From NCBI RefSeq assembly GCF_036669915.1, contig NC_089319.1:4880826-4944825 (forward strand): a DNA stretch of 64,000 nucleotides. The letters are read 5' to 3'. A program made the translations under genes and the position numbers. The notes below the pieces were generated by a model, which searched no databases, was not told where the DNA came from, and saw only the letters and a list, made by a program, of their open reading frames with translations. This document shows positions 1 to 64,000 of the stretch, piece by piece. The stretch's first letter is position 1, and each line of letters begins with the position of its first letter. Source of the stretch: Pocillopora verrucosa. Its lineage: Eukaryota; Cnidaria; Anthozoa; Scleractinia; Pocilloporidae.

Positions 1-2331
1 TTGCTACACATTTCCTTGTAAATAAGTCACAAGTGTTTGGTGCTAGATCAAGACTACTAACTGACCTACCTGATAAGTTTGAGTATTCTTAATACATGTT
101 GCCAGGATAATGTGTGGATGTTATAAGGAGAAGTTACATTTTAATCACTTATGGGAGTTAAAGGGTTAAGAGGTTGTCTTGGTAATGTTTGGTCAAGATT
201 GCAGCTTAATTTGAATTGACCACTCCCTCTATGTGGCCGGAAATATTGCTAAACATGCATGCCTGTGCCACACATCGGTCCTTAAGATCAGACAGTCTTG
301 ACTTATTAAAGTAAAATACTGAAGGTGAACTGAGCTTCGTGAAGAGATGAAATGCAAACTCACCTTTCGTACAATGGGTTGTCGCTTTCCTTCACTGTTT
401 CATCGCTGAAAGAAGGCAATTTGGAATCACATTTTGTGGAAAAGCGTACAAATTGAGTGTTTGAATTTGATCAATAAAATTGGCAAACTAGTTTAACCTG
501 TTATTATACATTCCAGGTGGGTCGACATATGTGTAAGGATTATCATTTTCTTCTTCATCACAGCCAGAACTGAAAGCAGAAAAACATGCAAGTATGTGTT
601 TGATAAGATTCTTCATATACATTCACACGTTACAAGCCCCGTTGCTCCCTCTCAACCTGACTTTGAAAAAAGCTCACCGGGCGCGACAATTTTAGGATTT
701 ACGGCAGATGCAGGGAGTGAAGTAGAAGCGACACGACCATCAGTGACAAAGAAATGTAGAATTGTAACCCTGGCCACAAACTTTCACAGGTTTTACCTCG
801 TGTTACACTCATCCGTGGGGGTGGCGTAAATGGAGACTGCTTTCTCGTCCGGTTGAAAGCTCACTGCAGGTGTGTTCCGGTTGTTTTGATTTTCCCTACT
901 ACGCCTGCAGTAAATTTGAAAATCCAAAAAAAAAAAAACCTGGATGAAACAAAAAGTTTGCTTCACTAGCGGTGTGCGAACTTTTGTAAAGATTTTCCGT
1001 ACATCTAGCTTACTCAAAAGGTGCCATTCACGATCGATAGTTGAGTTCAAAATGAGATCAGAAAAGTAAATTACGAGAGATTCCTATACGACTTGCTATG
1101 TACACTTGTGAAGTTGGAAAAACCCCACATTGGCACTTCATAATTTTAAATGAGAAAACGTAATTATCCGTACTGTCTGCTTAAACAAACCCTTTACCTC
1201 CCAAGATCTTATTAGTGATTATCCTTACTTTCTGCTTAACAATTCTCATGATAACAATTTGATATTGGATCAACTAATAATCCCTTAATTGATATTTTTC
1301 TTTATTCTCATCACTTCTATACATGATATTGTATTTATATTGTAAGGAGAAATTCTTTCTTAGTCACTCATGGGAGGTAAAGGGTTAAGGATATAATATC
1401 GATAACAAAAAGTTGAACTTACCGCTTTTTGTGAAAACAAAACAAGGTTATTGCGAGTATCGCACAAATTACTACTAAAGCTGCAGTCAATCCAGCAATT
1501 AGGGAGGTGTTTGACTCAGACTCTCTTCCATCGTCCAATGTGTCAGACAAACCTTCTCCTCTTGTCATGGAGGTGTGATCTGTTTTATCTGGAGAGCTGA
1601 GTTTGCTCTCTCTAGTAGAAGATATCTCTTGAGTGGTCTCTACGCTTGATGACGTCGTAGTTACTTTGTCTTTGACCATGTTTGTCTGAGTTGAGGCAAG
1701 GGTAGTGCTAGTAGTTGTTTTGGCTGCTGTGTTAAGAAAAGTAGCATATTTTTATGTTTGTGGCATATACGCTATATATTGCTATTTGAGGGCATGTCAG
1801 CATCTCTTCCACTAATTGGTTAAACTACGCTGTACTTGATTATGAGATTTCTATCGCGTTATAGTGTTCATGTCGGCAAAGCCCGAATCACTGAACTATT
1901 CAGCATAAAAATCGAGAGTGAATGTTGAAGTATTTTTTAAAGTAAAATCGTCTAGTTATTCAAAACGTAACAACAACCCAAGCGCATATTTTTGTTATTA
2001 TGTTTGCAACCGCTCGCTGTTATGCTAGTCACTCTACTTACTCTCTATTACGCAATAGATAGCGGGTAGCGTAGCCAATCAGATTGTGACATTCTGATTA
2101 GATTGCATATTCGCTTTAAACTAATACCTATCGTCACAGTTATTACGTGTTCTTATATCGGTCAATTTTGCGAGCTGTACTCTACTGAGCAGCTCGTTAA
2201 AGTAGAAAACTGTTTGTGTGGACAAAATCTCTCATTCCACCCCTTCCCTTCCCCGAAGTAACTTCAAAAAAGTTATGACTTTCTTGGCCAAAGAGCAAAT
2301 CGCAGCGGAGAAAAGGCTTTTTTAGACTTGC

Positions 2332-2676
2332 ACTTAATCTTTATAGCTTGGTACCTGGCACGAAATCCTTTGCCAGACCAACTAGCATCTGATTGAAAAA
2401 TAACCGTAACATTATTACCACTGGAATTTAATTGAGGCGTTGTCATGTCACAGACTTGATCAATGAGAACGGTTGTTCCGTTAATTGTTTCCCGCACGTA
2501 GACAAAGTCACACCAACAGCAACCGGACTCTAAACTGACGTCATCAAAAGTTATCAGAATAGTGTAATTCCAAGGGACTTCAATATGCCACTTGCACCAG
2601 GCCTTGTTACTATAGTTTTGTGGATAGTATGGACTGTGGAATGTGCCATTCAGTGCTGTCATTGTCTGCGTGCACT
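2332..2676 (-). pseudogene. Gene A CUB-domain exon
   Basis: Phase 1-1 exon with a CUB domain: an ECTQ start, SPYYPQNY, CKWHIEVP, SLESGCCWC, the CDFV strand and FQSD...GFRARY. The Glu and two Asp positions typical of calcium-binding CUB domains are present. It is three bases shorter than the B and C exons, in frame. The 3' donor at 2331-2330 is GC rather than GT, and the last exon base is T rather than G, so splicing here is doubtful. The domain itself is intact. Confidence 0.75.
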
Positions 2677-3231
2677 CTGTTCGAATGTAAGGAAAACCAA
2701 ATTGAGAAAAAATATATAAACATTGACCAATAATCCTACCTCGATGTTTAAGGGTGTCGCCTAGTGAAGTCTACTACGTTGAAGGGTTAAAATATTGTAT
2801 TGAGTCCCTAACGTTAGCGTTTTAACATATAGAAAGTCTTAAGCCGTTTTCCCTTTTGAAAATTACGGTATACTTAGATTGATAGATCTCAAGTTCATGG
2901 AACATTACCTTGCTAAGTAAGGTTCGGGTTTGGAGGGGTCGTTTACAAGACAATTGCCTTTTATTGTCCTAACGAGGATTTCGTGTCGATGACGTCTTTC
3001 ACTTGATCAATTAGTTTGACCTAAGAGAAGGTATTTTTTTTTCTTTCGGTTGTTACAGGCAGGCTTATGAGGTAGGAGACTAGGTAAGAAGGTCGAAAAC
3101 CGATTAGGTCACACAAGCATAGAGGGAACATCCAGGCCTAATTCAGATGATGAATAACTCCAGCCTATCAGATGTTTTTTATCATGACTAGTTGTTACAA
3201 ATCACAACTTGATGCTAAAAGAGCCTGGTAC

Positions 3232-3870
3232 CTCTATAGTAACAGTAATATATTGTCGGCATGTGGAAACCGGCTCCATAGGGATATGGGAACGATTTCG
3301 CGTCTATATTACGATCATCTTCTGTGTCATATATAATGTATTCCTTCTTATGTATGGTGTTCAGAACTTCCTGACAATGTGGTCTAAACGCCATCAAGTA
3401 AAAGGGAGACGCAAAGGGAAGATCTACTGGCTCTTTATATCCGTCAACAGTGGTCCTACAGCAAAAGAATATCTTTGTGTTGTGATCAAATACTCCTTTT
3501 GGAAGAACGCCGGCATGGGCGTTTTTGTTTGTTCCGTCAGCACCATCTTCGTCATCCCAAAACACCCAACCACTCTGCAGTCCATCTGGACAATCAGAGC
3601 CTTTCTGATAGATGCAGTACTCCCCGGCAGGCCATCGGGGTCGATTTCTTTCGACTGTTGCTGTTATGTTGTCCTTTATACAGAAATACTGTTCGACATC
3701 ACCCGAGACCCAGCCTTTGAGCTGAGAGTTCGGCGAGACAGTAGTAGCACTATTCTCGTCCTCGAGATCCTAGTAGATGTATCCTGTTTGCCATTGAAAT
3801 CCATTTGGACAGCCACTTTTTGGCATGGGTAGTCCATACATTCCTGACGGCCATAATGCAGCACAGCAAA
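3232..3870 (-). pseudogene. Gene A ApeC exon with internal stop
   Basis: Phase 1-1 exon encoding an ApeC domain (apextrin C-terminal domain). Visible hallmarks are WPSGMYGLPM, the SGCP turn, RWPAGEYCIY, FWDDEDG, FFCC, PFYLMAF, CQEV and YCYYRG, in family order. Compared with the B and C copies there is an in-frame 6-base loss after SGCP and the TAG at 3770-3772. The rest of the frame is open. About 36 of some 213 residues differ from copy B by eye. Confidence 0.8.
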
Positions 3871-4808
3871 CTATGGAGAATGAAGATAGCGGTATTGCTT
3901 ATTTGAAACCTAAAATTGCGAGTCGATTTCTGTTCCACCTATCCCGCACTTACATAAATAGTTGAAAACCCCTGCGGATTTATTTTCACCGTCTCGAAGG
4001 GAATTGTGGCAAACTCTTGCAAAGGATATTTGAAGTTTTTTTTTTTTTTTCTTGCGGAGGTATGAAGAACTTTGAACATTGTGCTCGACGGTGGAGAAGC
4101 TCGACGAATGTGAAAATGACGCTCTTTACGACAAACACGTCGCCCTGTTTATGATACAACTAAGAGCATTTAGACGGAGCGCAGTTCGACGAAGCCATTC
4201 TTGCGAGACAAACATTGAGTAATTAGGTGGCTGAAATTTGCATAATATTCAATTAATGTGTCTGTGCTTTTTTCATCACGGTACTCCATTCGGCATTTTA
4301 CGGCGCCTACCCGCTGAGTTTCATTAACTCAAGTTAATTTGTGAAGGAAGGAAACATTCATCTTGTGAGGAATATCACATTCTTCTTGGTTTTTTTAATT
4401 TCTCTCGTCGAATTTTTCGATTAACGGGGGTACTGTCTATGTAATGATGAAAATTTTAAACTCGGAAGAAGTGATACCCAGATTTTTACTGAAGCATGTT
4501 CGTATAAGCCGCTTTCAATTTCGATGAATGGCCTCCAAATTATTTTACCGTAGCTCGGTGAAATATGCCAGGCCTTTCAAAGTTTACCGTGTCAAAATTC
4601 GCAGTTAATACATTTTTCAATTCTGTATCCAAAATTCAGGCCCTTGGATACAAAAACGCATAAATGTTGTTGTGACACCGTACGCATCAAACACGAAAGA
4701 GAAAAGGTTTGAGCACATACCTTCTGAAGCAAGACAGCTGAGACACAGAAATCTTACCATTCTGTGAAGAACATGTAAAAGTTGTGAAATCAACAAAGTG
4801 CGAACCAT

Positions 4809-7245
4809 GCTTTGTTTTTTTCTTCCATCGGTTCTTTGTTGGTTAAAATATATTTACCCAGGGTTGAAGATAACTGCAATTTTATCCGCAAGAGCTGGCC
4901 CTATCGATCGATGATAGCTTCTTCTCTTTGAGGTTGGTCACAGTCAGATGATTCATGCGTGACCTTGTTGTTATATAAGCAAAGCAAACAGGAAATTAGC
5001 TTCAGTACTTCACAATGATCACGTCCTTAAATGTCCTCGCCTCACCAACGTTCTGTCCTTTAACAGAGCTGATCAAATTTTAATTGATTGCCTTGCGACT
5101 TGATGGAAAATCGATTTTCAATGGAAGAACAGAGTTTAAATTTTATTTTCTATTATTCATGACTTGTTTCGAGTATTGTTATCACACGTCAAAGCAAACT
5201 ATTAAATCTTCTGACAATTTCCGCATTGTGTTTAAATGACAGGAATGTGACAATTTTATCCTCTTTAATTTCATTGAATTTGGGAACTTGATCTTGTGTT
5301 TTCGGACGAAATTAAACTATTACAAAATGCGAAATTACATATTTCGATGTCGCGAAAACCGTCATGTCTCAATTCTGAACAATGCCAAAGCTGATTTCAA
5401 AGACGAGCTGCGTGCAGTTCGTTAATAAAATTAGATCAGTTTGAGATTTGAATAAAGAACTATCGATAAGAGGACGAGTTTAGGTAGATTTTACCAAATA
5501 CGTGGGATACATAAATGGATTTAAGACTTTAAACTGAACTGACTGAACTTTGAAATTGAATACAGGATAATTTATTATAAAACCGGTTGTCATATTTGGG
5601 CCAAACGTGCAGAAACTTGAATTTGAAAATGTTTTCCCCTTTGGTAGCATGGGCACTATCTGGCTATAACCATGATATGTAGTGTTCGCTATGTTTTTCC
5701 AGATAGCAAGGAGTCGTATCATAAGCTAAAAACTCTATGGGAGTGTTGAAATGTTAACAAGGATGATATGAAATCGGCCAGGAGGGCGAAGAAACACCTC
5801 ACCTCAGTTGATTAAAATTTAATTTTCCTCTACGGAAGTTTTCAGACGAAGATTCCTTTCTTTTTTTAGTGCTTTATTCGTTACTGCCGATTTTTGCTCC
5901 ATGTTCTTAAAGGAACACTTTCTTAAGCTGGTCCGCCTTCAATTGTATATGAAAACATCACTCATGTATGAATTGCAGTAAAGACTTAGCTAATTAAAGT
6001 AAAAAACTTTCAGAATAATCTAGTGCCTTGAAGCAAAACGGTGGCGTTTCTATCTCCCTTCTCCAGACAAAGTACGGTCCGTTGCCTCTCTTAACCCCAG
6101 GCTGATAAAAACATCAACAGCTGTTGCCATTTTGACGGAAGAAAGGCGTATATATTTAAATTTTCTTTACTAGGAGATCAGTTTCATAGGCGATTGACTG
6201 TTACTCTGTAGTTGACGACGGAGTGGTCGACTCCTTCCTTGCTATCTTATTTACCGGTGAAGGTATGAATTGCAACTTATTTGTGACTGAAGAGATTCCT
6301 TTGCGAGGGAAGAAAAAATCGATTAGAATTTGCCTTGCTCTCAACGTTTGGCTTAATGACATATTTGGTAATTACACCCAACTATTAGCCTTGACATAGC
6401 CGTTCATTGCTTGCTTGGGTATGATTTAGGGCTAGGTATAATTGCTATGAGATTTAGCTCACAAGCTTCAAGTGCCTTCCATTCAGGATCAGATTCTTTG
6501 TTTGTAAGTAAGACGTTTCCAATAAACAACGTTGATTCAACTAATGGACATTATTCAAACGTGTCTAATCATGAAGTTTTGAAAAAGTATTGTCTGACCA
6601 CACCATGGCTGTTTTGCACTTGCAAATTTGAGTTCAATCAACGCGTCTATTATCTTGTATGAAGCCAAAAAATTAAAAATCAACGAAGTATGCCTTCAGT
6701 CCACAGTCGTCACACATATACTAGACCATCCTCGAAATTGAGAGAGAAAAAAGACAGTTTAAAAGTGTTATTAATTACTCTTTCCTTCCTTTCAATTGCG
6801 CTTTTGTTTAACTTATTAACATCAAAATATGTGTTTATTGAAATAATTTCACATGATGAAATTTACTCTTGACTGACTTTCTATTTCAACCTTGGACCAA
6901 TAAGGTCTCTTGTTTAAAAAACCGATGAAATGAATGATGTTGCTACTGCATGGTGAAATCGTTGCTTAAGGTTTATAAATAGCAAGAGATTATACAATAT
7001 CTTATATTGAGTCTAATCTTGACAAACCTTTGCCCATATGAGGTAGCGAAACCCAGCTTAAAACAGGTGCGATAATTTTGATCTCGATGCTAAGAAAAAA
7101 CATTTTTATAGATCAATATTATGTTATCATTAACTGAGGCTTTATTAGGATGTATCCAAGTATTCTCTTACAACGCAATTTCCTCCCCAGTCATGCATGG
7201 CAGCAAAACCAAGGCTACGTTTAGAACTGATAATGTAACACTGAC
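4809..7245. other. 5' flank of gene A, no gene seen
   Basis: Shared with units B (from 18310) and C (31314-33802). AT-rich, many stops in all frames. Near 6430-6600 a minus-strand stretch reading TNKESDPEWKALEACELNL is kept in both A and C; it might be a further tail or terminal exon but I could not place splice sites. Confidence 0.5.
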
Positions 7246-7284
7246 CCTTCATACACCGGATTGATGCATTCAGCCTCTTCTACA
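7246..7284 (-). CDS. Copy of the NPVY tail mini-exon in unit A
   Basis: 39-base phase 2-2 exon (EAECINPVYEG, donor GTCAGT), the counterpart of 33803-33841 of gene D. It is either a far 3' tail exon of gene B or an orphan carried along when the unit was duplicated from sequence next to gene D. The acceptor CAAAG is weak. The corresponding piece is gone from unit B. Confidence 0.45.
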
Positions 7285-9599
7285 CTTTGTAAAACATCAC
7301 CCATGCTGGAACGAGATAATCACTCCAGTTATAAGTAATGCCATAAACAATGTTGTAGACATGTTTGCCAATGATGTACTCCCAAATCATGCCGATGTCA
7401 GCATAATTAAAATTGACATCACTGGGAAGTTCAAACTCTCTGAGGAGGAGATTACGTATGTAACATGACACTACTGGATGAAAATACTTTTATAGTAGTA
7501 TGAATGTTGTGTGGGTGGATTGAACCCTGAAATACATTTTATAAGTAGATAGTATGCTATTCAAATATTTTCATTGACGAGTTTCTGTTAAATGGTCACC
7601 TTTTCACTCGGGTATTGTATCAGGAGTTTCAATAATTTTTCCATAAACAGCTGATGATTGTGTAAAATGACTATAAGGTGAAATCCAAACACCTGCAGGT
7701 TAAACAGCATTAAGCATTAAGATGTCTTACAAGGAGAAGTAGACCACCAGTAACTTGCTTTTTTTGAAACCCCTGTGCATGGTTTAAAAATACGCAGTAG
7801 CTGAATATTTTATTGAGTTAGTGTACAGTTGTATAGTACAAATTGGGTTAGACAACTTTGGAGAAGGGTTTCTGAGGCCAGTCATACCCCCCTGCCAAAA
7901 CTTTAGGGAGTGCCAATCTTTTTACCTACATGTTGATGGAGCAGGTTCTTCTTTGTTTAACTTAAGAGAGGGTTCCAATTCCTCAAAGATAAATAGTTTT
8001 CAGATAGCGACCACTTACTAGTGATGACAGATACATATAGGTAATGACATTACATTTCTTTGAAGCCTGCTCCAGGTAGTTGCAAATGAGTGTACAAAAA
8101 CAGGCGTGGTGTCGGTGCATCGCATACCAAAATCTCCCTTGTTTCTGCCCTGTTGTTGCTTTGGTGCTACAGCTATATTTACTTTTTTGCTCTGCTTTAC
8201 TTACTGAATGCCTTGAAAAGGCTTTGTTTGTTGTAGAATCTGGTGTACAGCTGACACGAGGTTGGAAAAAGGAAATTTTTGTTGCCCTTAAGGGTACTTG
8301 CATTTTAATCAAACCTTTGTTTTATTTTGTTTTTATGTACATTGTTTTAAAATTATTTTGTATGAGCTCATGCTTTATTTGTGAACTTTGCATTACTAAC
8401 TCCATTTTAAGTGTCACAGTATCTCCATGAGCCATTCTTGAATATGCTTTTGGTGTCTAGATCTCATTAATGTTTCTCCTTAATGTCTGCCATAAAATCC
8501 TTATGATGTTAGTTTGAAGAATTTGGTATTGGATCAACTAAGACTCCCTTAATTTATATTTTTCTTTATTTTCATCACTTCTCTGCTTGATATCGAGTTG
8601 ATATTGTGAAGAGACATTATGTCTTGATGACTAATGAGAGTTATAAGGTTAAAGGCTTCACATGAGGTACATGTACAACAGAACTTGCCAGAATTTCATT
8701 AGCTTCTGGTTACTTCACAGTAGTATTTTCAATAACCAAATTTCTGCGTAGGAAAAAAAAACCTCAACTCTACCTGTGCATTATTTTTATTATTGCTTTT
8801 ACTTTACTTCTTATTGTTTTTATTTACATTACTATTATGGACATTACTCTTATCGGTACTATTGTCATAATTGATATTAATTTACATGAATATAACTCAA
8901 GACTTGCCATAAAACTGTGAAATTTAATTTTGGAACAAATGTTGATTTTCTTTTAAGGAAGAAAAGCTCTTATTCAAACGTTCAAAAAGAGGAAATATCG
9001 GGAGATTCTTGAGAAGGTACAATATGTTAAAATGCTTAATCAATTTTCTCCTTTCCGTATCTAATTTTTCTCCAAAACTATAATTAGCAGTTGTATTGCA
9101 AGTCTTCGATTCTTGTCTCTAATTGTAAAAATAAACATAAGAAAAAGTTACATGTAGTATTAAGAGGTGTCATTCCTTGTAACAGGCTCCTTGGAACTTT
9201 TTCAAGTTAAAGGCATCCTGAAATACAAAAGAATGAAAATAACATTTTAATCTTATTTGAAACTTTCATCGTATAGTTTATTTAATAAATAAAAGAAAAG
9301 AGATTTAAGCACTGCAGATCTGGGAAAATGGCAGGATTTATTTCGGCGTTCAGTGTTCCTAAGTATATATATGAATCTTTACAAATCGCCAAAGAAAGGC
9401 CTTTAGGTTGACTTTTCCTCTTCATAACAAACCAGAAATTTTACCAAGTACCATAGAACTTCGTAAATTCTGATGTTTTAAATCATGTTTGATAAATTAC
9501 TACCATATGCCTGAATGACGTTCATAAAGGAGGACACTCATTGCAATTGGTCCGTGGTTTACTAGAGGCTGGGACTTATGGTGGGGTGGAATATTGGCA
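7285..9599. other. Unit A spacer
   Basis: No convincing gene. Holds one MITE copy (8448-8660). A block at 7983-8312 is open on both strands and is kept open in unit B (21106-21435); see rejected items. Confidence 0.5.
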
Positions 9600-9737
9600 A
9601 GCACTTAACTTAAATCTATGAAAGATACCTCTCGCACAGTGAACTGTAGATGCCTTCATCACGATTTGGGTCACGCTGATTCAAACTGAAAAAAGTTAGA
9701 GAAAAAAAGTGAAAAAAAAAGTATTCGAAACCATAGA

Positions 9738-9795
9738 GGGTGGAGGAGGGAAGGGCGGGGGGAGGGAAGGGCGGGGGGGGAAAGGCGGGGGGAGT
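9738..9795 (+). repeat. G-rich tract with G-quadruplex potential
   Basis: Repeated GGAGGGAAGGGCGGGG units with many runs of three or more G. Weaker versions occur at about 10738-10765 and 24941-24961. Confidence 0.6.
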
Positions 9796-11238
9796 TGCTA
9801 GAAACCATGGCCTTTGAATCTAGTTCTTTGACTCAATGAAAGACCGTCACAGGGAGAATGAGTTTGGTATGATGTTATTTAATTTTTGAACATTTCATTT
9901 GATGGAATCATTTGATAGTTTAGCTTTTGGATGCGTAGCTCACTTCTGATGAATGTGTATTTTTTTATATAAGTGGAAAATCGAAAATATGCTATCTGTA
10001 GTGAACTCCTGTTTCTGAACAGACCTCCCAATCGTGTCTCTCGGATTTTGTCTCTTGGTAACGACGCATGCTGGGATTGGTCGTTTTTGTGGGCAGTGTT
10101 GTGCTACAAGGCCGTTATTGGGTGGAAAGGAATACTTCCCTACCTTTCATACACTCGTGCATCAGCTGTCTTCCCGCTTTCAGCACTGATAGAAGAAAAT
10201 AACAGTTATAAATTACTTAAAAAAAAGCCGATCTTGTCTTTCAAAAAATATAAAGAAGGAATAGGTATTGGCTAACCCGCCTCTGTAGAGAGGCTTTTCA
10301 CTTTGTTATTGATTAAAGACAAGAAAGTTTCAATGAACGAATGATTTAACTTTTAAAATTGACCAAAAACTTAAATAGTTACAGGCAAAGATCTTCCTAC
10401 TTCTCTAAGTTCAATAAAAATTTCAAAGAATAATGATCAGTTGCTAGTTTGACCTAATGCGTAACTGAGATGTGATTAAGATGATGGAAATCACTTCTTG
10501 ACACTAGAATGCTTCTTATTTCCAAAATTAGGGACAAATATTTCTTAGTGCTTCTACATTTCGAGGACGCTTCAATTCGATTGATATGTATCTCTTTATT
10601 TGAGCACTTAACTTAAATCTCTTAAAGATACCTCTCGCCCAGTGAACTGTAGATACCCTCATGATTTGGGTCACGCTGATTCAAACTAAAAAAAAGTTAG
10701 AGAACAAAAGTGAAAAAAGTATTTGAAGCCGTGGACGGTGGGGGAAGGAAGGTGGGGAGGGGGGCAGTTGTTAGGAACCACAGCCTTTGAATCTAGTTAT
10801 GCTTTACTCAATGAAAGACTGTCGCAAGGAGAACGAGTTTGGTATTATTTTATTTAATTCATGAAAGTTACATTTGATGGAATCATTTGGTAGTTTTCCT
10901 TTTAATGCGTAGCTCACTTTTGATGAATGTGTATTTTTTTAATAAAAGTGGAAAATTGGGAATATGCTATCTGTGGTGAACTTCTGTTTCAGAACAGGCC
11001 TCTTAATCGTGTTATTCAGATTTTGTCTCTTAGTAACGACGCATGCTGGGATTGGTCGATTTAGTGGGCAGTGTTCTGTTTCAAGACCGGTAAAAGGTAG
11101 AGAGGATTACTTCCCTACCTTTCGTACACTCCTGCATTAGCTGTCTTCCCGCTTTCAGCACTAAGAGAACAAAAACAGTTATAAATTACTGGGGAAAAAA
11201 ACCAATCTTGTCTTTCAAAAAATATAAAGAAGAAATAC

Positions 11239-11292
11239 TTATTGGCCAACCCCCCTCTGTAGAGAGGATTTCCTCTTTGTTTGACGGGATAT
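11239..11292 (-). CDS. Candidate distal tail mini-exon of gene B (NPLY)
   Basis: 54-base phase 2-2 exon with acceptor TTGCAAG and donor AA|GTATTT, encoding a stretch with GNPLYRG. It lies downstream of gene B in unit A, beyond the LINE. Its equivalent in unit B is 25450-25503. The tandem sister near 10262-10310 has lost its acceptor half and donor. It may be a genuine long-range tail exon or a relic. Confidence 0.45.
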   Translation of the reverse strand: MSRQTKRKSSLQRGVGQ

Positions 11293-11798
11293 CTTGCAGA
11301 GGTGGCTATTCTATCACTTTTGAAAATTAAAGACAATAGATACAGGCAAAGATCTTCCTACTTCTGTAAGTATATTAAAAATCTCAAAGAATAATGATCA
11401 GTTGATAATTTGACCTAATGCGTAATTGAGATGTGATTAAGATGATGGGAATTACTTCTTGTCAGATTGCTTTCTAAAATCAGGGACCAAAATATTTCTT
11501 AGTGCTTCTGTATTTCGAGAACGCTTCAATTCGATTGGCTTAAAGACCGATTCATATAACTCAGTTTATAACTCCTTGAAAAATTGGTTGCGGGAAGCTT
11601 CTGTGGAAGCACGCAAATATCGTGTCTTTTGTTATGGAGTTCTTTCAACCTTCCCCTTTGGATATTAACTTAACTACCACCGCTTTCAACATTGATAGCT
11701 TATCACTTTTAAATCGCGAACATTACTGATTTATGTAATGTGTACATCAGTGAGTTTAAAGTATGGACTTTCTCTGTGTGTTTTAAAGAGGGTGTCTT

Positions 11799-13481
11799 CA
11801 TCATCATATTTTGTTTGCCTTATTTACACAATACATAACAAAATATTTACAGCGGTGAAGGCTAGAAGGTGAGGAGATCCAGGAAGCCACCGGGCATATG
11901 GGAGAGCCACCTCACTTACATTAATAAATAAAGAATAAAGTAAAGAAAAAGTGCTGCGAATGTGCGGCTAGGCCAATTCAGTGATTATTTAAGTAAAAAC
12001 TCTTGCATTTTCGTCTTAAAGCTGAGAAGGTTTGACGAACGAGTGACTGAAACAGGAAGAGACTCCCAAATTTTAGGACCTAGGTAGAGAATTGTAAATT
12101 GCTTGAGATTTGTACGGTACAAATGCGTTCGATAATGACTGGCTCTTCTGGTACCATAGTTGTAAATTTGGCTATTGGTCACCAAAAGATTGAGGAGCAA
12201 TTGAGGTAATAAGTTATTTTTATAATAAAACATAAAGTTAGCGATTTCAACCGTATTGACTGGGAAAATATCTAAAATTCCTAGTTTGGAGAATAAAGGA
12301 GCGGAATGGGCTCGATAGTCTGAGTTGGTGATAGCCCGCACAGCTCGCTTTTGCAAATAATAAATTGTGTTTAAGTTAGATACGTGTGTGGACGACCAGG
12401 TGCAGTTACAACAGACGATATAAGGATAAATTAAGGTATAGTACAAAACAAATTTGGTTGTAGAGGATAGGAAAAAGCGAGACCCGAATATAACAGCTAT
12501 TGATTCAGCGACTTGTTTTTATACATAGACTACACATAGCTGATATGGTGTTTCCAGGTGAGATTATCATCAATATTGACCCCAAGGAATTCAGTTATGT
12601 CAGATTGTTGTAGGGGTTTATCTCCAAAGGAGAGAGAAATGCTGGAGGTAAATTTCTTCTGTCTGGGTTTAAAAAATTACGTGGTTAGTTTTCTTTATAT
12701 TAACTGAAAGCTTATTACATTTTTGCCAAACATCAATATTTTGGAGTTCATCATTAAGAACAAGTCTCTGTAAGAATCAAACATCTTGGGAAATGAAAAT
12801 TTTCAACCCCCCTTCAAATTTTGCATGCAGTTAGGCACTTAGGGGGGCTGCACAAAATGCCCTTTTTATAGGTTACAGCATTCTTGTTGCCATGGTAACA
12901 ACGGCTGCTTGTTCGAGGCCTGGGGCCTCATTTTCATACAAAAACGTCGCAAAAAAGAGTGAAATGTTTATTTCTCTACCTCAAGCTAAATACAGCATTA
13001 CAAATTGGCACTTCTACTATTCATAGTGACATCATTCGTCTTCACATTGACACATTCAATTTTCCTTGGGATTGAATGTGAACACACAAATAGATGAAGG
13101 GAGGTTGAAAATTTTCATTTCCCAAGATGTTTGATTCTTACAGAGACTTGTTCTTAAGTACGGATTCTAAGCAATTGGGGTTTGAGTGAGAATAAAAGAT
13201 ACTGGTGTCATCAGTGAAATGCAGAGGGTCTGTTAATTCAGAGGCATTAGGGAGGTCATTTATGTATAGGATGAACAATAGAGGGCCTAAAATCGAACCT
13301 TGAGGGACACCACACTTGGTGGTTTGCATGGAGAGCAAGCTTGATTGAATCTGACAAATTGCTGGCGGCAAGAAAAGTAGCTTTTAAACCACTGCAGAGC
13401 TACGTCACAGATACCATAGTGCTCCAATTTGGCAAACAAGATTTGATGGTCGAGAGTGTCGAATGCTCTGAAAAGATCTAG
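11799..13481 (-). mobile_element. 5'-truncated non-LTR retrotransposon (LINE) remnant
   Basis: Minus-strand reverse-transcriptase fragment. Visible motifs: FRAFDTLDHQILF at the truncated start, GVPQGSILGPLLF, the catalytic box as FTDD (usually F/YADD), and the typical LINE C-terminus LQKRAVRAI...GPKIWESLP...FKTKMQEFLLK. A frameshift near 13340 separates the first motif from the rest. The 3' end carries a short ATG/GATGATGAAGA-like tail. GTCTT flanks both ends (11794-11798 and 13482-13486) and occurs once at the empty site in the B/C junction, so it is the likely target-site duplication. The A-Asp change and frameshift make it dead. Confidence 0.85.
12754..13157. mobile_element. TTAA-flanked MITE nested in the LINE
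   Basis: A 396-bp element (12758-13153) between TTAA copies at 12754-12757 and 13154-13157. Terminal inverted repeats of about 58 bases start GAACAAGTCTCTG and are near perfect. Removing the element with one TTAA restores the LINE reading frame across VL-NDELQ. It has no coding capacity. TTAA targeting is typical of piggyBac-class transposases, but the ends do not show the usual CCC start. Confidence 0.85.
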
Positions 13482-13671
13482 GTCTTAAGAATGTTTGGTC
13501 AAGATTGTAGCTTAATTTGAATTGACCACTCCTCTTTGTGGCCTGAAATGATGCTAAACATGCCTGTGCCATACAAGGATCCTTATGATCAGACAGTCTC
13601 GACTCATTAAACTCATTCGACTCACGCTGAAAGTGAACTGAGCTTCGTGAAGAGATAAAATGTAAACTCAC

Positions 13672-16600
13672 CTTTCGTACGAGGGGTTGTTGCTTTCCTT
13701 CACTGTTTCATCGCTGAAAGAAGACAATTTCGAATCACATTTTGCGGAAAAGCGTACAATTTGAGAGTTTGGATTTGATAAGTAATATTGGCAAACTAGT
13801 TTAACCTGTTATAATACATTCCAGGCGTGTCGACATATGTGTAAGGATTATCATTTTCCTCATCATCATAGCCAGAACTGAAAGCAAAAAAACAAGCGAG
13901 TGTTTGATAATATTCTTCATATACGTACACGTTACAAGCCCCTTTGCTCCCTCTCGACCTGACTTTTAAAAAAGCGCATCGGGCGCGACAATTTTAGGAT
14001 TTACGACAGATGCACTGGTAGTGAAGTAGAAGTAACACGACCATCAGTGACAAAGAAATGTAGAATTGTAACCCTAGCCAAAAACCTTTTTAGGTTTTAC
14101 CTCATGTTAGACACATCCGTTGGGGTGGCGTAAATGGCGACTACTTCCTCGTCCGGTCGAAAGCTTACCGCAGGTGTGTTCCAGTTGGTTTGATTTTTCC
14201 GGCTACTCCTTGAGAATCCAAAACAGAAAAACTGGATGAAACAAAAAGCTTTGCTACACTAACTGTGTGCCAACTTTTGTAAAGATTTTCCGCACATCTA
14301 GGTTACTCAAAGGGTGCTATTCACAATCGATAGTTGGGTTCAGAATGAGATAATAAAAGTAAATTACGAGAGATTCCTATACGACTTGCTACATACACAT
14401 GCGATGGTGGCTAAACTCCACATTGGCACTTCATAACTTAAAATGAGAAAACGATGTTGCATTTTAACCCTTTAACCCCCAAGATCTCATTAATAATTCT
14501 CCTTACAATCTGCCAAAGAATTCTTATGATGTCAATTTGGAGAATTTGGCATTGAATCAACTATTAATCCCCTAACTGAAATTTTCCTCCATTCTCATCA
14601 CTTCTGTGCTTGATATTGTATTGAAATTGTACGGAGAAATTCTTTCTTGGTCACTCATGGGAGGTAAAGGGCTAAGGATATAATATCGATAACAAAAGGT
14701 TGAACTTACCGCTTTCTGTGAAAATAAAACAAAGCTATTGCGAGTATCGCACAAATTACTACCAAAGCTGCAATTAATCCAGCAATAAGGGAGGTGTTTG
14801 ACTCAGACTCTCTTCCATCGTCCAAGGTGTCAGACAAACCTTCTCCTCTCGTCATGGAGGTGGGATCTGTTTTTTCTTGATAGCCGAGTTTGCTCTCTCT
14901 TGTAGAAGATATCTCTTGAGCGGTCTCTTCGCTTGATGACGTTGTGGTTACTTTGTCTTTGACCATGTTTGTCTGAGTTGAGGCAAGGGTAGTGCTAGTA
15001 GTTGTTTTGGCTGCTGTGTTAAGAAAAGTAGCATATTTTTATGTTTGTGGCATATACGCTATATATTGCTATTTGAGGGCATGTCAGCATCTCTTCCACT
15101 AATTGGTTAAACTACGCTGTACTTGATTATGAGATTTCTATCGCGTTATAGTGTTCATGTGGGCAAAGCCCGAATCACTGAACTATTCAGCATAAAAATC
15201 GAGAGTGAATGTTGAAGTATTTTTTAAAGTAAAATCGTCTAGTTATTTAAAACGTAACAACAACCCAAGCGCATATTTTTGTTATTATGTTTGCAACCGC
15301 TCCCTGTTAGGCTAGTCACTCTACTTACTCTCTATTACGCAATAGATAGCGGGTAGCGTAGCCAATCAGATTGTGACATTCTGATTAGATTGCATATTCG
15401 CTTTAAACTAACAGCTATCATCACAGTTATTACGTGTTCTTATATCGGTCAATTTTGCGAGCTGTACTCTACTGAGCAGCTCGTTAAAGTAGAAAACTTT
15501 TTGTGTGGACAAAATCTCTCATTTTACCCCTTCCCTCCCCCGAAGTAACTTCAAGAAAGTTATGACTTTCGTGGCCAAAGAGAAAATCGCAGCGGAGAAA
15601 ACTTAAGAATGAACCATTAACTCGGTTAGTGTGAGGTATTTATAACTTTTTTCCTCGAAAAAGAGGGGACCTCTTTGAACCTCACGGTCACTCCATGCTA
15701 CGCCTTTACATTTCAATCTTATTTACAAATTTTCGTTAAGGCTTTTAAGTCAAGCGCTAGAAATCATATCAAAACCTCAATTTCATGTAAAGGCTACTGA
15801 ATACTTTTGCCTTTCGTAAGCACATCCGTCTCTGATCGCTTTATCGAAAGGCAAATAACCTGGAAAATTAAAGCATACAAAGACATCACCCTTTTTCGAG
15901 AGAGTCAAATGTAGCTATGTAAGTTATCGGATGTCTAAATGTTTAAGGCTTTTTTAGACTTACCCTTAATCTTTATAACTTGGTACCTGGCACGAAATCC
16001 TTTGCCAGACCAACTAGCATCTGATTGAAAAATAACCGTAACATTATTACCACTGGAATTTAATTGAGGCGTTGTCATGCTACACACTGAACCAATCAAA
16101 ACTGTTTTTCCGTTCATTAATGTTTCCCACACGTTGACAATGTCACACCAACAGCAACCGGACTCTAAACTGACGTCATCAAAAGTGATCAGAATAGCGT
16201 AATTCCAAGGGACTTCAATATGCCACTTGCACCAGGCCTTGTTGTTATAGTTTTGTGGATAGTATGGACTGCGGAATGTGCCATTCAGTGCTGTCATTGT
16301 CTGTGTGCACTCTGTTCGAATGTAAGGAAAACCAAATTGAGAAAAAATATGTAAACATTGACCAATAATTCTACCTCGATGTTTAAGGGTGTCGCCTAGT
16401 GAAGTCTACTACGTTGAAGGGTTAAAATATTGTATTGAGTCCCTAACGTTAGCGTTTTAACATATAGAAAGTCTTAAGCCGTTTTCCCTTTTGAAAATTA
16501 CGGTACACTTAGATTGATAGACCACATCCATCGAACATTGCCATATTAAGTGAGGTTCGGGTTTAGAGGGGTCGTTTACAAGACAATTGCGTTTTATTGT

Positions 16601-18309
16601 CATTACGAGCCCAAGTGGGTAGCAAGCATAAAGATATGGCTTTTTGTGTAAAGGACAGGGAAAAGACTGCCATACAGGCTACGAAATTTGCTAAAATTTG
16701 TAACCTGTCCCAGGTGTAGCAAGCGTAATTTGAAGTTTCTTTTCTCGACTCAGTTGCTACTGCGTGAGCGCTCCAGGCTATCAGATGTATTTTATCATGA
16801 ATAGTTGCTACAAACCACAATTGGATGATAAGAGAGCCTGGTACCTCTATAGTAACAGTAATGTATTGTCGGTGGGGAGAAGTCGGCTCCGTATGGATAT
16901 GGGAACCATTTCCGGTCAAAATTATGATCATTTTCTGTGTCATATGCAATGTATTCCATCTCATGTATAGTGTACAGAACTTCTTGGCAACGCGGTCTAA
17001 ACGCCATCAAGTAAAAGGGAGACACAAAAGGAAGATCTATTGGCTCTTTATATCCGTTACTGGTGGTCTTACAGCAAAAGAATATCTTTGTGTCGTGATC
17101 AAATACTCCTTTTGGAAGAACGCCGGCATGGGCGTTTTTGTTTGTTCCGCTAACACCATCTTCGTCATCCCATAATATAAACCCACTCTGCAGTCCATCT
17201 GGACAATAAGAACCTTTCTGATAGATGCAATACTCCCCCGCAGGCCATCGGGATCGATTTCTTTCGACTGTTGCTGATATGTTGTCCTTTATGCAGAAAT
17301 ACCGTTCGACATCACCTGAGACGCGGCCTTTGAGCTGTGAGTTCGGTGAGACAGTAGTAACATTACCCTCGTCCTCGAGATCCTGGTAGATGTATCCTTC
17401 TTGCCATTGAAATCCATTTGCCCCTGGACAGCCGCTTTTTGGCATGGGTAGTCCATACATTCCTGACGGCCATAATGCAGCAGAGCAAACTATGGAGAAT
17501 TAAGAAAATGGTATGGCTCATTTCAGAGCAAAAATTGCGAGTCGATTTCTGTTCCACCTATCCCGTACTTACATAAATAGTTGAAAATCCCTGCGGATTT
17601 ATTTTCACCGTCTCGCAGGGAATTTTGGCAAACTCTTGCAAAGGATACTTGAAGTTTTTCTTTTTTTTTTTTTTGAAGAACTTTGAACATTGTGCTCGAC
17701 GGTGGAGAAGCTCGACGAATGTGAAAATGACGCTCTTTACGACAAACACGTCGCCCTGTTTTACAATACAACTGAGAGCATTTGTGTCTGTGCTCTTTTC
17801 AGCACGGTACTCCATTCGGCATTTTATGGCGCCTACCCGCTGGGTTTCATTAACTTATTTTAATTTTTGAAGGAAGGAAACATTCATCTTGTGAGGAATG
17901 TCACATTCTTTTTGGTTTTTTTAATTCCTCTCGTCGAATTTTTCGATTAACGGGGATACTGTTACTCGGAAGAAGCGATTCCTAGATTTTTACTGAAGCA
18001 TGTTCGTATAAGCCACTTTCAAATTCGATGAATGGCCTCCAAATTATTTTACCGTAGCTCGGTGAAATATGCCAGGCCTTTCAAAGTTTACCGTGTCAAA
18101 ATTCGCAGTTAGTACATTTTTCAATTCTGTATCCAAAATTCAGACTCTCGATACAAAAACGCATGAATGTTGTTGACATCGTCCTCGTCAAACACGAAAG
18201 AGGATAAGTTTGAGCACATACCTTCTGAAGCAAGACAGCTGAGAAACAGAAATCTTACCGTTCTGTGAAGAACGTGTAAAAGTCGTGACATCAACAAAGT
18301 GCGAACCAT
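13672..18309 (-). CDS. Gene B: ApeC-CUB single-pass receptor with tyrosine-motif tail
   Basis: Predicted cell-surface receptor of about 500 residues from six clear exons: signal peptide 18222-18309 (starts MVRTLL), ApeC 16845-17489, CUB 15964-16311, Thr/Ser stalk and membrane helix 14710-15013, tail 13806-13877 and 13672-13713. ApeC shows WPSGMYGLPM, SGCPGANGF, WPAGEYCIY, LWDDEDG, FFCC and YCYYRG; in amphioxus this domain binds peptidoglycan. CUB keeps the acidic residues of calcium-binding members. The helix spans roughly SLIAGLIAALVVICAILAIA and is followed by basic residues. Tail exons carry DNPYTYV and NNPSY, suited to PTB or endocytic adaptors (inference). All exons are open, so this looks functional. 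The tail may continue to 11239-11292 and 7246-7284 across the LINE insertion. The 3' end is unresolved. Confidence 0.8.
14464..14676. mobile_element. ~210-bp MITE, best-preserved copy
   Basis: Short non-coding element with ends TTAACCCTTTAACCCCCA and, inverted, TTAGCCCTTTACCTCCCA. It lies in the intron after the membrane exon of gene B. Related copies: 1189-1388 (same intron of gene A), about 27040-27226 (gene C, damaged), 8448-8660, 21682-21888, 22421-22632 (divergent), and a 3' half at about 60-170. Presence in the same intron of A, B and C means it predates the duplication. Confidence 0.65.
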
Positions 18310-19760
18310 GCTTTGTTTTTTTTTTCCATCGGTTCTTCGTTGGTTAAAATCTATTTACCCAGGCTTGAAGGTAACTGCAATTTTATCCGCTCGAACTAAC
18401 CCTTTCGACCGATGACAGCTTCTTCTCTTCGAGGTTGGTCCCAGTCAGATGATTCATGCGTGACCTTGTTGCCATATAAGAAAAGCAAAGAGGAAATAAG
18501 CTTCAGTACTTCACAATGATCACGTCCTTCAATGTCCCTGCCTCACTGACGTTCTGTCCTTTAACAGAGCTGATCAAATTTTAATCGATTGCCTTGCGAC
18601 TTGATGGAAGATCGATATTCAATGGAAGAACAGAGTTAAATTTTTATTGTTATAACTTGTTTCAAGTATTCTTATCACGCGTTAAAGCAAACTATTTAAA
18701 TCTTCTGACAATTTCCGCATTGTGTTTAAATGACAGGAATGTGTTAATTTTATCCGCGTTAATTCAGTTGAATGTGGGAACTTGATCTTTTGTTTTTTTC
18801 CGACGAAATCAAACTGGCGCAAAATGCGGAATTACATATTTCGACGTCGCAAAAACCGTCATGTCTCAATTCTGAACAATGCCAAAGCTGATTTCAAAGA
18901 CAAGCTGCGTGCAGTTCGTTAATAAAGTTAGTTGAGATCAGTTTAAGATTTGAATAAAGAAATATAGATAAGAGGACGAATTTTGGTAGATTTTACCAAG
19001 TACGTGGGATATATAAATGAATTTAAGACTTAGCTTTCACACATGTGAACTCAAATCAATTCGATATGGGGATGAACTTTGAAATTAAATACAGGAGAAT
19101 TTATTGTAAAACCGGTTGTCATATTTGGGCTAAACGTGCAGAAACTTGAATTTGAAAATGTTTCCCCCTTTGGTAGCATGACCACTATTTGGCTATCACC
19201 ATGATATGTATTGTTCGCTATGTTTTTCCAGATAGCAGGGAGTCTTATCTCAAGCTAAAAACTCTATGGGAGTGTTGAAATGTTAAACATATTCAGTAGA
19301 GTAATTTGTGTCATTTTCGCATGGTGATGATATGAAATCGGCCCGGAGGGCGAAGAAACACCTCACCTCGGTTAATTAAAATTCAATTTTGCCTCTTCGG
19401 AAGTTTTCAGACAAAGATTCCTTTCTCTTTAGTGCTTTATTCGTTACTGCCGATTTTTTTTTCTCCATGTTCTTAAAGGAACACTTTCTTTAGCTGGTCC
19501 GCCTTCAGTTGTATATGAAAACATCAGTCATGTAGGAATTGCGGTAAAGACTTAGGTGATTAAAGTAAAAAACTTTCAGAATAATCTAGTGCCTTGAAGC
19601 AAAACGGTGGATTTTCTATCTCCCTTCTCCAGACAAAGTACAGCCCGTTGCCTCTCTTAACGCAAGGCTGATAAAAACATCAACAGCTGTTGCCATTTTG
19701 ACGGAAAAAAAGGGTGTATTGCGAGTCTCATAATTTTCTTTACTAGAAGATCGGTTTCAT

Positions 19761-20136
19761 CGGCGCCTGGTCACCTTTTTACTCGGGTATTGTATCAGGA
19801 GTTTTAAGAGGCTGTCTCTCTTATTTCCACCCGGTCAATTTTGCGTCAAAAATAATTTTGCCTGAAACTCTGTTAACAGAAAGACTTTACCTAGGAAAGA
19901 ACTAAATTAGATTTCGTTTGATTCGAAATAATTTTCTGACTGCATTATCGGCGCCTGGTCACCTTTTTACTCGGGTATTGTATCAGGAGTTTTAAGAGGC
20001 TGTCTCTCTTATTTCCACCCGGTCAATTTTGCGTCAAAAATAATTTTGCCTGAAACTCTGTTAACAGAAAGACTTTACCTAGGAAAGAACTAAATTAGTT
20101 TTCGTTTGATTCGAAATAATTTTCTGACTGCATTAC
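19761..20136. repeat. 188-bp direct tandem repeat in unit B
   Basis: Two nearly identical 188-base copies (19761-19948, 19949-20136) starting CGGCGCCTGGTCACC. They open the segment that replaces about 1.4 kb of unit A. The start matches unit A near 7593, so the repeat arose at the rearrangement junction. Confidence 0.8.
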
Positions 20137-23100
20137 GGGCCATAATTATTTCCCAGTCCGTAGGGACCGTCGCAACGTCTCGAAAATTGAAAAATAGGCA
20201 TATTTTGTAACGTTGTAAAATATTTGATTCGCATAGTTAAGCCACAGAATTTATATCAGATTGCTTAAAAACCTTTCTAGTTTGCCAAGAAAGTTAGAAT
20301 TTGCCCTCTCAACAAATTTGAAAAGGCGAATTTTAGCATATTCTGACCACTAGAAATCGCCATCGGCCGATGGCCGTAAATAACCTTGATTTAGACGCTA
20401 AGTTTTGGGATTTGGGACCTGGTTGACGATTCTATCCTACACAGCCGTTAAGTTTAGACCTTTATAGGCAAAAATATGCAAAAACCCCTGTACGTTTTCG
20501 ATTTTTCAAAAGTTATGACCGTTTGAATCAGCACATGTACGAGCATTCGCGATTTTTTCGCCTACACCAAAATCGAACCACTGGAGCAGATTTCGTCATA
20601 AATACAGCTTACCCGCTTTGCAGCCCGGCTTCATGGCTCACTTCAGAATTTTTCTAATAACCAAATTGGTGAAATCCATGATAACTTCAACAAATAGCTA
20701 CGTATTGCCTTCGAAAAGTAGGCGGCATCCATCGTGATTCGTGGTATCAAAACAAATGCCGGAATTGGCCACATTTCGCGGTGAATAAAATGAAAATAAG
20801 GTGAAATCCAAACACCTGCAGGTTAAACAGCATTAAGCATTAAGATGTCTTACAAGGAGAAGTAGACCACTAGCAACTTACTTTTTTTGAAACCCCTGTG
20901 TATGGTTTAAAAATACGCAGTGGCTGAATATTTTATTGAGTTAGTGTACAGTTGTATAGTACAAATTAGGTTAAACAACTTTGGAAAAGGGTTTCTGAGG
21001 CCAGTCATACCCCCCTGCCAAAACTTTAGGGAGTGCCAGTCTTTTTACCTACATGTTGATAGAGCAGGTTCTTCTTTGTTAAACTTAGGAGAGGGTTCCA
21101 ATTCCTCAAAAATAAATAGTTTTCAGATAGCGACCACTTACTAGTGATGACAAATACATATAGGTTATGACATTACGTTTCTTTGAAGCCTGCTCCAGGT
21201 AGTTGCAAATGAGTGTACAAAAACAGGCGAGGTGTGGGTGTATCGCATACCAAAACCTCCCTTGTTTCTGCCTTGCTGTTGCTTTGGTGCTACAGCTGTA
21301 TTTACTTTTTTGCTCTGCTTTACTTACTGAATGCCTTGAAAAGGCTTTGTTTGTTGTAGAATCTGGTGTACAGCTGAAATAAGGTTGGAAAAAGGAAATT
21401 TTTGTTGCCCTTAAGGGTACATGCTTTTTAATCAAACCTTTGTTTTATTTTGTTTTTATGTACATTGTTTTTACATTATTTTGTATGAGCTCATGCTTTA
21501 TTTGGGAACTTTGTATTATTTCATTTGCATTTTGGTGTGATATATCATCTCTAATGGTAAACAGAAAATATGTTTCCGATTTTTATGAATGTGAGTTAGT
21601 GTGGGTGATGTGTGTTATTTGCATTACTCGCCCCATTTTAAGTGTCACAGTATCTCCATGAGCCATTCTTGAATATGCTTTTGGTGTCTAGATCTCATTA
21701 ATGTTTCTCCTTAATGTCTGCCATAAAATCTTTATGATGTTAGTTTGAAGAATTTGGTATTGGATCAACTAAGACTCCCTTAATTGATATTTTTCTTTAT
21801 TTTCATCACTTCTCTGCTTGATATAGAGTTGATATTGTGAAGAGACATTATGTCTTGATGACTAATGAGAGTTATAAGGTTAAAGGCTTCACATGAGGTA
21901 CATGTACAACAGAACTTGCCAGAATTTCATTAGCTTCTGGTTACTTGACAGTAATTTTCTCAATAAACAAATTTCTGTGTAGGAAAAAAAAATAGGTCAA
22001 CTCTACCTGTGCATTAGTTTTATTATTGCTATAACTTTACTTCTTATTGTTTTTATATACATTACTATTATGGACATTACTCTTATTGGTACTATTGTCA
22101 TCACTGTTATTTATTTACATGGATGTAACTCAAGACTTGCCATAAAACTGTTAAATTTAATGTTGTAACAAATGTTGATTTTCTTTTAAGGAAGAAAAGC
22201 TCTTATTCAAATGTTCAAAAAGAGGAAATATCGGGAGATTCTTGAGAAGGTATGTTAAAATGCTTGATCGATTTTCTCCTTTCCTTATGTAATTTTCTCC
22301 AAAACTATAATTATAGTATTTTAACTATTTGTTAAAAAGAAAGTAAAATCATGAAAAGGCCTTGACTGTGCTCTTTTCCGTTGCAAAGCTGCAGAAAGCA
22401 GCCAGAGCTTAAAAGACATTAACCCTTGAGACCCTAACATCAGTATCCATATTCTCCAAACTCTTCTCCATATGTTTATTTGGGTTCTGACAAGGAGAAT
22501 TCATTTGTAGATCAAAGCTTCTTAGGTTGGCGATCATTTCCTTTATTCTCATGATCCTAATGAATGGTTTATAGCAGTATTCCTGTGAGGAGAAATTAGA
22601 TACTGGTCACTCCAAGGGTTTAAAGGGTTAAGGGGAAAACTTGAAAGAATTAGTAACTGCAGAAACAATCAAAAGTTCAGCTTACCATACATGTAGCTTA
22701 CAGTCCTTTTTTACCCTTGAACACAAAGCGTTTTCACCCCTCAGAGCACAGCATGCGGAATTTTATCACAACAAAATAGTCATGTAATCAGTGTACCGCT
22801 GCAAGGGTGCAGTGAAATGCTTAGCAGACTAATCCTGGGAGTTTTTGCTCATAATTAGAAGCAGAAATGAGTAAAAAAAGAATGCAATTGTATTCCTAAC
22901 TACTATTTTATTTGTGATGAATTGTGTTTTCCTTAGAATATGCATGTGTACTTACAAAGACAGACCTTTATAAGAATAGGCTAACAGAATAATAACCATA
23001 CCAGAAAAAATGCAGATGAAAACAAACAAACAAACTCTCAAAAATATAGTTAAGGGATGAAGCATATTAAATCATAAATACATGACTATTATTTTCAATA

Positions 23101-23867
23101 TTTTCAATGAACCTTTGAGATCATACGTTGACATCAAATTTTGTTGTGCACAAGTACATTTGTTTTGCTAAGCCATTGCGCTAAATTCAAAGAAATATTA
23201 TTGGTTATCTTAATTGTTGGGTTTGTCTGTTATAATGTTTTTAAAATCATCACAACTTCGTTAGGTCAGGAACGGCTTAGAAACTTCCTTTGCCTTTAAC
23301 TCACCCATTGGACTCAAGGCAGTCCGAAATGATGTACAGTTATAGCGTACTTGTATATGCATGTCCTTGGGTTCATTCACCCTGTTTTGCTTTTGGGTTT
23401 TTCTATCATAAATATTTTTTTAATCACCATAACTTGATTAGTGAAAGCGTGGAATTGACTCATCCTTTGGACTTTTAAGTCAGTCCAAAACGATATGCAG
23501 GTATATAACTTACATGTACTTGTATGTCCTTGGGTTTACTCTGTTTTGCGTTTGGTCTTAAACAGGATCTTCTCACCCGTAAATTTGATTCTCATTCCAA
23601 GCTTGGAATAAGATACCATGTCTATGATATTATCGGAGCTGATTTTGTCAAAAGGTAAATACTTTCGTATTTGTTTTCCTCAATTGATACCAATTTTATA
23701 CCTGCCAAAATGTTCCACGCCAGCTATTGCTTCTTAAGATAAAGAGTCGATGAATCCATGTTATTATAAAACCACAGAACAGAAAATGAGATGAAAGAGC
23801 GCGGACATTCCTTGCTGTATGTTACGTTTGGCAAATTCGTGGCATGGGTTTCAGTCGTAATAATAGT

Positions 23868-23877
23868 AATAATAATG

Positions 23878-23912
<35 letters not shown>
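23868..23912. repeat. (TAA)n microsatellite
   Basis: About fifteen AAT/TAA units with one interruption, inside the extra 2-kb block of unit B. Confidence 0.9.
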
Positions 23913-25449
23913 CTTTGTTTTTCGAGGGTGGCACTTGACAGTATAAAATACTGATAAACGACAGTAAGTGTTAAATTATCACTATGAACGGTCCAACAAC
24001 AATGTGATTGATTATTTCCTTTTCCTTTACGCAAACAGCGTGGATACTACATCAGGACAATTACTGAGACTGGATATCCAATCAGAGAGTCGAGCGAGAT
24101 CGAAAAGATGATCAGTGTCCTTGCAAGGCATTGTTTGATCTTGTGACGCAACGCGGGAAAGAAGGCATTGTGTGACAAGACCAAAATGCGGCTGCAAGGG
24201 CGATTATACAACGACACATGCCTCTATTTGTTTAGGGGCTGATTACATGTTTCTGTGAAACAAATTGCTTCTCTTAAATTAATGAATAATTAGCAGTTGT
24301 ACTGCAAATCTTCTTGTCTTTGATTGTAGAGATTAACATAACAAAAAGTTTCATATAGTAGTAAGAGATGTCATTCCTTGTAAAAGGCTCCTTGAAACTT
24401 TTTCAAGTTAAAGGCATCCTAAAATGCAAAAGAATGAGAATAACATTTTAATCTTATTTGAAACTTTCACTGTGTAGTTTATTCAATAAATGAAAGAAAA
24501 CAGATTAAAGCAATGCAGTTTTGGGCAAATGGCAGGATTTTTTTTCGGTGCTCAGTATTCCGAAGTATTTATGAATCCTTACAAATCGCCAAAGGAAAGC
24601 GTTAAGGTTGACTTTTCGTCTTCATAGCAAACCAGAAATTTTACCAAGTACCTTAGAACTTCGTAAATTCTAATATTTTAAATTATTTGTGATAATTTGC
24701 TGCCATGTGCCTGGATGACGTTCATATAGGGGGACACTCATTGCAATTGGTCCGTGATTTATCAGAGGATTTATGGTAGGGTGGGATATTGGCAAGCACT
24801 TAACTTAAATCTATGATAGATACCTCTCGTACAGTGAACTGTAGATGCCTTCATCACGATTTGGGTTAGGCTGATCCAAACTGAAAAAAGTTTGAGAACA
24901 ACAGTAAAAAAAAAAAAAAAAAGTATTTGAAGCCATAGAGGGTGGGGGGAGGGGAAGGGGCAGTTGATGGGAACCATGACCTTTGAATGCAGTTACGGTT
25001 TACTCAATGAAAGACTGTCGCAAGAAGAACGATCTTGGTATAATGTTATTTAATTTATATACGTTTCATTTGATGGAATCATTTGGTAGTTTTGCTTTTT
25101 AATGCGTAGCTCACTTCTGATGAATGTGTATTTTTTAAGTGGAAAATCGGGAATATGCTGTCTGTAGTGAACTCCTGTTTCCGAACAGGCCTCTTAATCG
25201 TTTCTCTCAGATTTTGTCTCTCAGTAACGGCGCATGCTGGGATTGGTCGATTTAGGGGGCAGTTTTCTGTTCCAGGGCCGATGTTAGGTAGAGAGGAATA
25301 CTTCCCTACCTTTCATACATTCCTGCATCAGCTGTCTTCCCGCTTTCAGCACTGAGAGAACAAAAAACAGTTATAAATTACTGAAAAAAAAAACAACAAA
25401 CAAACAAACCAACTGATCTTGTCTTTCAAAAAATATAAAGTATGAATAC

Positions 25450-25503
25450 TCATTGGCTAACCCGCCTATGTAGAGGGGATTTTCACTTTGTTTGACGGGA
25501 TTT
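25450..25503 (-). CDS. Candidate distal tail mini-exon of gene C (NPLY)
   Basis: 54-base phase 2-2 exon, acceptor TTGCAAG, donor GA|GTATTC, encoding NPVKQSENPLYIGG. It sits about 750 bases downstream of the last clear tail exon of gene C and joins it in frame. Same exon as 11239-11292 in unit A. Confidence 0.5.
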
Positions 25504-26249
25504 CTTGCAGAGGTGGCCATACTTTCACTGTTGATTAAAGACAAGACAAATTTCAATAAACGAATAATTTAATATTAAAATTGAAAAAGAAAACCAAAAG
25601 ATCTTCCTACTTCTCTGAGTTCAATCAAAATTTCAAAGAATAACGGTCGATTGATAGTTTTACCTAATGCATAACTGAGATGTGGTGAAAATGATGGGAA
25701 TTACTTTTTGACACTAGAATGCTCCTTATTTTTAAAATCAGCGACCAAAATATTTCTTATTGTTTCTGTATTTCGAGAACACTTCCATTGGATTGCCTTA
25801 AAGATCGATTCATATAACTCAGTTTATTACTCCTTGGAAAATTGGTTGCAGGAAACTTCTGTGAAAGAACGCATATATTATGTTTTTTGTTTTGAAGTTC
25901 TTTCAACCTTCCCCATTGGATATTAACTCATACCTCTGATCACCACCACCGCTGTCAACATTGATGGCTTATCACTTTTAAAACACGAACATTACTGATT
26001 TATGTAATGTGTAAATCAGCGGGCTTAAAGTATGGACTTTCTCCGTGTGTTTTTAAGAGGTTGTCTTGATAATGTTTGGTCAAGATTGTAGCTTAATTTG
26101 AATTGACCACTCCCTCTATGTGGCCGGAAATATTTCTAAACATGCATGCCTGTGCCACACATCGATCCTTAAGATCAGACAGTCTTGACTTATTAAAGTA
26201 AAATACTGAAGGTGAACTGAGCTTCGTGAAGAGATAAATGCGAACTCAC

Positions 26250-29200
26250 CTTTCGTACAATGGGTTGTCGCTTTCCTTCACTGTTTTATTGCTGAAAGAA
26301 GACAATTTCGAATCACATTTTGTGGAAAAGCGTACAATTTGAGTGTTTGAATTTGATCAATAAAATTGGCAAACTAGTTTAACCTGTTATTATACATTCC
26401 AGGTGGGTCGACATATGTGTAACGATTATCATTTTCTTCTTCATCACAGCCAGAACTGAAAGCAGAAAAACATGCAAGTATGTGTTTGATAAGATTCTTC
26501 ATATACACACACGTTACAAGCCCCGTCGCTCCCTCTCAACCTGACTTTGAAAAAAGCTCACCGGGCGCGACAATTTTAGGATTTACGGCAGATGCAGGTA
26601 GTGAAGTAGAAGCGACACGACCATCAGTGACAAAGAAATGTCGAATTGTAACCCTGGCCACAAACTTTCACAGGTTTTACCTCGTGTTACACACATCCGT
26701 TGGGGTGGCGTAAATGAAGACTGCTTTCTCGTCCGGTTGAAAGCTCACTGCAGGTGTGTTCCGGTTGTTTTGATTTTCCCTACTACGCCTGCAGTAAATT
26801 TGAAAATCCAAAAAAAGAAAAAAAAAACTGGATGAAACATATAGTTTGCTTCACTAACGGTGTGCAAACTTTTGTAAAGATTTTCCGTACATTTAGCTTA
26901 CTCTAAAGGTGCCGTTCACAATCGATAGTTGAGTTCAAAATGAGATCAGAAAAGTAAATTATGAGAGATTCCTATACGACTTGCTATGTACGCTTGCGAA
27001 GGTGGCAAAACTTCACATTAGCACTTCATGATTTTAAATGAAAAAAACTGTAATTATCCTTACTGTCTGCTTAACAATTCTCATGATAACAATTTGATAT
27101 TGGATCAACTAATAATCTCCTAATTGATATTTTTCTTTATTCTCATCACTTCTATGCTTGATATTGTATTTTTATTGTAAGGAGAAATTCTTTCTTGGTC
27201 ACTCATGGGAGGGAAAGGGCTAAGGATATAATAATGATAACAAAAAGTTGAACTTACCGCTTTTTGTGAAAACAAAACAAAGTTATTGCGAGTATCGCAC
27301 AAATTACTGCCAAAGCTGCTGTCAATCCAGCAATTAGGGAGGTGTTTGACTCAGACTCTCTTCCATCGTCCAAGGTGTCAGACAAACCTTCTCCTCTCGT
27401 CATGGAGGTGGGATCTGTTTTTTCTTGAGAGCCGAGTTTGCTCTCTCTTGTAGAAGATATCTCTTGAGTGGTCTCTTCGCTTGATGACGTTGTGGTTACT
27501 TTGTCTTTGACCATGTTTGTCTGAGTTGAGGCAAGGGTAGTGCTAGTAGTTGTTTTGGCTGCTGTGTTGAGAAAGATAGCGTATTTTTATGTTTGTGGCA
27601 TATACAGAATATTCCAGAATAGGATTCCTGGCCCAGCTTATTGCTATTTGGGGGCATGTCAGCTTGTCTTCCATTAATTGGTTAAACTACGCTGTACTTG
27701 ATTATGAGATTTCTATCGCGTTATAGTGTTCATGTCGGCAAAGCCCGAATCACTGAACTATTCAGCATAAAACTCAAGAGTGATTGTTAAAGAATTTTCT
27801 AGTTATTCAAAACGTAACAACAACCCAAGCGCATATTTTTGTTATTATGTTTACAACCGCTCGCTGTTATGCTAGTCACTCTACTTACTCTCTATTACGC
27901 AATAGATAGCGGGTAGCGTAGCCAATCAGATTGTGACATTCTGATTAGATTGCATATTCGCTTTAAACTAATAGCTATCATCACAGTTATTACGTGTTCT
28001 TATATCGGTCAATTTTGCTAGCTGTACTCTACTGAGCAGCTCGTTAAAGTAGAAAACTGTTTATGTGGACAAAATCTCTCATTTTACCCCTTCCCTTCCC
28101 CGAAGTAACTTCAAAAAAGTTATGACTTTCGTGGCCAAAGAGCAAATCGCAGCGGAGAAAACTTAAGTATGAACCATCAACTCGGTTAGTGTGAGGTATT
28201 TATAACCTTTTCCTCAAAAAGACGGGACTTCTATGAACCTTGAGGTCACTCCATGCTACGCACTGACAATTCAATTTCTTTTAAACGTATTCTCGTCAAT
28301 GGTTTTTAAGTTAAGCCTTAGAAATCATATCAAAACCTCAGTTTCATGTTAAGGCTACTGTATACTTTTGCCTTTCGTAAGCACATCCGTCTCCAATCGC
28401 TTTATCAAAAGGCAAATAACCTGGAAAATTAAAGAGTACAAAGACATCACCCTTTTTCGAGAGAGTCAAATGTAGCTATGAAAGTTATCGGATGTCTAAA
28501 TGTTTGAGGTTTTTTTAGGCTTACCCCTAATCTTTATAGCTTGGTACCTGGCACGAAATCCTTTGCCTGACAGAGTATCATCTGATCGAAAAATAACTGT
28601 AACATTGTTACCAGTGGAATTTAATTGAGGCGTTGTCATGTCGCAGACTGAACCAATCAAAGTTGTTGTTCCGTTCATTAATGTTTCCCACACGTTGACA
28701 AAGTCACAACAATAGCAAATCCACTCTAAACTGACGTCATCAAAAGTGATCAGAATAGCGTAATTCCAAGGGACTTCAATATGCCACTTGCACCAGGCCT
28801 TGTTGTTATAGTTTTGTGGATAGTATGGACTGTGGAAAGTGCCATTCAGTGCTGTCATTGTCTGCGTGCACTCTGTTCGAATGTAAGGAAAACCAAATTG
28901 AGAAAAAATATGTAAACATTGACCAATAATTCTACCTCGATGTTTAAGGGTGTCGCCTAGTGAAGTCTACTACGTTGAAGGGTTAAAATATTGTATTGAG
29001 TCCCTAACGTTAGCGTTTTAACATATAGAAAGTCTTAAGCCGTTTTCCCTTTTGAAAACGGTACACTTTGATTGATAAACCACATCCATCGAACATTACC
29101 TTGCTAAGTAAGGTTCGGGTTTGGAGGATTCGTTTACAAGACAACTGCCTTTTACTGTCATTACGAGCATTTCGTGTCGATGACGGCCTTCAGTTGATCT

Positions 29201-31313
29201 ATTCGAGCTAAAAAAAAAATAATTTTTTTTCTTTCGGATCGTTACAGGCAGGCTTATGGAGGAAGGAGATAAGGTAAGAAAGTCGAAAACCGATCGGGTC
29301 ACACAAGCGTGAACATCCAGGCCTTATTCCGAAGATGAAATATTAGTGGCATTGTAGGATGGAAACTGAGTGGTTGGCCTTCAAAATCAATCCAACAAGA
29401 GACCTGACAACAGACAGGAGGGACGCATATCCGTCCCTCTCTGACTACGTTTGTTTCCTTTCAACAATTTTTAGCATGAGAAGCTTGACCCAAGTGGGTA
29501 GCAAGCGTATACATATGGATTCACCACCACCCCACGCCTTTGCATGACTCCATTTTCCTGTTTTGTGTAAAGGAAAGGGAAAAGACTGCCATACAGGCTA
29601 CGACATTTGCAAAAATTCGCAACCTGTCGCAGGTGTAGCAAGCGTAATTTGAAGCTTCATTTCTCGACTTGGTTCTGCGTGAGCGCTCCAGCCTATCAGA
29701 TGTTTTTTTTTTTATCATTACTAGTTGCTACAAACCACAACTTGATGATAAGAGAGCCTGTTACCTCTATAGTAACAGTAACGTATTTTCGGCACGTAGA
29801 AGTCGGCTCCATAGGGATATGGGAACGATTTCTTGTCTATATTATGATCATCTTCTGTGTCATATGTAATGTATTCCATCTTATGTATGGTGTACAGAAC
29901 TTCTTGGCAACGCCGTCTAAACGCCATCAAGTAAAAGGGAGACGCAAAAGGAAGATCTATTGGCTCTTTATATCCGTTATTGGTGGTCTTACAGCAAAAG
30001 AATATCTTTGTGTCGTTATCAAATACTCCTCTTGGAAGAACGCCGGCATGGGCGTTTTTGTTTATTCCGCCAGCACCGTTTTCGTCATCCCATAATATAA
30101 ACCCACTCTGCAGTCCATCTGGACAATCAGAGCCTTTCTGATAGATGCAGTACTCCCCCGCAGGCCATCGGGATCGATTTCTTTCGACTGTTGCTGATAT
30201 GTTGTCCTTTATGCAGAAATACATTTCGACATCACCCGAGACCCGGCCTTTGAGCTGAGAGTTCGGAGAGACAGAAGTAACACTATCCTCGTCCTCGAGA
30301 TCCTGGTAGATGTATCCTGTTTGCCATTGAAATCCATTTGCCCCTGGGCAGCCACTTTTTGGCATGGGTAGTCCATACATTCCTGACGGCCATAATGCGG
30401 TACAGCAAACTGTGGAGAATTAAGATAAAGGTTTAGCTTATTTCAGAGCTAAAATTGCGAGTCGATTTCTGTTCAACCTATCCCGAACTTACATAAATAG
30501 TTGAAAACCCCTGCGGATTTATTTTCACTGTCTCGAAGGGAATTGTGGCAAACTCTTGCAGGAGATAATTGAAGTTTTTTTTTTGTTGTTGTTGTAAAGG
30601 TATGAAGAACTTTGAACATTGTGCTAAATGGTGGAGAAGCTCGACGAATGCAAAATTACGCTCTTTACGACAATCACGTCGCCCTGTTTTATGATACAAC
30701 TGAGAGCATTTAGACGGAGGTCATTCTTGCGAGACAAATATTGATTAGTTAGGTGGCTGAAATTTGCATAATCAGAAATTAATGCGTCTGTGCTTTTTTC
30801 AGCACGGTACTACCCGCTGGGTTTCATTGCCCAAGTTAATTTGTGAAGGAAGAAAACATTCATCTTGTGAGGAATGTCACATTCTTTTTTTAATTCCTCT
30901 CATCGAATTTTGCGATTAAGGGCGGCTATAGGCGGCACTGTCTCTATAATGATAAAATCTTAAACTCGGGAGAAGTGATTCTTAGATTTTTACTGAAACA
31001 TCTACGCATAAGCCGCTTTCAATTTCGATAAATGGCCTGAAAATTATTTTACCGTAGCTCGGTGATATATGCCGGGTCTTTCAAAGTTTACCGTGTCAAA
31101 ATTCGTAGTTAATACATTTTTCAATTCTGTATCCAAAATTCAGACCCTAGATACAAAAACACATAAATCAGTGTTGTTGACACCGTCCGCGTCAAACACG
31201 AAAGAGAATAAGTTTGAGCACATACCTTCTAAAGCAAGACAGCTGAGACACAGAAATCCTACCGTTCTGGGAAGAACGTGTAAAAGTCGTGAAATCAACA
31301 AAGTGCGAACCAT
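26250..31313 (-). CDS. Gene C: ApeC-CUB single-pass receptor with tyrosine-motif tail
   Basis: Third tandem copy. Exons: signal peptide 31226-31313, ApeC 29765-30409, CUB 28525-28872, stalk plus membrane helix 27258-27561, tail 26384-26455 and 26250-26291. Phases are 1, 1-1, 1-1, 1-2, 2-2, 2-2, as in B, with identical exon lengths and no stop. ApeC reads WPSGMYGLPM, SGCPGANGF, WPAGEYCIY, LWDDENG, FFCC, YCYYRG. The CUB loop is the most divergent part: EWICYCCD replaces ESGCCWCD of A and B, shifting cysteine spacing. The last clear tail exon ends SDNPLYER. A further in-phase exon at 25450-25503 (SENPLY) is a good candidate for continuation. The product should sit in the plasma membrane with ApeC and CUB outside. 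The ligand is unknown. Confidence 0.8.
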
Positions 31314-33802
31314 GTTTTGTGTTTTTTTCCCATCGGTTCCTCGTTGGTTAAAATCTATTTACCCAGGCTTGAAGGTAACTGCAATTTTATTCGCTCGAGC
31401 TGACCCTATCGATCGATGACAGCTTCTTCTCTTCGCGATCGAAGTTGGTCACAGTCATACGATTCATGCGTGACCTTGTTGTTACATAAGCAAAGCAAAC
31501 AGGAAATTAGCTTGAGTACTTCACAATGATCACGTCCTTAAATGTCCCGGCCTCACTGACGTTCTGTCCTTTAACAGGGCTGATCAAATTTTAATCGATT
31601 GCCTTGCGGCTTGATGGAAAATCGATATTCAATGGAAGAACAGAGTTTAAATTTTATTTTCTATTTTTTATGACTTGTTTCGAGTATTCTTATCACGCGT
31701 CAAAGCAAACTATTAAATCTTCTGACAATTTCCGCATTGTGTTTAAATGACAGGAATGTGACAATTTTATCCTCGTTAATTTAATTGAATTTGGGAACTT
31801 GATCTTGTGTTTTCCGTCGAAATCAAACTATTATAAAATGCGAAATTACATATTTCGATGTCGCGAAAACCGTCATATCTCAATTCTGAACAATGCCAAA
31901 GCTGATTTCAAAGACGAGCTGCGTGCAGTTCGTTAATCAAATTAGATCAGTGTGAAATTTGAATAAAGAACTATCGATAAGAGGACGAGTTTAGGTAGAT
32001 TTTGCCAAGTACGTGGGATATATAAATGGATTTAAGAATTAGGTTTGAAACATGTTAACTCAAATCAATTCGATATGGGGATGAACTTTGAAATTGAATA
32101 CAGGAGAATTTATAATAAAACTGGTTGTCATATTTGGGCCAAACGTGCAGAAACTTGAATTTGAAAATGTTTTCCCCTTTGGTAGCATGACCACTATCTG
32201 GCTATCACCGTAATATGTAATGTTCGCTATGTTTTTCCAGATAGCAGGGAGTCGTATCACAAGTTAAAAACTCTATGGGAGTGTTGAAATGTTAAACATA
32301 TTCAGTAGAGTAATTTGTGTCATTTTCGCGTGGTGATGATATGAAATCGGCCCGGAGGGCGAAGAAACACCTCACCTCGGTTAATTAAAATTTAATTTTG
32401 CCTCTTCGGAAGTTTTCAGACAAAGATTCTTTTCTCTTTAGTGCTTTATTCGTTACTGCCGATTTTTTTTCTCCATGTTCTTAAAGGAACACTTTCTTTA
32501 GCTGGTACACCTTCAGTTGTATATGAAAACATCAGTCATGTAGGAATTGCGGTAAAGACTTAGGTGATTAGAATAATCTAGTGCCTTGAAGCAAAACGGT
32601 GGCGTTTCTATCTCCCTTCTCCAGACAAAGTACAGCCCGTTGCCTCTCTTAACGCAAGGCTGATAAAAACATCAACAGCTGTTGCCATTTTGACCGAAAA
32701 AAAGGGTGTATTGCAAGTCTTATAATTTTCTTTACTAGAAGATCAGTTTCCTTCGCGATTAACTGTTATCCTGTAGTTGACGACGGAGTGGTCGATTCCT
32801 TCCTTGTTATCTTATTTAAAGGTGAAAGTATGAATTGCAACTTATTTGTGACTGAAGAGATTACGAGGGAATAAAAAACCGATTAGAATTTGCCTTGCTT
32901 CAACGTTTGGCTTTGTGGCATACTTAATAATTACACCCAACTATTAGCCTTGACATAGCCGTTCATTGCTTGCTTGGTTATGATTTAGGGCTAGGTATAG
33001 TTGCTATGAGATTTAGCTCACAAGCTTCAAGTGCTTTCCATTCAGGATCAGATTCTTTGTTTGTAAGTAAGACGTTTCCAATAAGCAACGTCGATTCATC
33101 TAAATGGACATTATTGAAACATGTCTGATTATGAAGTCTTGAAAAAATATTGTCTGACCACACCATGGCTGTTTTGCACTTGCAAATTTAAGTTCAATCA
33201 ACGCGTCTATTATCTTGCGGAAAGCCTAAAAATTGAAAATCAACGAAGTATACTTTCAGTCCACAGTCGTCACACATATATTAGACCATCCTGAAATCGA
33301 GAGAAAAAAATGGCAGTTTAAAAATGTTATTAATTACTCTTTCCTTCCCTTTAATTGCGCTTTTTTTAAACTTATTAACATCAAAAAATGTATTTATTGA
33401 AATAATTTCACATGATGAAATTTACTCTTGAATGACTTTTTATTTCAACCTTGGACCAATAAGGTATGATCTCCTGTTTAAACCAATGAAATGAATGATG
33501 TTACTACTGCATGGTGGAATCGTTGCGTAAGGTCTATAAAGAGCAAGAGATTATACAATGTCTTGTATTGAGTATGATCTAAACAAAGCTTTGCCCATAT
33601 GAGGTAGCGAAACCCAGATTGAAATAAGTGCGATAAGTTTGTTCTCGATGTAAAGAAGAAACATTTTTATAGATCAATATTATGTTATCATTAACTGAGG
33701 TTCTAGTAGGATGCATATGTATTCTCTTACAACGCAACTTCCTCCCCAATCATGCATGGCAGCAAATTCAACCAAAGCTACGTTTAGAACTGCAACACTG
33801 AC
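31314..33802. other. Spacer between gene C and gene D
   Basis: Similar to unit A 4809-7245. It must contain the gene C promoter on its left side and probably the missing terminal exon of gene D. A short open minus-strand stretch at 32978-33166 is noted above. Confidence 0.5.
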
Positions 33803-36800
33803 CCTTCATACACCGGATTGATGCATTCAGCCTCTTCTACACTTTGTAAAACATCATCCATGCTAGAACGAGATAATCACTCAAGTCATGCCACGCAAAA
33901 AAACTAACTAGAAGAACAGAACAGCTGTGATAATTGTTTAAGGTATTTACCTTTCGTACAAAATGTTCTCTTTTTCGTCTTGTCCAGTTTCGATGCTGAA
34001 GGTGATAAGAGAATTGGAAACGTGAGTATCGCTCTATTTTATCATTTGCAGATCACAGAGTATTTGGTCAGCGACACACCAGCTCGACTCTTATATATAC
34101 TACACTTTTGATAAAGCATTAAAATAAATCAAATTAAGCCGCGCGCATTTACAAAATAGCTCTTCTTTGTCACTGTTTCTTTAGAATTAGGATAGTTGAC
34201 TTTTGTGGAAGGCAGAAAAGCAGTAAGCCTACAGAAACACCGTGGGTTTAAGGGCGAGAACCAAAGGCAACGTAACCCACTAGTAATGCTAAGTACAGGA
34301 ATCGAGCCCGTGCCACGGTATTGATAGGCAAGTGTTCACATTAAATACCTGTTTTTTCGTTTTGGCTTCATGTGTCAATAGTGAACAAACGCACCGCAAC
34401 AAAGCGTTTCCGGTGATTCTCACTGATTTCATAATTTTTATAAGTATGGTTAATGTGTACTTCATCCTTCAAGATTTCTTTGGAGGATTGCTTTGGGGTT
34501 CTGTCACATTTACGATTCACCTCGAGCCTATTTTTTTCATAATAGCCTCTTTTTGTTCATACTATACAGAGATATCATCTTTGAAAAATACATAAAGCTG
34601 GACTGACACATGGCAAAAATAAACTGTTTGCTCCATCAAAACTATCTATGATGAGGCACACTGGGACGTCATCGTTGACAAATACATGAGGCTGGATTAA
34701 TACGTGGCAAAAATTAAGCTATTTGGTACATTAAAACTATCTATGATGTTACCAAAGTAAAGATCTTTTATGGTTAGGGACAGTACTACTGCATTTCTGA
34801 CCTGCTGCAATAGAGCGGATTGTCACTCTCTTTGATCTCGTCATCATCCGCAAACTGGTCATAGGAATCCATAAAATCCCTGTTTTGAAAAAGACAAAAC
34901 AAAAAATTCTCATCATCTCAAGGAATCGCTATTCTCGGGTATGCTTTAGGTATCTTAAACACTTTTAATATTAGAAAAATAGTCGTACCTGTTATCGTAT
35001 AAAATGTTAAATTGTTCCTTCTTTGTCAACGTTTCCGTGGTATAGCGTTCTCCTCTCTCATTTTCTCTGCTGAAACTGGTAACAGAAAACATTACCTACA
35101 GATCTACAAGGATTTTATTTTCTTTTGTACATACTTCCTCGACGTTACGACTGTACACCACCAGTTTTCTGCAGAGAATTAGATCGACTGGTTACCTGTC
35201 CACTTAAGAATAACTATGCTCCGCAGTGATTGGCTGGTTTTTAGTAGCTGTGCTTGGTGCCGATTTTTTGACGAAAATTTACACCATAATGTAACATCAG
35301 TGTTAGGAGAATTAGGAAGCAAAGAAGAGAATTGACTCGCTTAAACGCTGACTTCAGCTGTGTTAGGGCTCGCCCATACTACAGGGCATCTCAAGTGCCC
35401 ACCTTCTACGTAGGACATCGCCCGATTTGTAAGGCAGCGAAGTGTATTGACTGCGATTCATAGTCAATTACAATCAATCTCGGCGAGGTTTAGTGCTCTA
35501 CAAGGAGGCCTCGTCGCCTCAGAGTGACTTATAGGTGTGTCGGCTGTGAATTTCCGGTTTCCCTTAAATTTTGTCGCACCCAAAAGCAGTGTCAAACATT
35601 GCATCGTCAAGGGATCTTTCATTTATTAACATTCTCAACGAACGAAAAATGCCGTCTCTTTAACTACCGCGAATTCATTACGTTGTCGGTATCTTCTACA
35701 CTAGTTGATATCAACAGCTGTAATACAACGAGGGACGGCAACTGAAAGGAACACAAACTATAAACGTCGAATTCTGTGCACACCTTTCGTTGTACATGTT
35801 TGGAGGGTTGTTATCGTCTTCAGCTATCTTCTCACTAGCTGTGTAGCTGACAGTAAATTTGTTATGACCTTTGTCTGTCCTTTTGAACCGCCTAGAATTC
35901 AATTAAAAGGGTAAATAATTAGTATCAAGAATTTTATACAAACGCTATTATACATTTTTAATGAATTTTTGCCTGCGTTGTTTGTTTTCGAACTGATAAG
36001 CTGTAAAATCTGGTCTTTGATGTCCCTCAAAGGCCTAAGATATTTCATGGAAGTCCACACCTATTTTTCTTTTAATAAAGATAGGAAATCTGTGAAGGCA
36101 TTACATCGTGGTATGTCTCAAAACTGCCGTTGAAACATTAGTTTTAGAACTGACCCCAAATGATTATGCCTTGAACTCTGATCGTTACGCTTTACTTCTT
36201 TCATTGTAATGAAAAGTCATGGTCACTGTGCGATCAGTTATCGACTAATTTGCGATAGGTCATCGATTATCCATACCAGTTTCTACGGAGACAAACAAGT
36301 GCTACTGTTACCACCACAGCTAAAGCAGCCAACGAAGCTATCAAAGCAACAATGATGGGAACTTTCCCCGATGCTCTTGAATTTTTGTATTCAGCCTTCT
36401 GTTCGGTTTCTCCATTCGAGTTGCTCGGTTCCCCCTTACTCCTTGATTCGGTTAGTGGAAAGAGTTCTCCACTCGTTACCCTTGAGGTTGAAGTTCTCTG
36501 GGTGGTTTCATGCGGCCTTGTTCTTGGAGGCACCTCATGATCAGTTGTGATTGGTAGTGTTGTCACAGGTATGTTCGTAAATGGGGAGGTAAACGATCCG
36601 TTTGGATTGGTATGAACTGAGGATGCTTTTTGCGATGTTGAATGCCCACTTGAGCGTGTTGTTAGGGTTGATTGTTCTGTAGAGGATTCTTTAGCTGGTG
36701 TGATTGTTGTACCAGTTGTAATTTTGCTGTTGTTGCTTAAAGAAGTAAGTGTTGCTGTATTTCCGGCAGTAGGAGACTTATCATTTCCACTTGTTGTGCC

Positions 36801-39800
36801 TCTGGAATTTGCTCCAGTAATCGGAACTGTGGTAGGACTGACAGAAGTGATATCGGTTGATGTCGCTTTCTGCGTGGTATCTGTTGTTCTCCCCGTACTT
36901 GTTGGTACTTTGTTGAGGAAAAACGAAATACAGAATTAACGTAAGTTTGCGTGTGTGTGATTGATGGCCTTTGTCAATTGCTATATTCTTAAATAGGCGA
37001 ATCTAAAACATTGCAGACAAAAGACGCTTACAAATACAAGATCAAATCTTAATTCTGTAACAAGCAAACTAATTCAAATGCCCAGATCACTATCGTAACA
37101 TCGACCATTTGGAGAGAGCCTTGCTGACAGCTTTTATAATAAAGAGCAAGCTACTATTCTTACTTGTAAGCTGGAGAGCATGATATTCAGCCTTAAAACC
37201 CACGTCTTGGACAGTACCATCTGAGGTAAATGTAACTGTAACGTTATTGGTTTTTGACCGGATATCCCCAGGCGGATACGCCACACCCATACAGTATTTC
37301 CCTGTTAGTTCAGACGTTCCATTTGGAAAGTTGTCGTGTATCTCTACATAGTCGCAATCACAGCTTTGAAAGAGACACATATCACTCGTTTCCAGACGGA
37401 AGTCAACAAATGTCAATGAAATTATGTAGTTCCAGGGGACATTGATATGCCACTCACACCAGGCCTTTTCCTTATATGGAGATGGATAGTTTGGACTTGA
37501 GAAGGAACCATTCAATGCTGTTAAGGTCCATCTACACGCTGCAAAGAAAATACGTGGAAATGAATCGAACCAGCTTGTGAGACGTTCTTTGACCGACAAC
37601 CATTTCCACAAGTCACATAACTGTAACACTACCAGTAGTTTTCCCGCTTTTTATAACATGAAATATCAAGGATTATTAAAGCTACTCCCCCGTACGAAAT
37701 GTAGGACATAACAGGCTACTTCTAACAATTTATCAATTTTTCGTGGAAGTTTCACGGCACAGTTATGTACCCATGAATGGGCAGAGGAACTTTGATGCCA
37801 CCATGCGAGGTCCTTTATCTTCAGAGTCACGGTAGTATAGATACTATGCACAACGCCCATAAAAAAATCGTTTTTGAACCCGTTTTTTCCTCCCGTGATT
37901 GGGGAAACAGCATTAAAAGTTTAATCTGATCAAAGCTTTCAGGAAGTTTTTCTATTCTTCTATATTTGGTGGCTTGCCAAGAAGGTTGGGAATGAAGATT
38001 GTTAAATATTCCATTTAAATTTTTGTACTCGAATTTTCCACTACACCCAGTTCTATGGTTAAGCACCATGCAGCAAGCTTATCACAACCCAGTAGAACTA
38101 GGTGCAAACCCAAGCTCTTTAAACTCACTTCCTCGGCCTCATAAGTTAGTTGGGCACAAATCATCATTAGGTCATGGAACTGGCCATTAGAAAGGGATTC
38201 AATGTCTCAGTCCCAAGTAGTCTACAAGTTTTGTAATTTTACATACCGTCTGTCTAGATTTCCTTAAGCAAAAATAACCCAGAAAACCATCGCTTACCTT
38301 GGTAATAGCAATAATAAATGTAGGGATTTTGAAGATCCGCACCAAAAGGATAAGAATAGACCGCGCGGTTATGATTGTTATCATTCTCTGTGTCATACAG
38401 TATATACTCCAACGTATGTGTTGTTTTCAAAACTTCTTGGCAGTTCTTACTGTTAAAAGCTATCAGATAGAAAGGCTTGTCTATTGGCAGCTCGATAGGT
38501 TCGCTGTACGATCCAACATCTTGACAACAAAACCTTATCTCAGTATCTGATTTGTACGTTCCAGCAGGGACAGTACCGGATTTGAAATTCAAATTTATTC
38601 CATGTTTCCCGTTTTCATCATCCCACAAGACGCTTCCTTCTCGTAGATAGCCTGGACATGAAGAGCCTTTTTTATAAATGCAGTATTGACCGTAAGGCCA
38701 ACCAAATCGACCGTTATCAACAGCACCGGTCGTAATTGTCTTGAAGCAGAAGCTTTGAGTAACATCTCCCGAACTCAGTACTGAAGCATTAAGGTGAAAG
38801 TTTGGAGATTTCGCCGTAAGGCTTTTGTCATCCTCCAAATCTTGATAGATATATCCGGTCTCCCAAGAGAAACCGTCAGCCCCAGGACAACCAGATTTAG
38901 TCATAGGTAGACCGTATTTTCCCGACGGCCATTTGACGGAATTGCCAAAAGCTGAAATGAGAAAATATCATCAGTTATCCGTACACCGTATTTCTGAATA
39001 AGCGCCTGGTCGCGAGTTTGAAATTTCGGCGTAGAGGAGGGGCGCTTCAAGGAGGGCGCTGAATTAAGGGGGTGGGGGAGCTAGTATGTTAAAAGCAATA
39101 GGACCAAAATCAAAAGAACAGATCTAGTATATAAAGGAACTCTGTAAGCATATGAAGATAAAAATCAAAGGGCGCCTTTGGCCAACTCGTGGATAAAGTA
39201 TTTATGAGATATATAAAAAGTTGCTATCAGTAAACTGAGGTGTTAAAAAAAGGTAGAAAGTAGAACCATTGTGAGTATAGAAATTATAGTACTTAAGTGT
39301 GCAATGGAAACCACAGGACGAAATATCAAGAATTCTTAAACGGAAACTTGGATGAAATATATGAAACCGTTGCGGAAACACGACGGTTAACACGCGTTTC
39401 ATTTATCTTTGCCGCACTTTTTAGTTGCTTTTGTGTGAGCATTCTAGTCTTGTCAGTGTCTTGGTGGTACATTCGTCAGAAACTGGGTTCCGACGCCTAA
39501 ACATGCATAAAGTCTATTTCTGTGCCTCTTCATTAAAATTTGATCATACCTTTCAAGGTTGTAGGTTAGATCTAAGAGTACGTATTTACCACAATGTGTC
39601 GTAACTAACTATGCCTACCTTTGCAAGCGTTACAACTCTTGCGGCAACTGTATAACATGTAGTTTGGGTTCCTTTTACATTCACCGATTGATGCCCAATA
39701 CGAACAAAGCTTGTTGTTATCCTGACAACCTTGCAACAAAACATGAAGCATGCAGTGCTAAAACAAGCTGATCAAAGATCTTCTAGAATTAGGCCCTTAC

Positions 39801-41801
39801 AGAAAATCTTAATTCTTAACTTAAATTACAGAGATGTTATAGCATGAAATTGCAATCGAGTTTACAAACGTGTCCTGTTTTGTAACTGAAACTTTAAAAC
39901 AAACAAACAAAAACAACATACGAAATACGAAACAATAAATCACGTAAATATGGATTGTTGTTCCTGTTAGCTGGTTACATTACACTTTCACATGTATTTA
40001 CATGTAGTCTTGCTACTCATCCCAAAAAAACTACACAAAACATTGGAAAACATAGCAGAAAAAACACAAGCACAGAAAAAAACAATAAACATTAAAAAAA
40101 ATGAGCAAATTGAATACGTTCGATGCTGACTCTTGGCCCGAAATATGTTCTTAATTTTTTTTTAACATTTTGTATCATCTCGGCCACAGCTTTCCAATGT
40201 AAAAAGGTTCTTATTCTGCATGCTTCAATCAAAACACAAAAATCAGTAAAAAGTAAGGAAATGAGTACAGTGATCAATTTGTTTAACCCTCGCTTGGAGT
40301 TTTGTGGCTTTTGAAAATTTCACAGTGAAACACGAACTAAATGGACACCTTCGGAACTTTTAAGCTTGCTAGCGTCCGCTTGATACAGCATGTCAGGTTT
40401 CATACATTGCGCAACAATGGTTAATCTCTAATTGCTAGGAAACAAATAGTCGAATTGGCGTTTTACGAAAAGTGGAGAAAGTAATCCACCTCTGTAAATA
40501 ATTACAAAAAATAGGTAGAATTGTCTCAAAGCTTCTCAGCCAACACAGGTTTTTTTTATGAAAAACGCTCAGTTTTATTGCCCTCCTCTGTCCGCGCGAT
40601 ACATCCAGAGGTTTCCTCTGAACACAAGTGTAGTTGAAACAGAATACTAAATATGGGAAGAAAATTCTGGGACTTGAGTCACAACATGGGGTTCGTACGG
40701 CACAGGTTTCACTGTATTATGTCTGCAGTAAAACAAGGCTGTCAAGCGTTTTCTGGTGGCAAGGAATCCTCAGAATCTTGTCACACTATTTGCTGGTCTG
40801 TAATGGCAACTACGTTAGGACCCCTTCCAGAGGCGGTTTTCAGTGAAAGAGACAGCCGGTCGTTGAAAAAAAAAAAGAAGATGGTAAAAGAATAAATGTA
40901 TGCACCGTCCGAGTGGACAAAAATTTGTGGCCCTAATAGAGCGCTAAAATTATTGCAATTGATACTTGCTTGTAGTGTCACCACGAAACCTTTGAAAATT
41001 ATATTTTTAAAATGAACAGATGTTAATGGTGGACTATAGGCGCAAAATATCAGACATTTTGTGCGACAAAGCTGAGATATTCTTGTCTCTTCCGGCGAAC
41101 GAACCTCTAAACACAATAATCCCATCGCCTGTTATTCTGATGATACAACGTCGAACTGCTCAAAATGAAAATTCACAAGTTTAGACTTGTACCTTCTATC
41201 CATGAAAAACTTAAGAGCACAATTCCCAGAACTCTGCGCCAGACAGCAACATTCCAAGAACGTCTCCGTCCGTCAGTCATTATCCTCAGCTTTTAACCTC
41301 TTAGGGCACAGAAAAGCTAATGAAGTGGATTCGACACTGCTAGAAAAGTTTATCGGCCAGCCATGCACCTCGTCACGGGAGGTATACAGGTCAAATACAA
41401 ATAACTAATTGATGAATATGTCTATCATCAGTTGGTGATTTTGTCCTTTAATCTGCTCGGTAAAAAAAGCAACAAAACCTGAAAAATGTTTACTTAATAC
41501 TTAGTAACACGAGAGCGGCACTGCGGTAGTGAAGTATTAGTGTCGTATTTTTACGCTTTATTTTATTCTTGATTCGAGTTCTCAACTTCCATCGAAGATA
41601 TTCATACTGCACACTTATTCATGGTGCGCCATGTGAAGGAGGAGTTGGAAGTAGATAGTCGGCAGTCTGGATGAATTCATTCAACTGAGGAGTGTCACGA
41701 TAATTACTTGATAACAATAGGTTGATAAACGCCAAAAAAAATGACGTAATGTACAAAAACGAACCGGGATAAACACGGATTACAAGAGGTTGAGAGTACA
41801 C
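33803..41801 (-). CDS. Gene D: ShKT-ApeC-CUB single-pass receptor with five tail mini-exons
   Basis: Divergent paralogue next to unit C. Exons: candidate signal peptide 41708-41801, ShKT 39619-39729, ApeC 38298-38951, CUB 37164-37538, stalk plus membrane helix 36277-36907, tail 35784-35846, 34989-35069, 34802-34879, 33951-33995 and 33803-33841. Ectodomain exons are phase 1-1, the membrane exon 1-2, tail exons 2-2. The stalk is a long Thr/Ser/Pro-rich mucin-like stretch, about twice that of A-C, which would lift the head from the membrane. The helix is roughly VPIIVALIASLAALAVVVTV followed by CLRRN. Tail exons end in MYNER, NILYDN, NPLYC, NILYER and NPVYEG. Weak points: the first exon and several AAG acceptors are inferred, and the terminal exon with the stop was not found. 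The part modelled spans about 720 codons. Confidence 0.7.
37164..37538 (-). CDS. Gene D CUB exon
   Basis: Phase 1-1 exon starting ACRWTLTALNG, with SPNYPSPY, CEWHINVPW, FRLETSD, CDYVEIHD, GKYC and FTSDGTVQDVGFKAEY. Four cysteines and the Glu/Asp/Asp set of calcium-binding CUB domains are visible. CUB domains mediate protein-protein contact in extracellular receptors. Confidence 0.9.
38298..38951 (-). CDS. Gene D ApeC exon
   Basis: Phase 1-1 exon of 654 bases. ApeC hallmarks in order: WPSGKYGLPM, SGCPGADGF, YIYQDLEDD, FCFKTI, GWPYGQYCIY, LWDDENGKHG, FCCQD, PIELPIDKPFYLIAF, CQEV, YDTEND, YPFGAD, YCYYQG. It keeps the Gln codon that is a stop in gene A. The donor is GTAAGC and the acceptor has a good pyrimidine run (TTTTCTCATTTCAG). 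Confidence 0.9.
39619..39729 (-). CDS. Gene D ShKT-domain exon
   Basis: A 111-base phase 1-1 exon encoding one ShKT domain with six cysteines: C-QDNNKL-C-SYWASIGE-C-KRNPNYMLYS-C-RKS-C-NA-C. The spacing and the final CxxxCxxC match the family. The donor is GTAGGC; the acceptor is a weaker GCAAG. Genes A-C and E show no such exon. ShKT folds occur in potassium-channel-blocking peptides but also very widely as extracellular adhesion or enzyme-associated modules in cnidarians. Here the linked membrane receptor argues for the second role. Confidence 0.8.
41708..41801 (-). CDS. Gene D candidate signal-peptide exon
   Basis: Starts with Met, then a strongly hydrophobic run (SFLYITSFFLAFINLLLS), ending at donor AA|GTAATT in phase 1. 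It would join in frame to the ShKT exon at 39729, giving Ser-Cys at the junction. This was the best of the first exons I could find between 39730 and 42890, but the roughly 2-kb intron and lack of homology keep confidence low. Confidence 0.4.
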
Positions 41802-42893
41802 TCTTGAAAATTGAAAAAAAAGGGCCGTAGCTCGCCTGCCTGCTACGTTGAAATTACGTGTACTTTTGTGACTCTATGTGCATGATGATGAACTTACGGT
41901 GACATGGCTTAGAATTAAGCAAATAGATTTAAATGTTTTTTTTTTTTGGTTTATTTATGTAATAAGCACATGCACATGACATAAAACCTCGGTCATTTTA
42001 ACACCGAAGAAGGAATAATAAATAAAAAGAAGCTAAAAGGAAACACCAGATGCAGACCATTATTTCTTTTTTCCCAAAGAATTAACGATAACTTGGAATA
42101 TACATAGAACTTAACTATGTTCACGCCGATAAGTTTTTTTCTTTTTCAAATTTTGTTCCGCTAAATCTTTCCACGATCTGGACGGTAGTGAAGTGAACAT
42201 TCTCACAGATGCGTCACGTCGCAGATAAAGCTCTTGAGAGATTCAAACTAAATCTTTTTTCCCTGAACTCCGCGCAGTCTCCTTGCGCAATGATCGTTAA
42301 CCCTTTCACTCCACGGAATGCTCAACATGTAAAATCTCCTCACAATTTCACCATCTGTCAACCAAACATGCGAAGAGAATTGAAAAAAATGATCCATTCT
42401 CTTGATGCAGCACCAAATTCTCAAGACTAACAGACAAATAATTGTATTTATAGAAGGTACGAGAGTTACTTTTCAGATACCTGTATTGAAAGGATAAATC
42501 ATTATTGTTCCTCTCAGTATAACACTGCATCTTAATACAACGAACATAAATAGTGAGGCATCCTTCAAGTTAAGTCTAAAGTAAACAACCCTTGACGTAG
42601 ATGTCAATTCCTTACATTTTAAGACCAAAGAAAAAACAACAATCCGGGTATGAAGGTTTTGTGCCATAATTGTTTAGATTAACATGCCACGACAGCGCTA
42701 ATTGAAAGGATGACCTTGAAGAAAAAAAGCACCGTCATGGAAAATGAATAGATACGTTGGTGTTGTCAGAGAATTAAAGATTCAAATTTTTTTATTTACT
42801 GTTAAAATCCTGTGGCAGCGTGGAGTATTAGCAAGACATAACTCTGTCTGCCTAAACAGGTAAACTTTCCTGTTATCTAAGAAGGTTATCCAA
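41802..42893. other. Spacer between gene D start and gene E end
   Basis: About 1.1 kb with poly-T near 41937-41948 and no gene I can support. Should hold the gene D promoter and the gene E 3' UTR. Confidence 0.5.
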
Positions 42894-44807
42894 CTATCCA
42901 GCTTTCTTATATGAATTAGAAATTGTCACATATGTCCTTAGCCAAGTCTTGTTGTTCACCTCAGGCCCGTCTCTAAAACAACCTAAACATTAAAAACAGA
43001 AAAGTGTCAGTAAATTTTTTTTCCTTTGACCTTCTTTTCTTTGATATTTTGTAAATTATCTACAATTTATCACTGGTTTAATGAAGAGGTTCAATGCAAC
43101 CCCAAAAAGTATTTAAGCTCTGCCTCAATGCAGATAGAGTTTACCACATCTACCCAGCAGATTGAGTGGGAAATGCCAGAAAAAAAGACAAGTACTGACT
43201 TTTGCGAATTTTTTTCGAATATTTCGCTTTGCAAATGTGTACAATGTATACAGCGAATACGTGAGATAATACTCCATAATGATAATAAACAGGCGCAAAA
43301 AAGAGTACTAAGGTATTTCTTTAGAGTGCTCTTTTGACTGAGAATAAACTTTAAGACGACCACGCGTCTCCCAAAATTGCCTCCAACGACGGAGGAACGT
43401 TTAGCACGATACGCGCATAACCATCTAGCACAACTTCGCAGACGTGTAAATATGTAGCGGCACATGCACTCTCCCACCCGGTTCTGGGAAGTTAGATTAA
43501 ATTGGATGTGGTCTCTAAGTAAACGTACTGTTCATAACGCCGATTTTCTGTCCTTGGATCCTTGTGACTTGAATATTGGTTACTGAAATAAGACGAAGTG
43601 AAATTTCATCGGTGTGACATGGACTTATTATCATAAGTTTATTGTCATAAGTCCAAAAAATCAACTTACCCTTCATATAAAGGGTTCTCAGTCAGGTGGC
43701 CTTTTTCTGAATTAAGTCTAAAAAAATAAGGTTCAGATAATGTTTACATTATCTCACACATAGTCCTCAACTTCCTTAAAGTATTTTAAGCATACATTAT
43801 CTAACAAATGAACTTATATAAATTGAAGCAACGTGTCGTTTACTTTGAAGAGCAGAGAAATTGTCTTTCAGTACCAATTGGCTATAAGAAAAGGACAAAA
43901 AAAACTTGCTCCTGGTAACAAAGAAGACATTAAACATAATCTATTGCAAAGCGAGAATTTGACATTAATGGAAATTACCGGTTGTCATCGCTTTGCTTAT
44001 CTTCGAAGAACAGTTCCTCCATTTCACCACTGAAGGGAAAAAACAAGTTTAGGAGCTCAGAAATGTTAGTCCCCTAATCAGTTAAAGAGACGTATAGTAG
44101 CAAGTGGGTCGAGAGGTACCGGGCCGACCCCTAGTAGGGAGTTGATGTATTGTGCTACTTGGCGAAACTTAACTTTAGCTGTCATCGCGTATTTCTCCAC
44201 CAAAGGGTATTATGGGTGCTAGAAAACAAGAAATCTGGCGAAGTACTGGCAAAGACCTGCCGATGGACCGGTAGCTTGCAGAGGGGAGATAACAATACCT
44301 TCTGACACTTAACGCTTCAGACACTAAAATTTCGGAATAACCTTTAGGGAAATCTTACAAAACACAGGGGATAGCTTGATGGGCTGATGGGCTTGTATTT
44401 TGCAAAAGAGGCGAGCAAGACTCAAAGTCACTTCATGCTTCAAAAACTGGAATTTTCGAAGAATTTACGAGGGAAACATGGTGAAATACAGGTGATGGCC
44501 CTCCGATGGACTGTTATCTCGCAAAGGGGAAAGGGCAATTCTCTCCGCCGCTTCATGCTTTAGAAAATGGAATACTCATTGTACAGATGGACCTTTACGC
44601 ACACAAAGTGATTGAGCCTGGATTTTAACATGGCCCTTGACGTATAAGTTCGACAGCGGAAGAGAAAACTGCAGCCGTGGCACTATCACATACCTGTCTC
44701 CGTACATATTGATGGGTGACAGTGGAGTGCTGGATATGCTTGATTCTTTAACACTGTTGTATCTTACTATTTCATGGGAATGGTTGCGCCTCTTACGAAA
44801 ACGATGC
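42894..44807 (-). CDS. Gene E cytoplasmic tail exon series
   Basis: Five exons: 44694-44807 (basic, then RYNSV and INMYGD), 43979-44029 (acidic, no tyrosine), 43670-43717 (TENPLYEG), 43529-43582 (TENRRYEQ) and 42894-42972 (RTYVTISNSY, then stop). The first four are phase 2-2 with lengths 114, 51, 48 and 54, all multiples of three. Each has GT..AG borders. The NPLY exon has the core clathrin/PTB motif NPxY. Confidence 0.75.
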
Positions 44808-47800
44808 CTGTGAAAGAAGAGGAATGACATACATCAATGAATAAAGCCATTGATCCAGTGGGAGTAAGATCAACATACAATGACAATCTCATCAACAGCA
44901 ACAGGAATAATGCTATCCATATCAGTTGTCTTTACTCAGGGATAGAAGCAGAGGAGTAGATTACAAAAATACAATTCTCCAGGGTGTCAGGGGCGTGCAT
45001 GTAGCTTTTTGTATCATTCTTCACTTTTTCTGGACAAAAAAGGGGTCACTTGTACCTAAAAACACCCTCCCCCCTACTGCTCTTAGCGAAACTCTTGGCA
45101 CAATTGTCTCTCATCCTTTATTCCACCTCAGAAATGAAATGAAATAGAGAAATCCTTTTGGGGAACCACGTCCTCTCGGGTTCACTCAGTAGAGTCCGAG
45201 CCAGATACACATAACAAGAAGCTCCTGGTACCCTCCTTGGTATAGAATCAAATGACGGAGAATGAACTCCATTCACGCACCTTCTTTTGCAAAGCTGGCA
45301 AACCAGAAGAAAACTGACAAAGACCACTACAATAAAAGAGCTGCTGGCGATAATTACGTATTTCAGCGATACGCCCATGACTTTACGAGACAGCATTTCT
45401 TCGTTCCTGTACGATTTAACATCATGAATACTTCCAGTTGACTTCCATTCAGCCTCAGTGCTTGCTGGAACTTGTGAAGTAGATATTCGCCTTTCTTTCA
45501 GTGTTGCTCGAGTATTTTCAGTGGTCGTACTATGAGCTGTTTCAGTAGATTCTATTGTTGATGGTGCAGTGTGTGATGAGGAACTATTGCTTTCTGTAGC
45601 CGCTGAAGTTGACTGTTGAGTTGTTTTCACTCTCGGAGAAGTTGGTTCTGAAGTATTGTACATTGGTGAAGACGTTTCCGTTAAAGCTGTGGATGTCATT
45701 TCTAGATTGAATGAAAAAATTGAAAGTGCTACAGGCGATGATTTTATTGATATTAGGGGTTGAAGTGTAAGGAACCCACCAGGACTTAGAGCAACGCCGG
45801 AGACTCGAGCGGTGGAAGATGAGGAAAATGCAAAGGAGGAAAAAGTTCTGAATTTGTGGGTCGCTTCAGATTTACACTTCTCTTGAGAACCATCTTTACT
45901 TAGAAAGGAAAATAAGAAACGGTTGCGGGTACAGAGGGCTTTTTTCGAGATTTCCTTAAAATGAATATAAAACCGTCAGTAATCAGCATTGATGTAAATG
46001 CTTGCCTGCTCTCTGGTGATTTGCAACATTCAGCAAACATTTTACTTCAACATCTTTCTCTATCCTTCGGGTAAAGCTCATCTGTGAGGATCATCTCTGG
46101 GTCAAGTATAATTTACCTCATTTTATTGTCTTTCATAGTGACAAAGAACCTTCTAAAGCGGAGAAATCTTTAAACTAAATAGAATGACATCAACAGCTAA
46201 TTAGCTAAAAGTATCCAACCTGCTAATTTCGGTACTGTCGTATAAGATGCATTGAAACCTTTGGCTGTTACAACGTGATCTGAATGAAACGTAACTATCA
46301 TTTTATTGGTCGATGACTGTATGATTGGCAGAGATGAAATCGTTGCACAATATTTTCCAAGCGTTGTTAAGTCACCTTTCAGTGACTCTTGTCGTATATC
46401 TACATAATCGCAGCCGCAGCGGTTGTTTCCGCACGAGGAAGGATTGGATTCGAGTTCGAAGACTCCAAACTTTAGTCGTATCACGTGATCTCTGGGGGCA
46501 GTAATGTTCCACTGACAGTCTTGAAAGTTGTGGTAATTGCTTGGGAAATATGGTGAGGAAAATTCTCCGCTTGCCTGATTTAAGTTCCATTTGCATTCTA
46601 TAGAGAGTTGTCAGTGTAAGAAATTGCATTTATCTTTAAGTGATTTCAGACAGAGAAGCATCGAATAAACAGCACCCTGAGTAACCCTTACATCTCTATG
46701 CGTTCTGTACACAGGTGTTTAGTTAGGAAGTTGCCTTTACTGTTTAACAAAATAAAAAAACAGAAGCATCGAATAGGTCGCTGTAATACCACCTATCCCT
46801 GCTTTCCCTCAACAAAAACTCTAGGAAAAAACACAAGGCCAGTTGATGATACTTAAATAATGACGTGGAAACGATAATACCAAGGTATCCTCCTACTTTT
46901 GGGATTAAGACTTCAATATATATATCTTTAAACTGTAATGCCTGAGCGCGTTTCACCCAGACAGTGAGGGTGTGACCGTTGGGGGCGTGTGCTTTCGCGC
47001 CCCAAACTGGGAAGGCGGCTCAAATCGTATCAGCTCCTCGTAACATCTTTTGTTGCGAATTAGCGTTTAAAGGCACTAATTCTGCGTTCTACTACAAAGA
47101 TATTATAACCTCATTTATTTCTTACCTCTGTAGTAACAATAGTGAATCGTGGGCTCCTTACGATCAGCTCCGTAGGGAAAAGGATAAACCCTGGTGTCCA
47201 TGTTGTCTGTATTTTCGGTATCAAAGACCACATATTCAAGCGAATACACAGCACCCTGGACTTCTTGACAAGTTGTGGACCCAAACGCCATGAGATAAAA
47301 AGGCTTAATGACCGGCAGTGCTATTCTTTTGATAGCAGACCCTGTTGTCTTACAACAAAAATATATCAAAGTGTCCTGGTTGTAAACTCCTGCGGGAAGT
47401 TTTCCTTCTTTGTTATTTCGATTGGATCCGTTTTTTTCGTTGTTGTCATCCCAACGAACGAAGCCTTCGTAAAATTCCTGAGGACAGAAGGCGCCCTCTT
47501 TGTAAATGCAGTATTTTCCGTTTGGCCATTTAGGCTTTCCTTTATCGGTTGCTGTGGAGTTTTTCACGCAGAAGTGTTGCGTTATGTCTGGCTTTCCCAC
47601 CTTAGCTTTTAAGTGAATGCTCGTTGAATGTGCGTTTCTATTGCCATCGTTTTCTAATTCCTCAGTTCGGTGTCCTGTATGCCACGTAAATCCGCTGCTA
47701 TTGGGACATCCCGAGTTTGCCATCGGTAGAGCATACGAACCCGCCGGCCACGAAGAAGAAGCTGAATTATTAATAATATACATTAAAAGGGAAATTTCAA

Positions 47801-49802
47801 TTGCTCTTCCTATGTATTCGTTGCAGTAAATTCAGTTTTGGTGAATTTTTTTCGCTGTGAAGTTTGTTACCAATCGCATTTTCTCGCTCTGTGGACTATG
47901 TACATGTATTAATTACTTGCAGTTCTCATTGTCTCGTTGTTGTATGTTTTTTTTCCCGATTGGCTGTTTTGATAACCGTCAGCGGTCTAAATGAACACCA
48001 GAGGAGTCACTGTGCCTACATATTTCTGAGGGACCGGCCGTTATTTATCTTCTGGAAGGGGCAGAGGGGGGTAGGGGGAAGGGGGGCGATAAAAATTTAC
48101 CCGATCCTCCATACGTCTCTAGGGTGTTCTTGTGATCGCCCTTCATGGCGACGATTGATTCCCCCTTCCTTTCCCCTGAAAACCATGTACCTTTCTCTCC
48201 CCCCTCCCCCCCCCAAAAAAAAGAAGAAAAAGAAAAACTTTACCCCTCATAGCCCCCCACGCGCTAGATGTTAACTTGTCTCTAAGGGAAAGAACCAAGT
48301 TATTTCAATGCATCTCCAGCCAGAATAGGCAGGAAAGATCGATATTTAAATCTATGGGGTGAAAGGGTCAAAGAATTTCTTCCGTGCGATGACTGATTGG
48401 AGAAAATACAAGGCCAGATATCAAATATGATAGTGTGGTAAGAAAAGCCGCCAAGATCTGTCTGTCTGTCTGTCTTCGATTGAAAAATTGCGATCAGTGT
48501 GCCCCTCTTCTCAATTCCGAAGTAGAATAAAGTAAATTTTTGCAGCAAAGACATTGTAACCAAAATGGTATCATGGTTTATCTGAAATCAATCCATCCGC
48601 TTGAAATCGAATTAAGAAAAGTATGTTCTTACTACTTTGGACCCGTAGGACCCGTATGACTAAATTTAGATCAATGTACCGGATATAGCTCTTATTTATA
48701 ACATAAACACATAAGGTTGTTATTTCAACGCCTTCTCTACCACTGACATGTCAGAAACTAATAAGTTTTAAAACGGCTTAAGTGTCAATTGTTCATTTAG
48801 AAGTGGTAAGAACTTAATCGTTCCAAAAGAAGCCCTGCTTTACATGCAACTTCAATACTTCGTGCTGAAAGGGCGTCATCATCAACCTACACAATAACCG
48901 GACGTGTCTAAACCCTTTCTTTTTTTCATGATTCTACGGTAAATTGCCCAAATACGTGAGTGGTAAGCGGAAACTCTTGACTTACGGTTGACCCATATTC
49001 TGGCGCCTCCGTCAACCTCGTGTCAGTTTGGCGTTTGCCATGGCTTTTAGCCAGTTTTGTTTCAAAACCACACATCTGTTTTTTTTCTTCAAATTCTACT
49101 AATGCACAGAAACATTACGAGTCAACTGTCTCATAAATTTCACTGTCGCCGTGTGCGTTAAAATCCAACAAAAAAATCTAACATTGACTGAAAGATGCAG
49201 CGTTTTTCTCCTTTCCTTTTTTTTTTTTGGACGCGGAGAGATACATGCTGTGAAAGCCTGTAAAGATTCAATGATGTCTTGCTGGTTAAAAGTATTTGAA
49301 CTGTCAGAGGTCCTTTTGGTTACCTCTACGGAATTCGTAATTTCTACGAAAAGCTAGCAAGAAAAGTCTTAGTTGTTGGTTTTGATACTTTTTATCAGCC
49401 TTGTTTATCCTTCCTATCTTAATCACCGGACCGATTAGATCGGCAATCGGGGCAATTTAAACCTAAACAGAGAAACATCACTCGCCGCTTCAGGCTGTGA
49501 TACAAAAGTTCAGTTCCAATCTTTGGGTTTCAAACGTATTTTTTTATCGCTAATAAAGCTTTTTCAAATTTCTTTCTTCTCAAACTGTTTAAAGTTAATG
49601 GCACAGTTCACAAAGGCAGACCTACTCTTCTAATGTCGAGGTAAGTTGTACATGAGCTTGAGACATCGTCATCGAACTTCAGCTAAACGTGTTTCAGTTG
49701 ATACCAACAGTACGATAAATCTTACTTACCAGTGACGTGAACGAAACACCAAGCTGCATCGAAAGACATCGCGAATAAGATCAAGCTATAAAACAACTCC
49801 AT
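42894..49802 (-). CDS. Gene E: ApeC-CUB single-pass receptor with complete tail
   Basis: The most complete receptor model: 1854 coding bases, 618 codons including the stop. Exons: signal peptide 49730-49802 (MELFYSLILFAMSFDAAWC), ApeC 47126-47761, CUB 46220-46597, stalk plus membrane helix 45281-45701, tail 44694-44807, 43979-44029, 43670-43717, 43529-43582 and terminal 42894-42972 (stop TAG at 42894-42896). ApeC shows SSSWPAGSYALPM, SGCPNSSGF, WPNGKYCIYKEG, RWDDNNEKNG, YFCCK, PFYLMAF, CQEV and YCYYRG. CUB shows SPYFPSNY, FELESNPSSC, CDYVDI and FHSDH...GFNASY. The stalk is Ser/Thr-rich; the helix is near YVIIASSSFIVVVFVSFLLV, followed by CQLCKRR. Tail motifs are RYNSV, MYGDR, NPLYE, RRYEQ and TYVTI. 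Reading past the 45281 donor would give a different tail ending at 45118. Confidence 0.88.
45281..45701 (-). CDS. Gene E mucin-like stalk and membrane-helix exon
   Basis: Phase 1-2 adapter exon. It encodes a Ser/Thr-rich, probably O-glycosylated stalk, then one hydrophobic helix and a basic CQLCKRR stop-transfer. Donor GTGCGT. The frame continues open through the intron to 45118, a possible alternative C-terminus. Confidence 0.85.
46220..46597 (-). CDS. Gene E CUB exon
   Basis: 378-base phase 1-1 exon coinciding with one CUB domain: ECKWNL start, SGEFSSPYFPSNY, CQWNITAP, FELESNP, GCDYVDIR, GKYC, VTFHSD, GFNASY. The donor GTTGGA is weak; the frame stays open to 46197, so intron retention would give a short soluble end. 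Confidence 0.88.
47126..47761 (-). CDS. Gene E ApeC exon
   Basis: 636-base phase 1-1 exon holding the whole ApeC domain. Donor GTAAGA follows the YCYYRG motif exactly as in the other copies, so domain and exon boundaries coincide. The acceptor is AATAATTCAG. Sequence is clearly diverged from A-D, with conserved cysteines and WDD core. Confidence 0.92.
48055..48236. repeat. Low-complexity G-rich and C/A-rich tracts in gene E intron 1
   Basis: A G-rich run at about 48059-48090 and a C-run followed by A-rich sequence at about 48200-48236. No gene content. It lies in the roughly 2-kb first intron of gene E. Confidence 0.5.
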
Positions 49803-51074
49803 CTAAGCAGATTATTCACCGTTCATTCGAGAAAATAAAAACAAGCTCGTCTGACACGGTTACTGTTATAGATGTTTATCTTTGTGCTGTCTGGTTGTAA
49901 CCGGGCTAAGTCTAACGATCGTGTGATTGGTCGATAAGACGCCACGTGTCCTAAAGGTCCTTGTTCACTTATCAGCCTTCTACTGATAAGTGTTATGATT
50001 TCAGGAAATCCATAGAGACAGAGGGTCTCCTGGCAAGAGCTACTTTTTACTCAGTTTTACTGCCTTAATTCCAACGATATTCTGCTTGCTTCAAATCAAT
50101 AAGTGACACACATAGTTTTCCTGTGAGATAAAAGGATAATAAGAGCTATTCAATTAGCTAACCTGTCCTTCTAAAAGGGATTTCACTCAGGGATATGACA
50201 AGTTTTACTCGATAAACGACTAAATGTCAGATTTTTAACAAACATGGAGACTAATCGTGGAGATTATTTAACGTTTAGCATTTTTCCCATGACAAGTTTC
50301 TTTAGCAGCTTTTACTAATCAGTAGTGAGGTTGCCTGATATGGAAATCAGTGACCTGTTTTATTCTATAAAAGCATCCTAATGAAATACATCATTTCATG
50401 GTATAACATACCGTGATGATTGCGTATCATGCAGAATGCTGAACAAAGGCAAGTGATATTTTATGGCATATGTAGAAGAAGAAGAATGAGCTGGCAAGTT
50501 TCAAGGCGACTGCTCCCTGACTGATCATGAAAAGCCTTGCACACGAGAAGTGCAAAAATTCACTTCAGGTCAGCTTACGGCTTTCAGGTCTAATGTCTGG
50601 AAGGTTACCAATGTATTTTACAATGTAAACGCCCTTAAGAGAGGGAAATACATCAATAGACAGTTGTAATTATCTCCTTTCATTGTATCTTTTCGGGTAC
50701 AGTAATTTTCTATAAACTAATCTTAAAATTATTCTCACACGACATTCATGCTGATTATTTGGTATAGTAGCGGTTTTGATTAGTGCGATTTTGTTGCCAG
50801 ATCATGAACACAATGATGGGTCAATGATGACTTGAGTGAGGTCCACCGGCGCTGACTCTGCAACTGTTGATTGATTTAAAATCCTCAACTTCAGCGGCTC
50901 AATAAAAGGAACTTACACTAATCTAAAACAATAGAAGATAAAATACGTATAAATTTAGAAGTAAGAAGGTCCCAATTGTAGAGGACGAGTGAAGCAATCT
51001 ATTTAATTTGATCTTGTAGGGGTGAGTGGTGCCAGAAGGAAATGTTTCCGGGTGACACGTGCACTTCGACAACC
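49803..51074. other. Spacer between gene E start and gene F end
   Basis: About 1.3 kb, no coding signal. Should hold the gene E promoter. An alternative gene F terminal exon (50913-50922) lies here. Confidence 0.5.
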
Positions 51075-54000
51075 CTAGCGAAGGACGTCGTTAGAGCTAA
51101 AAGGAGATTTGTTTGTCAGGCGAATCTCAAAGGTCTGTTTCTTGACAACTAATCGATCAGCTTTGTCGTAATCGTATCAGCAGTAAAGATCAAGCAGCAA
51201 AGTCATTATCAGTTATGATCGGTCGGTTTCGTTTCAGTTTCCTTTTGTAAAGTTAGGTAGTTCTGTTTAGCCTCTTGCTACTGCTGGGTTCAAACCAGCG
51301 ACTTTATTACTATTATTAGAAAAGGTAAGGCTTATCCATCGTTCTTAGCAGTTTTTCATCGTTTTTATCACAACAGCTAGTATACGTCGCTGTGGCATTT
51401 TATGGTTCAAACTGATTAATCAAGTCAAAAGAGAGATATTCTTTAAAAAATGCACCTCACCTGTCGTACACGTGATTGTTGTTACCGGACACAAAGCAAA
51501 TATTCTTTTCTTCGGTGACGCTAACAGTTAGAAGCGTAAGAAGAAGATAAGTGAAGAAGGGAGGGAGGGGTGGAGGGAGAAGGGGGGAGGGAGGGAGGGG
51601 TGGATAGCATGACATCAATATTTCGTTGCAATGAAGTCCATCCAAATAGACCAGAGCTGAAATCTATGAATAGCTCGAGGTACTCGTGATTTGCATGACT
51701 ACAGTGGCTAAACAAATTCTGAAAAAGTGTATGAAGCTGGAAAAAGGAGCCTACATTGCGATGCTCCCTATCTTCCCGATGAGAATGCAATCTCTTCACC
51801 TCAAAGTAGAACCAAAAATTAATTAGCCCTAACAGCAAAAGACACCAAGACCTCACCTTGCATACAAAATGTTGTCAGTGGACTTTTCTATCAGGCTCGC
51901 ATATCTAAAGTCGAACAATATCAATGGAAAAATTAAGTTCCTGGAAATGAATAATGCTAAAGACAATAAACACAATTCATATCAAACTGGTTTTGCTATT
52001 AAGGAAACGTCGTATTTTTTATTATCTTTCTTTCTCCTCTGAATCAGTCTTCAACTTTCTGTTTTGTAGTGAGCAGTCAGCAGATCTCAATTCGCAGTAG
52101 CTGTATATTTATATCAAAAAACATTTGAAACATTTCAATACCTTTCATTGTCAGTTATAGAAAGTCACAATATGACTAACATACGCCTACCTGTTTTCTT
52201 GATCAGTCCCATCAACAGCTAAACCATCCATCGTATCAGATAAGACTGCGTCGCTCTTGTTCTTGCTAAATTTGACATTAAGCTTTTCGTTATAAACATC
52301 TGTGTCTTCTTTCTGACTATGAAGGAAAACATCTGTATTTCATTTTTACAATAGGAAATAACCCACTATCTTGGTTAGGTGGCCTTTAAAAGTTTGGAAC
52401 AATTTAATACAGAAGAGCCGTTAAAGTTAACAATCACAAAAAGTACTTCACTATATTCTTAGTTCTTTCAAAGCGGGTCCTTTTAAATTGTCGTTCACTG
52501 AAAAAATGAATTGATGGTCTACCTTCATGATCAGGGCAAACACATCAAGGAGAGGAGGATTGACCAAAAATGTAAACGAAGAAGTTAAAGCAATTAAGGA
52601 TCTACAAAAGGATCACAGTGGAAACTGTCATAATAAGATACTTATGATAACTTAATTTACCATTATAACGTTGTGCTATGAATTTACTGCTATCCCCTTC
52701 TTGAACTGCAGTCCTTTAAGCTCACGTTTCTGAGGACCAGCAACGATGGTTTGAGACGTAATAAGCTCATTATATCAAGGGTAAATTACGTTCTGCATTA
52801 AACTGAAATTTGTCCACGACCAGTAACATAATCAAAGTTGGAGATAAGAGAGAACTACGTAAATTAACCAACACGTATTTGATCGAAAATACCTGATAAA
52901 TTTCCTCTTATTCCTCATGAAAATAACTGCTAATCCCAAAAGACAGAGCGCTAAAACAGCAGCAATAACTGCTACAACAATAAGAGCTGTTCTATCAGCA
53001 TCGCCGCTTGTTCCTATCTGCTGTTCTAGAGGGTTCGCTCCCGAATGTTCTTTGTTGTCAGATGAAGTGTTCTTAGTTTCCCCTGTTGGTTTTCCGGTTC
53101 GTTCCTCTGGGATGAGCGATTTTACAGCAGATGTCCTTTGATTCGCGGAAGGTTCCATAGTACCAAGAGCTCTTTTTGTGGTGGAAATTCCTGCTTTAGA
53201 TGGAGCTATGTGGGGAGTGAGAGGTTTTTTCGTGGCTGAAGCTCTTTTTGTGGTGGGAGCTTCTGTTGTAGTTGGAGCTCTTCGAGCACTGGAAGGTTCT
53301 GTCGCAGTTGGAGGTGCTTTCGTGGAAAAACGTCCTCCTGTAATGGGGGACACTGGGGAAAATTTCTTCGTCGAACGTTTTATTTTAGATGGTGGTTTAC
53401 TTGATATATTGGGGCTTAGAGTAGCTTTTGGGAAAGAAACAAGATCCACCGCTTCATTATTGAAAAGTTTGGATTTAGAATACTGGACCGTCCAAACGTA
53501 CGAAGCCTTGGATATTTCTAGATTAGTTCACAAATTGACACGTTGGTAGTTAAACCAACTTTTATTGGTAATTGGTAGAGAGAGCCTCTTAATATGACTA
53601 ACAAGAACTTAAGCTAAAAAAAATGATGAACGATAGAGAGTATTGCATCAGTTTCAAAAAAAAGCAGACTAACTTACCTGTAGGATCAAAGCATGGACAC
53701 AACCTGCGGATGTAAGTGTTGTTGGCCGTGTGACAGTCAATGGTCCCAGGGATACCCTTAAATCCGACGCATACTCCAACCCATTTCGTGACGTGAGACT
53801 CCGCAAAGTAACAAGGGCGCTCTTCACTTTCATATTGTTCGCTGCCGTTGATAGTTTTGCACGAAATTCCCAGAGATTCGAATATGGGTAAAGCAGATGA
53901 ATCTGGAAAGCTTTGCCCCGTTTTAGCACATTGAAAACCAAATGTTGCACAAACTGAATCGCAGTTCTGTCCAGGACAAGTTGCCAAAAAGTATTTGATT

Positions 54001-54900
54001 CCTAAAAAATCACAATAAAAGCTAAAATAAGGGCCTAACGAAGTTGAAAGTAGGGAAGCAATTCTTGGGTCTATTTACACAAGTGATGATTTCAATTTTC
54101 CATATGCTGTTCCCACGTTAGTAGATCGTCCCATAGACGAAGATTTTACCCTGATATAGCAAGATTTTGCCTGGGCCACTCGGTACAATCCGTATAGACC
54201 ATGTACTAGAAGACAGTACAATTAACCTGGAACATTAAAGGGCTAGCTCAACCTCGAAAGAATAATATTTTGTTTCTTGATCTTCGCTTCCCTTCGCTTC
54301 TGCAGTATGTGTTATTTAGTGAATACATTCTATCCTACCTAAAGACGTTGCAACCAACAAAGGAAGTGTTCTTTTTCTTTGTCTTTTTTTTTATTTTTCT
54401 AAGTCACCATGTCCAAATCAAGAAAAATTGATAATTTTTAGAGAACAATTATGTCGCGTGTTTTGAATTTAGCCAAAGTGAACTGATTGAATAGGAGAAT
54501 CTGTCGACATATATGTATGACTCATTATCGGTGGTAATGTTTTTGACCGTCATGTGCCCTTCTCGCTATATTTGGCAAAATTTTTCAACGATACTAAAGG
54601 ATGCGCCCTGGCCGGTTTATTTTTCAATAACGCTTTTCTTCTGTAAACAGCCATGGAATTTTAAAGATTTAATTTATTTCCAAGTCTTTTCAAATCAACT
54701 TTCTTTTAAAATAACTCAGTAAGACCTTATTACAATACATCGGTAACTTTCAGCATGCAAGTGCAACCCTAATTTTACTAGTTTGTCAAACTCAGCGATA
54801 AAAAATTTTGCGTCGGAATACCTGTCGCAGTTGCCCATGCGCCATCTGTCAGAAGAAACGACATGAACAAGCCAAGAAATTGTTCATGTGATAGCAGCAT
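51075..54900 (-). CDS. Gene F: Cys-rich single-pass receptor with the same tail design
   Basis: Exons: signal peptide 54822-54900 (MLLSHEQFLGLFMSFLL), Cys-rich ectodomain 53678-54001, stalk plus membrane helix 52893-53517, tail 52191-52316, 51857-51904, 51461-51520 and terminal 51075-51096. Total 1284 bases, 428 codons with stop. I do not recognise the ectodomain; it is a compact secreted fold with about ten cysteines (CPGQNCDSVC, FQCAKTG, SCKTI, RPCYFAES, GVCVGF, RRLCPC). The stalk is Ser/Thr/Pro-rich with repeated TTK/TTE/APT units. The helix is near TALIVVAVIAAVLALCLLGL, then RNKRKF. Tail motifs: VYNEK, TDNILYAR, NNHVYDR. Phases 1, 1-1, 1-2, 2-2 match genes A-E. The start at 54900 places the hydrophobic core correctly; an upstream Met at 54960 would add 20 polar residues. 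The terminal exon could instead be 50913-50922. Confidence 0.75.
51555..51603 (+). repeat. G-rich tract inside gene F
   Basis: Runs of GGG/GGGG separated by A or T, within the intron just before the last NNHVYDR tail exon (51461-51520). On the transcribed (minus) strand the RNA would be C-rich, forming a polypyrimidine-like region about 40 bases before the acceptor. Confidence 0.55.
53678..54001 (-). CDS. Gene F Cys-rich ectodomain exon
   Basis: 324-base phase 1-1 exon with clean borders (acceptor TTTTTTAG, donor GTAAGT). Two NxS/T sites are visible (NGS, NNT). It is neither ApeC, CUB nor ShKT by spacing. I cannot assign a named family from memory. Confidence 0.75.
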
Positions 54901-55741
54901 TCTCCCAGAAAGAAACCGTACTTTATCAGTCCACTCAGAAATACTTTCGATAAATGTCACCCTCTGTAGCTTCTAAGCAACCCAATCGCGGCCAAATGAA
55001 ATGTTGATAATGCTTTTTGAGTCAAGTATCATGTCAGGTCAATCTCAGGGTGGTCTTTCACGTGCTTCAAATTGATGAAAACAAACCTAACTCTGTTTAT
55101 GTAATAAGTTTTTTGAGTTAGTTCTTCGTATTGAGCAAATATCTTCTTTCTGCGAAGACAGGTTAAAACGCACATTTCGAAATGAAAAAACTGTGGTTAA
55201 TGAAAGCTTGTAAGTCCATCATTTGCAAGGGCCAGCGAAGTGTACGAACTGAGGCCAGGTAATCAGCTGAAAATACATTGACATGTTTTCCCTGACAGGT
55301 GTCAACACTATTTACTCAGCACTCACAAAAGCACACAAGACTTGTGAAAGAAAGTTGTCAACAAAATTTGATTTCCCCTTCACTCTTAGATGCATTTCCG
55401 CCTTGACAAGTCTGCTTGGTCAAGAAACTGATGATTCAGGTTCTTAGACAAGTGGGCTTCTAAAAGAAAAACACGTCATAATCTTTTAACCTGCGAGACA
55501 GGCGTCGAGGGCTGTGAGGCGAACGAAAAGGACAATACTTAAGCTGGTGTCTCGCTACGCCCGTGGTCTTCGCGCTCGTCTTGCGCTACAACCTTCAATT
55601 TTCACTGCCAAGGAAAACTACTCAAAATCAACAGTCTTGTGTATTTTTCCCTAAGCCTTCGATACTCTTATCAGATCCCTCACGCGCTATAAAGTTGTTT
55701 ACTTCGAAATAACTTTGTGTTTGAGCACTCACGAATTTAAA

Positions 55742-55795
55742 AAATGCCTAGCGGACTGGCATCAAAGTTTCTTAAAGCCAGTCCGTTAAGCATTT
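55742..55795. other. Inverted repeat / hairpin in the F-G intergenic region
   Basis: 19-base arms (55742-55760 and 55777-55795) differing at two positions, with a 16-base loop. Could form a stem-loop RNA or be a small element remnant. No transcript evidence. Confidence 0.5.
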
Positions 55796-57867
55796 AATTT
55801 TCTTTGCTAAATCACGCAAACTTAGTTGCGTGATACGGTATTTGTAAATAAAATTAATAACCTTACATCTGCTTGAAAATTTTATCATTTCTAGCCGCAA
55901 CTTTTTGCAATGGAACTCAACCAGCGCTCGGTTTAGTTAAGGTCGTGATAACCTATCCACCGCCCTAGATTAACTACATTTTGTAGTACCAATCGCATCA
56001 GCCCGGCCAAGGTCAGAAATAATCAGTTTTCATCAGCCTCCCAAGAGACTGTTGGAGAATGCGCGCACGACGGCGCAGTGCAGAGGCAGAATTGAGCGGC
56101 ATATACTATGACTACAGCTAAAACACATTAAGAAAAAAATAGACTGATCAATGGAAGACCCTTGTTACTGCCATAAATGAGCGAGCAAACGTGACTCTAC
56201 ATGAGAAATGTCCTCTTCCTTAGCCCATCCCAATGATGAACGACAAACAACTAAATCCCCGTAGTGTAGACTTCTCTAGACGTATCACTGAAGAGAATCA
56301 TCTCTAGACTTCTGCTCCTCGCCTTTCCGCCACCCACTCCTCTGCGGTTTCCGTCTTTTCCGTTTCCATTTTTAACCGGTGACACTAATACTTCCAATTG
56401 ACCTTCGTTCTCAGTGCCTTTCCTGATAGCGATTGTTTAACTAGACTCTTCTCTTGTCAAGCCGTGGGAAAGTTGAAGCCTTTTGAACCCAACTGAGGAA
56501 ACTTTTATTGTCATAAGTATTTCCCTCTTTATTGAAGTAGAAGGTGGCAAGTTCACAAACATACCCATTTTCAATCTTACAGGAAATAGCCCCTTCAAAT
56601 TATGAATGATATAACTTTCAGTAGACGGTATTCTTTGATCTAAAAAACCGTCATACCATTAATTCAAGTGGCTTTTATGGCGCGCAAGTTGGTTGAAACA
56701 TATTGAGTAGTTCTGTCGCTAACGTTTTCCATTCACAGAAACCCAACAGTCCAGAGTCTTCTCAGAGCTGCACTCGTCCCCTCCAAGCTTTCAACGGAAT
56801 GGCGCGAGAGGAATTTGTCTTTGGTAGGGGGCAAACGAATGATAAATGTTCCTGAAGCTTATTTGTATCGGTCACCTCGTATCATGATAATATATTTTAT
56901 ATCATCTTCATTCTATTATGCTCGTCATTATCGTGGAAAAGCAATGGACTAATTTTAAACATAGTTCAATCAAACTTCTGATTTGGGGTCATCGGAAAGG
57001 GTCGTCTTTGAAAACTTTATTGTATCGCTAAATCTGTAATATTACACACGCTAATAGGGACCTCCATCTAATCTCCATTGATTTGGCGTATTTCGGATAA
57101 TGAGAGGATTGTCCCAACCCACACATTAAGATCCTACGAGATAAGTAAGCTTATGCTTCCATACTGGGTCCCGCAGATATGCGGCTACATTATAACCTTT
57201 TGCGCGAGCCAAATTCCAATATTTCATGGAGTATAAATAATTTCTTTCATTATCTCTAGTCGAGACAAAATAAAAGTCAGATATTTTCTCTTAAGTAACA
57301 TCGACCTAAAAGCAATTTTGTAACGCATTCAATTGAGCTTTAGCTTCTAAGTTTGTTGATTAAGTTACAAAGGCATTTTTATTGTTTTTTCTGTGGGAAG
57401 CGGTCGGACTTCCTTGAGAAAAAAAATAGAGAAAAAACTTCTAATATTTATCTCCTCGTTCTTGAATGGTGTGACTAGCGAACCAGCGCCAGACTCCACA
57501 TCGCTTACTACCTTCACTTCACTAACACAGACATAAACAAAAGTTTGTTCAAGGAAATGTAGATGGCAATCTGACCGAGCGCACGTCTCTTTCCTCAGTC
57601 TGTCTTGTTTAGAAAAAACGGTGAACACCCTCGAACCTTCTATCTCCCCTTGTACACTCCGCGCAAACCAGAAAAAAAAGAACTTAAATTTTCTATAATT
57701 AACGAAATACTAATTGAATTTTTTTTTCAATCCAATAATATGGATTAGAACTAGCCATGTCTAAAGTGTTAACGTTAAATGAACCCTTTCTTCTTTCATA
57801 ATCGCTTTGACCCTAAGAATGTCTCTCTGTCAATTTTTTTTTTGTTTTTTGTTTTATTTTACTGGTT

Positions 57868-58087
57868 ATTTTCAACAATGAATAAAAAGTATGTCATAAT
57901 CCGCAACACTATATTTTACTGTTGCTGGTAAACACTACCGAAGGAATTCTTGAAATTTCTTGTGCGTACATCCATTTCTTTCATATCATATTGTTTTTGA
58001 CAAAGAATATAAAGTATAAGAATCCGCATCACTATCTTTTACTGTTGCTGACAAATATTAAGGAATTCGTGAAATTTCTTGTGCGCG
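57868..58087. repeat. Imperfect ~125-bp tandem repeat upstream of gene G
   Basis: Two diverged copies (about 57868-57967 and 57996-58087) sharing AATCCGCA.CACTAT..TTTACTGTTGCTG and GGAATTC.TGAAATTTCTTGTGCG. Located 190-400 bases before the gene G ATG, so they could hold promoter elements. Confidence 0.55.
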
Positions 58088-58272
58088 CGTGAAATAAAAA
58101 CCACTTCCGAAAGACGTCATAAGCTCACAACTATTTTAAAAGCTTTTGTGTGACATGCAATAAAATATAAATGATCTCTGCTCAAACGCCCCAGAAACTT
58201 TTTTACAGAGAGCAGTGTAGCCATTTTAACTCAACAGGGGGATCGATTTCTTTGTAGTGCTGTGGCTTAGAA

Positions 58273-59642
58273 ATGGAACTGGCCAAGCTTGCTTTCTTTG
58301 TAATATCCCTTTATTCAGCTCACCTCACAGTAGCAGGTAAGCCTCAGATTTCAGACGCATTTCGAACTTTATCCATGCATCTCCAGTGGTGTTTAGAATA
58401 ATCGTACTAAGAAAGATACACTTTCTCTTTGTTCTTGGGAAAATCTTTTCACGCCCTGTTTCCGCTCCGTTACCTATCTTTTGTTTTCCAGTAAATGCAA
58501 TGACAATTTACACTTGCACGGGACGGTTCGATGATAAAAAAAACTGTCATAATGGGGATTTTTCGCAGTTTCATCAAACTCGTAAAAATGCGATCGTTAC
58601 GACAGAATTACTGTAACAATCGATACCATAAGTGGACATGCATCGTTAATTGACTCGATTATAACAATGTTCCGAAAGGAAACCTGATGACACAATTAAG
58701 GGAAGTCCCTCTTCCTAAAGGAACTTTGATATTTCTTAGAAGTAGGCGGGTTGTTCGCCCCACTCGGAAAGATTTTCCCAATATTTTCAACTTTGCGTCA
58801 ATGCAGTACAAATAGCGCGCGTAGAAATATCCTCAAGCTTTTTATTTCTTTTGTTTCACTGGAATTTTTTGCAAGGTTACCTCGAAACCATAGCCTCGCG
58901 ATAAAATCTGAAAAATCATTTTCCCTTTGTGCATTTGACATTTATCCTTTTAAATAGGTTCTAAAATAGTGTTTTATTATTTCAGCACCACTATGTCAAG
59001 ATAAACATGACCAGTGCTCTGATCATGCAAGTTACTGCGGTAGTTACGACCACGTCAGGAAGCAGTGTCCACGGACCTGTAATCAATGCGGTATGTTATT
59101 TCTTTCACGCTCAGTTATCAAGATCATGCATGCATGATTTTGGTCAGGCTTTTAGGGTTTTGTTTCCAGTATACTCATCAAGCTAATCTATTTTCATTAC
59201 AGCCTTAATTTATCCTTCGTTGTCCGTAACTCCAACGCAAAGCCTACCCACCGGAGCTACACCGCACACTTTCGCTCCACTACAAAGTTCGATGGCTGCG
59301 CTTGGTAGCCTGGCTACTGAACAAATCGCCACTTCGCTATCACAAGTTCCATCTCGAACGCAAACATCGAAAGCATTTTCATGCAGCCTTACACAAACAC
59401 GAGCTAGTCTCCTTGTGTCACAGACACAAAATTTAAATGACTTCACCACGGCTCAAAGCCCGAGGGAAGTTTTACCAGGCTCCACCAGTCTTCCAACAGA
59501 AACCACTGATTATACGTCAGAGCCAAATATTTGTGAAGAAGACGCGGGAGATAAACAACAAAATACTGCCATCAGAACAGCTGGATCATCAGCAAACATC
59601 TTGATGATTCTGACAGTCTCACGGATGTATGCATTCTTGTGA
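58273..59642 (+). CDS. Gene G: secreted or GPI-linked ShKT-mucin protein
   Basis: Three exons: 58273-58336 (signal peptide MELAKLAFFVISLYSAHL), 58986-59090 (ShKT) and 59203-59642 (Thr/Ser-rich stalk to stop). Total 609 bases, 202 residues plus stop; all junctions are phase 1. The ShKT cysteines run C-QDKHDQ-C-SDHASY-C-GSYDHVRKQ-C-PRT-C-NQ-C. The stalk is rich in Ser, Thr, Pro and Gln. The C-terminus ends in a hydrophobic stretch with no charged tail (SSANILMILTVSRMYAFL), which could be a GPI signal though it contains one Arg. The role is not known; a single ShKT on a mucin stalk suggests a surface or mucus protein. A venom role cannot be excluded, but nothing here supports it. Confidence 0.8.
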
Positions 59643-60662
59643 CAGAGATAATATTGAAAAGATGAGAGCGCACTTCAACTAAGTGTCGTGAAACTAATAT
59701 CAGAGAAAACACAACAGTCAATCAGTAGAAGGGGTATTGTCATCAAGAGCCCGCGAGAACACACGGTAAAAAACAAGTGAGCCGCCTAAGACACGCAGAA
59801 CCGCAAGTAACCAAGGCACGTTTGGGTTTAGTTTGGCCTCTGAGGCGCAAGTGTCCTTGACTAGTGAAATCCCGGATTACATTCAGCACTAATCAGTTGA
59901 AGATTGTCCTCGCTTGCACATGGAATCTGTTTCTCAAAGGATTGCTTTTCAGAATATCCAAAATTAGAGTTATTAATAGAGTAACCTTTTGATATAAATA
60001 GTAAACTGAAAGCGGAAAATGCGTGACACGCCGTTTAGACCAAGCTCAAGCAAAGCAGATGGTAGATATAAATCTTTTAAACATCTGAAATCAGATCATG
60101 TAAAACTTTTCCGTTAAAAGTATGATATTTGAACTTCCCTTACAGCTTTTATTGATGTTACATATAAACGTTTTTTCAGTTCCATTCCATTAACAATTTT
60201 ACTATTTATATTTGTATTTTTGTTATTTATAAATTTTCCTCACAACTGTCACTCGTAAAGTTACTCTGAAGATTAGTTAAATAGCGGATTTGCTTGATAT
60301 AAGCAAACCACTGTTCAGTAGATAAGTTTATCAATTTTCATCATTTGTTTCCTTCAAAACAAATCAAACCTATAAGGAAATGTTACGTTTCAAATACTTC
60401 CGAGAGTTAAAAAGTTAAGGAGGAGTAAGCCAAGATAAGGCGAGGCAGAAGTATATATTGATCAAGAAAACATTGGCTTGGTAACCACACTAGATCCAGG
60501 CTTTTATCATGCGCCTTGATACCTTTATTTACCCCTTCGAAATATAATACTCTCCATCACTACCTCGGCTTCTGTCTGAAAATAGCTTACATGGGAAATT
60601 TCAGCTCAAGGTAGAATATTAAGCTATAAAGTCAACTGACTTATATCAGAAGTACCGAATTC
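59643..60662. other. Spacer between genes G and H
   Basis: About 1 kb: gene G 3' UTR and gene H promoter. No other gene seen. Confidence 0.5.
60625..60630 (+). promoter_or_regulatory. Candidate TATA box of gene H
   Basis: TATAAA lies 33 bases before the ATG at 60663, implying a very short 5' leader if used. Position and sequence are the only evidence. Confidence 0.35.
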
Positions 60663-63276
60663 ATGGATTTTACGCAATTTACCTTCTTCCTGCTATTCTT
60701 TATTTATCCTCTGAACCAACGAGCAAAGGCAGGTACGTATCTATACTTATTTACCCCAAAATTGCCCATAGTCATTTCCGCAGACCATCCTAAGTTTATT
60801 TACCACACATTTTTCCTCTGTCGTGTTGTCCTCTTTTTAAAATCTTTCCCTACTCAAGATGAAGATCTGACTGTTGAACTCGTCTGAAGATAATTTATCA
60901 ATATCGCAACTACTTATCGTACGACTTTCTCGAGCTTTTGGTCAAGATTTCAAGTCGGGCAAGAGTTATCTCCTTCTCGTGACCTTATTTGCTGTTTATG
61001 AAAAGGCGGATCACATTCCCGAGCAATTTCAGGCTTGCTAGGCTTACATGGAATGTATCTGAAAATCACAAATTGTACCAATCTGTGTTTTGTTTCAAGG
61101 GGAGTAAGTTTCTAAAGAAACTTTGTTGCAAGCTGCGTCGGTGAGAGAGTATAACAGTGTAATTTAGTATCACGAACTGAGTTAATAACGTAAAGTGGCC
61201 ACCGCAAAGAGTTTCAAAGCTGACGTTTCGAGCGTTAGACCCTAGTTAGAACGAACGAGCAGCCCCAAAACTCTAAGTTCGTGCCACAAGTTTTGTCCCG
61301 TCTTAGGAGCATTTTTCTGTAGATTTTCGCGTAGTGGCATGAACTGAGAGTTTTATGGCTTCTCATAACATATGAAATAGTTTCATTTAAGAAGTAAAAG
61401 TGCGGAATTCTTTTGAAGTCAGTCGCTAGAAATATCAATCACTTGGAGCCAAAAAGACTGAGAGCTTTGTGTTATCTCGAGATAAATTTATGCCTCAAAC
61501 GCATTTATCTTTTGTGTTGTTTATTATAAAACAAACTCCTGTTTACTCTAAAATCAGATCAGAAAGGCTACCGAAGAAAGACACATAGCCTTAAGCTTAT
61601 TGCTGACAAAACCACATCAATGACATACTTGTCAATACAATGATAACAATTAAACGTACAGAGAATACAAGGCAAAGGAAGGAAAAACCCTCTTAAGAGT
61701 GTCTATATTTTACTGTGGACGAAATGCGCTTTTAGCTCCATTGGTTGAAGTTTCCGTTGTTATATCACACTAATGACACTCAAGCGGACTCTTGCAACTG
61801 TCGTTGCATAATTCGATAACCTTTTTTTTTTTTACTATAAGCATAAAGAGCACGACCGAAACATACGATTACGAAAAAGAATGATTTCGTTACGACAATT
61901 TACTTTTGATACATCAGAAACATCTCCTTTCAAACAGAACCCCGGCCTTCTTTTTTCGCAATCCTCTGGTAATCCTACAACCTCTTCTCTTTATTCTAAC
62001 CCCATTTACGAACTCCAATTAACGAGATTACAACTCTTAAATCAGAGGAGACCCGCATAGAAAGAGCCTTGTGGCTGAAATGGGCTCCTTTCCAAGACCC
62101 CATAGAGTCTTTACTAGTTGGACAATGAGTACAGAATCACTTAAAAATTGCAAAAATTCCTTAATTTCCTCTTTGTAGGCGGTAGGACATCAGCCCTGTG
62201 TCAGGATGAGATTTCGACTTGTCCCGAATGGGCAGAACTTTGTAATGGATATTTACATGTAAGGCAAAAGTGTCCGCTGACCTGTAAGCAGTGTGGTAAG
62301 TTGACATAAGTTGGCATTTCCCTGAAAAAAGTAGATTAATACAAACTTAACCGGACATTTCACTCTCGCCCAAGTGTATCATATTTTTACTGACATCTCA
62401 GCTTATTTATCTAGTTTAGTGATTCTATTCCATAAGTCTTGTACCTATCATCAGTTTTTTTCAATCTAGTGATTTTACGAGTCACGGCTGATAGACACGG
62501 AAGGCAATTGTATGTTACCAAGCTTCTGTACAGCGCCAGAAGTTCATTCCGACGATGCGTAGGACTTTCATTTCCGGAGAAAATGTTGAAACAAATTAGA
62601 CCCTCTAGGCATTGGGTCAAATGTGGGATGTTTCACCTTAATACCTCCTTTAATAAACTTTCACTGAACAAGTTTAAGACGGTAGACCATAGCCGTGTGT
62701 CATCGTGGAAGGAATTGAATGAAAACTGAGGGTATAAGTGAGAGAAATACACTCAAAGTTTCCGTTCATTAAAGCTAGTCAAAACGTACACCCTGTTAAA
62801 ATCATCTTTGATTATAACAGATCCTTTTTAATTCCTGAAAATGACAGCCGTTACCTGTTATACAAATACCTCGGCCCAACAAAGAAACTTTGAAATATTG
62901 AACTTAAAAGTTCTGAATTTAACTCGTTGCCTTTTTTCCTTGTCAGATCATTTCGTCTCTGTTTTTTATCTGTTTTTCTTTTAACGAATTTCTTACTATT
63001 TCTCCTGCTATAGTTAACAATTCGCCTTTCACGCTTGTAACACCTTTGACGTCATCACGTCACCTCGTCTCAACGCGATGTACTTTATTCACCACCAGAA
63101 CAAGTACCGTTGAAATTATCAATAGGGGGACGTCGTTAAAAAACACCATAATAACACCAGCGGCATCAACAACACCAGCGGTATCAACATCACCAGCGGC
63201 ATCAACAACATACTTCACTCGAGTGAATGCACTTTTGACCTTAGGGATCATTTGGAGTCATATTCTCTGTCACTGA
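60663..63276 (+). CDS. Gene H: secreted or GPI-linked ShKT-mucin protein
   Basis: Tandem relative of gene G. Exons: 60663-60732 (signal peptide MDFTQFTFFLLFFIYPL), 62179-62295 (ShKT) and 63014-63276 (stalk to stop). Total 450 bases, 149 residues plus stop, phase 1 junctions throughout. ShKT cysteines: C-QDEIST-C-PEWAEL-C-NGYLHVRQK-C-PLT-C-KQ-C. The stalk holds a short repeat of TPAAST/SPAAST units, then a hydrophobic end (VNALLTLGIIWSHILCH) that fits a GPI-attachment signal better than in G. The shared exon plan and ShKT pattern point to tandem duplication followed by strong divergence of the stalk. Confidence 0.78.
61160..61255. repeat. Possible dispersed repeat in gene H intron 1
   Basis: A stretch with GTAAAGTGGCCACCGCAAAG and GACGTTTCGAGCGTTAG resembles a motif I associate with dispersed repeats in anthozoan genomes. 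This rests on recollection only. Confidence 0.3.
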
Positions 63277-64000
63277 TGATGTCACAAGTTGCTAAAAACA
63301 AGTATCACAAAATAATTGTTCACCTGTTGCGCCAGGAAACATCACCTACAAAATTTCGATTATGGCAACAAACATTTGAAATTCAAGGCTACTATGGGCC
63401 CAATTCTCAAAATTTCTTGTAACTTTTGCGGGCTCGAATCCATATTTCAAAGCCTAAATCTAAGGAATAATATTGCAGTTCAGTTTAAAACCAATGCATT
63501 TTCTTCCACTTCCTGTTATTATCATGGTTTGAATTTCAAAACCATCATCATCTCCATCCTGAATGGAGACACGACAAACAAAAAGCAGCTTTAAGGGACT
63601 GGGAATTACCGCGACTTTCAGGAATTGCGTCCCACGTCTTTCATGATAATTTTTTTTGGTCGAGTGATGTCTGCACGCAAACTTAGTGAGAAAATTCATG
63701 GCTTATTCCTGGGCAATCTCTCTTAATCTTGTGTAGCTGATCTCCTGTGAATAAGGTTGCATGTTCTCCGCTTACAGCTTGAATACCACTTCAAAGGACG
63801 AATGGACTCAGCATGAGTAGCCTGTGGTGAAGCCGGACGTATTATTCATCCCGGCTGTGGGGGATGACTGCGACGCAGGCTACGCATGGAGAGCCCATGC
63901 GTTAAGAATTGGACTTGGTATTTCAAGATCCTCTTGAAACTTCGAAAGCAGGATATTAAAAGATAATTTTAGAGGGATTTCTATAATTAAGGTTTTAAGA
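63277..64000. other. Gene H 3' flank
   Basis: No gene seen to the end of the window. Confidence 0.5.

Follow-up and report, generated by a model that had tools for sequence, protein, structure and literature searches.

Draper and MEGF10 belong to the CED-1 class of receptors. CED-1 is itself a phagocytic receptor, and it carries an NPXY motif that binds the PTB adaptor CED-6, together with a YXXL whose tail tyrosine is phosphorylated by SRC-1 (PMC9388098). Tails made of many small exons are described elsewhere: PECAM-1 (CD31) has a tyrosine-motif tail encoded by eight small, alternatively spliced exons, of which omission of exon 14 removes SHP-2 binding (PMC5664058), and chicken BG has a tail of 21- or 24-nt exons, 13-36 per gene, in numbers that vary within the family (PMC4046983). 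On the extracellular side, ApeC is known from the ApeC-containing proteins (ACPs) of amphioxus and molluscs, among which amphioxus ACP5 also contains a CUB domain (PMC8361754). ApeC proteins of both groups are reported to bind peptidoglycan or bacterial cell walls (PMC9585378, PMC8361754), and antimicrobial ApeC proteins are among the secreted proteins of an immune cell type of Stylophora (PMC8162421).

In this work, we have taken an inventory of a gene cluster of the stony coral Pocillopora verrucosa in a window of 64,000 nucleotides, the whole stretch of DNA analysed (C8:4880826-4944825, in a genome of 353 Mb and 52 contigs). It holds six genes, A-F, all on the minus strand. An earlier, sequence-only reading of this DNA had proposed that these are receptors with cytoplasmic tails built of serial phase 2-2 exons, most of them ending in one tyrosine motif, and this core claim is borne out by our count: the tyrosine lies one or two residues before the split last codon in 18/21 tail exons (by eye; the exceptions are C1, E2 and F1), with NxxY enriched. 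Genes C, D, E and F each have several small exons whose two ends share one phase, the feature that we use for comparison with PECAM-1 and BG.

Genes and tail exons of the cluster

The coding sequence of gene D comprises 11 exons and 2247 nt including the stop, with the frame open throughout. The signal exon passes from phase 0 to phase 1, the ShK, ApeC and CUB exons are each 1-1, the stalk/membrane exon goes from 1 to 2, and the five tail exons are 2-2:

41193..41280, minus: gene D exon 1, signal peptide, phase 0 to 1 (assembled CDS)
39619..39729, minus: exon 2, ShK, 1-1 (Pfam PF01549, E 5.7e-7)
38298..38951, minus: exon 3, ApeC, 1-1 (Pfam PF16977, E 5.2e-69)
37164..37538, minus: exon 4, CUB, 1-1 (Pfam PF00431, E 1.7e-26)
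36277..36907, minus: exon 5, Ser/Thr-rich stalk and membrane segment, 1 to 2 (assembled CDS)
35784..35891, minus: tail exon D1, 108 nt, 2-2, end PPNMYNE (exon scan and CDS)
34989..35075, minus: tail exon D2, 87 nt, 2-2, end NILYDN (exon scan and CDS)
34802..34879, minus: tail exon D3, 78 nt, 2-2, end NPLYCS (resembles C3 and coral relatives)
33951..33995, minus: tail exon D4, 45 nt, 2-2, end NILYE (exon scan and CDS)
33803..33862, minus: tail exon D5, 60 nt, 2-2, end NPVYE (exon scan and CDS)
33281..33290, minus: last micro-exon, 10 nt, MV-stop (C-terminus matches Montipora P0003)

Each of D1-D5 ends in its motif followed by two bases of a split codon. The frame-closed model thus agrees with the earlier reading on five 2-2 tail exons in gene D and corrects it on their size, which had been given as 39-81 bases, and on the completeness of the tail, from which the 10-nt last exon had been missed. 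Four of the ends that it called NPxY-like (NILYDN, NPLYC, NILYER and NPVYEG) are of this kind; the fifth, MYNER, has its N at -2. D1 most likely starts at 35891, not at 35846, since the extra stretch would encode a basic start and VSYTASEK, which resembles the VTFTA of coral relatives. With the micro-exon, gene D acquires the C-terminus NPVYEGMV, as in Montipora P0003, and read-through past 33803 would instead yield EGSVLQF-stop; both ends are possible, and we therefore only infer the MV-stop as the probable one.

Gene C likewise has a frame-closed model, of 10 exons, with ApeC and CUB recognized by Pfam, and its tail exons recur as copies in genes A and B:

27258..27561, minus: gene C stalk and membrane exon, 1 to 2 (gene model)
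26681..26788, minus: tail exon C1, 108 nt, 2-2, end without tyrosine (scan and model)
26384..26455, minus: tail exon C2, 72 nt, 2-2, end PPGMYNN (scan and model)
26250..26291, minus: tail exon C3, 42 nt, 2-2, end NPLYE (scan and model)
25462..25527, minus: tail exon C4, 66 nt, 2-2, end NPLYIG, weak donor GTTAGC (scan and model)
25310..25351, minus: tail exon C5, 42 nt, 2-2, end AGMYE (scan and model)
24811..24880, minus: exon C6, SSLYERYLS-stop on read-through, or a 57-nt 2-2 exon spliced at 24824
797/798-904, minus: gene A copy of C1 (scan, paralog comparison)
498-569, minus: gene A copy of C2 (scan, paralog comparison)
364..405, minus: gene A copy of C3, NPLYE (scan, paralog comparison)
14101..14208, minus: gene B copy of C1 (scan, paralog comparison)
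13806..13877, minus: gene B copy of C2 (scan, paralog comparison)
13672..13713, minus: gene B copy of C3, NPSYE (scan, paralog comparison)
10632..11316, minus: gene B first C4-C5-C6 cassette (C4 11251-11316, C5 11119-11160, C6 about 10632-10685)
9629..10306, minus: gene B second cassette (decayed C4, C5 10144-10185, C6 9629-9685)
7246..7305, minus: exon resembling D5, with NPVYE, downstream of gene B (candidate micro-exon MV-stop at 6730)

Gene C need not end with C6: both kinds of end occur in the relatives P0002 and P0023. The C4-C6 copies of gene A lie beyond the window, in the stretch L009.

Gene E closes in 8 exons, and the model of gene F is partial at its 5' end:

45281..45701, minus: gene E stalk and membrane exon, 1 to 2 (gene model)
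44694..44807, minus: tail exon E1, 114 nt, 2-2, end PINMYGD (scan and model)
43979..44029, minus: tail exon E2, 51 nt, 2-2, without tyrosine (scan and model)
43670..43717, minus: tail exon E3, 48 nt, 2-2, end NPLYE (scan and model)
43492..43582, minus: last exon E4, containing NRRYE and the stop (gene model)
53678..54001, minus: gene F ectodomain exon, 1-1, cysteine-rich, not ApeC (model and Pfam)
52893..53352, minus: gene F stalk and membrane exon as in P0024, 1 to 2 (P0024 comparison)
52191..52316, minus: tail exon F1, 126 nt, 2-2, end without tyrosine (scan and CDS)
52026..52100, minus: decayed tail exon, acceptor present, internal stop, no donor, missing in P0024
51857..51904, minus: tail exon F2, 48 nt, 2-2, end NILYA (scan and CDS)
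51461..51520, minus: tail exon F3, 60 nt, 2-2, end NHVYD (scan and CDS)
50913..50922, minus: last micro-exon, LV-stop, as in P0025 (micro-exon search)

The extension of the tail build to genes A-C, E and F, also part of the earlier reading, stands for C, E and the partial F; gene A is broken, its ApeC exon carrying an in-frame TAG and lacking 6 nt, and gene B has lost motifs. The window contains five ApeC matches, which are genes A-E. D and C score 232.7 and 217.1 bits, above the PF16977 cut-off of 26.5 bits, and the ApeC of A, B and E is assigned solely by match to that of C (84, 88 and 44 % identity). The domain of gene F matches no Pfam family up to E 0.1 and no ApeC; with this other ectodomain in F, "ApeC receptors", the label given to the whole set, is too narrow. 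The AlphaFold model of the F family has a mean pLDDT of 40.6. A further gene of this build, an ApeC-Sushi gene at C8:6.22 Mb (L014, L015; Sushi E 1.5e-6), lies 1.3 Mb from the window and has four like tail exons, ending KVYM, NFLYE, NLLYE and NVLYE.

Motifs at the exon ends

The 21 exons counted are C1-C6, D1-D5, E1-E3, F1-F3 and the four ApeC-Sushi exons; A and B, which repeat C, and the last exons (E4, micro-exons) are left aside. NxxY stands at the end of 12/21 (by eye), and the common motif is [S/T][D/E]-N-x-[L/I/V]-Y-[E/D]. The R or S after the motif is largely forced because a donor needs AG before GT in phase 2, so that the splice site accounts in part for the ending YER but not for the tyrosine or the N at -3. 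Owing to GTRA or GTAG donors, retention of the phase 2 intron would place a stop right after the motif in 12/21 exons (by eye).

Our initial scans covered phase 2-2 alone, and the scan was then redone for each of the three symmetric phases. For the minus strand of the window, distinct donors with an NxxY exon end number 1, 0 and 14 in phases 0, 1 and 2, the 14 including repeats among paralogs A-C and a few non-tail candidates. The corresponding counts are 2, 0 and 1 on the plus strand, 0, 0 and 3 on the minus strand of L014, and 4, 1 and 3 in 27 other loci (490,030 strand-bases). NxxY ends of phase 2-2 minus-strand exons therefore exceed chance.

Residue preferences were assessed by fixing the tyrosines of five Pocillopora tails and shuffling all other residues 2000 times; the rows are related by ancestry, and the shuffles are not independent trials. 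N occurs at -3 of 13/33 tyrosines against 3.1 expected, and L/I/V/M at -1 of 22/33 against 5.5, each value being reached in 0/2000 shuffles; E is at +1 in 10/33 (4.0 expected). Eleven tails of other corals have N at -3 of 28/69 tyrosines (6.6 expected). A hydrophobic residue at -1 with an acidic one at +1 is a kinase-site preference. The five tails contain 13 NxxY, 11 YxxPhi, 2 ITIM and 1 ITAM motifs, and the 11 others 28 NxxY, 5 ITIM and 0 ITAM; in the tails counted, the recurring motif is neither ITIM nor paired YxxL/I. The tyrosines of D1, E1 and C2 (MYNE, MYGD, MYNN) are without N at -3. LDLR-type NPxY sites typically have an aromatic residue at -5; in the five Pocillopora tails, 0/13 NxxY sites have one (by eye), and LDLR-type binding is therefore unlikely.

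Genome-wide, the pattern NxLYER followed by GTRA gives 10 matches against 2 for a backward control: three in the window, two in the ApeC-Sushi gene and five isolated. The isolated five have no like exons nearby and are treated as chance rather than as tail arrays, and one of them, L021, could be a single exon. An ApeC query finds 57 exon matches in the genome. At ApeC loci on C5, C9 and C10, 13 stretches scanned on the gene strand alone yield isolated candidates and no array, and one 6-kb stretch on C12 has no tail array.

Translation, relatives and history of the tails

The P. verrucosa protein P0024 is identical to the assembled gene F from GIKYFL to the end, including the whole tail. P0025 has 98 % identity over the best local stretch, 46 % of the query, and its 339 aa lie on a 1189-nt contig; as gene F spans >3 kb, the source of P0025 looks spliced. 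The contig of P0011 is likewise too short for an unspliced gene. P0024 and P0025 differ by splicing in the stalk and at the C-terminus, outside the motif exons: P0025 ends in YDRLV, whereas the P0024 model ends in a read-through DR-stop. Within 1657 bp, only the LV-stop match at 50913-50922 has a pyrimidine-rich acceptor. The same micro-exon search returns MV-stop candidates at 33290 in gene D and at 6730, with the D5-like exon beyond B, and nothing at genes C and E, on a background of 9 matches in 701,444 strand-bases that includes the three of F, D and the D5-like exon.

Similar tails, which the earlier reading had proposed to look for in other anthozoan genomes, are present in several stony-coral genera. 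Like-built tails occur in Stylophora P0002, Montipora P0003 and P0009, Acropora P0004, Oculina P0006 and Orbicella P0023, and in P0010 and P0011; F-like tails are found in Oculina P0026, Orbicella P0028 and Porites P0031 and P0032. The identity of P0024, the spliced-looking P0025 and these similar tails establish translation of the tails. Not every ApeC protein has this build: P0005 has no visible tail, P0007, P0008 and P0014 have no such array (by eye), and the distant relative P0012 has YxxL-like sites (by eye). Two proteins, Stylophora P0001 (77 % identity to D) and the Porites ApeC-Sushi protein P0013, end at the membrane exon, either as short isoforms or as incomplete models; the end of P0001, KWYG, is that expected of intron read-through.

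We find several instances of gain and loss of whole exons. Gene B carries the C4-C5-C6 cassette twice (81.6 % identity over 913 columns), with one C4 copy decayed and the second C6 tyrosine altered in both cassettes. In gene F, a stretch starting YC, present in 6/6 aligned relatives, is missing in P0024, and comparison of the decayed exon at 52100 with relatives beats all 5000 shuffles for Oculina and all but 11 for Orbicella, all for P0027 and all but 5 for P0029. Stylophora P0002 has the order C1-C3-C4-C5-C6-D4-D5 in one tail and C3-C4-C5-C2-C3-C4 in another, an arrangement that is no more than suggestive, P0002 being a fused gene model. Oculina P0006 has a C2-like stretch that is missing in Orbicella P0023, a difference that may reflect loss rather than skipping. 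The cassette of B, the decayed exon of F and the exon counts and orders of other corals support the earlier proposal that symmetric exons let docking sites be gained and lost in evolution without a frame change.

Across species, motif residues are better kept than the remaining tail: 45/75 against 109/318 in D-type tails, 48/75 against 117/321 in C-type and 13/15 against 29/85 in E-type. Among paralogs A, B and C, tail-exon pN/pS is 0.79, 1.14 and 0.86, and divergence is 0.113, 0.027 and 0.122 in exons and 0.124, 0.050 and 0.120 in introns. With ratios near 1 and exons diverging about as much as introns, we reject these values as proof of coding and find no purifying selection in the tail exons of these paralogs; the only paralog feature fitting coding is the absence of gaps (0/222 columns) in the exon alignment.

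Proposed working and comparison with known systems

Building on the observed exon structure, enrichment, translation and exon duplication and loss, we infer a scheme that runs from ligand through phosphorylation and adaptor binding to any regulated skipping. The tails would form a variable array of NPxY-like phosphotyrosine/PTB docking sites on single-pass receptors drawn from two exon pools, a reading we regard as moderately probable. One pool supplies phase 1-1 ectodomain modules (ShK, ApeC, CUB) and the other phase 2-2 tail modules, with the membrane exon converting phase 1 to 2 between them. The ectodomain may bind a microbial or cell-surface ligand and cluster the receptor, upon which Src-type kinases would phosphorylate the tail tyrosines, given the hydrophobic residue at -1. 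NPxY-like sites would then recruit PTB-domain adaptors and other sites SH2 adaptors, leading to uptake or signalling as with CED-1/CED-6; the step from NxxY to a PTB adaptor rests on the motif and on that pair. Symmetric exons would allow the sites to be duplicated, deleted or reordered without a frame shift. Put forward more tentatively, as a possibility, stony corals may share a phase-partitioned kit, in which a phase-1 recognition pool is joined through the 1-to-2 membrane exon to a phase-2 pool whose docking exons bring one motif each. A single tail style, with a basic start, several exons bearing NxxY and, in several of the genes, a terminal micro-exon [M/L][V/A]-stop, would then sit under ApeC-CUB, ShK-ApeC-CUB, ApeC-Sushi and the F domain, and site number would be set by exon copy number in evolution and by exon choice or intron read-through in cells.

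What the motifs bind could be read differently. They might be endocytic sorting signals (NPxY, YxxPhi) of scavenger receptors that need neither phosphorylation nor signalling. The lack of an aromatic residue at -5 (by eye) and the kinase-site look of the hydrophobic -1 and acidic +1 positions make this rather unlikely, even though NxxY and YxxPhi are both frequent in the five tails (13 and 11) and the NPXY of CED-1 binds CED-6 without phosphorylation (PMC9388098). Alternatively, the tails might act chiefly through SH2 proteins in an ITIM/ITAM-like manner, the N at -3 being secondary. The MYNE, MYGD and MYNN tyrosines and the YxxL-like sites of P0012 fit this, as does a mild enrichment of L/I/V/M/F at Y+3 (11/33 against 5.7 in Pocillopora, 34/2000 shuffles; 29/69 against 14.6 in other corals), but the scarcity of ITIM and ITAM beside NxxY (2 and 1 against 13; 5 and 0 against 28) leaves it improbable.

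Two further explanations concern the exons themselves. We give even chances to the view that the uniform 2-2 phase is a by-product of repeated duplication of one ancestral tail exon, with no regulated skipping or tuning in the cell. The exons are alike (IKESDNPLY, VKESDNPLY, VKQSENPLY), the cassette of gene B is a recent duplication, and the sole splice difference seen, between P0024 and P0025, spares the motif exons; on the other side, some coral proteins are labelled isoform X1/X2, and the C2-like stretch of P0006 is missing in P0023, though that may be loss. P0001, with its KWYG end, and P0013 would suggest instead that the tail exons are open frames by chance and that the receptors stop at the membrane exon, the outcome that the sequence-only reading named as telling against it. 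For gene F, this explanation is refuted by the identity of P0024 and by P0025, and the phase and strand controls, the P0025 and P0011 contigs too short for an unspliced source and the conservation of tails in several genera render it extremely improbable overall.

Taken with the docking-array reading, the cluster, which probably encodes microbe-sensing receptors, offers a natural system in which receptor docking-site number varies by whole exons, so that natural variants could show how uptake or signalling depends on the number of sites. The cluster also reveals the inner half of these probable coral receptors, which gene models of relatives can miss (P0001, P0013), and makes the downstream signalling partners of ApeC receptors a testable question.

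Among known systems, CED-1 differs in having one NPXY and one YXXL under another ectodomain, with no exon array described in the available text of its account (PMC9388098). The amphioxus and mollusc ACPs share ApeC and are described as soluble, the words "transmembrane" and "cytoplasmic" occurring 0 times in the available text of both papers (PMC8361754, PMC9585378). In the literature searched, which covered few subscription papers, we found no description of tails of this kind for ApeC receptors or coral receptors. Tails of many small exons are known in PECAM-1 and chicken BG, and the coral tails are therefore not wholly new in kind. PECAM-1, to which we draw the likeness without its exon phases, has an Ig ectodomain and an ITIM/SH2 logic rather than an array of one-NxxY exons, and BG combines an Ig V-like ectodomain with exons that encode coiled-coil heptads, whereas those of the coral encode tyrosine motifs.

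C-terminal ending of the receptor tails

After the last tyrosine motif of the cytoplasmic tail, a short final [M/L][V/A]-stop is found repeatedly across D-, C- and F-type proteins, and we infer that it may possibly act as a C-terminal trafficking or PDZ signal. The database proteins that carry this C-terminus are P0003 (Montipora), P0004 (Acropora), P0006 (Oculina), P0010, P0025, P0028 (Orbicella), P0029, and P0031 and P0032 (both Porites). The ending occurs in the window at:
33281-33290, [M/L][V/A]-stop
50913-50922, [M/L][V/A]-stop

The tail of P0012, an ApeC-CUB relative, has several YxxL-like sites in place of NxxY.

Stalk and ectodomain of gene F

Stalk acceptors at 53205 and 53352, both within a single long open stretch, differ between P0025, a close relative of gene F, and P0024, which is identical to gene F over the mature part; the two stalks start at different acceptors, and the gene F stalk is therefore variably spliced. 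The ectodomain of this minus-strand gene comprises:
53678-54001, minus strand, cysteine-rich domain, conserved in corals

A Pfam search with this ectodomain returned no family up to E 0.1, and the AlphaFold model was too poor for placing the domain.

Gene integrity and the ApeC exon

Compared with genes B and C, the ApeC exon of gene A (3215-3868) contains an in-frame TAG and a 6-nt deletion, and the gene, as assembled here, appears to be disrupted. Within gene B, the intron that separates tail exon C3 from C4 holds an open frame at about 11985-13450, which is retroelement-like by look only. Downstream of gene B, the stretch at 9017-9073 is similar to tail exon D2 (GEKLDTERRKLIKHFNILY) and is perhaps a relic.

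ApeC is encoded in a single exon in window genes A-E; at most other ApeC loci, among them the ApeC-Sushi gene at 6.22 Mb on the same contig, the ApeC match is split in two pieces.
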